Origin: Craspedostauros australis
Lineage: Eukaryota; Bacillariophyta; Bacillariophyceae; Mastogloiales; Achnanthaceae
Reading direction: 5' to 3'
Length of the DNA: 64,000 bases
Assembly: GCA_026770025.1 (NCBI GenBank)
Contig: JAMXDE010000087.1
Coordinates: 1-64,000, forward strand
Shown piece after piece: positions 1-64,000 of this stretch (position 1 is the first letter of the stretch; each line of letters opens with the position of its first letter). The translations under genes were made by a program, and so were the position numbers. The notes below the pieces were generated by a model, which was given only the letters and a program-made list of their open reading frames with translations, did no database searches and was not told where the DNA came from.

Positions 1-320
1 TAACCCTAACCCTAACCCTAACCCTAACCCTAACCCTAACCCTAACCCTAACCCTAACCCTAACCCTAACCCTAACCCTAACCCTAACCCTAACCCTAAC
101 CCTAACCCTAACCCTAACCCTAACCCTAACCCTAACCCTAACCCTAACCCTAACCCTAACCCTAACCCTAACCCTAACCCTAACCCTAACCCTAACCCTA
201 ACCCTAACCCTAACCCTAACCCTAACCCTAACCCTAACCCCTAACCCCTAACCCTAACCCTAACCCTAACCCTAACCCTAACCCTAACCCTAACCCTAAC
301 CCTAACCCTAACCCTAACCC
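1..320. repeat. Telomeric repeat array (CCCTAA)n
   Basis: The first 320 bases are an uninterrupted run of the hexamer CCCTAA. This is the C-rich strand of a TTAGGG-type telomere reading in from the chromosome end. Around 237-251 there are two variant units with four C (CCCCTAA). Variant units are common in the proximal part of a telomere. The array stops sharply at the sequence tcgctggagg. The window therefore begins at or very near a natural chromosome end. Confidence 0.97.
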
Positions 321-382
321 TCGCTGGAGGGTCCGCAGGCGCAATCAATCAAACCCTAATGTACGAGGATTTAACACGGTGA

Positions 383-676
383 CGTACGACGGCCAGACCG
401 AAGTTTGGGTCGATTGACGGACGAAGTACAGACGTTTGTATGGGCACGCAATACACACGGTCGAAGGACGGACGTTTTTGTATGGAAAATGTTCATGTTC
501 CGCAACTCCACGTACGACGGTCAGCCCGATGTTTGGGTCAGTTGACGGTCGACGTACAGACGTTTGTATGGGCCCACATACACCTACGGTCGACGTACGG
601 ACGTAAATGTATGGAAAATGTCGATGATCCACAACTCCCCGAAAGTGCGGACGAATGTTCATCATCCGCAACTCCC
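383..676. repeat. Subtelomeric tandem repeat, about 128-bp unit
   Basis: Two diverged units begin with CGTACGACGG at 383 and 511, a spacing of 128 bp. Both carry the landmarks GTTTGGGTC, ACAGACGTTTGTATGGG and TGTATGGAAAATGT in the same order. A third partial unit (about 639-676) keeps only the end of the motif (gttcatcatccgcaactcc). This is a telomere-associated satellite. Short open frames here on both strands are artefacts of the repeat. Confidence 0.85.
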
Positions 677-1131
677 AAACAACGCGAGATACTACGAGCC
701 ACGCGATACACCGTGTTAAACATGTACACCACGCTACACCATGATGTACACATGGTCACGTACATCTATGTGTACACACACACGCAACGTGTCCATACGT
801 ACACGTCAACACCTCTACCATCTTCAACGGACTTCTACAACGTGAGATATTGATGATCAAAGTACTCAACATCAACCAGTACTCGCAATACACAGTGTCA
901 TGTGCATGTAAGCACACACACATGTCGACCATGACCATACGCACATGTGACAACAAGAACCACACTCTCAATCAACTTGGTGATGGAGATAGTGATGCAT
1001 GTGTACAACACAAACTACATGTGATAGCACGTGCAACCATGTTAATGTGAGATGAACATCGTCAATGGCAAATGAACATTGTCAATGGCAAATGAACTAT
1101 CTGTCAACATCAAATGAACTATTGTTAATAT
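677..1131. other. Subtelomeric spacer, no gene seen
   Basis: AC/GT-rich sequence with short repeated motifs: acgtacatctatgtgtacacac-like stretches, and gatgaacatcgtcaatggca followed by a near copy at 1044-1100. No open frame has recognisable protein content, and there is no RNA gene. It is best read as decayed subtelomeric repeat. Confidence 0.6.
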
Positions 1132-1279
1132 CATTCCAACTACAGGAGGATGGCACAAGTCCCATGAAATGGCTGACTTGTGGGGGAGGAGGGGGAAGTC
1201 AACACCATTCCAACTACAGGAGGATGGCACAAGTCCCATGAAATGGCTGACTTGTGGGGGAGGAGGGGGAACAACACCA
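1132..1279. repeat. 74-bp tandem duplication with internal inverted repeat
   Basis: The block starting cattccaactacaggagg at 1132 is repeated at 1206, a period of 74 bp. The copies are almost identical until the second diverges after gggggaa. Inside each copy, CACAAGTC and GACTTGTG form an 8-bp inverted repeat around catgaaatggct and could fold as a hairpin. Confidence 0.9.
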
Positions 1280-1562
1280 TCAACTGTGATACTCACACAT
1301 CCACGTGCTCACACACACATACATTCACCACACCACAACATACAAGATAACACAGGATATCACATGTGAATATGACACTGCACACCATGACATATAATAT
1401 CACACAAGAATATGGGATAAAACAAGCTCAGCAGTGTCAAAATGACAGTGCATGGATAAAGATCAATAGCTGTGATCACCAGTCTTCGATTGCGTTGAAA
1501 TGTCACTTTTTTGAAATAACACGGGGTTGCAATTAAGCTTACAGGTTACTGTAAACCCTAAA
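1280..1562. other. Spacer, no gene seen
   Basis: AT-rich sequence with repeated cacac motifs. It ends in taaaccctaaaaa directly at the point where homology to the family-A retrotransposon begins. No coding or RNA gene is visible. Confidence 0.5.
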
Positions 1563-3051
1563 AAGGATTCTTGATTATGGCTGTGAAAGCCTTGTCGTCA
1601 TCTGCTGGCATGATGGGATGCATCTGCACTCCCATGACGAATCCGTTGGATGTAGGGAAGACTCGATCGAACACGATCTTCGTTCCGGATCCGTTGATGA
1701 TGTCCATTAGAATGCCGTTGTTACCAAGCTGGTAACCATTGTACAGAGCCTTGTTCGTGGAGAAAAGGTTCACCGCCATTTTCGGTGTGTACTTCACGTC
1801 ATCGAGTCGGATGATGTGGCCAGTGTTGTCTCGCTGCTTGATCTTCAAGCGAATGGATCCTATCTTGGGAGAATCCAGCTTCGTGCTGTCTCCCACTTGG
1901 ACGAAGGACTTGATGTGCTGCACGTTGAAGAGAGCGGCGTCCGAGTTGACGATGTGACACGAAGCTCCGCTGTCAGCAAGCCAGGTGTTCTTGTTGACCT
2001 TGTCCTTGTGCTTGGTGCTCAATTCGTGGAGCTGCTCCATGGCTGCTGCAGCTATTTCGTCGTCGTAGCTTCCATCGTCTTCGTCTTCGTGGACTCCATC
2101 TTCATTGTATGGATTGTGATCTTCGTCCATGTTGTCATCGCTGGGTAGTTCTGCGAAGTCTGCTGGGACTGTGCTGTTTCGATGGACTCCAGTTACTGTG
2201 TTGTATGGTGTGACACGTGGTCGCTCGCGCAGGAGCACCTGCATGCATCCTCCGAGCACGTAATGTAGGTCCAGTTCTGGGATTGAGTCTTCTCCTGCTG
2301 CCTGCAATAGTCGGTTGAGGATTGCTGTGTTGGCGAGGATCTCTTCAATCGATTTGAAGGTCTCGGACAGGATGGTGCTTACCATGTTCACCCATATGTA
2401 TCGCAATGGCTCATTCACGAATCCTGGAAACATTGGCAGTGCAGCTGTGAGTACTGCATCGTAGATGAGTTGCTTCTGCATTCTCTTTGCAGTAGCTGTT
2501 GGATTTGGGAACGTGCCGTGTCGGTAGATGTCGTCGACTCTTCCGGGGTTTGGTTCTGGTGGGAATTGGATTCTGATTGGGTGGACGACATGTTCGTTGG
2601 GATTGAAGGTGTCGCTCGGATGGTCTTCAGCTTCGTCGCTGTCATCTTCGTCGAAGATGCCCGATCTGTTGTTCCCCGCTACTGGAGGGGGCAGCGCCTT
2701 GCCGCCATTCATCTCATCTCTGGAGACGTTGTCGTCGTCTTGATCCGCGCTGTCCTCGTTGGCGTCGTCGTCCTCTGCGCTCATGGCCTCGTCGATGTCG
2801 ATGTCGATATCGATGGCCTCGTTGCCTATCTCGGCTCGGTCGCCGTGTGGACCGATCAGGTCGTTTGCGTTGGAGCAGCATTCGTAGCTCACTTCGCGTC
2901 TTGGATCCACCTCGTGGATGATGGGCTCATCGTCGAGCCACTCTGGGACAATCTCATCGCCCTGCACTTCGTTGTCACTCCTGATGCATTCGAAGTTATC
3001 GAAGAAGGAGTCTTCGATGTAGTCGTCGGACACCAACATGCAGAGCGGCAT
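1558..3051 (-). pseudogene. Family-A Copia polyprotein, middle part (copy A1, 3'-truncated)
   Basis: This open segment continues the gag frame of copy A1 after a nonsense codon. It covers the acidic spacer, the variable module found only in this family, and the retropepsin-type protease (DSGAS motif). It stops just before the HHCC integrase zinc finger. Homology to intact copies A2 and A3 ends near 1563 within the residues IIKNP. Integrase, reverse transcriptase, RNase H and the 3' LTR are all missing. The module between the acidic run and the protease differs strongly from A2 and A3, while the protease is nearly identical. This is a dead 5' fragment, and its initiator Met is not a true start. 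Confidence 0.9.
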
Positions 3052-3054
3052 GTC

Positions 3055-4494
3055 CTATGCCGAGAATACCATCTCGTGCCCGCTCTTGTCGTGTCCTTGG
3101 TTCGCTGTGTTGGCCTGTTCGTCGGCCTTCTTCTTCGCGTTGAACTTCTTCTTTTGGCACTCCGCCTTGCGGTGTCCGAAGATGCCACGGTAGTTGCACT
3201 TACCGTTGAAGCCGCTTCCCTTGTTGCGCTTTCCGTTCATTTTGTTGTTGTTGTTGTTATTTTTCTTGTTGTTTGACTTCTTGCGTTCTGGGCAATCGGC
3301 GGATCTATGGCCATACACGCCACAGTTGTGACAAGTACCCTTGAAGTTACCGGTGCTTGTGAAGCCGGTGTCGTTGCTCTTCGTGTTGCTGTCTTGGAAG
3401 TCGTTGACGTATGCTTTGCCTCCTTGATGAGTGGCGTATGCAGTGCGGAGTACTCCTCTGATCGCGTTGATGGTAACCAGTTCCGGATTGAACGTGAGTT
3501 GATGTTGGAAGTTCACAATGTGAGTTTTGTATTCGCTGCTCACCGTGCTGAGGATTTGCATGATCATTTCCTTGTCCGTGATCTCATACTTGACATCGTG
3601 GAGACGCGATTGTAGACCCTCCAGTCGTGTGATGTAGATGTCGGGGTCCGAGTCTCTCTTCATCTTTTCGTTGTTGAACTGACGCTTGAGTTTGATCTTC
3701 GTCGCTGCGTCGGATGGTCGGAACTTCTCCGCGAGAACGTTCCACGCTGCGTGTGCGTCTCCTTCGGGGTAGTTGTCGGAGACGCATTGGTTGATGTACT
3801 GGATGGCCTGCTTGCCCTTTCCTTTCTCTGCATCCATCATGAGGATCAGATCGCTGAAGCAGTCGCATCCCAGTTTGTAGATTTCCTCCATCGCTTCCTT
3901 GGCATCGTCAGTGGCTGCCGCGATCTTGCTCACTGTTGGGACCTTGGTCTTGCCCAACATCATGTCTCTCGTCTTCTGTGCACGAGCGTATGCCTTCGCT
4001 TGGGACTCCCATGCACTGTAGTCTTCCTGTTCACTGCTGAACATCGGCGCCTTGATGCGTTGCTTGTTCATGTTGGCTGATGTCGCCATGTTGATTCGTT
4101 GCTTCGTTGTTGGTGCGCTCGCGCCCTTGATTTCCGTCTGTTTCTGTGTTGTCACTTTTTCGAATTTCGCCTGTTGTTGCGTGGAGATTGTTTTCGTCAC
4201 AAATTCTCCTCCTGGTGGTGTCTCACTTTTACCACTCTGTTTGGCTGTGCGAATGCTCTCCGTCACACCAGTTTCCTCTTGCTTGACCGCCTTGAGAATC
4301 CTCTTCTCCTTACGGTGTAGTCTTGCAGACCGTTCTTCTTCGGTCTCGTCGATCGCGCTTGCGTCTGTGCCTGATAGGACAGTAGCCGCGGCTGCTTCCT
4401 TCTCTTCTCGTGGTGGAGTCTCACTCGCACCTTCTTCTCTCTTGATAGCCGGATTGGACAGAGGGATCTCTTTCAATTCCTCTTCCTCGCTCAT
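3055..4494 (-). pseudogene. Family-A Copia Gag (copy A1)
   Basis: This encodes the 479-residue Gag part of a Ty1/copia polyprotein. The N-terminus starts MSEEEELKEI, as in A2 and A3. A UBN2-like capsid region follows at about 150-360. Two CCHC nucleocapsid knuckles follow: CHNCGVYGHRSADC, and a second reading CNYRGIFGHRKAEC, in which the second Cys is Arg, so that knuckle is broken. The frame ends with TAG at 3055-3057 where A2 and A3 have Lys, so the stop is a point mutation rather than a programmed gag/pol boundary. The downstream frame is still open as far as the truncation point. Confidence 0.9.
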
Positions 4495-4564
4495 TCAGCC
4501 TGCTGCTCTTGAATGATGTTCGTCTTCCTCGCACGATACGATTCGCGGGCTCGCCCTGATCTAT

Positions 4565-4576
4565 CGTTTATAAACG
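4565..4576. promoter_or_regulatory. Palindrome CGTTTATAAACG next to 5' LTR (A1)
   Basis: A perfect 12-base self-complementary sequence directly abuts the inner end of the 5' LTR, where a tRNA primer-binding site would lie. The same sequence is found at the same place in A2 and A3. Related palindromes occur in E and, in imperfect form, in F. Confidence 0.7.
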
Positions 4577-5373
4577 TGTTGGCAAGTTCCGCTCACGGTA
4601 ACCTACGATCGTGGAAGATGGTGTTGGTTGATAGTCGTCTGTTTGCTATTTCATTACGTTGGCACTCCGATACTCTCGGTGTCCGTTTGTTCTCTTGCCC
4701 GATGCTCTTGGCGCTTCAATCTGTTTCGTAGATTCGGTCTCCGACTATGAGTCGGTACGCGAGATCCTCTCTCGCTCCTCTCTGTATTCTCTCTCTCTCT
4801 CTCTCTCTCTCAACATCGTGTGTTCGTGCTACACGATACTCCGTGTTCGATGCGTGTTCCGCATTCGACACTCCGTTCATTCAGTACTGGCTTCTACTCC
4901 ATGAGTACTTACCATTTGAAGTTCACCTTCAGTATCCATGATCTTCATAGGTCATTGTATCTTCGCCTCCTGCTCTGACTTGGAGACAGCTGTCGACGTG
5001 GTGACATGTTGACATCCTGTCGACGTCAGTAGGCGTCCTTCTGCTCTCCAGATGTCACGTTCCATTGGTGATGCAGTAGTCTGTCAGATGATATTGTCAT
5101 CTGAGGTTTAGTTGGGAAGTACCTCGAGATTCTCTTGGTACCATTGATGCATGGACGGATGATCTTCTGATTCTCTCAGAAATCGTTATTTGCAAATTTC
5201 CTCCAGAAATCTTGCCCCTTTTTGTGTGTTCCATTTCCCCTGTAATTCTGACGAATCACAGTATACTATCGACACGAGTATAGTTATACCGTCCAAGTGC
5301 GTATGAGAGAATAGCGGGTGAACGATGCACATATACGCGTACATCTTGACATATACTCACATGTACATCTCGA
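4577..5373 (-). repeat. 5' LTR of family-A copy A1
   Basis: About 797 bp, homologous to the LTRs of A2 and A3. In the plus orientation it starts TGTTGGCAAG. The distal end stops at ctcga, lacking the last bases (ca) found in A2. There is no partner 3' LTR, so no target-site duplication can be assigned. It contains an expanded CT microsatellite at about 4788-4811 that is much shorter in A2. Confidence 0.9.
4788..4811. repeat. (CT)n microsatellite inside LTR
   Basis: A run of about twelve CT units. The same LTR position in A2 has only about five, so it is a length-variable simple repeat. Confidence 0.9.
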
Positions 5374-5396
5374 AAATTGCACAGAGAGTGAGTGAT

Positions 5397-5956
5397 TGTC
5401 GAAATGTGTGTGTTCAATGCTTCGCTCCAATCACCGTGACACTGATGTGTGTGTCGGTGACGACCAAACGAGAAAATGTGAGACTGTGAACTCGTGACTC
5501 GGAACTCGTGACTCAAGGAGGAAAACAACAAAAGGTGACCAAGACGACCATGTGACGTGGTATGAAGAAGATTCCGATCCTGACGTGGAATCTTCGTGTC
5601 AAGAGAAGAACAATGACTTAGTACTGAAGTCTACAGAAGAATGAAACTTTTAATGTTGATGCGAATCTCAGAAGAAATCAATGAAGAAACAACACGGAAA
5701 TGTGCGATGAACAGACCGAAACAACACGCAACATCATGGAGGAATTGTCGAGTGAAAGAGCAATTCGAGATGGTTGTGAACCGCACCAAATGCAGGAAAG
5801 ATGTGTGCCATCCGCAATATGGCGTGATGACAACAATGCAAAGAAGAGGTGCTAATCTGTTTGTCTCATAACACCTGTCGTCCTACAACCAATAACAACT
5901 AACAAACAACAGAACAGCAAGACTTCAGTCCATCTCCGTGCGCGGAGTTTCTAACA
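5397..5956 (+). mobile_element. Solo LTR, TGTCGAAATG...TTTCTAACA
   Basis: A 560-bp segment with TG...CA termini is flanked by a perfect 6-bp direct repeat, AGTGAT (5391-5396 and 5957-5962). Its start (TGTCGAAATG) and end (cgtgcgcggagtttctaaca) resemble the LTR of element F (tgtcggaatg ... cgtgcgcggagccttccaaca). No internal region is present. It is best explained as a solo LTR left by LTR-LTR recombination of an F-like Copia element. The 76-codon open frame inside it has no recognisable protein content. Confidence 0.8.
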
Positions 5957-5962
5957 AGTGAT

Positions 5963-6667
5963 GCATACAAACATGCACACAAAACCCCAACAAACAAGTA
6001 CATAGAAGGCTCTCATTCAAAGCTACACACTGAGGAATTGGTAAGGTGCATCACGGAGACGTTGACAACAACAAGTCAGAACGAAACGAGCAAGTTCCAG
6101 TGTGCAACGCACAGCATACACAACTTTGATGCATACAAGAGCGTTGGGTGAACGCAACTAGAATGTGACGAACCCTGTAAGATCGAGCACCTTGATAGTG
6201 GCGGTAAGCAGTCGTGTATTCTAATGCAGTGCAGATAATAATGCTGTGTTTGCGATCATGATGCGCAGCAGGGCATTCCCAAAAAAGATGACTCGTGCAC
6301 GCGACGAGCCAGCCTGTAGTATGCGCACGAAGCTCGTATTTGCTCACATGATCGCTGCGAACAGAAAGGAGACAAAATGAACGAAGATCTGATACTGGGA
6401 TGGAGGTATCTCATTGAGCAACTCAGGGACACCCGGCAAGTCCATTGAAACGGGCGTTGTTTGACTCATTTGACCACAGAGATTAATCGAGGCTGTTTAA
6501 TCGAATTAGTCTTGCCTCAACAATCTGTGTCGTTGCATTCGCTCAAATGACCGGTAGATGTCGTATCGTTAAGTATTATATTTAACGAGATCGTCTACTG
6601 GTGTCCAATGACCGCCGTTGTAACTGTAGTTGTTTAAGTCACGAATCAATCTGATGCACAACTGAAA
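5963..6667. other. Spacer, no gene seen
   Basis: No coding potential, RNA gene or repeat family was recognised in this 0.7-kb stretch. A 98-codon open frame on the minus strand lacks any familiar motif. Confidence 0.5.
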
Positions 6668-6668
6668 G

Positions 6669-6780
6669 TGCATTTAATGCACTCCAAATGCATTTAATGC
6701 ACTTCAATTGCATTTAATGCACTTCAAATGCATTTAATGCACTTCAAATGCATTTTTTGAACTCCAAGTGCATTTTTTGA
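6669..6780. repeat. 20-bp satellite TGCATTTAATGCACTTCAAA
   Basis: About five tandem units of a 20-bp repeat. Each contains the near-palindrome TGCATTTAATGCA. The last units decay to gcattttttga. The same satellite recurs at 8629-8682, on the other side of the P2 transposon remnant. Confidence 0.9.
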
Positions 6781-7086
6781 TGGAAGCACACAGGTCGCGG
6801 GACTTGCTTGAGCTGTTTGTGTGTGGGTTGGCGATTGGTGTGCAGGCTCCAAGAACAGGATTTTTTTTTTGCGAAAAGATGGTGCGAAGTTCAAGAGCCG
6901 CGCTCGTTGCCGACACGAGCGCTTGAACTGCCGAATCAAGAACTTGAAGACCACGAGCGACACTGTTCGTAATGGCCACCAGTGCCATGTGCACCCACCC
7001 ATTCGAGGCTCTGTGTGTGATTCTCCAACGCCAAATAGACAACAGACTCGAGTTGTTTGCTGTGTGGACCCAGCGTGAGCACAAGA
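6781..7086. other. Spacer, no gene seen
   Basis: Sequence between the 20-bp satellite and the P2 transposon end. It contains a T9 run near 6858 and no recognisable gene. Confidence 0.5.
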
Positions 7087-8386
7087 CCCATTCAGGATAC
7101 GATTGTAACTTCGTTATTATGCAATGTTATAGCACTGAATTCATCCTGTTATGCTTTATTGGGTGTGCGTGAAGTTATAGACTCCTCAGCCTTATAGTTA
7201 CAAAGTTATATATTTCGCATTAGCCTTTGCCTATAACCGTCAAGCGTGCGGACGGTGGAGGGCAAATAAGGTTCGGAATCGTCAGTCGTGTTTCGACATG
7301 CTGTCCAGTCGTGTCTATCATCGACACACTCACATTTCACGTGGGTGAGGCGGTTACTTGTAACAAAATGTTGAGGATTGCGTGGTGGCGGTGGGCATGC
7401 CGAGGCTGCTGCTTTGTCTGGGCTTTGGATCAATGGAATCCATGTGGAGAAGAATACATATGGTGGTGAGCGGGTTGCAGGCTCCATGCTACCCAAGGAT
7501 GGTACACCCCAATTCAACCTTTGCCCTCACCCTTAACTTGACCTGCATCATGCCTTGTTCTTGGTCTGCTGCTGTTCATGGTCCAGGACGTTCAGCTTTG
7601 TCCACATCTCAATCAGCACATGCTGCCTTCCCTCCATATACCTACTCTATAGTACAGCCTTGTCCTTGCTTCAGGTCTATTCCCTGCCTGTGTGTTTGGA
7701 CCTCCTCTCTGCTCGTCGTTGCCAATGGCCATCATTGGCTTCGAACCGTTGCTCATCTGCTCCCCCTCTATACTTTTTGTTTTAGTGGTATTGAATCCAC
7801 AAGCACTTGAATCATGATGCAAGAAACAACAAGGATAACAACACTACTGTCACCAGTCCTTTTCTGCACCATGTCAACAGCTCAGCAGATGATCATGGCA
7901 TCCCATGTCCAAGGGGGACAAAGCAGATTGCACAGGACTTTGTAGAACATTCACAAACTAGCCAAGTATTATTTAGTATTGTATTTTGTTGTGCATAGCA
8001 AAGGATAAGTCACTGCCCTCCATTACATTACATAATATTATGTTGTGTAGCATTCACACGTGTGGCTGGTGTGGCCGACATGTAGGGATGACACCACCAA
8101 TGCTTTGCTGCTTGACACAACACCGGGAGGAGGAAACACCCAAAGGAGCCAAATCACCAACAGCGTGACACCGGACCTGTCACCAGACCTGTCACAACAT
8201 CACCATCCACACCATTGAATACAATTTCGGTCTGTCATCGACCGTCAATGACGTCATGATTTTTGTCCGCGTTGAGGACAAGCCAGCCAGTATCGGTGTC
8301 GTAGACATATAGCTAAATATGTCTAACCCTAGTTGACAACACGGTACATCGCTATCTAAGAAAGTAGAGTTGTCCGATTATGTATC
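7087..8386 (-). mobile_element. P2: internally deleted piggyBac-like element
   Basis: This is an inverted, deletion-derived relative of P1. The left edge, CCCATTCAGGATACGAT, matches the right terminal inverted repeat of P1. Reading the minus strand, 7220-7650 matches P1 35630-35940, including the run tgctgattgaga.tggac. Positions 7650-8380 match P1 30930-31690, including acacaacataatatta and agagaggaggtccaaaca. The 4 kb that holds the transposase in P1 is absent. The right end is eroded near taatcgg, so the second TIR is incomplete. No intact coding sequence remains. It is a non-autonomous remnant. Confidence 0.75.
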
Positions 8387-8392
8387 TTCAGG

Positions 8393-8458
8393 AAAACACG
8401 ATGGTACCCAGCATGGGGTTTACAGAAACCACGATGGTACGCAGCATGGGGCTTACAA
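8393..8458. repeat. 33-bp tandem duplication
   Basis: Two copies (8393-8425 and 8426-8458) share acgatggtac.cagcatgggg and differ at a few bases. They lie directly beside the eroded end of P2. Confidence 0.85.
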
Positions 8459-8628
8459 GAACCACTGAATTGGCAGCAGGAGAATTGTTCTTGCTCACTA
8501 CGACCACCTTCCGTTTGTGAAACAGTCGTCTGGCTCATGCAACCACCAGTTTTGCGCCCAGCGGTTGGATGTGGCGAGTTCACGCCAGGAGGATCCATTC
8601 ACGAATTGTTGACAGCAAAACCGATGAA

Positions 8629-8682
8629 GTGCATTTAATGCACTCCAAATGCATTTAATGCACTCCAAGTGCATTAAATGCA
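8629..8682. repeat. 20-bp satellite, second array
   Basis: Two and a half units of the TGCATTTAATGCACTCCAAA repeat, in the same orientation as the array at 6669-6780. The two arrays bracket P2. From 8683 to 8966 no feature is recognisable. Confidence 0.85.
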
Positions 8683-8966
8683 AAAGGAAGCAGGTTCGAC
8701 GGGACTCGATGACACTTCAACCAAACGGAAGTAATGACTAAATTTGTCCGAGTAACACCTATTGATAAAGTGGTAATATCGATGAATCAAACGAAGACGT
8801 CGCTGCGACATTGCTTTGTCAACATCTCACAAACAACGAAGAAACACAAAAAATGACAAAAAGCACTTTGGGGTCGTACTAGTCGTAAACTGATGTATTT
8901 GATGCACTTGCCGGGTGTCCCAGAGAAATGACGTCACATGCTGATGTGGTGTTGCGACACAACTGC

Positions 8967-9499
8967 TGTTATCTCGTTATCGTACACAGCGAAATCACAC
9001 GAGTCCTTCAAGAGAGATCAAGTCTTTCAGGACGAGGGTGACAAGCTGGTAAGTGAAGACACTGTTTGGGTTGAGTGACTTCTGCTCTTATGTTATCTTC
9101 ATTGAGTTGTATCTCATGTTGCTGTCTTCAAGGTCAGCTCTCAGTCATTGCACCTCGAATCCGATCTTGTTCTGATGTGGAGATGACCCATGATGTGGCG
9201 ATGATGTCTTCTGTGTCGACGTCACTCATCACTGTTCCATGGCTCTGTCGATTCCACATTCCATTGATGATGCTTGAGGTCGTCGGGTGTGTTGTCATTT
9301 CAGGTTTAGTTGGGAAGTATATCAGGTCAAATTGGGCATCACCTTTTTTCCGGGCGATGGCCAGACCGAATCTCTGATGTTCTCCCTAGTGTGTCCCTCT
9401 TATGCCGAAAATCATGTGTCGGAGTAAAGCATCGTTTCAGCACATACCAGGACAGACTAATCAGAAAACGAATCAGGTGAATAAAGCGTTGTGCTAATA
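8967..9499 (-). repeat. 3' LTR of Copia element D
   Basis: A 533-bp LTR. In element sense it begins TATTAGCAC and ends GAGATAACA, so it has a TA...CA terminus rather than TG...CA. Directly upstream in element sense is the purine tract CGGGGAG, a polypurine tract that matches the (A)GGGGAG tract before the 3' LTRs of B1, B3 and TRIM. The partner 5' LTR lies at 15200-15256 plus 30413-30896 and differs at a handful of bases. No target-site duplication was found at its outer end. Confidence 0.9.
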
Positions 9500-9524
9500 C
9501 TCCCCGAAACGTATCTTTTCGTAG

Positions 9525-12500
9525 TCACTTGATGTGGTTGGGATCGGTGTTGCCCTTCCAGAACAACAGTGGTTGGATGAGGTCCCAGAAAACCGATCGT
9601 GGAAGGAATTTCGTGAGGATGTCGGCGATGTTCTGGTTTCCCTTGATCTTGATGAAGTACATTGTCCCAGCGGCGATGGCCGATCGGACTCGGTGGTAGG
9701 CCAGTGCGTTGTGTCTCTTGGATAGTACACTGGTTGGGATGGTGGAGGATGTGACTACGCTCTGGTTGTCACCAAAGAGCCAGCTTGGTCCGTCCACTGG
9801 TATTCCCATTTCGCACAGCATCAAGCGGATGGACATGATCTGTTCGGTTGCCAACCGTGCTGCCACGAATTCTGATCCGTAGGTGGCCGTCTCCACGGTG
9901 GACTGTCGCTTCGAGAACCATTCGATGGGTGTTTGGTTGATGAGATGCACGATACCAGTTGCTGATTTCCCAGTCACCTTGCAGTGCATGAGATTCGCAT
10001 CAACGAAAGTCGTGGTACGTACTGGTTTGCCTTTGGCTGTCGGTGCATCCGCCGGCAGCTCCTCTCGGTTGGGTCCGTACACAGAGTACATCCATTTGTG
10101 CTGTGGGATGTCGTAGTGTTCTTCATGGTTGGGGATTCCGGTTCGGAAGCGGATGGAAGCGTCTGGGTATTTTCGAAGATACCCGTAGATGCGTTTCACT
10201 CTGTCCATGTGTCCTGCTCTTGGTGATGCACGGAAACGGGAAAGAGTCATGACCGCCACATGTATGTCGATCCTTCCCAGAGACACACACCATTGGAGTG
10301 CTCCGATCAACGACATGTACTTGGTTCGATCGATCTCCCCGAGCTCGGGTGTCGTATCGAGCTCAGGACTGTCGTCCTTGTCCATGGGGCAGCTGGTCTT
10401 GTTGGGTGGTCCGTCGAACATCTGTTCGTAGTTCGTGAGCATGCGCTTGATGTAGGAACGCGCGCTGATCTTCATTGTGCCGTCGCTGTCTCTTCCGAAG
10501 TCTGCTCCTAGATGGTAGGAGATGGAACCGACACCTTTGAGCTTGTAGCCGTACTGCGAAGTGAGAGTGTCGAAGAAGGAACGTGGGTCAGACATGACCG
10601 CCATGAGATCGTCTACGTATACACATACGTATTCCCAGTGCGGACCTGCATCACGCATCCATACGTCGGGGTCAGACCTGCACTGCTGGAAGCCCATGTC
10701 TCGAAGGGTATCTGCCAGCGCTTCGTGGAAGCGAGCTCCGGATGTCGGGAGGCCGTAGAGCGCCTTGACAATCGTGAGCATGTGGCCTGCATGCTCCCCG
10801 AACTCGTCGCCGGCTACGAAGCGAATCTTCTCCTTCGTGTATGCCTCCAGGTAGGCGTTTCCAATGTCGCCGACCATGGTCTTGAGTCCGTTCAGTTCGC
10901 CAGCGAGTAGGGCGATTCTGAGTGACTGCAAACTGACAACTCCGGCGTAGGAGGAGTCCTTGCATGGGTCCGTCAGGTGGCCACCTGCCACACATCGTGC
11001 TCGGTGTCGGAGGTCGTGCTTGACCGCGTAGACCCATTGCAGCCGGATCTGTTGGTATCCGTCTGGAACGGTCTTGGTCTTGCCGAGCGATCGGAATGTC
11101 TCATATCCGAAGAGCTGTTCCATCTCGGTACGTTCTGCATCTGCCCAGAGCGTATTGCCGTTGCGTTTGTCGAGGCGTACGGCTTCTTGGTGATTGCGTG
11201 GTACCTGAACACCGAACTGGTAGATGGGTGCGTTGGTGTGCTTCTTGGCCTTGTTGATGGAGGTCTTGCGCTCCATTCGAGCCTGTCGGTCAGAGAGCTT
11301 CTTCAGCTGTTTCCATCCAGGCTGATCGAGCAATCCGTTCTTCCGGCCGTATGCCGCACATGATACAGGATCATCTTGCAACATGGTGGAGAGTGGTTCG
11401 GATGTTGTTGATCCGTCATCCCATTGTACAATGACATTGTATCGGGACCCCTTGTAGGTCTTGGCGTTCGGAGCGAGAGGTCCTTCGTGTCCGATGATGC
11501 CTTGGAATCCCCATACTCCGTCTTCGTTGTCTTCGTTGCGTTCGAGCTGCTGTTCGATGATGTCGGACAGCTGGACGTAGGAGATGAGTTCGTTGGTGGC
11601 TCCATCGTCAAAGGCGAGCAACATCTTGATTCGCTGGTGGTTCGCTGCATCTGCATCGTTGACGCGTTGGATGACTTCGGCCTTGACTCTCTGTCCGTCA
11701 CGGTCGTATAGGAAGGTCTTGCCGATGAGATCCTCTGGTGTGAATCGAGGGATGGAGACTCTTGCCATGTCCGCCGTTTCAGGATCGGACTCCGCAGAAG
11801 CGAAAAGAACGGCGTCTCCTAGGGAATGTACAACTGGTTGCATTCCATCAGGCACTGGGACGTCGTCTTCAAGCTCCCCATCATCAGATGGGTTCGTGTC
11901 CGAGCCGTCCTCCTTCCCAACGTCGGCCAGGGGAAAGTCGACACGCAGGTTGCAGGAGCCGTGCTCGTCGGCTGCACGGATCGAGGATCGAGGGAGGAGC
12001 TGTTGGGTGTCATCGTCCAACACCCAGAAGGTGAGTTCGTCACCCTTGTGGAGACAGGGTCCGGCCCATCTCCCCTTCCGCTCCTTGGACTGGCTGGGAA
12101 AGCCAGGTTTCTCCACGCGGTAGTACACCGGCTGCCACCATCGGTAGGCAAGGAACTTGCTCACATCGGGACGGTGTCCGTAGGCTGCCTGCATCGGCGT
12201 GACGTTACCCGCTGTGCGTTGAGCCAAGTGGTTGAAGAGCACAATGACATACATGGTGCATATGAGCCAGAAGCGAGCAGGTGTGCCCGTCCTATCCATG
12301 ATGCCGTTCGTCATGCGCTTGATGTCTTGGATACGCCTCTCTGCGGCGTTCTGGTGCTGGTGCTCCGGCTCGCTCTGATGATCAGCGATGGAGTACTGTC
12401 GGAGGATGTCTTGGACCTTGAATCCGATCTCGGATTTCGCGTTATCGGACATCAGGAGGTCAGGAGCTCCATGACACCGGATGAAGTCTTGGAGAGTGGA

Positions 12501-14915
12501 AGCGACTTGCTTCTCCGATGTCATGGGGAATCCTGCGGTGAAGCGAGAATCCACGGCCACGTATACTTGCATCATCGTGCTGCCACCATGGCCTGGCACA
12601 CCATCGTCGTGTGCAGGTGTGTCAGAGAACAACGTGTCCATGGCAACAGTCTTGTGGAGTCTGTCCACGTTCGCGGCAGGGAATCTGGTCTTGAAGTGCT
12701 TCCTCATGGTGAACCGCTCGGAGGTGCGGTACCATTGGGATGTGCACTTGAGAGTGTCTTGGACTCTTCTGGCCGAGATCCATCCAAAGTACGGACGGAG
12801 GGCCTCATAGTCGATCTTTGGCTTCACGCGAGTGATAGCGCCCTGCTGTGAGGCACCGGTCTCACTGGTGAACACTTCGATGGAGTCCGGTGAGTGGACG
12901 CCGTCGTCTGGGGCACCATCGGAGGTCTCGTCCAGCAAAGTGAACTCGTGGTCGAGAGTGGATGGGTCCCACTCTTCGTCGGCAGTGAAATCCACGTGAG
13001 GGTACGTGTCAATCTCCTTGCGTGTGAGAGGTCTCATGTCCATGTAGGACAGGTCCTGTCGGATGGAGAGAGGGATCACATGCCCATCAGGCACGATGAT
13101 TGTCTGTCTCCCTCCAGGGAGTTCGCGAGGACGCTCGTTGACATCGAGACCGAATGCACCGAGCTGATTCGTCGAGTGAATCGTCTTGCCCTTGCCATAG
13201 AGGGCGTATTGGTGAAACTTCGCAATGATAGGTCCCTCGGTGGACATGACGAGTCCAGCGACCGTTCCAATGTCCAGGTTGACGATTGCGGTGTCTCCAA
13301 TTCCGCTGATGTCGGTGGTATGGTTGGTACGGCTGATGATAGTCACATCATCGCCTGCCAATCCTCCATTCGCACCGCTGTCGATCAGGGAACCGGCCTT
13401 CGCAACATCGGTCTTGTTGAAGCTGTATTGCAGGACTATGGCCTGAACAGCATGGTAGATCTTGCCCTGGATGGCGACTTCGTCGGAAGTGTTGGTGTTG
13501 GTCGTGGCATTGGCCAACATGCGCTTGATGGCATCGCCGGGGAGTTCGTCAGAACCGGCGCTGCCTGAGGTTGAGGTGGACTTGGTCTGCCCACCACCCC
13601 CATTGCCAGTGGCGGATGTCTTGTTGGCCTGTCTGTTCGATGCATCCCTGGTGTACTTGGGGTCCCAAGTACCCTTGGACTGCATGTGAGCCTTCTTCTG
13701 ATCCCAGGTCATTTGCTTCCATTCGTTGTCTGGGATTCGCTTGTTCGTGTTCTTGTTCTTGGATTGGTTGGTCTTGTTCTCGTTGTTACTTGCTTCCTTG
13801 TTTGTGTTATTGACTCTGCGCTTGGCCTTGTTGCGTGGGATGCGCAGGTCATTGCGCTGTGCGGATCTGCGCACAACACCAAGGAAGGCATCGAAGTCCA
13901 ACCTGAAGTTGGTCTTTCCTGTCGCCAACGCCAAGTTGCTCTGGAGAGCATCGGCGTCGTCAAGGGAACGGAAGAGGTCAGCATCAGGGGTGATGGCCTC
14001 CTTGAGCCACTGAAGCTTCCAGTCCTCAGAGACAGGTGCATCCTGGATCTCTTCGAGGTCGTTGATCTTGCTGAGCCAGCTGTTCACGAAGGCTTCGCGG
14101 CTGCTGTTCCACGAGTGGTTCATCTTGAGGTTCCGGATCTCCTCTTGGATCAGCTGAGCCTTGTTGGCTGCAGCTACTCCGGTTGCATACTCTTCACGGA
14201 GCATGGTATACACCCCATGACCGTTCTCGTCATCGGCGTATGCCTGGAGACAGTTGCGGCTCTTCGTGGTCCTGAGACAGTGGGTCAAGACGTAGAAGAG
14301 GAAGGTGCGCTGTTTGTCGAACAGCTCAGCCTCGTCTTGGGTCGGGAGGTACTCGGGGTCTACGACGTTCTTCACACCGTGCGCTGCAGCGGTGGCTCGG
14401 AGACGTCGGTCGAAGACCATGAACTGGTCATCACTCTTCAGGATCGGATAGTCGCTGAGGTTTCGCTTGATGCCCTTGTCGAAGGCAGCGGCTCCATCAG
14501 AGACAGGTTCAGTAGGTGGTGGTGGTGTCACCATGGATGACATGGTGGGTTCGGGTGTCGGTGTGGAGGCTTCCACGCGTTTCTTGAGTTCAGCTCTCAT
14601 GAAGCTCTGGAGCCTCGCAGCATTCAGGTCAAGCCAGACGGAGTCGTCGTCGTCAGCTTGCGCGTCATACCACATTGGGAGTGCGAGGATCTTGCGAATG
14701 TGCAACGCAGTCAATCGACATGAGTATGGGTCTCCCGAGGTGGGAGTGATGTCGCGATGAAGACCGTCGAGGTCTTCCTTGGTGAGGAAGGTGAGGTCGT
14801 CAACATTCTCCACCGCTGCGTCGATGATAACGCGGCGATGGTCGGAGTCGTCGGAGATACCCACGGCCTTGAGGACGTGGTTCAGGATGGTGATGGGTTC
14901 GGTGGGTTCTGTCAT
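9525..14915 (-). CDS. Copia element D Gag-Pol polyprotein, intact
   Basis: A 1,796-residue single-frame Gag-Pol. No CCHC nucleocapsid knuckle is seen; a basic Asn/Lys-rich stretch at about 360-400 may replace it. The protease motif is LIDSGANGG (Asp512). The integrase core has Asp760 (VAMDTLFSD), Asp824 (MSDNAKSE) and Glu859 (HQNAAERR). The HHCC finger usual in Copia integrases is not recognisable. At about 1150-1215, before the RT, is a chromodomain-like segment (YNVIVQWDDGSTTSEPLS, then a GW). RT has YVDD at 1433-1436. RNase H has Asp1639, Glu1682, Asp1716 and Asp1765. No stop or frameshift is present. The LTR that would drive it is split by B1, so its expression is doubtful. It resembles diatom-type Copia polyproteins. 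Confidence 0.9.
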   Translation of the reverse strand: MTEPTEPITILNHVLKAVGISDDSDHRRVIIDAAVENVDDLTFLTKEDLDGLHRDITPTSGDPYSCRLTALHIRKILALPMWYDAQADDDDSVWLDLNAARLQSFMRAELKKRVEASTPTPEPTMSSMVTPPPPTEPVSDGAAAFDKGIKRNLSDYPILKSDDQFMVFDRRLRATAAAHGVKNVVDPEYLPTQDEAELFDKQRTFLFYVLTHCLRTTKSRNCLQAYADDENGHGVYTMLREEYATGVAAANKAQLIQEEIRNLKMNHSWNSSREAFVNSWLSKINDLEEIQDAPVSEDWKLQWLKEAITPDADLFRSLDDADALQSNLALATGKTNFRLDFDAFLGVVRRSAQRNDLRIPRNKAKRRVNNTNKEASNNENKTNQSKNKNTNKRIPDNEWKQMTWDQKKAHMQSKGTWDPKYTRDASNRQANKTSATGNGGGGQTKSTSTSGSAGSDELPGDAIKRMLANATTNTNTSDEVAIQGKIYHAVQAIVLQYSFNKTDVAKAGSLIDSGANGGLAGDDVTIISRTNHTTDISGIGDTAIVNLDIGTVAGLVMSTEGPIIAKFHQYALYGKGKTIHSTNQLGAFGLDVNERPRELPGGRQTIIVPDGHVIPLSIRQDLSYMDMRPLTRKEIDTYPHVDFTADEEWDPSTLDHEFTLLDETSDGAPDDGVHSPDSIEVFTSETGASQQGAITRVKPKIDYEALRPYFGWISARRVQDTLKCTSQWYRTSERFTMRKHFKTRFPAANVDRLHKTVAMDTLFSDTPAHDDGVPGHGGSTMMQVYVAVDSRFTAGFPMTSEKQVASTLQDFIRCHGAPDLLMSDNAKSEIGFKVQDILRQYSIADHQSEPEHQHQNAAERRIQDIKRMTNGIMDRTGTPARFWLICTMYVIVLFNHLAQRTAGNVTPMQAAYGHRPDVSKFLAYRWWQPVYYRVEKPGFPSQSKERKGRWAGPCLHKGDELTFWVLDDDTQQLLPRSSIRAADEHGSCNLRVDFPLADVGKEDGSDTNPSDDGELEDDVPVPDGMQPVVHSLGDAVLFASAESDPETADMARVSIPRFTPEDLIGKTFLYDRDGQRVKAEVIQRVNDADAANHQRIKMLLAFDDGATNELISYVQLSDIIEQQLERNEDNEDGVWGFQGIIGHEGPLAPNAKTYKGSRYNVIVQWDDGSTTSEPLSTMLQDDPVSCAAYGRKNGLLDQPGWKQLKKLSDRQARMERKTSINKAKKHTNAPIYQFGVQVPRNHQEAVRLDKRNGNTLWADAERTEMEQLFGYETFRSLGKTKTVPDGYQQIRLQWVYAVKHDLRHRARCVAGGHLTDPCKDSSYAGVVSLQSLRIALLAGELNGLKTMVGDIGNAYLEAYTKEKIRFVAGDEFGEHAGHMLTIVKALYGLPTSGARFHEALADTLRDMGFQQCRSDPDVWMRDAGPHWEYVCVYVDDLMAVMSDPRSFFDTLTSQYGYKLKGVGSISYHLGADFGRDSDGTMKISARSYIKRMLTNYEQMFDGPPNKTSCPMDKDDSPELDTTPELGEIDRTKYMSLIGALQWCVSLGRIDIHVAVMTLSRFRASPRAGHMDRVKRIYGYLRKYPDASIRFRTGIPNHEEHYDIPQHKWMYSVYGPNREELPADAPTAKGKPVRTTTFVDANLMHCKVTGKSATGIVHLINQTPIEWFSKRQSTVETATYGSEFVAARLATEQIMSIRLMLCEMGIPVDGPSWLFGDNQSVVTSSTIPTSVLSKRHNALAYHRVRSAIAAGTMYFIKIKGNQNIADILTKFLPRSVFWDLIQPLLFWKGNTDPNHIK

Positions 14916-14920
14916 CTTGT

Positions 14921-15060
14921 TCGGTTCGGTTCGTCACGGAGAAGCGGATACGCTGTGCTCGGTGTGTTCGTTTGCGATGCCTTTGGTGGCTCTTGCTGTT
15001 GTTCGGTTCGGTACGGAGAAGCGGATACGCTGTGCTCGGTGTGTTCATGTGCGCTGCCTT
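14921..15060. repeat. 77-bp tandem duplication in D leader
   Basis: The motif acggagaagcggatacgctg followed by tgctcggtgtgttc occurs twice, 77 bp apart, between the PBS and the start codon of D. It lengthens the 5' untranslated leader. Its function is unknown. Confidence 0.85.
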
Positions 15061-15185
15061 AGAAGGCTCTTGTTCTTGTTCGGTTCTTGCTTCACGTCGT
15101 CACGTGATGCAATCGGTTCGGTGCTGATGGGATCAGCTCGGTGGGTTGGAGGGGGGTTCACTCAGTCAGGTCAGGACGTAGTGCT

Positions 15186-15199
15186 TGCGACTGTTAATC
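15186..15199 (-). promoter_or_regulatory. Primer-binding site of D (tRNA-Asn anticodon arm)
   Basis: In element sense, the bases directly after the 5' LTR are GATTAACAGTCGCA. The reverse complement, TGCGACTGTTAATC, matches the anticodon stem and loop of tRNA-Asn(GUU). As I recall it, the yeast tRNA contains this string. This implies priming by a half-tRNA cut in the anticodon arm, as known for Drosophila copia with initiator tRNA-Met. The TRIM at 33959 has the same 14 bases. Confidence 0.7.
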
Positions 15200-15256
15200 T
15201 GTTATCTCGTTATCGTACACAGCGAAATCACACGATTCCTTCAAGAGAGATCAAGT
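15200..15256 (-). repeat. 5' LTR of D, inner fragment
   Basis: The first 57 bp (plus orientation) of the D 5' LTR, starting tgttatctcg. It ends in CAAGT, where element B1 is inserted. The remaining LTR resumes at 30413 after a duplicated CAAGT. Confidence 0.95.
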
Positions 15257-15872
15257 TAATAGAGCTAAACTAGCAGTTAGGCTAAGGAAGGATTTCCTGG
15301 AACACATGACTCGTTTTCCCACGAATCGGTCTGAACCACGTTTTGGACATAACCACGTTTGGAGCAGGCACAAGTCTTCGAAGAACCTCTTTGGAGTCCA
15401 GGACCCATGGAAAAAGGGTCCCAATGACTGGGTCATCGGAACCCCTCCCCACCAACAACTTGATGCCAATACAAGACTGCTGGATCCACGGTACAGTTCC
15501 ACGTGGGAATACACGCAAGATGACCTTCGCCCAGCTTCCAACTTGATGGAGGGAAACTTTCCCCTGGTACTGGAGCTACGCAAACCCTACACCCCTTTTC
15601 TGACAGCAACCCAACAAAAGGGCCCCCTCCTGTGGTACTTGGGCTACGCAAACCCTACGACCCTTTTCCAGGGCAACCCACACAGGGTGTCACACGAACA
15701 AGAATAATTGCACTAATCTCATAATCCGCACGTTTCTTCACCATCTACCAGTATTCTAAATTGACTACTTGTGGAACAGAAGACTCTCGTCCGGATCTCT
15801 TGCCAGTCAAGCCTCTGCCTACAGCTAAAGAACAGCCAACAAGACAACAGCCATTACGTTTGGGCTCTATTA
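15257..15872 (+). repeat. 5' LTR of Copia element B1
   Basis: A 616-bp LTR with terminal inverted bases TAATAGAGC...GCTCTATTA, so a TA...TA terminus instead of TG...CA. It differs from the 3' copy (29797-30412) at about a dozen positions, around 98% identity. B1 is flanked by the 5-bp duplication CAAGT (15252-15256 and 30413-30417), which splits the D LTR. Confidence 0.95.
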
Positions 15873-15882
15873 GATTAACAGT
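15873..15882 (+). promoter_or_regulatory. Primer-binding site of B1
   Basis: GATTAACAGT directly follows the 5' LTR. It is identical to the first ten bases of the PBS of D and TRIM and complementary to the tRNA-Asn anticodon loop. The next bases, ggca, differ from the cgca of D by one substitution. Confidence 0.6.
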
Positions 15883-15917
15883 GGCAAAAGATTGTCAAGC
15901 TCTTAGACCTCTGCAAG

Positions 15918-18900
15918 ATGACTCGTACCAACCGCATCGTTCCCTCCACCAGGGGACCCTCCAAGAGGAGCCCAGGTGATTTGACCGATGCCTTCGAGAC
16001 CGACCCCAAGGACCCGAAGGACCCCAGCCTCTCTGTCCTCCTCAATGACACGGCAGGCGCCCTGATGGATGGACCTTCGTCACTCTTCCCCACTGAGATG
16101 GGAAAGAAGTTCATCGAAGCAACCTTCGGACACCCCATCATCGTCGACGCGTGGAACCGAAAGGAGAAGACCCACGACGACGAAGTGGTGTGCCATGTCC
16201 ACAAGACCACCTGGGACGCATTCACCGACCTCAAGCAGTACTTTGGGATTAGCATCGAGACTGCCACGGTTTTTGGCCTCTTTAAAACCAGCGCACTCGC
16301 GATCGAGAAGACACTCCCCGAACTACTGACCACCATCCACGAAGGGACCCCAACCATGGTCCCTGGAGCCATCATGATCAACTTCACGGACCCGGACGAC
16401 GTCGCAAGACACTTCGAGACAGGACTCCTCGTCTACCACATCGCCGAGTGGGTAGGATTTATCAAAGTCAACAGAGACTCATCCCTCGACCAAACTCTCA
16501 ATAGGATGTTCATCGACGCAGAAAGCACCGAGAAAACGATGATGGCCTTCGACCGATTCGAAAGACGCGGCAGGCGCACGCACAATGGTGAGTGGCTAAC
16601 TGCTGTCGTGGAGTACAAGACATTTCTCTCTAACCCCAATGCCACCAGCACCTCGACCAGATCTGAAACCTCAATCCTCAAGACAGGACGAGACAGCGAC
16701 AGCCGCCCAGGAGGTACCCCCTTTGGGTTCTCATCCCTAGCCGGTGGAGCCGCCCCGGAGTGCACCTCGGGCACCCTCCCTGACGAAACCCAACTCTCTG
16801 GTATTGCTGAGCGTGGATCCATGACGACATCCCCAACAGCAACCGATGCCTACAGCGACAACCCAAATGCTGCAGGTACCAGCCCCAGCAACGACAACGA
16901 CCAGCACCCGGACACCAACGAAACTACCGGACCAGCCACCAAATGTGGACCCGATGGAAGGATCAGAATGTCCCCCAACGTTTGCCCCACGACTATTGAC
17001 GGTCACGGTCGCAGACCACCTGAAGCCAAGGCAGTAACCTTCGCCCATGGGACGACTACCAGAGATCCAGGAGACACTGCCACATCTCGGATGACCCACC
17101 AGGAGAAAGGTGGGAACCGTCCAGCGAGCAACCGAAGCTCATGGGACCATCATGGTACCATGGGCAACCCACCACCTCACGGTATGGCCAGCTACCATAA
17201 CCACGACGGACGCGAACCAACAATCCGAAACCCAACCGCCAACACAGGAGCGAACCATGGAACAGATCATCTGCATCACCAAGACCCTGGACCCAATGGT
17301 AACCATGGTCACACCAACGACGGACCCCATGGATACCCACCCCGCATGGATACCTTCCACGCACATAGGAGCCCACGCCCAGCATACCCACATCCACATC
17401 CAGGAGGATTCCCATCCATCGGAATCCCTGTCCACATGGGATACCCCCCAAACGGAAATGTAGGCTACCCGACTGCCCTGAGAGCTTTCATGCCTGTTGG
17501 AATTCCCCAACCTGGGTACCCCCCAAGACCACCAGGACACGGGAACCAAGCGACAGGTCATGGCGCGAACCGAATGGGACCAGACCCACACGTCTTAGGT
17601 CCTGACACCCACCATGGGCACCACGCATTTGGGGACGCACCCCATCAGGGAGGCACCCATGGTGATACCCCAACTCCTCCCGCCAAGCTGACGAAGCGGC
17701 GCCCCAACCCGAACGCCACGAGCACCAGTCCCAATGACGACCACAACCTGCACAGCATCACCAGCAAAGCTACTGGATCAACCAACGAGCGCGGACCCGA
17801 CGAAAGGAGCGGACTGTTCCTCGACGTGAACCCCGCTACTATTGGCGGACATGATCGCAGGCCACCCGACGCCAAGGTGGCAACCTTCACCCCCAAGACA
17901 ACCACCAGGGACCCAGGAGATCCTGCCGGACCCCGAGTGACCCACTCAGAGAGCAGTGGGAACCGCCCCGCGGACAACCGGAACTCATGGAACCATCATG
18001 GTACCATGGGCTACCTGCCACCCCATGGGATGGCCAGTAACCATGGCAACGGCAGACGCGAACCGACGAACCAAAACCCAACTGCGAACGCAGGCATGAA
18101 CCATGGAACGGGACAAATACACTGCCATTTTCTCAATCCCTATGGCATCTACAGATATGACAACACAGTGTGCCATGGATACCCACCTAACATGGGGCCT
18201 CCTCACGCATATGGCCAACCACATACGGCGTATGCGCAACCCCACCCAGAAGGATTCCCGCCTATTGGAGTCCCTGTTCGCATGGGATACGTGCCAAATG
18301 GAAGTGAAGACAACCAAACAGCACCAGGTGCCTTCGCACCTATTGGAAACCTCCAATCAGGGTACCCTCCAAGACTAACTGGATACGGACACCAGGCAAC
18401 CGACCATGGAACCCACCATGGAGGGCCAGGGCCAGGACCGCACATTGAGGCACCCAGTACTCGCTGTGGGCAACATGTACCTGGGTACTCTCGCCATCAG
18501 GAAGCCAACCATGGTGAAACCCCGTCTGTGTCAGCCAAGCTGGCGAAACAGCGACCCACCCTGGACTCCATCAAGTTCACGGGCGATGCGGTTTCCCTCC
18601 AAGTGGTGAACCACCAAACCCGGACAAGCGGAACTGTCCTCGACACGGTCTCCACGGAACATTGGGCATCATTCCCCACATCAGGAACAGGAAGACAGTA
18701 TCGAATGCCTGATGAAAACATGATCATCAACCTGGAGATGAGGGATGCATTGATGACATTCTACGTGATTCCTATCATGAAAGATGACGAGGACCTCCCT
18801 CCGCATGACATCACCTCGAAACAGGAATGGAACCCACCAGACCACCAGGGTGGGCTTGAATGCAACGTCCCCATGAGTTGCTATCTCACCAAGAATCCGA

Positions 18901-21614
18901 ACGGAGGCAACAAGACCTTCGATTGGAGTGGTTTCCATGATGACCAATACGACCTTTCGCCAGCAACCCCAGAGGAGAATGGTCTGGCCCCGACGCATGA
19001 CGATGCCGGAACCCCACCGCATGCAGCACCCACCATCGAAGAGGAACCTCCCGCGACAGGGGAGCTCATGATGACAGCCGGCTCCATCGAACCAATGGCA
19101 CACAAGCCCCATGAGGAGGACGACTCCAATCCAGGGCCATCGCACCTTCTTTGTTCGTCGGGACCACCATCCTACCAACAAATGGATGACGGCCCCGAAG
19201 AAAGGGGAGGGAATGGGAGGAACAGGCAAGAGAAGCGACCCCCCTTTACCATCAACGCCAGAAAGGACATCCCTTGGAGGATCAATTCCCACAGGACGAA
19301 CCAATCTAAAATCAAGACCATCTGCAAACGACAGGACGCTGTGGAGAACCCCACGCATGGATCGAACCTGGGCGCTGCTAGGAGTGCCACGAAGTCAAAA
19401 ACCGGGCTACGACATACACTGATGGACCTCGCACTACCCATTGATGGACCAGCAATCATGATGAGAGACAACAAGGCAATGTTACTGAACACCACGGCCC
19501 CTCCATTGCCCTTGAAGAAGAAACACTGCTCCTTGGCATTCCACCAGGTCCGAGAGTGCATCGCCGCAGGTATCATCGTACTCTGGTGCATTACTTCAAT
19601 CAACAACACCGCTGACATGCACACCAAACCACTCTCCAAAACCCCCTTCCGTCACATCGCATCGAAGACGGTCCTCAGGAACTTAATATACGAACCAGGG
19701 CCCTACCATGAAATCGTATCCCCCGCGAAACCGCGCGCCAAGGTCACCAGAGCGGAAGACGACCCCGACCTGCCAACCGATCGACCAGAGGAGCAATCAT
19801 GCCACAGCAAGAGACGCACCGATACAAGAAACATCAATGTCATCCGGTACCAACAAACACGCATGGACATCAGCACATCGTCAACTACCCTCTGGCTCGC
19901 GAGAACTCGACGGGAGCCGACCCCTCTAGAGAGGTCCCGGAGAAGGCCACCCAGACCTGTCACACCGATCGCAATCACGTTGGCCGAATCCAACCGACGG
20001 GCCCCACCGAGTTTTGTTGTCGCATGCGACATGCCCGATATCCTTGCCACGACTAACAATTACGAGCCGAGTAATGGACCACGTGACAATTTTCGTCACC
20101 AACCCGTCGACGCATCACCAACGGATCCCGCAACAGAATCCAGCCCACTGCCAGACACCAATTATTCATTGACATCGGGAAGTTTGACGCCTCGGATTTT
20201 CATCACGCCGGAACACGTTGCCAGCTCTCAGGTACTGTACCCTACAAGGAAGAAGGGAACCTTCCGTGGAATTGTCACAGGCTACAGTGGTCACAGGGCC
20301 TGTATCACCTGTACCAAGGGCAACAGGAAGGTCCATGCTGACACCATGTCCTATGCAGACAGCCAATCCGTATTTCCGCTTTCCCTCTATGAATATCTCG
20401 ATGAAGACCTCAAGGATACCGAGGCCCCCAGCATCGCGATCGCTGATGGACAGTATTTCTACCCAGCTGACGATGGCGCATGGGCAGAGAAACCCAGCAT
20501 GGACAGATCCACGAATCTGAGATCATCGACCTGCCACTTCTTCAGTTTGAGGAAGAACTGCATTCCTGTCATCCTCGCACGAGCGAAGCAGACACAAAGT
20601 ATCCAGAACCAGAGCGACCCCATCGCAGTGAACTTGGAACGGACACAGGCAGCACTCAAACAGGATCCTAGTCTACCCATCACCGAGGATGAGATAGTCA
20701 ACGGCATCCCTGAAATCGATGACCGACAACCCTGCCTCAAGGAAGGAGAGACAGTCAATGGGAAATTCCTATCAGAGGTTCCAGAAGGGTACATCGATCA
20801 GGAACCCGCAGCAACCAGCGCAGCCAAGCCAAGGGAAACCACTGACACAGAAGCTGCAATTGCACAAGGAATTGTCACCAGCTCACTGCCCATCCCCAGG
20901 CCATCAGTCCAACGCTCCCAACACACGTCGCCACCACCCAAGATCTTGGCCGGTACTCATGATAGGGGAGTCTACATTGACAAGTATAGACCACTCCAGA
21001 AGGCCCCAGATCCTTCCAACAAGAAGGACATGCCAGAGTCAGAATCTCTGGGCATCGAGGAGTCGACACCCATCTACCGACCAGACAAGATCAACCCAAA
21101 CCAGGCGCATACCCAAACCACCCATGCCAGCAACCACATCGACGACTGTGGCGACTCCCCAGATGAAAGAGAGACCCTTGATGAATCAGTGGGAACACCA
21201 TTACCACCCAGGAGCCCAGAGATCATGGTGAGGATCTTCGATGCTCCCAATCAGCCCAGGAAGATCGTGACGAGCCCATCTCTACGCCCAGCAACCAGAC
21301 CAAGGCTGGGAGAGGAGCATTTGGATATGCACCCAATGCCATTGACCCCGCAAGACGGGTCGGTGACCGGAAGATCGTTCTCCATGACGGAACCAGGTGC
21401 CAAGGAGGCCACCAACCCAAGGAAGAGGACCAGAATGGACCTTCCCATGCCAGAGCCATCCCCATCCCCAAGGCGACTCCAATCCTGCAACGTCATGCCA
21501 AGGGCACGAACGACAGCCATGAACTACATGCCCAACCATCTGTCCATCCTTGACCCTACCAACAAGATCAGAGCAGTCCCCCGCACTGATCCCAGATCGG
21601 ACCAAGCCACCCAA
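15918..21614 (+). pseudogene. Element B1 polyprotein, deleted for IN and most RT, 5' part
   Basis: This frame is open to the A2 insertion and resumes in phase at 29543. The first ~230 residues look like a non-canonical Gag. A duplicated His/Gly/Pro/Asn-rich region follows (genomic 16865-18555). A segment resembling the region after the protease in D comes next (compare RQYRMPDEN with RQTIIVPDG). The sequence GPPSYQQMDDGPEERGG aligns with B3. The frame then jumps straight to a partial RNase H (KTICKRQ, DNKAMLL, NNTADMHTKPLSK). Protease DSG, integrase, RT with YVDD and the first RNase H acidic residues are absent. Despite these deletions there is no stop codon in about 1,900 codons. It is a non-autonomous, coding derivative of the B family. 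Confidence 0.85.
16865..18555 (+). repeat. ~845-bp tandem duplication inside B1 ORF
   Basis: Two in-frame copies (about 16865-17705 and 17706-18555) share the ordered motifs RRPPEAK/RRPPDAK, TTTRDPGD, WDHHGTMG/WNHHGTMG, PHGMAS, NPTAN and GYPPR. They also share a closing AKLTKRRP/AKLAKQRP. The copies have diverged to perhaps half identity at protein level. The segment is low-complexity and rich in His, Gly, Pro and Asn. Confidence 0.85.
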
Positions 21615-22401
21615 TGTTGGCAAGTTCCGCTCACGGTAACCTACGATCGTGGAAGATGGTGTTGGTTGATAGTCGTCTGTTTGCTATTTCATTACATTGG
21701 CACTCCGATACTCTCGGTGTCCGTTCGTTCTCTTGCCCGATGCTCTCGGCGCTTCAATCTGTTTCGTAGATTCGGTCTCCGACTATGAGTCGGTACGCGA
21801 GATCCTCTCTCGCTCCTCTCTGTATTCTCTCTCTCTCAACATCGTGTGTTCGTGCTACACGATACTCCGTGTTCGATGCGTGCTCCGCATTCGACACTCC
21901 GTTCATTCAGTACTGGCTTCTACTCCATGAGTACTTACCATTTGAAGTTCACCTTCAGTACCCATGATCTTCATGGGTCATCGTATCTTCGCCTCCTGCT
22001 CTGACTTGGAGACAGCTGTCAACGTGGTGACATGCTGACATCCTGTTGACGTCAGTAGGCGTCCTTCTGCTCTCCAGATGTCACGTTCCATTGGTGATGC
22101 AGTAGTCTGTCAGATGATATCGTCATCTGAGGTTTAGTTGGGAAGTACCTCGAGATTCTCTTGGTACCATTGATGCATGGACGGACGATCTTCTGATTCT
22201 CTCAGAAATCGTTATTTGCAAATTTCCTCCAGAAATCTTGCCCCTTTTCGTGTGTTCCATTTCCCCTGTAATTCTGACGAATCACAGTATACTATCGACA
22301 CGAGTATAGTTATACCGTCCAAGTGCGTATGAGAGAATAGCGGGTGAACGATGCACATATACACGTACATCTTGACATATACTCACATGTACATCTCGAC
22401 A
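21615..22401 (-). repeat. 3' LTR of family-A element A2
   Basis: A 787-bp LTR. In element sense it runs TGTCGAGATG...CTTGCCAACA. The polypurine tract CACAGGAAGGG lies directly before it in element sense. It is nearly identical to the 5' copy at 28750-29536. The element is flanked by the 6-bp duplication ACCCAA (21609-21614 and 29537-29542). Removing one copy and the element restores the B1 frame. Confidence 0.96.
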
Positions 22402-22421
22402 CCCTTCCTGTGTGCATTCGG

Positions 22422-25400
22422 TCATTCGAATGTTCTCGATGTGTCAAGGTACGACTTCTCGTGTTCACGTTGCAAGTTGGCCTTGATGTTCTTGGTGAAT
22501 CCGTCGCTTGTGTTCTGCTCGGATTTGACGAAAATGATTTCGATGGTTTTGTTGATTACCATGTTCCTCACATAGTGATGGCGCACGTCGATGTGCCGCG
22601 ATCGTTGGGATGTTGATGGGTTCTTGGCGATGAAGATCGCTCCGATATTGTCCACTCGGACCTTGATCGGTGTCTTCACTGGGACGCCCACACTTTCGAG
22701 TAGCTGCATGACGAAGAAGATTTCCTTTGCCGCTTCGGAAAGGGCAACGTATGCTGCTTCGGATGAGCTGAGTGTGACGGCCTTCTGTGCCTTGGATCGC
22801 CAAAGGATTGGTACCTTGCACAGGTATAGGATGAACCCTCCTACGCTGATTCTCGTGTTCTTGTCTCCTGCATATTCGCTATCGCAGAAGAGCTCCATGT
22901 CCCAGCCGTCGTCGTCTGGACGCGCTGGATGGATCTTCAATCCATAGTCCTTTGTATCGATCACATACTTGATGATTCGATACATCTCCTTCATTGCAGC
23001 CTTGGTGGGCCCGATCAATACCTTGGAGAGTTCCCTCACAGGGTTCGCGATATCTGGTCGCGAGTGCTTGATGAGGAAGAGTAGCATACCGACGCCTCGG
23101 CGATATTCGGCATGTTCTTCCGGTCCGACCTTTTGCAGTCCGTTATCTTCGGATGGTCGTACGATGATTTGACCCGGGGTTCCCGGTGTCACATAGCGCT
23201 GCATCTTCTCAACCTTGGTTCCGAAATCTTTGATGAGATGTCGGATGAGGTGTGGTTGACGCAATGTCGCTCTAGTCTTGTCATGGTTCAGTTCGATGTT
23301 GCAGCTGAGGTAGTCTCCGAGTCCGCGCTCGATTGTCACCTTGAATTTGCTGCCTTGGATGTCCTTCAGGAATGTCTCCAGTGCCTTGGAGTCTCCGCAA
23401 CAGAAGCAATCGTCCACGTAGATGGCCACGATTATGCTTCCTTCGTTCGTCTTCCTGTAGAACAGGCACGGGTCTGCTGCGCTCTGTTCGAAGTTGATAT
23501 TCTTGAGGGTCGATACCAACATCTTGAACCATTGCCTGGCGCTCTGCACAAGTCCGTAGATTGGCTTGTGTAGGGTCAGGGCTTCGTCTGCTTGATGATC
23601 CATCCCGTTGGGACAGTTCATATAGATCTCCTCGTCGAGGTCTCCATGTAGGAATGCCGTTACGACATCGACGAGTGCGCAGTCCATCTTCTTGATTAGC
23701 ATGATCACCATCATGACCCGATAGGTCACGTCATGGATGACGGGTGAGTAATGCTCTTGGAAGTCTACTCCTGCGACTTGTGAATACCCACATGCAACGA
23801 GCCGCGCTCGATGTGTGCCGTCACGCTTCAGCTTGAAGACCCATTTGCACTTGCAGCATCTGCGGCCGCGTGGGATGGCGTCTCGTTTGATCTTGCTGTA
23901 CACCTTGCGTGTATCCATAGAGTCGAACTCCTTCTTGATGGCTGCTCGATATCCCTTTCGATGGATAGGATCTGGGTGATTGAAGGCTCCGTCGAACGTT
24001 GTGGGTTCGATGTGCTTCTCTGGTTCCTTGTTCTCGTCCTGCATCGACAGTCCGATGTCGATCGCTGGTGATTCGGTAATGATTGCATTCATTCCGTATA
24101 GTCCTGTTGTGCTATGATGAATAATCTCGATCTCTTCATCTTCGTCTTCAATTTCTTCATCATCTGTAGTTTCGTTGTTGGAGTCGTCGATCATCTCGTC
24201 GCTGAGTTCGTCACTCACCTCGTTGGATGATGGATCGCTCTCATAGCCTTCTTCCTTTCGACCTCGTTCGTTGAAGTCTGCGAGCTCGCGCAGAGCTCTG
24301 GGAATACTCTTCCCTGCAGTTGACTTGGGATTAGCTTCTCCCTTCCTGCCTCGTGCTTTGTGACGTCGGATTCTCTCCTTTCTAGCTATGTCACGCTTGT
24401 TTGGTTTGCTTGGTGGAGATCTGGATGGTGTGTCATGTGTAGACCTCGCTGGTGTATTTGGAGGGGTGACACCTGTCTCATCATCGGCTTCGTCGCCGGA
24501 GGGTAGGATTTCGTCATCCTCATGATTGGATTCGCTCCGATCTTCCTCGTCATTCTGGATTAGTTGGGTCACTACTCCGTCGTCCTCATCATCCTCATCA
24601 TCGCTGTCTGATAGGATGTAGTATCTGTTGCTGTCAGCGAAAGATACTCTCTTCGCTTCTGATGTTTGACGCGTTGCCGTTCTTGGCGTTGCTCCCTTCC
24701 GTCCGATGGTTGTGAAGCCGTCTGCGTCTGTCGTTCCTGTTTCATTGGATATGTTCGGTGCTGGTGCCCAGCCACGGAACTGTCCGTACGATTGGTTGAG
24801 CCACTTGATGTCCCATGAACAGATGAGTGACTTGGTCGATGGTCTGTACATGTTGTAGACTCCTGATGCATGTTGGTGTGCATATCCGATGAACACCATC
24901 TCTTCTCCTCTGTTCTTGAGTTTGGCGGTGATCCCGCCGTAGGTGGTCTTCACAACACCTACTTCTCCAAATGTGCGGAGTGCATCCGCATATGGTGGAT
25001 CGTTGCCGAAGAATTGTCGATGTGGTGACTCCTTCTGGTTCTTTGCTACGGTGATGTTGGCGATGGCGGTGGCAGTGCTAGCAGCCGCTGCCCACAGGCC
25101 ATGCCTATACTCTTTGTCGAGCTGTGCTCCGTTGAGCATGGAGCGGATCTTGGTGTAGAGGTATGCGAACTTGCGTTCCACTCTGCCGTTTTGTTGCGGC
25201 GTGTTCGATGCCGTGTATTCGAATTTCACGTTGAGGCCTGCATCGATGAGAATATCCTCCGTGGATTTGTTCTCTCCGCTGTTGTCACCTCGGAAGATGA
25301 TCTGTTGGTCACCAGTCTGTGACTTGATCGTTTGAACGAATCGTTTGATGTACCCTGGTTGATCACTCTTGTTCTTGAGAAAGAAACTCCAGCAGTGATC

Positions 25401-28400
25401 CGTGCAGTTGTCCACGATCAGGGTCCAGTAGCGTTTATCTCCGAAGCTTATGTGTTTAGTGTAACTAATGTCAATGAAGAGCCGTTCGCCACGGCGAGTT
25501 GCTCTTGGAATGGTTCCCTTCGGAATATTCTTCACTCTTGCGTTCGCGACCGCGCAGTCGCGACATACCGGCATCTCGCCGATAATCTTCCATCCATATT
25601 GAGCGGCTGTTCGCTTCATGGTTTCGAGTGGCGCGTGGCCGAGCATTCGGTGCAGGTTCACCGCGCTGATTTCCTTGGATGGATTCTTGACGATGGCTGT
25701 GCAAGCCTTGTCGTCGTCTGTCGGCATGATGGGATGCATCTGCACTCCCGTGATGAATCCGTTGGATGTAGGGAAGACTCGATCGAACACGATCTTCGTT
25801 CCGGATCCGTTGATGATGTCCATTAGAATGCCGTTGTTACCAAGCTGGTAACCATTGTACAGAGCCTTGTTTGTGGAGAAAAGGTTCACCGCCATCTTGG
25901 GTGTGTACTTCACATCATCGAGCCGGATGATGTGGCCAGTGTTGTCTCGCTGTTTGACTTTCAAGCGAATGGATCCCATCTTGGGAGAATCCAGCTTCGT
26001 GCTGTCTCCCACTTGGACGAAGGACTTGATGTGCCGCACGTTGAAGAGAGCGGCGTCCGAGTTGACAATGTGACACGAAGCTCCGCTATCGGCGAGCCAG
26101 GTGTCCTTGTTGACCTTGTCCTTGTACTTGGTGCTCAGCTCGTGGAGTTGCTCCACAGCTGCCGCAGCTATCTCGTCGTCGAAGCAGCCGTCGTCGTCGT
26201 CTTCGTGAACTCCATCTTCGTTGTATGGATGATGATGATCTCCGTCATCCATGTCATCGGGTAGTTGCGCGTAGTCCGATGGAATTGTACTGTTCCGATG
26301 AGATCCTGTGGCTGGATCGTATGGGTGGACGCGTGATCGCTCTCGCAAGAGCACGCGCATGCATCCTCCAAGGATGTAATGCAGATCCGTCTCTGGGATC
26401 GTTTCCCAATCGTTCCCTTCCAGTATGCGGTTGATGATGATTGCATTGGCGAGGATCTCTTCGATTGATTCGAAGTGCTCGGATAGGATGGATCCCATCA
26501 TGTTCATCCATATTGGCATGAGTGCTCCTCGTGTGGTTCCTGGGAACACTCGCATCCCCGCTTCCATCACGGCGTCAAAGATGAGCTGCTTTTGGATTAT
26601 CAATGCTGTTGCTGTTGCATTCGGGATGGTGCTGTGACGGAGGAGGTAGTCGACGCTGTTGGGATCCTCAATATCCGGGAAGTCGATATTCGCTGGATAG
26701 ATGACACGCTCGTTTGGATTAAAGCTGTCGTCTGGATGATTGCCGTCCTCGGATTCGTCGCTGTCATCCTCGTCGAAGATGCCCGATCTGTTGTTCCCCG
26801 CCGCTGGAGGAGGAGGCGCCGCGGCGCGGCGCGTTTCGCCTTGATTGATGAAGGTTCCCGTTCTCTCGTATCTCCCAGCTTGAGGAGGAGGCAACTCGTC
26901 GCGGTTCGCCTCGTCGTCTTCATCTGCGCCGTCCTCGTCGGCGTCGTCGTCATCGTCATCGCTCATGGCCTCTTCGATGTCGCTATCGTTGGCCTCGTCC
27001 ATCTCAGCTTCGTCGCCGTATGAACCGATCAGGTCGTGCGCGTTGAAGCAGCATTCGTAGCTCACTTCGCGTCTTGGATCCACCTCGTGGATGATTGGCT
27101 CCTCGCTGAGCCACTCCGGTACGATCTCATCGTCCTGCACTTCGTTGTCACTTCCGACACACTCGAAGTTATCGAAGAAGGAGTCTTTGATGTAGTCGTC
27201 GGACACCAACATGCAGAGCGGCATGTCCTTCGCAGAGAGTACCATCTCGTGTCCGCTCTTGTCGTGTCCTTGCGTTGCTGTGTTGGCCTGTTCGTCGGCC
27301 TTCTTCTTCTCGTTGAACTTCTTCTTTCGGCACTCCGCCTCGCGGTGTCCGAAGATGCCGCAATAGTTGCACTTGCCCTTGAAGCCGCTTCCCTTGTTGC
27401 GCTTTCCGTTCATTTTGTTGTTGTTGTTGTTATTTTTCTTGTTGTTTGACTTCTTGCGTTCTGGGCAATCGGCGGATCTATGGCCATACACGCCACAGTT
27501 GTGACAAGTACCCTTGAAGTTACCGGTGCTTGTGAAACCGGTGTCGTTGCTCTTTGTGTTGCTGTCTTGGAAGTCGTCGACGTATGCTTTGCCCCCTCTG
27601 TGCGTGGCGTATGCAGTACGGAGTACTCCTCTGATCGTGTTGATGGTGACCAGTTCCGGATTGAACGTGAGTTGGTGTTGGAAGTTCACGATGTGAGTTC
27701 TGTACTCGTTGCTCACCGTGCTGAGGATTTGCATGATCATTTCCTCGTCCGAGATCTCGTATTTGACATCGTGGAGACGCGATCGTAGACTCTCGAGTTG
27801 CGTGATGTAAATGTCGGGGTCCGTGTCTCTCTTCATCTTTTCGTTGTTGAATTGGCGCTTGAGTTTGATCTTCGTCACTGCGTCGGATGGTCGGAACTTC
27901 TCCGCGAGAACGTTCCACGCTCCGTGTGCGTCTCCTTCGGGGTAGTCGTCGGAGATGCATTGGTTGATGTACTGGATGGCCTGCTTGCCTTTTCCTTTCT
28001 CTGCATCCATCATGAGGATTAGATCGCTGAAGCAGTCGCATCCTAGCTCGTAGATCTCCTCCATCGCTTCCTTGTCTTCATCGGCGGCTGCCGCGATCTC
28101 ACTCACTGTTGGCACCTTGGTCTTGCCCAACATCACGTCTCTCGTCTTCTGTGCACGAGCGTATGCCTTCGCTTGGGACTCCCATGCGCTGTAGTCTTCC
28201 TGTTCACCACTGAACATCGGCGCCTTGATGCGTCGCTTGTTCATGTTGGCTGATGTCGCCATGTTGGTTCGTTGTTTCGTCGTTGGTGCGCTCGCGCCCT
28301 TGATTTCCGTCTGTTTCTGTGTTGCCGATTCTTCGAATTTCACCTGTTGTTGCGCGGAGATTGTTTTCGTCACAAATTCTCCTCCTGGTGGTGTCTCACT

Positions 28401-28667
28401 TTTACCACCCTGTTTGGCTGTGCGAATGCTCTTCGTCACACCAGTCTCCTCTTGCTTGATCGCCTCGAGAATCCTCTTCTCCTTACGATGTAGTCTTGCA
28501 GACCGTTCTTCTTCGGTCTTGTCGATTGCGCTTGCGTCTGCGCCTGATAGGACAGTAGCCGCGGCTGCTTCCTTCTCTTGTCGTGGTGGAGTCTCACTCG
28601 CACCTTCTTCTTTCTTGATACCCGGATTGGACAGAGGGATCTCTTTCAATTCCTCTTCCTCGCTCAT
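22422..28667 (-). CDS. Family-A Copia Gag-Pol polyprotein (A2)
   Basis: A 2,081-residue single-frame Gag-Pol with no stops. UBN2-like capsid is at about 150-360. CCHC knuckles are at 388-401 and 433-446. An acidic spacer spans about 500-645, and a fast-diverging unknown module spans about 655-770. Protease DSGA is at 860-863. The integrase finger has His1006, His1011, Cys1035 and Cys1038. The integrase core has Asp1066, Asp1128 and Glu1164. RT YVDD is at 1750-1753. RNase H has Asp1929, Asp2006 and Asp2055. The RNase H glutamate in the SSSEAEY motif is Ala in this copy (residue 1972, GCA at 22752-22754), whereas A3 has Glu. This should impair RNase H, so A2 may be unable to complete reverse transcription by itself. 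Its start MSEEEE is conserved in A1 and A3. Confidence 0.95.
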   Translation of the reverse strand: MSEEEELKEIPLSNPGIKKEEGASETPPRQEKEAAAATVLSGADASAIDKTEEERSARLHRKEKRILEAIKQEETGVTKSIRTAKQGGKSETPPGGEFVTKTISAQQQVKFEESATQKQTEIKGASAPTTKQRTNMATSANMNKRRIKAPMFSGEQEDYSAWESQAKAYARAQKTRDVMLGKTKVPTVSEIAAAADEDKEAMEEIYELGCDCFSDLILMMDAEKGKGKQAIQYINQCISDDYPEGDAHGAWNVLAEKFRPSDAVTKIKLKRQFNNEKMKRDTDPDIYITQLESLRSRLHDVKYEISDEEMIMQILSTVSNEYRTHIVNFQHQLTFNPELVTINTIRGVLRTAYATHRGGKAYVDDFQDSNTKSNDTGFTSTGNFKGTCHNCGVYGHRSADCPERKKSNNKKNNNNNNKMNGKRNKGSGFKGKCNYCGIFGHREAECRKKKFNEKKKADEQANTATQGHDKSGHEMVLSAKDMPLCMLVSDDYIKDSFFDNFECVGSDNEVQDDEIVPEWLSEEPIIHEVDPRREVSYECCFNAHDLIGSYGDEAEMDEANDSDIEEAMSDDDDDDADEDGADEDDEANRDELPPPQAGRYERTGTFINQGETRRAAAPPPPAAGNNRSGIFDEDDSDESEDGNHPDDSFNPNERVIYPANIDFPDIEDPNSVDYLLRHSTIPNATATALIIQKQLIFDAVMEAGMRVFPGTTRGALMPIWMNMMGSILSEHFESIEEILANAIIINRILEGNDWETIPETDLHYILGGCMRVLLRERSRVHPYDPATGSHRNSTIPSDYAQLPDDMDDGDHHHPYNEDGVHEDDDDGCFDDEIAAAAVEQLHELSTKYKDKVNKDTWLADSGASCHIVNSDAALFNVRHIKSFVQVGDSTKLDSPKMGSIRLKVKQRDNTGHIIRLDDVKYTPKMAVNLFSTNKALYNGYQLGNNGILMDIINGSGTKIVFDRVFPTSNGFITGVQMHPIMPTDDDKACTAIVKNPSKEISAVNLHRMLGHAPLETMKRTAAQYGWKIIGEMPVCRDCAVANARVKNIPKGTIPRATRRGERLFIDISYTKHISFGDKRYWTLIVDNCTDHCWSFFLKNKSDQPGYIKRFVQTIKSQTGDQQIIFRGDNSGENKSTEDILIDAGLNVKFEYTASNTPQQNGRVERKFAYLYTKIRSMLNGAQLDKEYRHGLWAAAASTATAIANITVAKNQKESPHRQFFGNDPPYADALRTFGEVGVVKTTYGGITAKLKNRGEEMVFIGYAHQHASGVYNMYRPSTKSLICSWDIKWLNQSYGQFRGWAPAPNISNETGTTDADGFTTIGRKGATPRTATRQTSEAKRVSFADSNRYYILSDSDDEDDEDDGVVTQLIQNDEEDRSESNHEDDEILPSGDEADDETGVTPPNTPARSTHDTPSRSPPSKPNKRDIARKERIRRHKARGRKGEANPKSTAGKSIPRALRELADFNERGRKEEGYESDPSSNEVSDELSDEMIDDSNNETTDDEEIEDEDEEIEIIHHSTTGLYGMNAIITESPAIDIGLSMQDENKEPEKHIEPTTFDGAFNHPDPIHRKGYRAAIKKEFDSMDTRKVYSKIKRDAIPRGRRCCKCKWVFKLKRDGTHRARLVACGYSQVAGVDFQEHYSPVIHDVTYRVMMVIMLIKKMDCALVDVVTAFLHGDLDEEIYMNCPNGMDHQADEALTLHKPIYGLVQSARQWFKMLVSTLKNINFEQSAADPCLFYRKTNEGSIIVAIYVDDCFCCGDSKALETFLKDIQGSKFKVTIERGLGDYLSCNIELNHDKTRATLRQPHLIRHLIKDFGTKVEKMQRYVTPGTPGQIIVRPSEDNGLQKVGPEEHAEYRRGVGMLLFLIKHSRPDIANPVRELSKVLIGPTKAAMKEMYRIIKYVIDTKDYGLKIHPARPDDDGWDMELFCDSEYAGDKNTRISVGGFILYLCKVPILWRSKAQKAVTLSSSEAAYVALSEAAKEIFFVMQLLESVGVPVKTPIKVRVDNIGAIFIAKNPSTSQRSRHIDVRHHYVRNMVINKTIEIIFVKSEQNTSDGFTKNIKANLQREHEKSYLDTSRTFE

Positions 28668-28737
28668 TCAGCCTGCTGCTCTTGAATGATGTTCGTCTTC
28701 CTCGCACGATACGATTCGCGGGCTCGCCCTGATCTAT

Positions 28738-28749
28738 CGTTTATAAACG
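28738..28749. promoter_or_regulatory. Palindrome CGTTTATAAACG next to 5' LTR (A2)
   Basis: Perfect self-complementary 12-mer between the 5' LTR and the leader, identical to A1 and A3. See the finding on palindromes in place of a primer-binding site. Confidence 0.7.
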
Positions 28750-29536
28750 TGTTGGCAAGTTCCGCTCACGGTAACCTACGATCGTGGAAGATGGTGTTGG
28801 TTGATAGTCGTCTGTTTGCTATTTCATTACATTGGCACTCCGATACTCTCGGTGTCCGTTTGTTCTCTTGCCCGATGCTCTTGGCGCTTCAATCTGTTTC
28901 GTAGATTCGGTCTCCGACTATGAGTCGGTACGCGAGATCCTCTCTCGCTCCTCTCTGTATTCTCTCTCTCTCAACATCGTGTGTTCGTGCTACACGATAC
29001 TCCGTGTTCGATGCGTGCTCCGCATTCGACACTCCGTTCATTCAGTACTGGCTTCTACTCCATGAGTACTTACCATTTGAAGTTCACCTTCAGTACCCAT
29101 GATCTTCATGGGTCATCGTATCTTCGCCTCCTGCTCTGACTTGGAGACAGCTGTCAACGTGGTGACATGCTGACATCCTGTTGACGTCAGTAGGCGTCCT
29201 TCTGCTCTCCAGATGTCACGTTCCATTGGTGATGCAGTAGTCTGTCAGATGATATCGTCATCTGAGGTTTAGTTGGGAAGTACCTCGAGATTCTCTTGGT
29301 ACCATTGATGCATGGACGGATGATCTTCTGATTCTCTCAGAAATCGTTATTTGCAAATTTCCTCCAGAAATCTTGCCCCTTTTCGTGTGTTCCATTTCCC
29401 CTGTAATTCTGACGAATCACAGTATACTATCGACACGAGTATAGTTATACCGTCCAAGTGCGTATGAGAGAATAGCGGGTGAACGATGCACATATACACG
29501 TACATCTTGACATATACTCACATGTACATCTCGACA
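28750..29536 (-). repeat. 5' LTR of family-A element A2
   Basis: A 787-bp copy of the A LTR, nearly identical to 21615-22401. It joins the 6-bp target duplication ACCCAA at 29537. Confidence 0.96.
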
Positions 29537-29542
29537 ACCCAA

Positions 29543-30247
29543 GACATTACCGCCACCCCCCACCGTGGAGGAATGACCCACATCAATGAGATCCAACAGA
29601 CCACCATCACCACAAGGTTCAACGAGGAACTGGAACGATTGGCGGACGAAGACAGCCAAGATCCCATGTGTGAAGACATCGACGAACTTGATGCATGGAA
29701 TGCACATGCCGCTATCTTGGGCTGCACCACGGTCAACGCTACGACTAGCTTTCTTGCTTCCAGTCAACTCACGTTGCGACGTGAGATGAAGGGGAGTAAT
29801 AGAGCTAAACTAGCAGTTAGGCTAAGGAAGGATTTCCTGGAACACATGACTCGTTTTCCCACGAATCGGTCTGAACCACGTTTTGGACATAACCACGTTT
29901 GGAGCAGGCACAAGTCTTCGAAGAAACTCTTTGGAGTCCAGGACCCATGGGAAAAGGGTCCCAATGACTGGGTCACCGGAACCCCTCCCCACCGAAAACT
30001 TGATGCCGATACAAGACTACTGGATCCACGGTACGGTTCCACTTGGGAGTACACGCGAGATGACCTTCGCCCAGCTTCCAACTTGATGGAGGGAAACTTT
30101 CCCCTGGTACTGGAGCTACGCAAACCCTACACCCCTTTTCTGACAGCAACCCAACAAAAGGGCCCCCTCCTGTGGTACTTGGGCTACGCAAACCCTACGA
30201 CCCTTTTCCAGGGCAACCCACACAGGGTGTCACACGAACAAGAATAA
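29543..30247 (+). pseudogene. Element B1 polyprotein, 3' part
   Basis: The continuation of the B1 frame after the A2 insertion, starting DITATPHRGG. When A2 and one copy of ACCCAA are removed, it is in phase with the frame ending at 21614. The segment HINEIQQTTITTRFNEELERL corresponds to HINQVQQVSITSSLNKALE near the B3 C-terminus. The B3 stop is missing here, so the frame passes the polypurine tract and runs about 450 nt into the 3' LTR, ending NPHRVSHEQE. That tail is probably incidental read-through. Confidence 0.8.
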
Positions 30248-30412
30248 TTGCACTAATCTCATAATCCGCACGTTTCTTCACCATCTACCAGTATTCTAAA
30301 TTGACTACTTGTGGAACAGAAGACTCTCGTCCGGATCGCTTGCCAGTCAAGCCTCTGCCTACAGCTAAAGAACAGCCAACAAGACAACAGCCATTACGTT
30401 TGGGCTCTATTA
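29797..30412 (+). repeat. 3' LTR of element B1
   Basis: A 616-bp partner of 15257-15872, preceded by the polypurine tract GATGAAGGGGAG. It ends GGGCTCTATTA, then the duplicated target CAAGT. Confidence 0.95.
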
Positions 30413-30896
30413 CAAGTCTTTCAGGACGAGGGTGACAAGCTGGTAAGTGAAGACACTGTTTGGGTTGAGTGACTTCTGCTCTTATGTTATCTTCATTGAG
30501 TTGTATCTCATGTTGCTGTCTTCAAGGTCAGCTCTCAGTCATTGCACCTCGAATCCGATCTTGTTCTGATGTGGAGATGACCCATGATGTGGCGATGATG
30601 TCTTCTGTGTCGACGTCACTCATCACCGTTCCATGGCTCTGTCGATTCCACATTCCATTGATGATGCTTGAGGTCATCGAGTGTGTTGTCATTTCAGGTT
30701 TAGTTGGGAAGTATATCAGGTCAAATTGGGCATCACCTTTTTTCCGGGCGATGACCAGACCGAATCTCTGATGTTCTCCCCAGTGTGTCCCTCATATGCC
30801 GAAAATCATGTGTCGGAGTAAAGCATCGTTTCAGCACATACCAGGACAGACTAATCAGAAAACGAATCAGGTGAATAAAGCGTTGTGCTAATTAGG
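30413..30896 (-). repeat. 5' LTR of D, outer fragment
   Basis: It continues the D LTR from caagtctttcagg to gtgctaat, colinear with 9023-9498. The last base or two differ from the 3' copy, and the sequence passes directly into the terminal repeat of P1. No target duplication matching the far end of D is seen. The outer edge may be eroded or rearranged. Confidence 0.9.
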
Positions 30897-32154
30897 CCCC
30901 ATTCAGGGTACGATCGTACGATCCTGCCGATTTTTTATCGGACAACATTACTTTATTAGCACACGGTGTAGCGTCTTGTCGAATAGGCTTAGATATATTT
31001 AGCTAGCTTCTACGACACAAATACCTGGCTGACTTGTCCTCGTCGTGGACGAAAATGATGACGTCATTGACGGTCGATGTCAGACTGCAATGGTATCGAA
31101 CGGTGTGGATGGCGATGTTTTGGCAGATTCGGCGCCGCGTTGATTCCTCGCGTCGTTTTGGATTTGGCTTGGTGAGGGGTTGCCTCCTTTGTTCGTGTTG
31201 TGTCATGGAGCACGGCAATGGTGGTTGCATCCCTACGCGTCCACTTCCACGTCCACGACAATAGCAACACTTGCGAATACTACACAACATAATATTATAT
31301 ATTAAAATACAATATGGTGTAATGGAGCACAGTGACTTCTCCTTTGGTCTGCAAAATAGAATTTAATTTAACACTTGTTATAGCATTGTTTGTAAAAACA
31401 AAGTCCTGCGAAACCTGCTTTGCTTCCCATGGACATGAGACAACAAGGTCATCTACTGAGCTGTTGGCATGGTGCAGAAAGAGACTGGTGGCGGAAGTGT
31501 TGTTTTCTATGTTGCTTCTTGTGTTGTGATTCGAGTGCGTGCAGGTTCATTGACACCAAAACAACAAGCCAAGAGGAGAACAGATGAACAACAGACAGAA
31601 GCCAATGCTGGCTGTTGGCGACGACTAGCAGAGAGGAGGTCCAAACATGTGGGCAGGAAATAGACCTGAAGTGAGGACAAGGCTGTACTATCCGTTCATG
31701 ACCTAGACAATATAATACATCATTTCTTGTTTTCAGTTTCAGTTCTTTTCATTTTTGACAACAACATCTGTGAACAATACCACTTTCTTTACATCTTTAG
31801 AAAGCTGTTGAGCACAGCTTTCCAATGAATATGTTTAAGTTTAATGTTTCTTACTGCCATCTTATTGCTATTCAAGCCTGAAGTACTTGTGACTTAATTC
31901 TGCACCATGGGACTGAAGCGAAACTGTTCGGCAAGGCTCAAACTGTGAGGCTGGCAACGTCAAATCCGTTTCTTCCACATCACACTCGCTTCAACTGCTG
32001 TTGTACTTCGCTTTCAGCAATTCCTTGCTTTCCTCTTCCAAGGTTGTCATCTCCTCTCATGTCCTTTACGTCTTCATCACCTCCTTCCTTCAAGCATGTA
32101 TGGGTGTGGCAACATCATCACTTGTGATGTTCATCTTCATTTTGTCTTGGCTTT

Positions 32155-33958
32155 GTGACATCGCACCTTCTGCAAACTCAATCAATCATGGAGCCCACAA
32201 TTTCATCGCACTCACAAAAATCATCATACTTGCATGATCACCGCACCCATACTACCATGGTTCCATCTCCAAAACACACAACCAAGCCACCACTGCACCC
32301 TCGATCTTCCAGTCCCCACAAGGAAGCAACAGCGACACCCGAATCGCATCCCGCTTCCAATCCTCCACAATTCCAAGCAGAGAGGGTGCTTGCATATGAC
32401 ATTGATCACTCATACGTTGTATTTGTCCACAAGTCTCTCATGTCTCCAATGAACAACGACAACAATGATTGAACAGTACATCTGCCATCAATGCCCACCT
32501 ACTGTGATTTCTTGGAGAGTGGTCCACCCAACAGCCCCACCAATCCATGGGGTAGTGTCAACAGGGATGTGTGGTCTTCCTACAACAGCTCATCAAATCT
32601 ACCCCAGCAGACTCCTCCATCTGACCACACCAATTCCATGAGCCAACAATGCACAGCGCTTTCCTCCAGGTCGAGCAACAGGAGCATCAAATGCAACTGC
32701 TCAACATGGGTCAAGCCAACTATTTGCCACATGGATTGATCAGCAATGGCAAGGCACTTTGCCTCAGCCAGGAGAGATCTTTCATTCAGTGCCGGTCCAG
32801 CTCTGTTTGGATCAATCATCAGCAAGCAGCCCACCCAAGTTTGCCAGCCCATCTCTGTTGCAATCAACCATTGATAGAAGCACAGATGACAATCATCTGC
32901 TGCATCTGCTCCCCAAGGGGCTGCATCTGCATCTCAACATCATCCAGGGAACCACATACAACATCAACATGAGACAAAGCCAGCACTTCAGTATGTGCCA
33001 CTACCTGTGAGTGCACACAACTGCACGTCCAGCCCATCCACAATGTGGAAATGAACATTGACACTATCCTGGAAATCTTCTTTCCAGTTTCACTACTGGA
33101 GAAGACCCAATTCCACACCAACAGCCATCTTTGCAACACCAAATTGATGGCAACTGCCATCACTGTCCCTGAGCTGTACATCTTCTTTGCCATGTAGTAC
33201 TAAATGGGATTCTTCTGAGCTCCAGAAAAATTGACTACTGGAGAGCTGCCTTGATCTCTTTCCCAACTCATGTACTGATGACATACATGTCCAGAGCAAG
33301 ATATGAAATGGTATGGAAGCCTATGCACTTCACTGCATTGCCAACCTTGGACAAAGTGTCTGAATTGTTGGTGGAGACTGCAGCTGAACCACTAGAAGCT
33401 GAGGATGACATGAGCCCCCATGGACTTTGTTTCAGCTTGGGAACTGAATGTATCAGGAGTGTCAGAAGGGTTCTCACCATAAGGTGAGGAGCATCATGCT
33501 GGTAGCCCCCACAGTCCAAGCAGGGAGGCAAGAGCATCCACACGATCACAGCAGAAACAATCCGCCAAGTATCATCTAGTGCTCCAGACCGATCGGTTGT
33601 GGTATGGCAAGGTTCAGCCCCTTCTCAACCACACCAACAGTGTGTCGAAGCGGCTGTGTCTGAAACCTGGCTATGCTTGCGCCATAGATGAGATGATGGT
33701 TCAATTCAAGGGAAGATCTGCACAGATGCATCGCATGCAGCAGAAGCCAATCAAGGAAGGCTACAAATTCTATTCCCTTTGTTGCTCAGCCTCGGGGTTC
33801 ATGTTCCATGTGCTGCCATCGGGGCGCCTGGACAAAACCACACAGGATCAACAACACCGTCACAGAGCTGCTTGCCAAACTCAATCCTGCTGACAAGCAT
33901 GTTGTTGCCATGGACAATCTATGCACTACAAAGATTGTCATTGAGAAGTTGAGGGAGA
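32155..33958 (+). pseudogene. piggyBac-type transposase, N-terminal and catalytic part
   Basis: Broken frames on the plus strand encode an N-terminal Pro/Ser-rich tail. Next comes NVEMNIDTILEIFFPVS and PELYIFFAM (33050-33200). The catalytic stretch follows, with DEMMVQFKGRSAQMHRMQQK and KPIKEGYKFYSLC at about 33688-33790, then AMDNLCTTKIVIEKLREI at about 33909-33958. The Asp of DEMM and the Asp of AMDNL fit the first two Asp of the piggyBac DDD triad (DDE_Tnp_1_7 family). Several stops and frameshifts lie between 33195 and 33575 and again at 33830-33850, so the gene is dead. The sequence is cut after LREI by the TRIM insertion. Confidence 0.85.
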
Positions 33959-34050
33959 TATCAGCACAAAATCGAATAGTGCTAAGTACGTTACTCCCGT
34001 AGCCCCCACTATCTATAAATTTCACTTGTGTTCGGATCAGCAATCGCATC

Positions 34051-34118
34051 GCCTGTAGCTCAACGGTAGAGCACCAGTAATTCTAACTGAGGTTCCGGGT
34101 TCGAATCCCGGCATGGTA
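34051..34118 (+). ncRNA. tRNA-like Pol III unit in left TRIM LTR
   Basis: The D-arm GCTC...GAGC, A box TAGCTCAACGG (34056-34066), T-arm CCGGG/CCCGG and B box GTTCGAATC (34099-34107) are intact. It is unlikely to be a working tRNA. The acceptor stem pairs at only about four of seven positions. The anticodon loop AATTCTA lacks the universal T33, and the anticodon stem has a C-A mismatch. A T5 run at 34144-34148 could terminate a Pol III transcript of roughly 100 nt lying wholly inside the LTR. Confidence 0.7.
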
Positions 34119-34164
34119 CTTTGCTTTTGCTCACCCCTTGTGATTTTTCGATAGTGCTCTAATA

Positions 34165-34178
34165 GATTAACAGTCGCA
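34165..34178 (+). promoter_or_regulatory. Primer-binding site of TRIM
   Basis: GATTAACAGTCGCA directly follows the left LTR. It is identical over 14 bases to the PBS of element D and over its first ten bases to that of B1. It is complementary to the anticodon arm of tRNA-Asn. Confidence 0.7.
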
Positions 34179-34506
34179 GCTAGTTCTACATCGCTGAGTT
34201 AGGACAACCTTGCACAACACGCCTTCGTGGGCGCGTTGCGATCACCGGATTTCGACCCAGTCTCACACTTGTCTGCTACGGCAGCACTCCTACTTCGTCT
34301 GGCAGTATTCGCCACCCAGCAATGAGGGTGCCCCGAGATGGGGAGGCGCGGGAGATGACAACTTTCCGTCATAGTGCTCTTGAGCAGGTGGTCCACGGTC
34401 GTAGCGTAGGGGAGTATCAGCACAAAATCGAATAGTGCTAAGTACGTTACTCCCGTAGCCCCCACTATCTATAAATTTCACTTGTGTTCGGATCAGCAAT
34501 CGCATC

Positions 34507-34574
34507 GCCTGTAGCTCAACGGTAGAGCACCAGTAATTCTAACTGAGGTTCCGGGTTCGAATCCCGGCATGGTA
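34507..34574 (+). ncRNA. tRNA-like Pol III unit in right TRIM LTR
   Basis: Sequence identical to 34051-34118, offset by 456 bp. Its A box is at 34512-34522, its B box at 34555-34563 and its T5 run at 34600-34604. The same defects argue against a functional tRNA. Confidence 0.7.
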
Positions 34575-34625
34575 CTTTGCTTTTGCTCACCCCTTGTGAT
34601 TTTTCGATAGTGCTCTAATAGGAGA

Positions 34626-35311
34626 TGGGAGTGGGCATTGTGGGAACTGCAAGGAATCATTGTGGATTCCCTCCCAAGGAAATGAAGGACATTGAAGATG
34701 ATCGCTTCAACTCTCTGTACATCTGGACAGAGAGTGACAAGTATGTCATTACTTGATGGGTGGACAACAATGTGGTGCTCATGGTGAGTACAGTCCATTA
34801 TGCAAACAAGACAGTCGCAAAGAATTGACATCAAGCACAACAGACCACAACAAACAAGAACCATCTGAAGACTGTCTGGGGTGATGACTGGAATGCTGCA
34901 AACAGGATCCCAAGAATGATCGATGACTACAATCATTGGATGGGAGGGGTGGATCGGTGTGATCAGCTTCTCGCATACTATCAACCAAATCTGCAGTGTT
35001 GAAGGGTATGGATGCCAATCATGTTTCACCTACTTGACATACTGAGGGTGAACTCATGGATCGCGCACAGTCACCTTGTGGAGGAGGAGGATTGAATGGA
35101 TTACAAATCATATGGCTTGGCAATGGTGGAAGCACTGGTGTGGAAAGCGAGTACCTGCAAAGTCTGTGGCACAAGGAGGGCAAGGAGAATCCTAAAGAAG
35201 ATAAGAACAAGGATAAGGATGAACAATAATCAACCAGTGTTGAGCAAGGATAGGTTCATGGGTGTGTATAAAGACCATGGACAGAAAATCGACAAAGATG
35301 GAAAGCAATGA
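34626..35311 (+). pseudogene. piggyBac-type transposase, C-terminal part
   Basis: The continuation of the transposase after the TRIM: GVGIVGTARNHCG, KEMKDIEDDRFNSLYIW, WVDNNVVLMVSTVHYANK, then IDDYNHWMGGVDRCDQLLAYY at about 34918-34983. The Asp of GGVD fits the third catalytic Asp of piggyBac transposases. Further on are MFHLLDILRVNSWIAHSHL and a basic C-terminus with a remnant Cys pair (CKVCGTRRARR). In-frame stops occur at several places, for example after KYVIT and after QPNLQC. Confidence 0.85.
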
Positions 35312-36138
35312 CTTTGCCAATATTGCTGCTACTTGAAGGCCACAAAAACATTACTGGCCTAGAAGAAAACACTCCCAAGAGGGTCAAACGGATCTACAGC
35401 TTGTGTAGAGTCCATGTCTGCAAAGATCATTGGAGTATATACCATGGAAGGTGACGAAGTATAGTAAAACAAAAATTCAGTGGCTCCCAACGATAGCACT
35501 AGTAAATGATGGTACTGATTTAGTTTTCACGTTGGCCGCGGTAGGACAAACGCGTTCAAAAATTTACACGGTGTCGAGATATACGATATAATAGCGAATT
35601 ATCTCTGGGTAATGAAGGGATAGAGTGTGCATGTGGAGGGAAGGCAGTGTGTGCTGATTGAGACATGGACGAAGCTCAACGTCCCAGGGCATGAACGGCA
35701 GCAGAACCGAGAACAAGGCAGTGTGAAAGTCAAGGCGGGGGTGAAGATCTGGATTACCCACCAACCCACAACTCTGGATTTCGACCACTGATCCACAGCC
35801 CAGATGAAGCATAATCATCACCATGCCTACTGCTACCGCGCAATCCTCAACATCTCTTCGCACCCAACCGCCTTCCCCACGTGAAATGTGAGTCTGTCGA
35901 TCAAGGACACGACTGGACAGCAAGCTGAAGCACGACTGGTGATTCCCAACACAATTTGCCCTTCTGCGTCCGCATGCCTTTCGTTTGTAGTCGTAGATTG
36001 ATGCGAAAAATATAAACTGTTTAACTATAAGGTCCAGGCATCTAATATTTCACACATATACCCTCCACAACATAATAGGATGAAATCTGTCTTCGAATTA
36101 AAAATCGGCACGAATGTACTATCGTATCCTGAATGGGG

Positions 36139-36851
36139 TCATAACTGCGGAGAGAAAAAAGAGTCTGTTGATGACGTGGTTGCGAGCGTGCATCACTCGG
36201 GAAGGAGCATTGGGAATAACAGGAACAGGGTTTACCGCAGCTTTCAACTTAACCCTTTACCGTTAATGACAGTCCCAACTCATGTCCCACAGCACACTCG
36301 TCCGAGCGGAGTAGTACTCTTAACGTCTATAACGTCTAATTAACGTCGTGACACACGGGCTCGGTCTCCCCGTCCGACTCATTGGGGTTTTTGACGTGGT
36401 TGTGAACGGGACGGGACGGGACTGATTGGAGTCTTGCGCTTGTGGTCTCCGTGAACTTTCGGCGAAATTCCCGTGTCTTGCAGACGCATTAGTCGCTGTG
36501 AAGATCATGACGCATGTATTCGGGTATTTGGTACTAGTGACTTTCTTTATGTGTAATATTGGTACGACTGTGACGCAGCCTTTCTTCCGAAGGGCCTTGC
36601 ATTGGTACCGACATGAGAGTAATTGCGCAACTCATCAGAACCACCAGATGTTCTGAAGGATGCATGTACGCAGGGATGGATGTATGTATGCGTGGATTGG
36701 AAACATCGAACCCCTTTTCGGTGCGCTCCTTTGGCTGGCGTCGGTGATGAACGACGCCTTCGTGAGGCATGCGGCATTTGCTGCGTTGGTCCGGCTGCCT
36801 GGTTGTTGCTTCATGGCATGATGCCAGCAGCCCCCCCGACGTTGTCGTGGT
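36139..36851. other. Spacer between P1 and the NTPase-nuclease gene
   Basis: No gene is recognised. The stretch contains a short tandem run of gacggg near 36411-36421. It includes the 3' flank of the minus-strand gene that ends at 36852. Confidence 0.5.
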
Positions 36852-39800
36852 TCACCCGTTTTTCTTTTGTCTCTTCTTGCGATTCCTGGTTTGCGTTTGG
36901 CGTCGAGGAGGTTGTTTTTTTGCTTTGCTTTTTACCTTGTTTCGTTGGAGGCTTTCGTAGTTGTCCTTCATCATGTCGTGCACGGTTAGCGTGTATGATA
37001 TCGCTTGTTTTGATGGGCCGGTCAGATGTGCGGCGTACTCACCTTGTTTTGCAGTTTGTTGACGACCCTGACTCAATGATACCATCTGATTCTTCAGGAT
37101 GGTGGAATTTTCCACCACGAAAGGAACGTATGGAAATTCTCCGCCTGTGTAGCCCCAAGCAACTGTGCTTTTCGCACCTGCAACGGTGAAGATCCGGTCT
37201 TCGCCAAAGAGAGGGTCCAGTTCCGGACTCGTCACTGCGATGCCATTCTTCAGGTACTTTAGCATGTCTGGACTTGTGTCCTTTGCGTAATCTTTGGCTT
37301 GGATACACATCGTTCGCAAGCTGGGGCGCTCGCCGCTTGAGTCGGTTCCCGGCGGCTTCACAAGGAAAGTGACATAGGCGTCTGCGAATTTGCTGTTGCC
37401 GTCTGCAATGGTGGTGAATGGCAGGACATAAGTATCTTTCACGTCGTCTGTAGTTGTGTCGTTGCTGTCGCCCGTGTCCATCGTGCTTGCGCTGTGAGTG
37501 GCAGTGGCCATGGTGGAGCCAGAGAGTAGTTTTCCGACCCCTTGGAGCTTGCCGCAAATGCGGAGTAGCTCCTCATCGGCCAATATTGAATGGTTGGATG
37601 ACAGTGTCGCTTGCATCTCGTCTGAAGGAACTCGCGCCAACGGAGTTACTTGTAAGGTTCCACCCTCACCAAACTGAGCCTTGTTCATTTTGTTAAATGC
37701 AGCACCCTTCTTTTGTACGACAGCATCCGTGATACGGTTTTGGTCTGCGACTGTCGTGACGGAAGTCATCATGGACTTGTTGAAGTAAACTCCAGGAATG
37801 CGCGGCCCTTCCAAGAGAAAGACAGCATGGGCGCCCTTGAGAGACCAAAATTGATCGCCAACGATTTCTGCCACAGGCTTCGGACCTCCCGTCGTTCCGC
37901 ATGTGTAGGAGGAGGAAGGTGACGCAGCGGCTGCAGCAGCCACGGGATTTCCCGCGTTAGTCTTCTTGACGGTCATTCCAACCTTGCGGAGGGCAGAAAA
38001 GATATCTGCTTCCTGTTGGACAGTTGTGCCATGATTGTAGCCAAGAGCGGGAGCAGCAAGGACCCGCCCGTGCTTGTCCTTCTTGACGACCGAGGACGCG
38101 CCAATGGCAGCACTGACCAGCAGCCCGGTGAGAGTCTCGAAGCTGGTCGAGGTTGTCCCCAGGAACGACTTGTCCGTCGGAGCTTGTGTGCCGCCTTGAA
38201 TGAGCCAAAGGCAAAGGAGCTGCATGGCACCACTGAGTTCGAATGGTTTTGCAACCGGCTTGTTTTCGGATTTGGCTCGAAATGGTTTGGCAGTCACCAA
38301 GCCATATTCAGCGACCAGCTTCTGCATGATGGTTTTGTTCTTGTCATCCTCGTTGACACGTTCGAAGCTGATCCCGTAATCCATTTCGCTCACGTGAATA
38401 TCTTTGAGACCGTGTGGGAAGGATGTAGTCTGCTGGAAAAGGAGGACTGCGATCGCTCGATGTGCTGTGAGCCGTGCAAAGGACGCTTCGTTCGACAAAC
38501 TGAACATGCCGTTGCTTGCCATGAATTTGGCGAAGGTATGGGCAAGAATGGCACCCTGCTCCTGTGCATGAGTATTGGCCTTCTTGTTGGTATTCTCGTT
38601 GTTCTTTTGGAGCGTTTTTGCGCAATTCATGTAGACGGAGATCATCCGCGCGTTGGAATCGACTAGGGCCTTGAGCAGAGGGAACTGCTTGAGCTCGCCA
38701 TACTGTGGTATGATGGGGTCTGTTATGCCTTTTGTGTATGCTTGGCGAAGAATATCGTAGACTTCCTCAGGCTTGGCCTTCGCGGAGGGTTTCAAGTGGA
38801 TGAAGTTGCTAGCTACAGATCCCACTGTTCCTTGCGAAGCACCGGTGCCCGCGATCGAGAAGAGGACGTTGACGGTGAGAGTTTTCAAAGGGTCTTCCAA
38901 ACCTTCCACCTTGAGCTTTGCTGGAGTTGCGCCTTCGTCAACCGACCCGACTTGGTGAAGACTTCCGTCAAAGTCGCATCCACACATGATGTATCTCCCC
39001 AACGTTGTCCCAAAATCTTCGTAGTCTCTGATGACGGCCTTAACGAGGTTTGGTTGACTACCTGCTTCGTCGATCGCAACGACAATATGGAGGGTCGCCA
39101 TGCCATATCCACCTTGGTCCTTGCGCTTCCCGTCCAGTTCTTTGATGAAGCTGATGAGATCTTTCAATCCAAGAAAGTCGTCTGGTTTGAGTCCTTTGTC
39201 CCAAGTGGCTTTGACGGCATTCGTGAGGGCGCGTAAAGCATCTCTGCGTCGATAGGCTTTCCTGGTATTAGTCCGTTCCGTCTCGTCGTCGACGCCATGG
39301 AGGCCTACGTGGCCATCAGTGATCAACTTCACGTCCGCATTGAGGGTTATCATGATGGTGAAAAGAGCGTCTCTGGTGTATGCGCTCGCTGCGAGCTCCA
39401 CGGTCTTCCCGCTACCACTCTCCTGGTGGTACACGCGAACTACGTTTTTCACAAGAGGCTGTTCAGTTTCTGTTACGGGGTGTTCAGAGATGAAGACGGT
39501 TGAAGGAGCCGCGCCGGGATCTCCTCCATGTCGAAACTTGGGCTTGCCGATGTAGTGTGCGTGCCCAGTCCCATTTGGGCCGTTGGTTGTTGAAGTGTAC
39601 TCCAGACCACGAAAGCCATCGGCGTCTTTACTGCGGATCTCCTGCAATCTCTTGAGAATTGCCTGGTGTGGGTTGTTGAGCTCGAGGCCGCTATCGTCGG
39701 TGGATGTCCGCGCAGCGTCGAGGATGCACTCGGGGATTAATCTGTTGACACGAAGGAAGGCCTTGAGCCAGGCCGCCAACGTAAAGTCCCCCACGGTCGT

Positions 39801-40007
39801 ATGGTTGAGCCCGCGAAGAGAGTCGAACAGTTGTAGAGCGTCGCCGTCATTGCTTACCTGCGCCAAAATGTATCGGCGAAAAGCAAGTTCGGGTTCGTTT
39901 TGGAGATCATCCCTCGCTTGGTTCCAGCGCTCTGCACGAAGATACGTCCCATTAAATTCTCTCAGCACACCAACATCTGCTTCTTCCGGCTGTGGAATGT
40001 CGTTCAT
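36852..40007 (-). CDS. Putative Crinkler/RHS-type NTPase-nuclease protein
   Basis: An uninterrupted 1,051-residue protein and the only non-transposon gene seen. Visible motifs: a P-loop-like QESGSGKTVELA (Lys201-Thr202; the usual first Gly is Gln) and a Walker-B-like LHIVVAIDEAG (306-316). Near the C-terminus, FADAYVTFLV (Asp876) is followed by TMCIQAKDYA (Gln903-Lys905). That pair resembles the core of a PD-(D/E)XK nuclease, and the protein ends in a strongly basic tail (about 1024-1051) that could act as a nuclear localisation signal. NTPase plus nuclease-fold tip is the known architecture of Crinkler/RHS-type proteins. An LFLAK-type N-terminal header is not seen. No signal peptide or membrane segment is apparent. 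Family membership is an inference from motifs, and it could be another STAND- or AAA-like ATPase. The nearest LTR upstream is that of E, 1.1 kb away. Confidence 0.55.
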   Translation of the reverse strand: MNDIPQPEEADVGVLREFNGTYLRAERWNQARDDLQNEPELAFRRYILAQVSNDGDALQLFDSLRGLNHTTVGDFTLAAWLKAFLRVNRLIPECILDAARTSTDDSGLELNNPHQAILKRLQEIRSKDADGFRGLEYTSTTNGPNGTGHAHYIGKPKFRHGGDPGAAPSTVFISEHPVTETEQPLVKNVVRVYHQESGSGKTVELAASAYTRDALFTIMITLNADVKLITDGHVGLHGVDDETERTNTRKAYRRRDALRALTNAVKATWDKGLKPDDFLGLKDLISFIKELDGKRKDQGGYGMATLHIVVAIDEAGSQPNLVKAVIRDYEDFGTTLGRYIMCGCDFDGSLHQVGSVDEGATPAKLKVEGLEDPLKTLTVNVLFSIAGTGASQGTVGSVASNFIHLKPSAKAKPEEVYDILRQAYTKGITDPIIPQYGELKQFPLLKALVDSNARMISVYMNCAKTLQKNNENTNKKANTHAQEQGAILAHTFAKFMASNGMFSLSNEASFARLTAHRAIAVLLFQQTTSFPHGLKDIHVSEMDYGISFERVNEDDKNKTIMQKLVAEYGLVTAKPFRAKSENKPVAKPFELSGAMQLLCLWLIQGGTQAPTDKSFLGTTSTSFETLTGLLVSAAIGASSVVKKDKHGRVLAAPALGYNHGTTVQQEADIFSALRKVGMTVKKTNAGNPVAAAAAASPSSSYTCGTTGGPKPVAEIVGDQFWSLKGAHAVFLLEGPRIPGVYFNKSMMTSVTTVADQNRITDAVVQKKGAAFNKMNKAQFGEGGTLQVTPLARVPSDEMQATLSSNHSILADEELLRICGKLQGVGKLLSGSTMATATHSASTMDTGDSNDTTTDDVKDTYVLPFTTIADGNSKFADAYVTFLVKPPGTDSSGERPSLRTMCIQAKDYAKDTSPDMLKYLKNGIAVTSPELDPLFGEDRIFTVAGAKSTVAWGYTGGEFPYVPFVVENSTILKNQMVSLSQGRQQTAKQGEYAAHLTGPSKQAISYTLTVHDMMKDNYESLQRNKVKSKAKKQPPRRQTQTRNRKKRQKKNG

Positions 40008-41105
40008 CTTGCTGTTGACAGCCGTTCGGCAGAAGTGATTGGAGGCGAAAGGGCGACAGCAACAAGAAACCGTGGAGTTGTGGTGTTGGTGTGAGTGTTG
40101 TTATGAGTGTTGGTGTCATCAATAGCAACAACAATGTTTGATTCTGCTCACCTTGTCTTGTCTTGTTCTGCCTTCGTGAGGACTCCAGTCAGGCTCCGTT
40201 CAGCGTTGATTCCTTCGGTTGCCTCCGAACAGTGTTGGATCGTGTGCTGTTGTATGCTATCGAGTTGTGCGGTGGCAACAGCCCTGTTCGCTGCCTGCGA
40301 TGAATCCGTCTGTGTACGAGTCTGTGTATGTGTCTGTGTGTGCGTGTTTTGTCTCAACGGCTCCGCTAGTGCTCCTCGACCAACCAACACCGCTACGGGG
40401 ACTGTGTGGTCTGGAGAAGGCGTGGGTGGTTCTGAAGGTTGAGTGCTGTGGGTAGGGGATGTCGTTGTTGATGCGGATGATAGTGATGATGATGATGACG
40501 ATGGCTGCGCTCTCTTGGATGCGTTTGCGAGTGCAGAACAAGGAAGGTCCCAAAAGAGTGATTTACGGGTACGTTCACAGCAGCGCCTTGTTGTTCTTGG
40601 TCTCCTCGGCTTCGTGTCTGTTTGAATCCGTGTGTACGTCTTTGTGCTGTTGCAACTACACGAAGAAGTCTCGCACAACACTCGGGTTTTGCTGCGCTGT
40701 CTCTCTTTCAGTGGTGTCTTCCCCCTTGTTGTTGTGGTGGTGGCAATTCTTACCCATTTTCGGCGGCGCGGGTTTCGGGTTTCGAAGTCCTTCGATGCGA
40801 ACAGAAGCCCACGTACAACGATCGTCATTCTGTGTGCTGTCAGAACAAGTTTTGAGGCTGTCTGTGTCACAGTCTGGCCTTTGTCCGTCTGCGTGCACAG
40901 ACACTCGCGTCACACTGTGACAACCACCACATTCGAGCACCGACTACCATGACTAACAAATTCGAACCACTGAATGTGCAGATTTAGTGCCAATTCACGA
41001 ATCTGGCAGAATCCGAACGATGAGGGTCGATGGACAGACGATGCCGCACAAACCACGAGTAGAGCAACGGCGATGTCCGACTCAATCGACTGTAGCTTTC
41101 TTTGT
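40008..41105. other. Upstream region of the NTPase-nuclease gene
   Basis: Low-complexity, GT-rich sequence, for example tctgtgtatgtgtctgtgtg at about 40322-40341. A 240-codon minus-strand frame (40148-40870) encodes only Thr/Ser/Gln/Arg-rich low complexity and is not accepted as a gene. The stretch presumably holds the 5' leader and promoter of the gene ending at 36852. The element E insertion marks its outer border. Confidence 0.4.
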
Positions 41106-41110
41106 TGAAT

Positions 41111-41630
41111 TGTTGAAATGTCCGGGTGCTGTAGACTTGTTGGTAAAAGTAGACTGTTTCTGTTGAGGGTTGGTAACCTTTTCTCTGTCAGTTTTATGAG
41201 CTATTCTATTTCCGATTCTGCTCTCTCTCTCTCTGCTGCTCTGCTTATCGTGATCTCGTGTTGTACATCAGCCACTCTGCTGATCTTATCTTGTGTATCC
41301 ATGTTGCTTCCGGCTATGGAGCAATCCCATTCGTACTCGGAACCATTGGTGCATTCATCTGTGATTCCATCTTGCTCACAGATTGCAATGTTGATGTTCC
41401 GAATCTGAACACATAAGGACACACATGGGGAGTCCTCCAATGTCAAAGTGTTTGCAAGTGTCATGTTCAATCTTGCATTCTGCACACTGGGGTAAAGTAT
41501 TGAGACCACTACATCCGGTCACAGTTTCGGTCGTGGTACAGACACACGATTCATCTGACCTCCGTGAGTTTTCATTCTCGATTCGAGTCCCGCCTTAGTC
41601 TGGTCGGTGACGTCATGCCAAATCTCGACA
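41111..41630 (-). repeat. 3' LTR of Copia element E
   Basis: A 520-bp LTR. In element sense it runs TGTCGAGATTTGG...CATTTCAACA. It is preceded in element sense by the polypurine tract AGAGGGAGGA. I see no difference from the 5' copy (47173-47692), which points to a recent insertion. The element is flanked by the 5-bp duplication TGAAT (41106-41110 and 47693-47697). Confidence 0.96.
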
Positions 41631-42922
41631 TCCTCCCTCTGTACCGCGTCGAACAAGTGGCGTGCGTTATCATACACTTCCTCCACAATGTCCTCCCAAT
41701 ATACGTACCCGTACACCGTACCGTGTCTGATGTTGTTCCCGTGATATGTCTGCAGTTTCTCTGTGACATTCTTCGTGAGGATATCGCTTGCGTTGCTCTC
41801 TGATCGAACGAATCTCACTGTGATCTTTTGGTCTTGGTAGAGTTCTCGCACAAAGTGATAGCGAACGTCGATGTGTTTCGTCCTCTGGCTGACTTGCTGA
41901 TTCTTCACAAGGTAAATCGCCCCCGTGTTATCCTCAAGTATGATGCCAGGTGTTGTGATGTGAAGTATCTCCTCCATGAGCATTTGGATGAACTTGACTT
42001 CCTGTGCTCCAATGCTGAGAGAGACATACTCTGCTTCGGTGCTTGACAGAGTGGTTGCTTGTTGCGTTTTGGAGATCCAGCTGACGATGCTGCCTCCAAT
42101 GGTGTGGATTCCTCCGCTGACACTTCGGCGTGTATCCTTGTCTGTGGCGTAGTTGCTGTCCACCATGGATAACACCCGTAGTTCCTTCGGTTTCCGGTAG
42201 GTGAGCTTGATGTCATCACCGAGGTAGAGAAGATACCCAACGAAGCGCTCCAGTTCCTTCCATTGTTGCTCTCCTGGGTTCGAGAAGTGTTTGGTGAGCT
42301 CTCGAGCTGCGTTTGCTCCTTCTGGTAGTAGCTTTGTCACAAGATACATGATCTGTCCCACAATCTTCCGGTACATGTGGTGATGGATGGGTTCCCCTTC
42401 ATGTTCCATCATGGTGACTCCTGGTGTACCTGGTGTGTTGTACTTCTTTGCTGGTCTACCGCTGTGTCTCTCGAATGTTGAGGTGATCTTCTGCACAAGG
42501 TGATTCATTCTTGCCTCGATGTACTCCTGTCCATTCTCGTCACGATGGAACTCGTACATGATTCCGAGATGCTTCTTGAGCTTCCCTTCGTCGGTGAATT
42601 GGAAATGCTTTCCGACTTCTGCCTTGAACCAGTTGACCTCGGATTGTTCACCGATCAGCATGGTGTCATCCACAAAGCACATGACGATGAGTGTTGTCTC
42701 GCCATTGACCCGCTTGTAGAAAACGCATGGGTCCGCCTTGGATTGGGTGAGTCCGGCGTTGACCATCATGTCATGGTAGGTCTTGAACCACTTGATGGCT
42801 GCGTCGACGTTGCCATACATCGACTTGAGGAGCATGAAGACATTGTCCGTTCTGTCTTGCTTGGTGACAAAGCCCAGTTCATGCAGTCCCTCAGGTATCT
42901 CGATGAAGGTTGGTCGGTCCAT
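41519..42922 (-). pseudogene. Element E polyprotein, RT/RNase H part
   Basis: The C-terminal part of E, beginning in the RT at MDRPTFIEIPEGLHEL. It contains the RT active-site motif FVDDTML and a complete-looking RNase H (DSNYATDKDTRRS, STEAEYVSL, EDNTGAIYL, ASDILTKNV). It is separated from the N-terminal part by the 714-bp insertion at 42928-43641. Rejoining across one GGTAC restores the phase (AAFLEGT then MDRP). The last ~37 codons run into the 3' LTR. No other lesion is seen, so the insertion alone disables the element. Confidence 0.9.
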
Positions 42923-42927
42923 GGTAC

Positions 42928-43641
42928 TGATAATCAGCAATTACACACAGGACAAGAGGGGAGCACCAAACACTGCACTTACTACGCCGCCAGGGTGATC
43001 AAGCCAAGAGGTGGAGTCGGTGTGTTTGGTGTTGTTGTTGTTGCTATTAGTTGGTGTGTCAATTGATGATTGAGTTTGGATTATGAGATGATGATCTCCT
43101 ATTTCTAATAATGGTGCCTAATGCACGGTTGCTAACGTGCTGCTCGATTACCTCGTGGTTTCTCTCGCAGTCTTTTCTAAGACATTGCCCAAGATGGCAT
43201 GTTGATCTACACGATACTCCGTGTTATTCTCGCCTTTGGGTCTTTCTTCATCTCTCCTGGTCTTGCCTAATCTTGATCTCTGTTTGATCACATATGGATT
43301 GATCCGTCTACGTCGACAAGGTGCATGCATCACCTCTGACGATGTTGTTCTGGATCCTAAGTATTGTTGCCACGTGCTCGATGATGCACTTGGCATGGCT
43401 AGACAGGTCAGTGTACCATGACTAAAACATAATCTCGATTCCGAGGATCACAATGACCGATCCTCTGACGTCATACGATGATGTCAGTGCCTATGTCATG
43501 TTCGATGACCGTAGTGACCGAATATCAATCGTGTATCAAGACTCACTCGACTATACTCTCAAATCGAGTCGAATCAAAAAAATAGTGAATCACGTTTCAG
43601 TCATGGGAGATGGGTACCTAATTTCGATCTAGATGTTGATA
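42928..43641 (-). mobile_element. 714-bp solo-LTR-like insertion in E
   Basis: This segment interrupts the E RT and is flanked by the perfect 5-bp duplication GGTAC (42923-42927 and 43642-43646). In minus sense it begins TATCAACATC and ends GCTGATTATCA, a TA...CA terminus like the LTR of D. It has no coding content. It is best explained as a solo LTR of an unrepresented B/D-type family. Another kind of non-autonomous element with 5-bp duplications cannot be excluded. Confidence 0.7.
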
Positions 43642-46600
43642 GGTACCTTCAAGGAATGCCGCCTTGACATCAATCATCTCGATTGTCCAGTCCTCCTGGA
43701 ACAGGTAGATGTTGAGTCCAAGCCGTATGGATGCATCAGTTGCCACTGGTGCGAAGCTCTCCTCGAAGTCCACTCCTGGTACTTGGTCAAAGCCCTTGTT
43801 GCAACACCTGCTCTTGTATTTGATGGAGCCATCTGAGAGTTGCTTCTTCACAAAGACCCATTTGGTTCGCATGATCTTGTTGACGACCTTGTTTGCGACC
43901 TTGCGTGGAACCTTCTTCCACACCTTCCGAGACAAGAAGTTCATGACCTCTTCGGCCATGGATGGTGCCCATTGTTCTCGGTCTGGTCCGAATAGAGCCT
44001 GTTGCACGGTGGTAGGAGTATCGTCTTCCTGTGTAGAGAATACGAAGTGCACCTCCTCATCCTGGTCCTCCCCAGTTGGTGCTTGGTGGACCACGATCTG
44101 TCGATCCATCGTTGCCCTTGGGTGATCAGGAGTTGGTGAGTTGAGTTGTTGCTCCACCGAATCCACTTTGTCCGTGCCACGCATTGCTTCGCGCTGCTGC
44201 ACTGCCTGAAGCATCTTGCGAGCTGCTGGATGGTGTTGAACCAAGGTAGCGGCCTTGCCTGGTTTGGTATTGGCAAATCGCTCGAACCGGGTTCGGTATT
44301 GGTTGCCAGACGGTGGAGTGCCAGACCCGCTTTGTGGGGTGTCATTCCTCCCCACTGCAACGTCGGCATCCGTCATTGCCGTTGCTTGACTCGGTTGTGT
44401 GACGGTCACTGGGTCCTCCCTGCCCGGATTCCCATCTCCATCATCACTTGGAGTGCCTGTGGGACGTTGGATGTCGTCCGCGTCATCATCATCGCCCTCC
44501 TCAAAGACCTGCATGCCCTGTTTCGGATGGATTCGCTCCCAGTCCAGCCATTGTACATCGCGAGATAGCTTGATCATCTTCGTTGCCGGATTGAAGAAGC
44601 GGTAGGTATTAGCCGTATGATGAGGTGCATACCCTACCATCACCATCTTCCTGGCTCTGTGGCGAAACTTGCCCTTGATCAGTTCCCGATCCGCGACCAT
44701 GCCAATCCTGCCAAATTGGACGAGGTGAGGTACCAGCTTGGATGGCTTGCCAGTCCACTTCTGAAAGGATGAGACGTCGTCGGCATTGGTGCTGGTGATG
44801 TTCGTGAGGATGTTGGCCACGGTGTAGGCCTCAGTCCAGAGCTTTGTCCGAGCCTCTGTGGTGAACTTGGCAGCTGTGACCAGCGTTCTGGCCTTCTCGG
44901 TCAACAGTGCAATGCTTCGCTCCACGACTCCATTCATCTGCGGTGTGGACGGGGCTGTCAGCTCAAGTGTGACTCCGGTGCGTTGACTCCACTTCTCCAA
45001 TGGCGCCACGTTCTCTCCGGCATTGTCAGCACGAATGTACTTCAATTGGCCTCCTACACGTCGGATGTCGAGTGAGACTTGCTCCACATGCGAAGACATC
45101 TCAGTCTTGTGTGAGCTGTAGTATACCCAGCTGTATCGGGTACAGTCATCGACCATCACGTATGCATACCGATTGCCTGCGATCCCTGGTGAAAAAGGTC
45201 CAGTGGTATCGACGAAGATTCTCTCCCCTTTGACAACCGATCGAGTCGCTGTGGACTTAGGCACGTTCTTCTGCTTGCCCTTCATCAACCCACATGCGAC
45301 GCATGCCTTCCACTCTCCTGTCAACTTGATGTTGCACTGCTGTGCAGTCTTCTCAAGGAGACGGCGGCCGATGTGTCCGAACTTGTCATGGGCTTCGTTG
45401 ATGTCCATGTGTTTGGATCGGACTGGGGTGACGTCGTTTGGTGTGTTCGGTGGGTCATTGGTAGGAACGTCAGCCGGTGGTACCGCGATGGGGTTTCTCG
45501 ATGGATCATCGGTGGGAACACCTCTGGGTGGTACCATGTTGGGTGCATCGGTGGGAACATCATGTTCAGTGTTCATGGTGGTATCAACCTCCTTCGACAT
45601 GGTAGTCGCTGGGTTGGTAGTGGTCATTCCTGCCTGGTGGTATCGAGCTCGTGCCGTAGTGATCAGCTGGGCACAATGTGCTTGGTCCAAGTCAGGGTTG
45701 AGGTAGTACATGCCATCCTCGGCAGTGGTACACTTGAAGGCTGTCTTGTCTGATGCCTTGTGAGTGACAATTGCGACGTCGTCATCGAACTCCACCTTGT
45801 ATCCCCCTTGCTTCAACTTCTTGATGCTGATGAGGTTCTTGGTGAACTGCGGTGCCTTGACCACACGGATGCGGATTGGGTTGCCAGTCTCGGCATCAAC
45901 CATATCCACGAACCCTTCGCTTTGGGCCACGACGCATTCTCCATTCCCAACTCTGATCTTGTGGGAGCTTGGCTTCTCATCGATGAGTGGGGTGTCGGAT
46001 GCACAAATGTTCAACGTAGACCCGCTGTCCAAAAGCCACTTGCGATCGGTAGGATCAGGATCTGCCTGACAGACAAAGTCCGTCGGATCCTTTCCATTGG
46101 TGCCATCATCACGGATATCCTCTGCCATGAGGACGTACGCGGTGAGTCCTGTATCACTGTCCTTCTGTGGGCACTTGTTCGCGTAGTGTCCCATCTGACC
46201 GCATCGGAAGCACTTGACATGGCTCTTGTCTTTGCCACCTCCGTTGTTGTTGGTATTGTTGTTGGTGTTGCTGTTGGTGTTGTCTCCGCGGTCCTCATGA
46301 ACAGTCCCCTTCTTCTGGTCACTGGCATGGCTGCGGCACACTGCCTTGGTATGTCCCTGCTTTCCGCAGTAACGGCAGAACACCTTGGTCTTCTTGGTGT
46401 GGTTTGTGTAGAACGCCTTCTCCGTGTCTCCTTTCTTGCTGCCGTAGAGATCGGTCCAGCGGTCATGAAGTTCATCCATTAGATCGTCGAGTCCCATGGT
46501 AGAGTCACGACGAGCGTTGCGCTTGATAGCTTTGTACGCATCTGGGATCATAGCGAGGATCATGGCCTTGAGTTCGGCCATTGGCTTCGCCTTCTTCATG

Positions 46601-47139
46601 GCACGGAGTTTCTTGTTGACGATGAGGATGTTGTTGATGACGTCCTCCGGGTCTTCCTTCTTGGTCATGGTACACGCCTTGTTCATCTCCTCGAGCACAC
46701 GAACGTATGCATCATCGGAATCCGGCTCGTACTTCTTGCACAAAGCCTTCCAGCCAAGGTGAGCGTTGTGGCGATGCATGTCGGGTTCGTAGTCAGCCGA
46801 TCCGTTGAGGTCCAGGATGATGAACGCCTTGTTGGTACAGGCGACGGTGAGGTAGTTGCGTGCTGCGGTGTTCATCTTGACCTCCTTCAGTTGACCTTCT
46901 TCGAGCTTGGTAGTCTCGATGGCGCTGTGAGACATGTCCGTCTCTAAGGCTTCTGCCCATCCCCTGTTGTGGGCGACCGACATCACCTTGCTCTTCCACT
47001 CGTACCAGGCTTCGGTCTTCTCTCCTGAGAACTCGAAGTACTTGGTGGAATGCTCTTTGATGGTTGTTTCTTCACTCATGGTAGATGGTTGGCTTTGGGG
47101 TTGTTGTTTGGTAGGTGTTGGATAACGTGGTAGTTTCAT
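43642..47139 (-). pseudogene. Element E polyprotein, Gag to RT N-terminus
   Basis: The N-terminal ~1,165 residues of a Copia Gag-Pol. Gag is UBN2-like (about 35-240), with CCHC knuckles at 255-268 (CRYCGKQGHTKAVC) and 310-323 (CFRCGQMGHYANKC). Protease DSGST is at 371. The HHCC finger reads HDKFGHIG ... CVACGLMKGK. The integrase core reads IFVDTTGPF, RADNAGEN and MNGVVERS. The RT begins KWVFVKKQ and ends at IDVKAAFLEGT, where the insertion splits it. The frame opens at 47139, but an internal MSEETTIKE at residue 21 (47079) parallels the MSEE starts of families A and F and is the more likely initiator. Confidence 0.9.
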
Positions 47140-47158
47140 AGGACGATTTCAGACTAAT

Positions 47159-47172
47159 CGTTTGATCAAACG
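47159..47172. promoter_or_regulatory. Palindrome CGTTTGATCAAACG next to 5' LTR (E)
   Basis: A perfect 14-base palindrome directly inside the 5' LTR. Its arms match those of the family-A palindrome, while the centre differs (GATC versus TA). Symmetry is therefore preserved although the sequence has changed. Confidence 0.7.
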
Positions 47173-47692
47173 TGTTGAAATGTCCGGGTGCTGTAGACTT
47201 GTTGGTAAAAGTAGACTGTTTCTGTTGAGGGTTGGTAACCTTTTCTCTGTCAGTTTTATGAGCTATTCTATTTCCGATTCTGCTCTCTCTCTCTCTGCTG
47301 CTCTGCTTATCGTGATCTCGTGTTGTACATCAGCCACTCTGCTGATCTTATCTTGTGTATCCATGTTGCTTCCGGCTATGGAGCAATCCCATTCGTACTC
47401 GGAACCATTGGTGCATTCATCTGTGATTCCATCTTGCTCACAGATTGCAATGTTGATGTTCCGAATCTGAACACATAAGGACACACATGGGGAGTCCTCC
47501 AATGTCAAAGTGTTTGCAAGTGTCATGTTCAATCTTGCATTCTGCACACTGGGGTAAAGTATTGAGACCACTACATCCGGTCACAGTTTCGGTCGTGGTA
47601 CAGACACACGATTCATCTGACCTCCGTGAGTTTTCATTCTCGATTCGAGTCCCGCCTTAGTCTGGTCGGTGACGTCATGCCAAATCTCGACA
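47173..47692 (-). repeat. 5' LTR of Copia element E
   Basis: A 520-bp copy with no visible difference from 41111-41630. It is followed by the target duplication TGAAT at 47693-47697. Confidence 0.96.
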
Positions 47693-47697
47693 TTGAA

Positions 47698-48495
47698 TAA
47701 GACCCGGGTTCAACAGGATCGATGGATATTCCCCGATGATTCCATATTGCTGCCGCTTAAACTTCACACATCGATAGCCCTATATGTGAGGACCCTACAT
47801 AACCCTCAAGACCCCCCCTATCTCCTTTAGTTTATAAGTTATAAGAGGTTAAAGTTGGGTCATCGCGCCGGCCAGCCAAAAGATTTTCTCGCGATGCTCC
47901 GTGGTAAGATATTTAGCGTCTTCTGTGACACCGTTGAGATCGGCGGCAAACATGGTGTTTAGATCCCAAACACGTTCAAACCATGGCAGGATCGGTGTTT
48001 GGACGTCCCGTCCATGGTGTGCTCGACGTCCCCCCTATGCTGTGTTCGACGTCGCACCCATGGTGTGTTGGATGTCTGGTGATGTTCTCCGGACATTCTC
48101 CACAAGACTCCTTCCTGCGGCTCGTACGAAAGCAAGACGACCGATCCTGTTCTTCGTAGCATGTCATGACATTTCTTTTCTGTTCTTCGTGCAAAATTGT
48201 TTTGCTTTTCTTTCGAAGAAGCTCCTTCCGGTTCTTTTCGTTTCTTTCGGCATCCAAAATGGTTTGGTTCGATTCAGTCGTCGGCGTCAGCCGACCATTG
48301 CCATCCGTTGTTCGGACGTTACCCTGTGCTACAGGTTTCGCTGGCGTCATCTTCTGTTGTATCGTTCGTTAAGTAGAATTGTGTCATTCTGCGTCACATG
48401 ATGTCGTCGCACCGGCTTCTTCTCCAGAGTGGGAGAATTGTGTGGGGACGGGCAGACGTATTCGATGGTGGTTTTGTTTGTTTCATCATGGTGGC
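47698..48495. other. Spacer with a short decayed repeat, no gene
   Basis: No protein or RNA gene is recognised. Around 48008-48075 the motif atggtgtgctcgacgtc recurs in variant form roughly every 24 bp. Around 48597-48680, just inside the F LTR, short gataccNcgata motifs also recur. Open frames here lack familiar content. Confidence 0.5.
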
Positions 48496-49061
48496 TGTCG
48501 GAATGTGTGTACTCGGATGTGTATGCATCAGTCACACTTGCTTGCCGCCATCTAGACTATTTGGTGGCGGAATCACGACACAAAACTATGACGTCACAGC
48601 GATACCATCGCTATACCACGAAGACACCGCGATACTACGATGCCAGGATACCGCGATACCAGGGGATACCACAGTATCCATCACACATGACGTCACATGA
48701 AGATCTTAACTACCAGGTCTACAGGAATGAAATATGTTGTGAATATTTCATCAGATTCGATCAATCATCAGGTTCAACAAAACCTGAGAACGGAACAACG
48801 ACGAGACAACGAGAGAGAAACGACAACGTTGACGATCAAGTCAACATCAACGAGCAACATGAGAGCAATATGCATGGAGGTGCAAGAGGATTGCACCAAG
48901 CAACAAGAGCAAGGAAGGGATGGATCAAGAGAGCATCTTGATCATCTCATACCCCACGCTCGCTCACCAACAATCAATAGCAACAACAGTAACAGTAACA
49001 GAAACACTTACAACAAAGAGTGTGACTACTACCGATTCTCCGTGCGCGGAGCCTTCCAACA
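48496..49061 (+). repeat. Candidate 5' LTR of element F
   Basis: Proposed from a start TGTCGGAATG (like the TGTCGAAATG of the 5397 solo LTR) and an end GCCTTCCAACA. The end directly precedes the family-type motif CGTTTATAAACA. Length is about 566 bp. The right edge is well supported by analogy to family A. The left edge is tentative because the partner LTR lies outside the window. Confidence 0.6.
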
Positions 49062-49073
49062 CGTTTATAAACA
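49062..49073. promoter_or_regulatory. Near-palindrome CGTTTATAAACA (F)
   Basis: Same position and sequence as the family-A palindrome, with one terminal base changed (A for G), so only ten bases pair perfectly. Confidence 0.6.
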
Positions 49074-49104
49074 TTAGCACCAGGGAAGCCCTGTGCAAGG
49101 AGAG

Positions 49105-49375
49105 ATCGAAGAGACTGAGACGCTGCATGAGCAAGAGACGCTGCATGAGCGACGAGCGAGAGACGAGCTAGCATACCCTCTCACACCGGTGATCGAGGAC
49201 GAAACGAAGAGCGCGAGGCGCTGAATGAGCAAAAGAGACTGAAGTGGAAGAATACCCTCTCACGCGCGTGATCGAGGAAGAGACGAGAAGCGAGACGAGC
49301 GCTGAATGAGCGAAGAGACCGAAGAGACTGCATTCCCTCTCACACCAGTGATCGAGGACGAGACCGAGGGAGACG
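49105..49375 (+). repeat. Threefold ~79-bp repeat around F start codon
   Basis: The motif accctctcac....gtgatcgagga occurs near 49176, 49255 and 49334, about 79 bp apart. Each copy is preceded by gctgaatgagc or a close variant. The last copy provides the start codon and the first residues of the F Gag, and the first two are upstream in the leader. Confidence 0.8.
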
Positions 49376-50427
49376 AGGACGAGACTCTGAACCTCACGCG
49401 AGAAGGAGCGGGTGCGCCCATCCAACAACCAAGAGCTCAGCAAGGAGCCATCATCGAAACGGAAGCAGAGCAAGCTGCACGAAGAGCCGGCGCAGAGACG
49501 CGGCAGAGAGACCAGCCAAGACCGACATCGGCATCGACAGAGACACCAACATCAAGACCATCACAGCCAGCAATCAAAGTGGAAGCGTATGAGACAGAAG
49601 TACAGCAGACGGAAACAGAAGGCAGGGGTAGCGCGTCAGAGAGAGACAGCGGCATCGATCCCCTCGCATCCAACGACAACAAAGAGTCAGAAAGAGAAGA
49701 AGAGAGAGAAGAGAGCCAATCCACAGGCAGCACACGAGGCACGAGGAAGCAGACAACAACAAGAAAGAAGATGACGAAGGAAACCTACAAGAGGCGCAAG
49801 GCCCCATCCTTCAGTGGCAAGAAGGAAGACTATAACGCGTGGGAATCGCAAGCCAAGGCGTACGCGCGTACACAGCGATTCAAGGATATCATGATGGGAG
49901 AGAAGATCGTCCCAACCAAGGAAGACATCGAGAGAGAAAGTGACGAAGAGAAGAGGGAGGCCCTCGAAGAGACGCGCGAACTGGCGATGGACTGCTTCAG
50001 CGATCTGATCCTGATGATGGATGCAGAGCAAGGCACTGGAAAGCAGGCGATCCAGCTGATCAACCAATGCTGCGACGAGCAGCACCCCGAGGGGAACCCA
50101 GCGGCAGCATGGAAGATGCTGAAGGAGAAGTACCAGCCGACCGACGCATCCACGGTGCTGCGGCTGAAGCGCCAATTCAACACGGAACGCATGGCGAGGG
50201 ATACGGATCCCGACATCTACGTCACACGGCTTGAGCTGCTCCGCACTCGCCTCCAAGAGGTGAAATACGAGATCAGTGAGAGAGAGCTGATCATGCAAGT
50301 GCTCAGCAGTCTCAGCAAAGACTACGACGACGAAGTGAGCAACTTCGAATACCAACTGCAGATGGGTCCAGAGAAGGTGACGATCGAGGCCATCCGGAAT
50401 GTGCTGAACTACAGATACTCCAAGCTC
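49306..50427 (+). pseudogene. Element F Gag, truncated by B3 insertion
   Basis: A Copia Gag of 374 residues related to family A. It opens MSEETEETAF and has a Glu/Arg/Thr-rich N-terminal tail. The conserved capsid core has KKEDYNAWESQAKAYARTQ, LAMDCFSDLILMMDAEQGTG and KQFNTERMA-like blocks that align directly with A1-A3. It stops at NVLNYRYSKL because the B3 LTR begins at 50428, just before the zinc knuckles. The natural continuation would lie beyond B3, outside the window. The protein is clearly diverged from A, so F is a separate family. Confidence 0.85.
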
Positions 50428-50955
50428 TAATAGAGCCCAAACGTAATGGATGTTGTCTTGTTGGCTGTTCTTTAGCTGTAGGCAGAGGCTTGACTGGCAA
50501 GCGATCCGGACGAGAGTCTTCTGTTCCACAAGTAGTCAATTTAGAATACTGGTAGATGGTGAAGAAACGTGCGGATTATGAGATTAGTGCTATGGTTCTT
50601 CTCTTCGGGGGGAATCTCCTGTGATGTCCTGTATGACAATGCGTGTGGGTTGTGTAGCCCAAGTACCGTGGGTCGAGATCCGTCGTCTGGGTTCTGTGAG
50701 AGACAATGGGCGATGATGCTCGTTGTTGTGGCTTTGGTTCCGTGTGTCGGCGTTTTAGCGATGGTGGGTGTCAGAAACTTGGTTATCGGAACCCCATTGG
50801 TTCCCTGACACGAATTCCGAAGATCTGCTTCAAGGTTCTGGATCTGTCTCCAAACGTGGGGTCCGGCGAAGTGTCCGTTCGATCTACTGGAATGCTGACG
50901 AGTCGGATGATTCGTAGTCTCTCTCGCTAAGGTGGTTACTAGTTTAGCTCTATTA
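50428..50955 (-). repeat. 3' LTR of element B3
   Basis: A 528-bp LTR. In element sense it starts TAATAGAGCT after the polypurine tract GATGAAGGGGAG and ends GGGCTCTATTA, with the same 9-bp terminal inverted repeats as B1. The ends match B1 well, but the centre is diverged and shorter (B1 616 bp), so B1 and B3 are different subfamilies. Its outer end cuts the F Gag. Confidence 0.9.
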
Positions 50956-51053
50956 CTCCCCTTCATCTCACGTTGAAACGTGAGTTGACTGAAAGCAAGA
51001 AAGCTAATCGTAGTGTGGTTTGTTCCGCCGCCCAAGATGGCGGCGATCGGGCT

Positions 51054-52926
51054 TCATTCGGACTGTTCGTTGTTGTCGTAGTAGCCGCGGCGTTGGTGAC
51101 GGTTGGTGAGCATGGTTTCCAATGCCTTGTTCAACGAGGAGGTGATGCTGACCTGCTGAACTTGGTTGATATGGTCGAGCCCTCCGCAGAAAAGGATATC
51201 GGCGAGGGTTTGGATGACCATGGGTGTCCTCTCGTCGTTTTGGAGGACGGCCTTGATCTGAGCTGTGGGGTCGGGAGGCATCTGGAAGATGGATGGTTGC
51301 ATCATCGTCGGTCCATGGTTGCTGGACATGATGTACCCAGATCGTAGACGTCGGGGCGATGGGTATGCGATTGCTGGTCGGGGTTCCGTTCGGGCCCTCT
51401 TGTTAGCGTTGCTGGTCTCCGGAGTGTTGGGTGTCGATGGCAGGGGATGGTTCAAGACGGGGAGTCTGCGGGTGTTGGCGTTCGCATTCTCATTGTGGTT
51501 CGCAGGTGTCGGATACGCGGTTGCTATCGGCACGTCATCATCGGTTGGTCCCTCCGGTGGTGTAGGGACCTCTGGTTGCTCATCCCGGGTTGTGGGAGGT
51601 ATCGGTTCTGCTGCATCGGAAAGATTCTCCGCGGTCGTGGTGGGGGCTCCTTTCGCGTTGATGGTCCCACTCGTGGTTTTCTTGGCGGACCTGACCTGTT
51701 TGATCGTCTTGATTCCCGACATTCCCGGGGAAACGGTTGAATCCTCAGATTCATCGAAGAGCCCCTTTCTCTTGGGGCAGTTGCTTTGCTTGCTGCTGGC
51801 TCCAGAGCTGGGTCGTCGCGGTGCCTGGTTCCGGTTGATTGAGTTGTCTTCTGGTCGGAAGATGGACCCAGAATCGTCACTATCACCGGGTTCTGGGGCG
51901 GACGCGCTATCCACGGAATGGTCGGTTGGGATCACGGGCTTTGGTCGCACCTTGTCGGTGTACCCTTGTCCATCTCGCGTGGCTGTCAAGATTTTGGACG
52001 CCGGTGATGGTCGTGAGGATCGCCTGACGGGAGGTCTGGGGTGGCTGATTACCGCTCCACTTGCGATCTCTGCTTCCACGTCAATCACACTTCCTGGGTC
52101 CTGCGATTCTTGGTCTTCATCGCGGTACACCTCTGATTCAGACTCCTGGCGGCTGGCTTCTTCTGCGGACATCTTTTCCTCGAAGAATCCGTCAGGGATC
52201 TCATCCAGGAACCTGCTCTCTGGTGTCTCTCCCACTTCGAGACTGGGACGGGAATCTTCGAGGGATGGTATCCCATTGACCATCTCATCCTCATCGGAAG
52301 GGGGGAAGAGGCTCATTCGCGAGTGCTTTCCTCTCTCGTGCGAGGTTGACGGCGAGGGTGTCGCTTTGTTTCCGGACCATTCGTGCCTTTCTTGCGCGTG
52401 TGAGGATGATTGGGATCCGGTTCTTCCTCACTTTGAAGAAGTGGCATATGGATGGCTTCCGCATGGTTGCGCGGTACTCGTCGGGTGGTTCGCCCCATGC
52501 GCCGTCTTGAGCGGGGTAGAAGCACTGGCCATCGGCTATGGCGATGCTGAGGACCTCGGTGGTTTGGAGGTCGTTATCCAGGTATTCGGAGAGGGTGAGA
52601 GGGTAGATGGATTGTTTCTCCACGTGGGAAACACGGCCGGCTGGTGTGTTATCGTTTCCCTTCGTGCAGAAGATTCGGACTCTGCGGCCACTGTATCCGA
52701 TGACGATTCCTTGGAAGGGTCCCTTCTTTCCTGCGGGATATAGCACCCTGGATCCGGGGACGGGGCATTGGATGCCATCGTAGAACGGGGTGTACTTTGG
52801 GAATGTCATCTTGCGTGTCCTCGTCTGGAATGGGGAGAGGTTGTGTCCGGGGTCCTGGTTGTGGCGGTTCCGTTTTTGTGGTGAGAGCATGTTCATGTCG
52901 CGGAATGCAATAGAGGGTGCGGTCGC
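51054..52926 (-). pseudogene. Element B3 polyprotein, C-terminal part
   Basis: The continuation of the B3 frame after the A3 insertion. Restored across one GTCGCG, the frame reads VRNAT then APSIAF. It contains a family-B domain also seen in B1 (VLYPAGKKGPFQGIVIGYSG here, VLYPTRKKGTFRGIVTGYSG in B1) and a Pro/Ser-rich tail ending DNNEQSE at 51054. A frameshift occurs at a six-base G run on the plus strand (52300-52305). One extra base explains the jump from EPLPP to SDEDEMVNGI. The domain after RNase H has no known function that I recognise. Confidence 0.85.
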
Positions 52927-53720
52927 GTGTCGAGATGTACATGTGAGTATATGTCAAGATGTACGTGTATATGTGCATCGTTCACCCGCTATTCTCTCAT
53001 ACGCACTTGGACGGTATAACTATACTCGTGTCGATAGTATGCTGTGATTCGTCAGAATTACAGGGGAAATGGAACACACAAAAAGGGGCAAGATTTCTGG
53101 AGGAAATTTGCAAATAACGATTTCTGGAAGAATCAGAAGATCGTCCGTCCATGCATCAATGGTACCAAGAGAATCTCGAGGTACTTCCCAACTAAACCTC
53201 AGATGACGATATCATCTGACAGACTACTACATCACCGATGGAACGTGACATCTGGAGAGCAGAAGGACGCCAACTGACGTCGACAGGATGTCAACATGTC
53301 ACCACGTCGACAGCTGTCTCCAAGTCAGAGCAGAAGGTGAAGATACGATGACCCATGAAGATCATGGATACTGAAGGTGAACTTCAAATGGTAAGTACTC
53401 ATGGAGTAGGAACCAGTACTGAATGAACAGAGTGTCGAATGCGGAGTACGCATCGAACACGAAGCATCGTGTAGCACGAGCACATGATAGTGAAAGAGAG
53501 AGAGAGAAAATACAGAGAGGAGCGAGAGAGGATCTCGCGTACCGACTCATAGTCGGAGACCGAATCTACGAAACAGATTGAAGCGCCGAGAGCATCGGGC
53601 AAGAGAACGAACGGACACCAAGAGTATCGGAGTGCCAACGTAATGAAATAGCAAACGAACGACTATCAACCAACACCATCTTCCACGATCGTAGGTTACC
53701 GTGAGCGGAACTTGCCAACA
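52927..53720 (+). repeat. 5' LTR of family-A element A3
   Basis: 794 bp, TGTCGAGATG...CTTGCCAACA. It is nearly identical to the 3' copy (59985-60776), with a few indels and substitutions. The element is flanked by the 6-bp duplication GTCGCG (52921-52926 and 60777-60782). Confidence 0.96.
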
Positions 53721-53732
53721 CGTTTATAAACG
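53721..53732. promoter_or_regulatory. Palindrome CGTTTATAAACG next to 5' LTR (A3)
   Basis: Perfect 12-base palindrome directly after the 5' LTR, identical to A1 and A2. It precedes a 70-base leader and the MSEEEE start. Confidence 0.7.
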
Positions 53733-53802
53733 ATAGATCAGGGCGAGCCCGCGAATCGTATCGTGCGAGGAAGACGAACATCATTCAAGAGCAGCAGGCT
53801 GA

Positions 53803-56800
53803 ATGAGCGAGGAAGAGGAATTGAAAGACATCCCTCTGTCCAATCCGACTATCAAGAGAGAAGAAGGTGCGAGTGAGACTCCACCACGAGAAGAGAAGGA
53901 AGCAGCCGCGGCTACTGTCCTATCAGGCGCAGACGCAAGCGCGATCGACGAGACCGAAGAAGAACGGTCTGCAAGACTACATCGTAAGGAGAAGAGGATT
54001 CTCAAGGCGATCAAGCAAGAGGAGACTGGTGTGACGAAGAGCATTCGCACAGCCAAACAGGGTGGGAAAAGTGAGACACCACCAGGAGGAGAATTTGTGA
54101 CGAAAACAATCTCCGCGCAACAACAGGCGAAAATCGAAGAATTGACAACACAGAAACAGACGGAAATCAAGGGCGCGAGCGCACCAACGACGAAACAACG
54201 AATCAACATGGCGACATCAGCCAACGTGAACAAGCGACGCATCAAGGCGCCGATGTTCAGCGGTGAACAGGAAGACTACAGCGCATGGGAGTCCCAAGCG
54301 AAGGCATACGCTCGTGCACAGAAGACGAGAGACGTGATGTTGGGCAAGACCAAGGTGCCAACAGTGAGCGAGATCGCGGCAGCCGCCGATGAAGACAAGG
54401 AAGCGATGGAGGAGATCTACGAGCTGGGATGCGACTGCTTCAGCGATCTGATCCTCATGATGGATGCAGAGAAAGGAAAGGGCAAGCAGGCCATCCAGTA
54501 CATCAACCAATGCATCTCCGTCGACTACCCCGAAGGAGACGCACACGGAGCGTGGAACGTTCTCGCGGAGAAGTTCCGACCATCCGACGCAGTAACGAAG
54601 ATCAAACTCAAGCGCCAATTCAACAACGAAAAGATGAAGAGAGACACAGACCCCGACATCTACATCACGCAACTCGAGAGTCTACGATCGCGTCTCCACG
54701 ATGTCAAGTACGAGATCACGGACGAGGAAATGATCATGCAGATTCTCAGCACAGTGAGCGTGGAATACAAAACCCACGTCGTGAACTTCCAACATCAACT
54801 CACGTTCAATCCGGAACTGGTCACCATCAACACGATCAGAGGAGTACTCCGCACTGCATACGCCACTCACAGAGGAGGCAAGGCATACGTCGACGACTTC
54901 CAAGACAGCAACACGAAGAGCAACGACACCGGCTTCACAAGCACCGGTAACTTCAAGGGTACTTGTCACAACTGTGGCGTGTATGGCCATAGATCCGCCG
55001 ATTGCCCAGAACGCAAGAAACCGAACAACAAGAAAAACAACAACAACAACAACAAGATGAACGGAAAGCGCAACAAGGGAAGCGGCTTCAAGGGCAAGTG
55101 CAACTACTGCGGCATCTTCGGACATCGCGAGGCGGAATGTCGAAAGAAGAAGTTCAACGAGAAGAAGAACAACGAACAAGCCAACGCGGCTACGGAAGGA
55201 CACGACAAGAGCGGGCACGAGATGGTACTCTCTGCAAAGGACATGCCGCTCTGCATGTTGGTGTCCGACGACTACATCGAAGACTCCTTCTTCGATAACT
55301 TCGAATACGTCGGGAGTGACGACGAAGTGCAGGATGATGAGATCATCCCGGAGTGGCTCAGTGAGGAGCCAATCATCCACGAGGTGGATCCAAGACGCGA
55401 AGTGAGCTACGAATGCTGCTTCAACGCGCACGACCTGATCGGTTCATACGGCGACGAAGCTGAGATGGACGAGGCCAACGATAGCGACATCGAAGAGGCC
55501 ATGAGCGATGACAACGACGCCGACGAGGACGGCGCAGATGAAGACGATGAGGCGGACCGCGGCGCGGCGCCTCCTCCTCCAGCGGCGGGGAACAACAGAT
55601 CGGGCATCTTCGACGAGGATGACAGCAACGAATCCGAGGACGGCAATCATCCAGACGACAGCTTCAATCCAAACGAGCGTGTCGTCTACCCAGGGAATAT
55701 CGATTTCCCACCAATCGAGGATCCCAACAGGTCCAACTACCTCCATCGTCATGACACCATCCCATATGCAACAGAAACAGCATTGGTGATCCAGAAGCAA
55801 CTCATCTTCGATGCAGTGATGGAAGCAGGAGTGAGCCTATTCCCAGGAATCGAACGAGGAGTACTCAGACCGATATGGGTGAACATGATGGGATCGATCC
55901 TATCCGAGAACTTCAGATCGATTGAAGAGATTCTCGCCAATTCGGTTGTGATCAATCGCATACTGGAAGCAGCCGAGACAGAGACGATCCCAGAGACGGA
56001 TCTTCATTACATCCTTGGAGGATGTATGCGGGTACTCTTACGCGAACGACCACGGGTCCATCCATACGACCCAGCCACAGGATCTCATCGGAACAGTACG
56101 ATTCCATCGGACTACGCGCAACTACCCGATGACATGGATGACGGAGATCATCATCCTCCATACAACGAAGATGGAGTCCACGAAGACGATGATGACGGCA
56201 GCTTCAACGACGAGATAGCTGCGGCAGCTGTGGAGCAACTCCATGAGCTGAGCACCAAGTACAAGGACAAGGTCAACAAGGACACCTGGCTCGCCGACAG
56301 CGGAGCTTCGTGTCACATCGTCAATTCAGACGCCGCTCTCTTCAACGTGCGGCACATCAAGTCCTTCGTCCAAGTGGGAGACAGCACGAAGCTGGATTCT
56401 CCCAAGATGGGATCCATTCGCTTGAAGGTCAAGCAACGAGACAACACTGGCCACATCATCCGGCTCGATGATGTGAAGTACACACCGAAAATGGCGGTGA
56501 ACCTTTTCTCCACGAACAAGGCTCTGTACAACGGTTACCAGCTTGGTAACAACGGCATTCTGATGGACATCATCAACGGATCCGGAATGAAGATCGTGTT
56601 CGATCGAGTCTTCCCCACATCCAACGGATTCATCACGGGAGTGCAGATGCATCCCATCATGCCAACAGACGACGACAAAGCTTGTACAGCTATCGTCAAG
56701 AATCCATCCAAGGAGATCAGCGCGGTGAACCTGCACCGAATGCTCGGCCACGCGCCACTCGAGACCATGAAGCGGACGGCCGCTCAGTACGGATGGAGAA

Positions 56801-59800
56801 TCATCGGCGAGATGCCGGTATGTCGTGACTGCGCGGTCGCGAACGCAAGAGTGAAGAATATTCCGAAGGCAACCATTCCAAGAGCTACTCGCCGCGGCGA
56901 ACGGTTCTTCATTGACATTAGTTACACTAAACACATAAGCTTCGGAGATAAACGCTACTGGACCCTGATCGTGGACGACTGCACGGATCACTGCTGGAGT
57001 TTCTTTCTCAAGAACAAGAGTGATCAACCAGGATACATCAAACGATTCATCCAGACGATCAAGTCACAGACTGGTGACCAACAGATCATCTTCCGAGGTG
57101 ACAACAGCGGAGAGAACAAATCCACGGAGGATATTCTCATCGATGCAGGACTCAACGTGAAATTCGAATACACGGCATCGAACACACCGCAACAGAACGG
57201 CAGAGTAGAACGCAAGTTCGCGTACCTCTACACCAAGATTCGCTCCATGCTCAACGGAGCACAGCTCGACGAAGAGTATAGGCATGGCCTGTGGGCAGCA
57301 GCTGCTAGCACTGCCACCGCCATCGCCAACATCACCGTAGCGAAGAACCAGAAGGAGTCACCACATCGACAATTCTTCGGCAACGATCCACCATATGCGG
57401 ATGCACTCCGCACGTTTGGAGAGGTGGGTGTTGTGAAGACTACTTACGGCGGGATTACCGCCAAGCTCAAGAATAGAGGAGAAGAGATGGTGTTCATCGG
57501 ATATGCACACCAACATGCATCAGGGGTCTACAACATGTACAGACCATCGACCAAGTCACTCATCTGTTCACGAGACATCAAGTGGCTCAACCAATCATAC
57601 GGACAGTTCCGTGGCTGGGCACCAGCACCGAACATATCCAATGAAACAGGAACAACGGACGCAGACGGCTTCACAACCATCGGACGGAAGGGAGCAACGC
57701 CAAGGACGGCAACGCGTCAAACATCGGAAGCGAAGAGAGTATCTTTCCCTGACAGCAACAGGTACTACATCCTATCAGACAGTGATGACGAGGATAATGA
57801 GGACGACGGAGTAGTGACCCAACTAATCCAGAATGACGAGGAAGATCGGAGCGAATCCAATCATGAAGATGATGAGATCCTACCATCCGGCAACGAAGCC
57901 GATGACGAGACAGGTGTTACCCCTCCGAATACACCAGCGAGGTCTACACATGATACACCATCCAGATCTCCACCAAGCAAGCCAAACAAGCGTGACATAG
58001 CTAGAAAGGAGAGGATCCGACGTCACGAAGCACGAGGCAGGAAGGGAGAAGCTAATCCCAAGTCAACTGCAGGGAAGAGTATTCCCAGAGCTCTGCGTGA
58101 GCTCGCAGACTTCAACGAACGAGGTCGAAAGGAAGAAGGCTATGAGAGCGATCCATCATCCAGTGAGGCGAGTGACGAACTCAGCGACGAGATGATTGAC
58201 AACTCCAACAATGAAACTACAGATGATGAGGAAATCGAAGACGAAGATGAAGAGATCGAGATCACTCATCATAGCACAACAGGACTATACGGAATGAATG
58301 CAATCATTACCGAATCACCAGCGATCGACATCGGACTGTCGATACAGGACGAGAACAAGGAACCAGAGAAGCACATCGAACCTACAACATTCGACGGAGC
58401 CTTCAATCACCCAGATCCTATCCATCGGAAGGGATATCGAGCAGCCATCAAGAAGGAGTTCGACTCCATGGATACACGCAAGGTGTATAGCAAGATCAAA
58501 CGAGACGCCATCCCACGCGGCCGCAGATGCTGCAAGTGCAAATGGGTCTTCAAGCTGAAGCGTGACGGCACACATCGAGCACGGCTCGTTGCATGTGGCT
58601 ATTCACAAGTTGCAGGAGTAGACTTCCAAGAGCATTACTCACCCGTCATCCATGACGTGACCTATCGGGTCATGATGGTGATCATGCTAATCAAGAAGAT
58701 GGACTGCGCACTCGTCGATGTCGTAACGGCATTCCTACATGGAGACCTCGACGAGGAGATCTATATGAACTGTCCCAACGGGATGGATCATCAACCAGAC
58801 GAAGCCCTGACCCTACACAAGCCAATCTACGGACTTGTGCAGAGCGCCAGGCAGTGGTTCAAGATGTTGGTATCGACCCTCAAGAATATCAACTTCGAAC
58901 AGAGCGCAGCAGACCCGTGCCTGTTCTACAGGAAGACGAACGAAGGAAGCATGATCGTGGCCATCTACGTGGACGATTGCTTCTGTTGCGGAGATTCCAA
59001 GGCACTAGAAACCTTCCTGAAGGATATCCAAGGCAGCAAGTTCAAGGTGACAATCGAGCGTGGACTCGGAGACTACCTCAGCTGCAACATTGAACTGAAC
59101 CATGACAAGACTAGAGCAACATTGCGTCAACCACATCTCATCCGACACCTCATCGAAGAGTTCGGAACCAAGGTTGAGAAGATGCAACGCTATGGGACAC
59201 CGGGAACCCCGGGTCAAATCATCGTACGACCATCCGAAGATAACGGACTGCAAAAGGTCGGACCGGAAGAACATGCCGAATACCGCCGAGGCGTCGGTAT
59301 GCTACTCTTCCTCATCAAGCACTCGCGACCAGATATCGCGAACCCTGTGAGGGAACTCTCCAAGGTATTGATCGGGCCCACCAAGGCCGCAATGAAGGAG
59401 ATGTATCGGATCATCAAGTATGTGATTGATACAAAGGACTATGGATTGAAGATCCATCCAGCGCGTCCAGATGACGACGGCTGGGACATGGAACTCTTCT
59501 GCGATAGCGAATATGCAGGAGATAAGAACACGAGAATCAGCGTAGGGGGATTCATCCTATACCTGTGCAAGGTACCAATCCTTTGGCGATCCAAGGCACA
59601 GAAGGCCGTCACACTCAGCTCATCCGAAGCAGAATACGTTGCCCTTTCCGAAGCGGCAAAGGAGATCTTCTTCGTCATGCAGCTACTCGAAAGTGTGGGC
59701 GTCCCAGTGAAGACACCGATCAAGGTCCGCGTGGACAACATCGGGGCGATCTTCATCGCCAAGAACCCATCAACATCCCAACGATCGCGGCACATCGACG

Positions 59801-59964
59801 TGCGCCATCACTACGTGAGGAACATGGTAATCAACAAAACCATCGAAATCATTTTCGTCAAATCCGAGCATAACACAAGCGACGGATTCACCAAGAACAT
59901 CAAGGCCGACTTGCAACGTGAACACGAGAAGTCGTACCTTGACACATCGAGAACATTCGAGTGA
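53803..59964 (+). CDS. Family-A Copia Gag-Pol polyprotein (A3), apparently intact
   Basis: A 2,053-residue single-frame Gag-Pol with no stops. Domains in order: UBN2-like Gag (about 150-360) and CCHC knuckles near 388-401 and 433-446. An acidic spacer and a divergent module follow (genomic about 55670-56030). Then protease DSGAS (about 832), the HHCC finger, and integrase Asp/Asp/Glu (FIDIS, RGDNSGEN, NGRVERK). RT has YVDD at 1722-1725. RNase H has all acidic residues, including Glu in SSSEAEYVAL (about 1944). Outside the acidic/variable spacer it is about 98% identical to A2. The A2 spacer is 28 residues longer overall, largely from an insertion reading PPQAGRYERTGTF. With paired LTRs, PPT (ACAGGAAGGG) and target duplication, A3 is the best candidate in this window for an autonomous element. 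Confidence 0.95.
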   Translation: MSEEEELKDIPLSNPTIKREEGASETPPREEKEAAAATVLSGADASAIDETEEERSARLHRKEKRILKAIKQEETGVTKSIRTAKQGGKSETPPGGEFVTKTISAQQQAKIEELTTQKQTEIKGASAPTTKQRINMATSANVNKRRIKAPMFSGEQEDYSAWESQAKAYARAQKTRDVMLGKTKVPTVSEIAAAADEDKEAMEEIYELGCDCFSDLILMMDAEKGKGKQAIQYINQCISVDYPEGDAHGAWNVLAEKFRPSDAVTKIKLKRQFNNEKMKRDTDPDIYITQLESLRSRLHDVKYEITDEEMIMQILSTVSVEYKTHVVNFQHQLTFNPELVTINTIRGVLRTAYATHRGGKAYVDDFQDSNTKSNDTGFTSTGNFKGTCHNCGVYGHRSADCPERKKPNNKKNNNNNNKMNGKRNKGSGFKGKCNYCGIFGHREAECRKKKFNEKKNNEQANAATEGHDKSGHEMVLSAKDMPLCMLVSDDYIEDSFFDNFEYVGSDDEVQDDEIIPEWLSEEPIIHEVDPRREVSYECCFNAHDLIGSYGDEAEMDEANDSDIEEAMSDDNDADEDGADEDDEADRGAAPPPPAAGNNRSGIFDEDDSNESEDGNHPDDSFNPNERVVYPGNIDFPPIEDPNRSNYLHRHDTIPYATETALVIQKQLIFDAVMEAGVSLFPGIERGVLRPIWVNMMGSILSENFRSIEEILANSVVINRILEAAETETIPETDLHYILGGCMRVLLRERPRVHPYDPATGSHRNSTIPSDYAQLPDDMDDGDHHPPYNEDGVHEDDDDGSFNDEIAAAAVEQLHELSTKYKDKVNKDTWLADSGASCHIVNSDAALFNVRHIKSFVQVGDSTKLDSPKMGSIRLKVKQRDNTGHIIRLDDVKYTPKMAVNLFSTNKALYNGYQLGNNGILMDIINGSGMKIVFDRVFPTSNGFITGVQMHPIMPTDDDKACTAIVKNPSKEISAVNLHRMLGHAPLETMKRTAAQYGWRIIGEMPVCRDCAVANARVKNIPKATIPRATRRGERFFIDISYTKHISFGDKRYWTLIVDDCTDHCWSFFLKNKSDQPGYIKRFIQTIKSQTGDQQIIFRGDNSGENKSTEDILIDAGLNVKFEYTASNTPQQNGRVERKFAYLYTKIRSMLNGAQLDEEYRHGLWAAAASTATAIANITVAKNQKESPHRQFFGNDPPYADALRTFGEVGVVKTTYGGITAKLKNRGEEMVFIGYAHQHASGVYNMYRPSTKSLICSRDIKWLNQSYGQFRGWAPAPNISNETGTTDADGFTTIGRKGATPRTATRQTSEAKRVSFPDSNRYYILSDSDDEDNEDDGVVTQLIQNDEEDRSESNHEDDEILPSGNEADDETGVTPPNTPARSTHDTPSRSPPSKPNKRDIARKERIRRHEARGRKGEANPKSTAGKSIPRALRELADFNERGRKEEGYESDPSSSEASDELSDEMIDNSNNETTDDEEIEDEDEEIEITHHSTTGLYGMNAIITESPAIDIGLSIQDENKEPEKHIEPTTFDGAFNHPDPIHRKGYRAAIKKEFDSMDTRKVYSKIKRDAIPRGRRCCKCKWVFKLKRDGTHRARLVACGYSQVAGVDFQEHYSPVIHDVTYRVMMVIMLIKKMDCALVDVVTAFLHGDLDEEIYMNCPNGMDHQPDEALTLHKPIYGLVQSARQWFKMLVSTLKNINFEQSAADPCLFYRKTNEGSMIVAIYVDDCFCCGDSKALETFLKDIQGSKFKVTIERGLGDYLSCNIELNHDKTRATLRQPHLIRHLIEEFGTKVEKMQRYGTPGTPGQIIVRPSEDNGLQKVGPEEHAEYRRGVGMLLFLIKHSRPDIANPVRELSKVLIGPTKAAMKEMYRIIKYVIDTKDYGLKIHPARPDDDGWDMELFCDSEYAGDKNTRISVGGFILYLCKVPILWRSKAQKAVTLSSSEAEYVALSEAAKEIFFVMQLLESVGVPVKTPIKVRVDNIGAIFIAKNPSTSQRSRHIDVRHHYVRNMVINKTIEIIFVKSEHNTSDGFTKNIKADLQREHEKSYLDTSRTFE

Positions 59965-59984
59965 CCGAATGCACACAGGAAGGG

Positions 59985-60776
59985 TGTCGAGATGTACATG
60001 TGAGTATATGTCAAGATGTACGTGTATATGTGCATCGTTCACCCGCTATTCTCTCATACGCACTTGGACGGTATAACTATACTCGTGTCGATAGTATGCT
60101 GTGATTCGTCAGAATTACAGGGGAAATGGAACACACGAAAAGGGGCAAGATTCTGGAGGAAATTTGCAAATAACGATTTCTGAGAAAATCAGAAGATCGT
60201 CCGTCCATCCATCAATGGTACCAAGAGAATCTCAAGGTACTTCCCAACTAAACCTCAGATGACGATATCATCTGACAGACTACTACATCACCGATGGAAC
60301 GTGACATCTGGAGAGCAGAAGGACGCCAACTGACGTCGACAGGATGTCAACATGTCACCACGTCGACAGCTGTCTCCAAGTCAGAGCAGAAGGTGAAGAT
60401 ACGATGACCCATGAAGATCATGGATACTGAAGGTGAACTTCAAATGGTAAGTACTCATGGAGTAGGAACCAGTACTGAATGAACAGAGTGTCGAATGCGG
60501 AGTACGCATCGAACACGAAGCATCGTGTAGCACGAGCACATGATAGTGAAAGAGAGAGAGAGAAAATACAGAGAGGAGCGAGAGAGGATCTCGCGTACCG
60601 ACTCATAGTCGGAGACCGAATCTACGAAACAGATTGAAGCGCCGAGAGCATCGGGCAAGAGAACGAACGGACACCGAGAGTATCGGAGTGCCAACGTAAT
60701 GAAATAGCAAACGAACGACTATCAACCAACACCATCTTCCACGATCGTAGGTTACCGTGAGCGGAACTTGCCAACA
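59985..60776 (+). repeat. 3' LTR of family-A element A3
   Basis: A 792-bp partner of 52927-53720, preceded by the polypurine tract ACAGGAAGGG. It ends CTTGCCAACA and is followed by GTCGCG, the target duplication. Confidence 0.96.
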
Positions 60777-60782
60777 GTCGCG

Positions 60783-62626
60783 TTCCGTACCAGGTCTTCT
60801 TGGAGATCAGCGATCAACATGTCACACCTGTACGTTTCGTGCTCAGGTGTGACGAAAGCCCGAGGTGTCAGGCCCGTGTGGAAGGAAGTTTCACAGTTAC
60901 CTTCTTTGATGGCTGGCATGGTGGCTCCAGGTGGCGGTTTCCGGAACTTGGTCGCTGTGGCGACGTGTGATTGGTTGGATGGCATGATGGGTCCTGTCTC
61001 CAGCATGTCTCTTGGGTAGTAGAGGACGTCGCTTCCACATGAGGGGTTGATACTCGAGAATGTACTGAATTCGTCGGTGAGGGCTGATGGTGGTGTGTCG
61101 CCACGCCGGATCAAGAATTTGTCGGTTGGCGCGCCGGCTGGCTCGTGGTTTTGATTCGTGGTACGGTTGTCAGTCATGTCGTATACGACACTGGAATTTC
61201 GCGTCTGTTGGCGGTTGGGCGAGGCCGGTGTGCTCTTGGTGCGCTTGATGGTTCTGGGTGATTTCCTTTGTGCCGTTTCGAGGGTGTTCGGTTCTCGTTG
61301 GGTTCTGGTTAGCCGAAGGGTTTTTGATGTGGGGCTGTACTTCATGGAGGTCTGTTGGTACCTTGCCATGTTCACGCTCATAGTGTGTTCTTCCTTCGGT
61401 GGTGATGGTTCTTGCGTTTCCGTGGCCATTATATCGGGATCATCGTCTGCTCTGGTCGTCCTGCTCTTTGTTATGGCTTGTGATATGGTTTCGCTGTGGT
61501 ATCCGGACTCATGGATTGAGTTCCGGAATATCGTTCTCGACGTGATGTGGTGGAATGGTGTTTTGGAAAGGGGCTTGGTGAGTATGTCGGCGATGTTGTC
61601 AGCTGACGCAATGTGGGCGAACACGATGATTCCAGCGGCGATGCATTCCCGGATTTGGTGAAAAGCCAATGAGCAGTGTTTCTTCTTCAGCGTTGAGGAT
61701 GGAACCGTAGTATTGAGTACCACCGCTTTGTTGTCTCCGAGCATGATTGCGGGTCCGTCGATGGGGACTCCGAGGTCTCTCAGCATGTAGCGCAGGCCTG
61801 TGACCGCCTCGGTAGCTATCCTGGCTGCTACCAATTCGGATCCGTATGTTGATGTCTCCACTGTGTTCTGTCGCTTGCAGATGGTTTTGACGATGGTGTT
61901 GTTGATCAGTAGAACCACGCCCATCATTGATTTCCGTGTGACCTGGTCATGGCCATGGTCGGCGTCCACGTAACACGTGATTTGGACTGGTTTCCCTTTT
62001 GGTGTTGGTACTGATACGGGGGTGACCTCTGATGCGGTAGGGTAGAATTCTCTCCAATGGCTTGAGAGGGTAGTGTTGATGTTCGTGTGGTCCACTGGGT
62101 TGGGGTCGCAGAGGATGGCTCCCCTTTCTCGACCTTTGAGGTATCCAATGATACGTTGGATGGTCAGGAGATGTCCTTTCCTTGGTGCCATAGCGAACCG
62201 TGCCATCGTCGTCGTGGCGTATTGGATGTCCAGCCTTCTGAGGGTCACAACCCAATTGAGGCAACCCAGTATCGATTGGTAAGTCCTGGCGTCTTCAGTG
62301 CTTGTGAAGTCCGAGGTGTCGCTTTCTGGGTGACAGGCCTCTACCATGGGGGTGGATGCCTTCGGGATTGTCTTCCCTACTAGTTGCTCCACTCGTTTGA
62401 TGACGTTTCCGATGTATGTCTGGGCCGAGAGTCCGATGTTGACTCCCCTGTCCTTCCAGTTCTTGGGAAGGTCGACGATGTTCCCGCCAAGGTAGTACTC
62501 TGGGTCACCGCATTGTTTCATGGTGTACCGTTTCTTGAGGTCGTCGATGATTGGGATGGGGTCCTTACTGAAGACCAGTACGTCGTCCACGTATGTGGTG
62601 ATCATCTCGTAGTGGTCGTCGGCTTC
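60783..62626 (-). pseudogene. Element B3 polyprotein, RT (YVDD) to RNase H part
   Basis: This opens with TTYVDDVLVFSKD, the RT catalytic motif. It then has RT thumb/connection sequence and an RNase H with DADHGHDQ, YGSELVAAR, GDNKAVVLN and ADNIADILTKPLS, so all four acidic positions are present. A Thr/Pro/Arg-rich linker follows to the A3 insertion point, and the frame continues in phase at 52926. It is separated from the upstream RT only by a TGA stop (62627-62629). Confidence 0.88.
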
Positions 62627-64000
62627 TCAGGTGTAGATGTCGTTGTCGGCCTTGGAGGGTAGGAATCCCATGGTTCGAAGGGTGTCCGCGAAGTGTTCGT
62701 GAAACCTCGCACTGGATGTCCTCAGGCCGTAGAGTCCCTTTTGGATGATGAGGGGTTTGCCTTCGAGGTTACCAAATTCAGGGCCTGCTCGGATGTAGCA
62801 TTTCTCGAGGGTGTCGGCGTATAGGAACGCGTTCCCTACGTCGCCGGCGTATGCTCTCAGTCCGTTGGCTGCTGCGATGGCGAAGGTGATTCGGATGGTG
62901 TCTGATGCTACCACTCCTGAGTATACATCTTCTGTTGGTGGGGACGTCTTGTTCCCGTTTGCCACCAGTCTTGCCTTTCGACGTAGATCGAACTTCACGT
63001 CGTAGACGATGTGGTATGGGATCTTGGTGTACCCGTCGAGTGCTTCGTTCGGTCTTGGTTGTCTGAAGGTCCCCAACCGTTTGATCTGGTCCAGTTCCTT
63101 GTTGATAGCTTCGCTCCATAGTCCGTTTCCGTTGAGCCTGTCGATAGCCATGGCGTGTTTCAGGCTGTTGGGTACCAGGGTGCCGAACTTGTACTTGTTT
63201 CCTGGGCGGTGGTTCGCCAGTTTGGTGGCTAGCATTGATCGCATGTGCTGGTTCCTTGCTCTGTGGAGTTCCACCCATTCGAACCCTTTCTGGTCCTGTA
63301 GGCGGTTCTGCTCGGTGTATTCGATGATGATGTCCGGCTGTTGGGCCCTTAGGTCTCCCATCCTGCACCATGATCGCATTCCGTTCATCCATAGGATCTC
63401 TAGGATTGCTTTGGTGGTTCCATCTTCTCGTGTCTCGTGGTGGTGACGAGTGATTCTCTTTGCCTTCCAGTTGAGGTTCCTTCCATCAAGGATGAAGTTG
63501 TCTCTTTCGGTGTACTGGTCACATTGGGCCAGGTATGCGAGTTGGTTGACTTCTGTTGCCGTCAGGTTGCAGGCAAAGGAGATGGATGTCGTGTCCCATG
63601 GGATGTTCGTGGTGCACCCTGGTGGGTTCTGCCTTGGGTTCCCTGGATGGTTTGTTAGGGTGGGTACCCTTTGCGGTGGCACGGTGTTCACGCCTGTCGT
63701 GACTGGATCCGCTGCGATGGTTTGGATTATGGATCTGATCGTGCCATGGACGATGTTCTTCCATGGGATCCCTTTCCTGGTACCTGTTGACAAAACAGAT
63801 CGTTTGTTTTGCTTGGTCCTCTTATTCCCTCCCCTTTCTTCGGGGCCGTCATCCATGCGTTGGTATGATGGTGGTCCCAACGAACACGGAAGGTACGAAG
63901 ACCCTGGGTCAGAGTCTCCCCTGTCTGGCGTATCGCGGTTCGTTCGCGGTTTGTCCTTCTTGGTGTCACCCGTCGTGGGTGCCTTCGCTGTCCGTTTGGT
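62627..64000 (-). pseudogene. Element B3 polyprotein, upstream part (runs off window)
   Basis: The frame is open from the window edge (64000) down to a TGA at 62627-62629, which directly precedes EADDHYEM and the YVDD segment. The stop replaces what is probably an Arg codon. Visible content: GPPSYQRMDDGPEERGG (also in B1), and a region ILEILWMNGMRSW...DIIIEYTE...GFEWVE. The latter sits where D has its chromodomain-like segment. The RT N-terminal blocks follow (LVPNSLKHAMAIDRLNG, YDVKFDLRRKARLVANG, GDVGNAFLYADT, GLYGLRTSSARFHEHF). Gag, protease and integrase would lie beyond the window. Confidence 0.85.

Follow-up and report, generated by a model that had tools for sequence, protein, structure and literature searches.

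A TRIM family with tRNA-like LTRs in the diatom Craspedostauros australis, and its chimera with a Copia element

Within a stretch of 64,000 nucleotides from the diatom Craspedostauros australis (contig JAMXDE010000087.1, positions 1 to 64,000; hereafter, the window), a short non-coding element with two LTRs interrupts a transposase frame, and both of its LTRs contain a tRNA-like sequence. What kind of element is this, which polymerase would transcribe it, and whose machinery would move it? We think it quite likely that it is a TRIM with a tRNA-derived promoter, whose RNA would be made by RNA polymerase III (Pol III), mobilised by a Copia family, and primed by tRNA-Asn; the Pol III step is inferred from promoter-like sequences.

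Anatomy of the element

The complete TRIM spans positions 33959–34620 of the window (662 bp). The left LTR (33959..34164, plus strand, as are all features below unless noted) starts with TATCAG and ends with CTAATA, and comparison with the right LTR (34415..34620) shows identity across all 206 bp. The 250-bp interior (34165..34414) begins with the PBS GATTAACAGTCGCA (34165..34178), which can pair with the anticodon arm of tRNA-Asn(GTT), and ends with the PPT AGGGGAG (34408..34414). On either side is the target-site duplication GGAGA (33954..33958, paired with 34621..34625; no strand assigned). A sequence-only reading of the window had described this same arrangement, from the two identical LTRs through the interior, PBS, and PPT to the duplication, and every part of it was borne out. 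Among stop-to-stop frames of at least 80 amino acids, three overlap the interior, with lengths of 82–89 amino acids.

The transposase frame is disrupted by the TRIM, and one of the three flanking frame pieces (33483..33890) matches DDE_Tnp_1_7 (PF13843, E = 9.7e-11). DDE_Tnp_1_7 is the piggyBac domain, and the earlier description of the host frame as piggyBac agrees with the match in that one piece.

With the Rfam tRNA model (RF00005), both LTRs score 35.4 bits, as compared to a gathering score of 29. The match covers model positions 6–65 of 71 and lies at 34054..34113 in the left LTR and at 34510..34569 in the right LTR. In the left LTR, the A box and D arm are TAGCTCAACGGTAGAGC (34056..34072), and the B box and T loop are GGTTCGAATCC (34098..34108). 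Both LTRs match the box consensus at TAGCT and CGG (A box) and at GGTTC (B box), so the sequence-only reading was right to place an A box, a B box, and a tRNA-like unit in each LTR. At the gathering level, Rfam reported only tRNA (4 matches) and no 5S match in the window and in the chimeric locus L026 (see below).

The other candidate signals are a TATA element, TATAAAT (34014..34020), and two T runs that could terminate Pol III. TATAAAT is at LTR position 56 and starts 42 bp upstream of the start of the A box (LTR position 98); the B box is at LTR position 140. The T5 run (34144..34148, LTR position 186) had been proposed as the stop. It is present, and it is preceded by a T4 run (34125..34128, LTR position 167), which is the first candidate terminator.

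A dispersed family and the conservation of its LTRs

We searched the whole assembly (74.8 Mb in 90 contigs) for relatives. We scored 40 matches from 115 first-look candidates for the whole element and 40 matches from 135 first-look candidates for the LTR, so the true copy numbers may be higher. A search with just the interior yielded 21 places, with every candidate scored. We read 37 loci besides the window element. With the window included, 20 loci have two LTRs, 17 are solo LTRs, and one (L028) has the interior and a single LTR. Every one of the 20 two-LTR loci and of the 17 solo LTRs is flanked by a perfect 5-bp duplication (L028 is outside this count). Among seven additional solo LTRs, six have the duplication and L147 does not; another solo LTR, L153, has GGGAG on both sides. 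Two of the solo LTRs, L043 and L044, match each other at 989 of 1009 positions, flanks included, and are probably one insertion that was later duplicated. A scan for the TRIM's motifs in collections of viral contigs and genome contigs found no match.

The LTRs are identical in 16 of the 20 two-LTR loci, and the other four pairs differ at 8, 6, 2, and 1 positions (ungapped counts). The plain reading is that these are young, retrotransposed copies. At L148, positions 232–438 are an old and diverged TRIM LTR, which is followed by a recognisable PBS and a partial interior. Judging from L148, the family has a longer history than one would assume from the identical LTR pairs.

Because the family is genome-wide, a chance origin of the arrangement in the window is excluded. 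Solo units are frequent (17 of the 37 loci that we fetched, and 40 scored of 135 first-look candidates in the LTR search), as would be expected if the 206-bp unit were a SINE or a tRNA gene cluster and its two-copy form an accident of this locus. But a tRNA-derived SINE would insert as a unit alone, with duplications of variable length and a 3' tail, and these units have fixed ends and 5-bp duplications. Since the ends and duplications of the 17 solo units match those of the two-LTR form, they are solo LTRs rather than SINEs or tRNA clusters. The two-copy arrangement recurs with PBS, PPT, and its own 5-bp duplication at 20 separate sites, which was the check proposed in the sequence-only reading, and the unit has no acceptor stem and is not reported as a tRNA by ARAGORN. 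We rejected the SINE or cluster reading, which is scarcely credible given these loci.

To see what is conserved, we aligned 46 LTRs, one per locus (both L043 and L044 are included). Pairing is nearly complete in the D arm (183/184 cells) and in the T arm (224/230), lower in the anticodon arm (182/230), and only 177/322 in the acceptor stem. As the arms are paired and the acceptor is not, it appears that the internal promoter was kept and the tRNA was lost. ARAGORN reported no tRNA in the window, nor in the LTR with its intron option on. We therefore rejected a functional tRNA gene, and the tRNA-like stretch looks like a candidate Pol III promoter instead. The closest candidate parent is tRNA-Arg(TCT), with 53 of 71 positions matching, which is the best of 33 genes compared (28 genes plus 5 tRNA-Asn; 63 of 1610 candidates were scored and several isotypes are absent from the set).

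Might the captured tRNA-like fragment no longer drive the genomic RNA, so that this is an ordinary TRIM transcribed by Pol II from its TATA promoter? We consider this unlikely, but it has several points in its favor. Each LTR holds TATAAAT, which could equally serve Pol II, and a full-length Pol III RNA would be blocked by T4 and T5 in the left LTR. Also, conservation of the boxes is modest. Across the 46 LTRs, mean divergence is 0.006 in the A box and 0.019 in the B-box arm, which is the same as in the neighbouring stretch 63–90 (0.019); the values for U3 and the LTR end are 0.030 and 0.065. We view these differences as suggestive only. In the diverged locus L028, 3 of the 18 positions of the B-box arm are changed, one of them within GGTTC. 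On the other hand, the pairing of the D and T arms has been maintained, T4 is invariant (mean divergence 0.000; 0 of 4 columns vary), and TATAAAT varies in 5 of 7 columns (mean divergence 0.019). The diverged and much older L148 also keeps T4, and it has 2 changes in the 7 positions of its TATA element versus 1 in the 18 of its B-box arm. These observations lead us to prefer the tRNA-like stretch as the promoter.

The probable primer tRNA and a chimera with Copia

Five identical tRNA-Asn(GTT) genes have in their anticodon arm the sequence TGCGACTGTTAATC, to which the 14-nt PBS is exactly complementary. This pattern is found at six places in the genome, of which five are these genes; the sixth is, by its sequence, no tRNA. 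We also considered a 25-nt match between the PBS and tRNA-Asn and rejected it, as the agreement spans 14 nt. We tallied terminators for the tRNA-Asn genes only: three of the five are followed by T4 alone and two by T5, so T4 plausibly terminates Pol III in the TRIM's LTR as well. As an aside, the tRNA genes of contigs C83 and C89 form two blocks with matching scores and spacings, and each of these contigs probably represents a copy of the same organelle genome.

The junction of LTR end and PBS, with up to 3 mismatches, occurs at 188 places (TRIM copies included), while a reversed control gave 0. One of the TRIM loci, L026 on contig C40, links this junction to a Copia family, and it is the most informative feature of this TRIM family. 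L026 is an insertion of 8456 bp with the duplication TCCAG, and its parts are, in order, a TRIM LTR, PBS, a Copia interior, PPT, a Copia LTR, PBS, the TRIM interior, and a TRIM LTR. The Copia interior has an open frame of 1849 amino acids that matches RVT_2 (E = 6.2e-23; L026 was the only locus searched for RVT_2). Its PPT ends with AGGGGAG and its LTR reads TATCAACATC...GATTATCA. The two TRIM LTRs are alike except at positions 204–205, where the left copy has a Copia-like ending (ATCA for AATA). A stretch of 20 nt from the LTR end and PBS is common to both joints and forms a direct repeat that flanks the Copia part.

The Copia LTR is repetitive in the genome, with at least 40 matches (the number scored, of 212 candidates). 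In three elements that bear this LTR, the 5' LTR is directly followed by GATTAACAGTCGCA, so the PBS is, as judged from these loci, common to the TRIM and a repetitive Copia family. When we compared the TRIM to two Copia stretches, we found no similarity beyond the LTR ends, PBS, and PPT core (best E = 1.9). The link between the partners thus rests on the LTR termini, the PBS, the PPT core, and one chimera, and it is plausible that this Copia family is the autonomous partner of the TRIM.

Of the 25 places that a pattern for the start of the TRIM's own LTR brought up, none proved to be an autonomous element. The 20 exact matches and C45 are known TRIM copies, L153 is the solo LTR mentioned above, and L152 has no likeness to the TRIM. 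L154 and L155, which are nearly identical to each other, belong to a different repeat that resembles the TRIM LTR for about ten bases; their sequence tttggggag|TATCAGCACAC may be the PPT and the beginning of the LTR of yet another LTR family. We considered two larger loci as autonomous forms of the TRIM and rejected both: L026 is the chimera with Copia, and the interior of L027 is split by an insert of about 5.4 kb (~846–6240), which we read as a nested DNA transposon. This insert has an open frame of 857 amino acids, inverted repeats of 31 nt (844–874 and 6212–6242, 87% complementary), and a tandem array of a GTGCT repeat.

How did the chimera form? Template switching between co-packaged RNAs would give the structure of L026. 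We entertain, with some doubt, a broader possibility: that L026 is the fossil of a single particle that held a Pol III RNA of the TRIM and a Pol II RNA of Copia, which were fused when strand transfer took place at the tRNA-Asn PBS that both have. If so, then Copia machinery would have copied a Pol III transcript that shares no sequence with it beyond the LTR ends, PBS, and PPT, and elements of the Helenus type (see below) would have either originated or survived in a lineage other than fungi, animals, and plants. Alternatively, and with close to an even chance, L026 might have formed without co-packaging, if Copia cDNA, either linear or as a one-LTR circle, had recombined through the 20-nt stretch with a TRIM already present in the genome. 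A single crossover with a one-LTR circle yields exactly the order of L026, and the 20-nt direct repeat is present on either side of the Copia part; however, a homology of 20 nt is short for recombination between DNAs. The left TRIM LTR has the ending ATCA, which would also be expected from a template switch where U5 meets the PBS, but this is not decisive. By either route, the TRIM and Copia share functional borders, judging from the joints.

Proposed mechanism, known relatives, and other elements

Returning to our preferred reading, a Pol III-made TRIM that is mobilised by Copia, we propose that Pol III recognizes the TATA element and the A and B boxes and would start at about position 80 of the left LTR. 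Because T4 and T5 lie in the left LTR, a full-length Pol III RNA needs read-through: Pol III would sometimes pass the left-LTR T4/T5 and stop at the T4/T5 of the right LTR, and the R region would then span the tRNA-like part. This may hold for the minority RNA that transposes, and the majority of transcripts may be short RNAs of ~90–110 nt that end in the left LTR. The sequence-only reading had proposed both a short RNA from each LTR and a full-length one; given T4 and T5, the latter is more difficult to account for. The full-length RNA would enter Copia particles, where tRNA-Asn would be cleaved in its anticodon arm, its 5' half would prime the first strand, and AGGGGAG would prime the second. 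Copia integrase would then insert the copy with a 5-bp stagger.

The plan of this element is already known. As described in the main text of Kojima 2024 (PMC10886601), Helenus elements are tRNA-bearing TRIMs from fungi, animals, and plants, and belong to the class TRIMp3. Fungal Helenus elements are primed from the anticodon loop, and one fungal lineage uses tRNA-Asn-GTT (PMC10886601). According to the same text, their partners were inferred mainly by the likeness of the PBS (the closest direct pair spans two Puccinia species), and Pol III transcription was left unproven for Helenus too. The sequence-only reading had suggested a new parallel to Cassandra, but Helenus already is that parallel.

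By its plan, the TRIM belongs with Helenus/TRIMp3 (as compared to the published description). It has two LTRs, a length in the TRIM range, and no mobilisation proteins (its interior has just the short frames mentioned above). Its LTRs have tRNA-derived sequence with box A (TRGCY, YGG) and box B (GGTTC), the sequence being degenerate as a tRNA, as in Helenus. The PBS and PPT are at the ends of the interior, and the dispersed copies have duplications within the 4–5 bp of the description. The PBS is on the anticodon region of a tRNA and is common to the host's candidate autonomous LTR family, which is Copia (RVT_2 was seen in L026), also the likely partner of Helenus.

What is new here is the diatom host, the match of the PBS to the host's own tRNA-Asn(GTT) together with the occurrence of this PBS in a repetitive Copia family, and the chimera with a candidate partner family in the same genome; the host and the chimera distinguish this TRIM from Helenus as described. 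The single rbcL of the assembly is 92–93% identical to those of the diatoms Pleurosigma, Paralia sulcata, and Sellaphora pupula, which are the closest matches with an organism name among the 120 listed of 7999; metagenome proteins that lack a name reach 94%, and the pelagophyte Pelagococcus has 86%. The words diatom, stramenopile, and oomycete are absent from the main text of PMC10886601, and we found no report of a tRNA-bearing TRIM from diatoms in the literature that we searched, with subscription papers and Repbase outside its scope.

Other known elements share some of these features. Ajax, a TRIM from nemerteans, is also in TRIMp3 and has 5-bp duplications, but its LTR is derived from 5S rather than tRNA (PMC10886601). 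In Drosophila copia and yeast Ty5, which are cited in the main text of that paper, the first strand is primed inside the anticodon region of a tRNA, but these are autonomous elements. Cassandra, a plant TRIM, has a small-RNA promoter in both LTRs and no coding capacity, as here; its promoter is from 5S rRNA, whereas the LTR here is tRNA-like. Copia of Drosophila and Ty5 also use another tRNA than the tRNA-Asn of this element. Dasheng and RIRE2 of rice are another case of a non-autonomous LTR element that is tied to a partner family, although Dasheng is large, Pol II-transcribed, and of the Gypsy type.

A single genome contains the TRIM, the family that may be its partner, genes for the primer tRNA, and the chimera, so the choice of partner and the minimal recognition signals (~14–20 bp) are directly testable. 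The promoter-like sequences suggest that TRIMs with Pol III promoters reach diatoms, and tRNA-like matches in such genomes should therefore be annotated with care.

The window also contains another LTR element, at 15257–30412. By eye, its LTRs are 616 bp (15257–15872 and 29797–30412); they are 97.9% identical over the 572 bp compared and have inverted ends TAATAGAGC/GCTCTATTA. It has an apparent duplication, CAAGT, and the PPT aggggag, and its PBS, GATTAACAGTGGCA, has one mismatch to the TRIM's PBS and is followed by a frame starting MTRTNRIVP. Inside it, 21615–21914 and 28750–29049 are direct repeats that are 7.1 kb apart and 99% alike over 300 bp, perhaps the LTRs of a nested element. On the minus strand, 15186–15199 is a copy of the tRNA-Asn PBS sequence, and an oppositely directed LTR element may adjoin this one.
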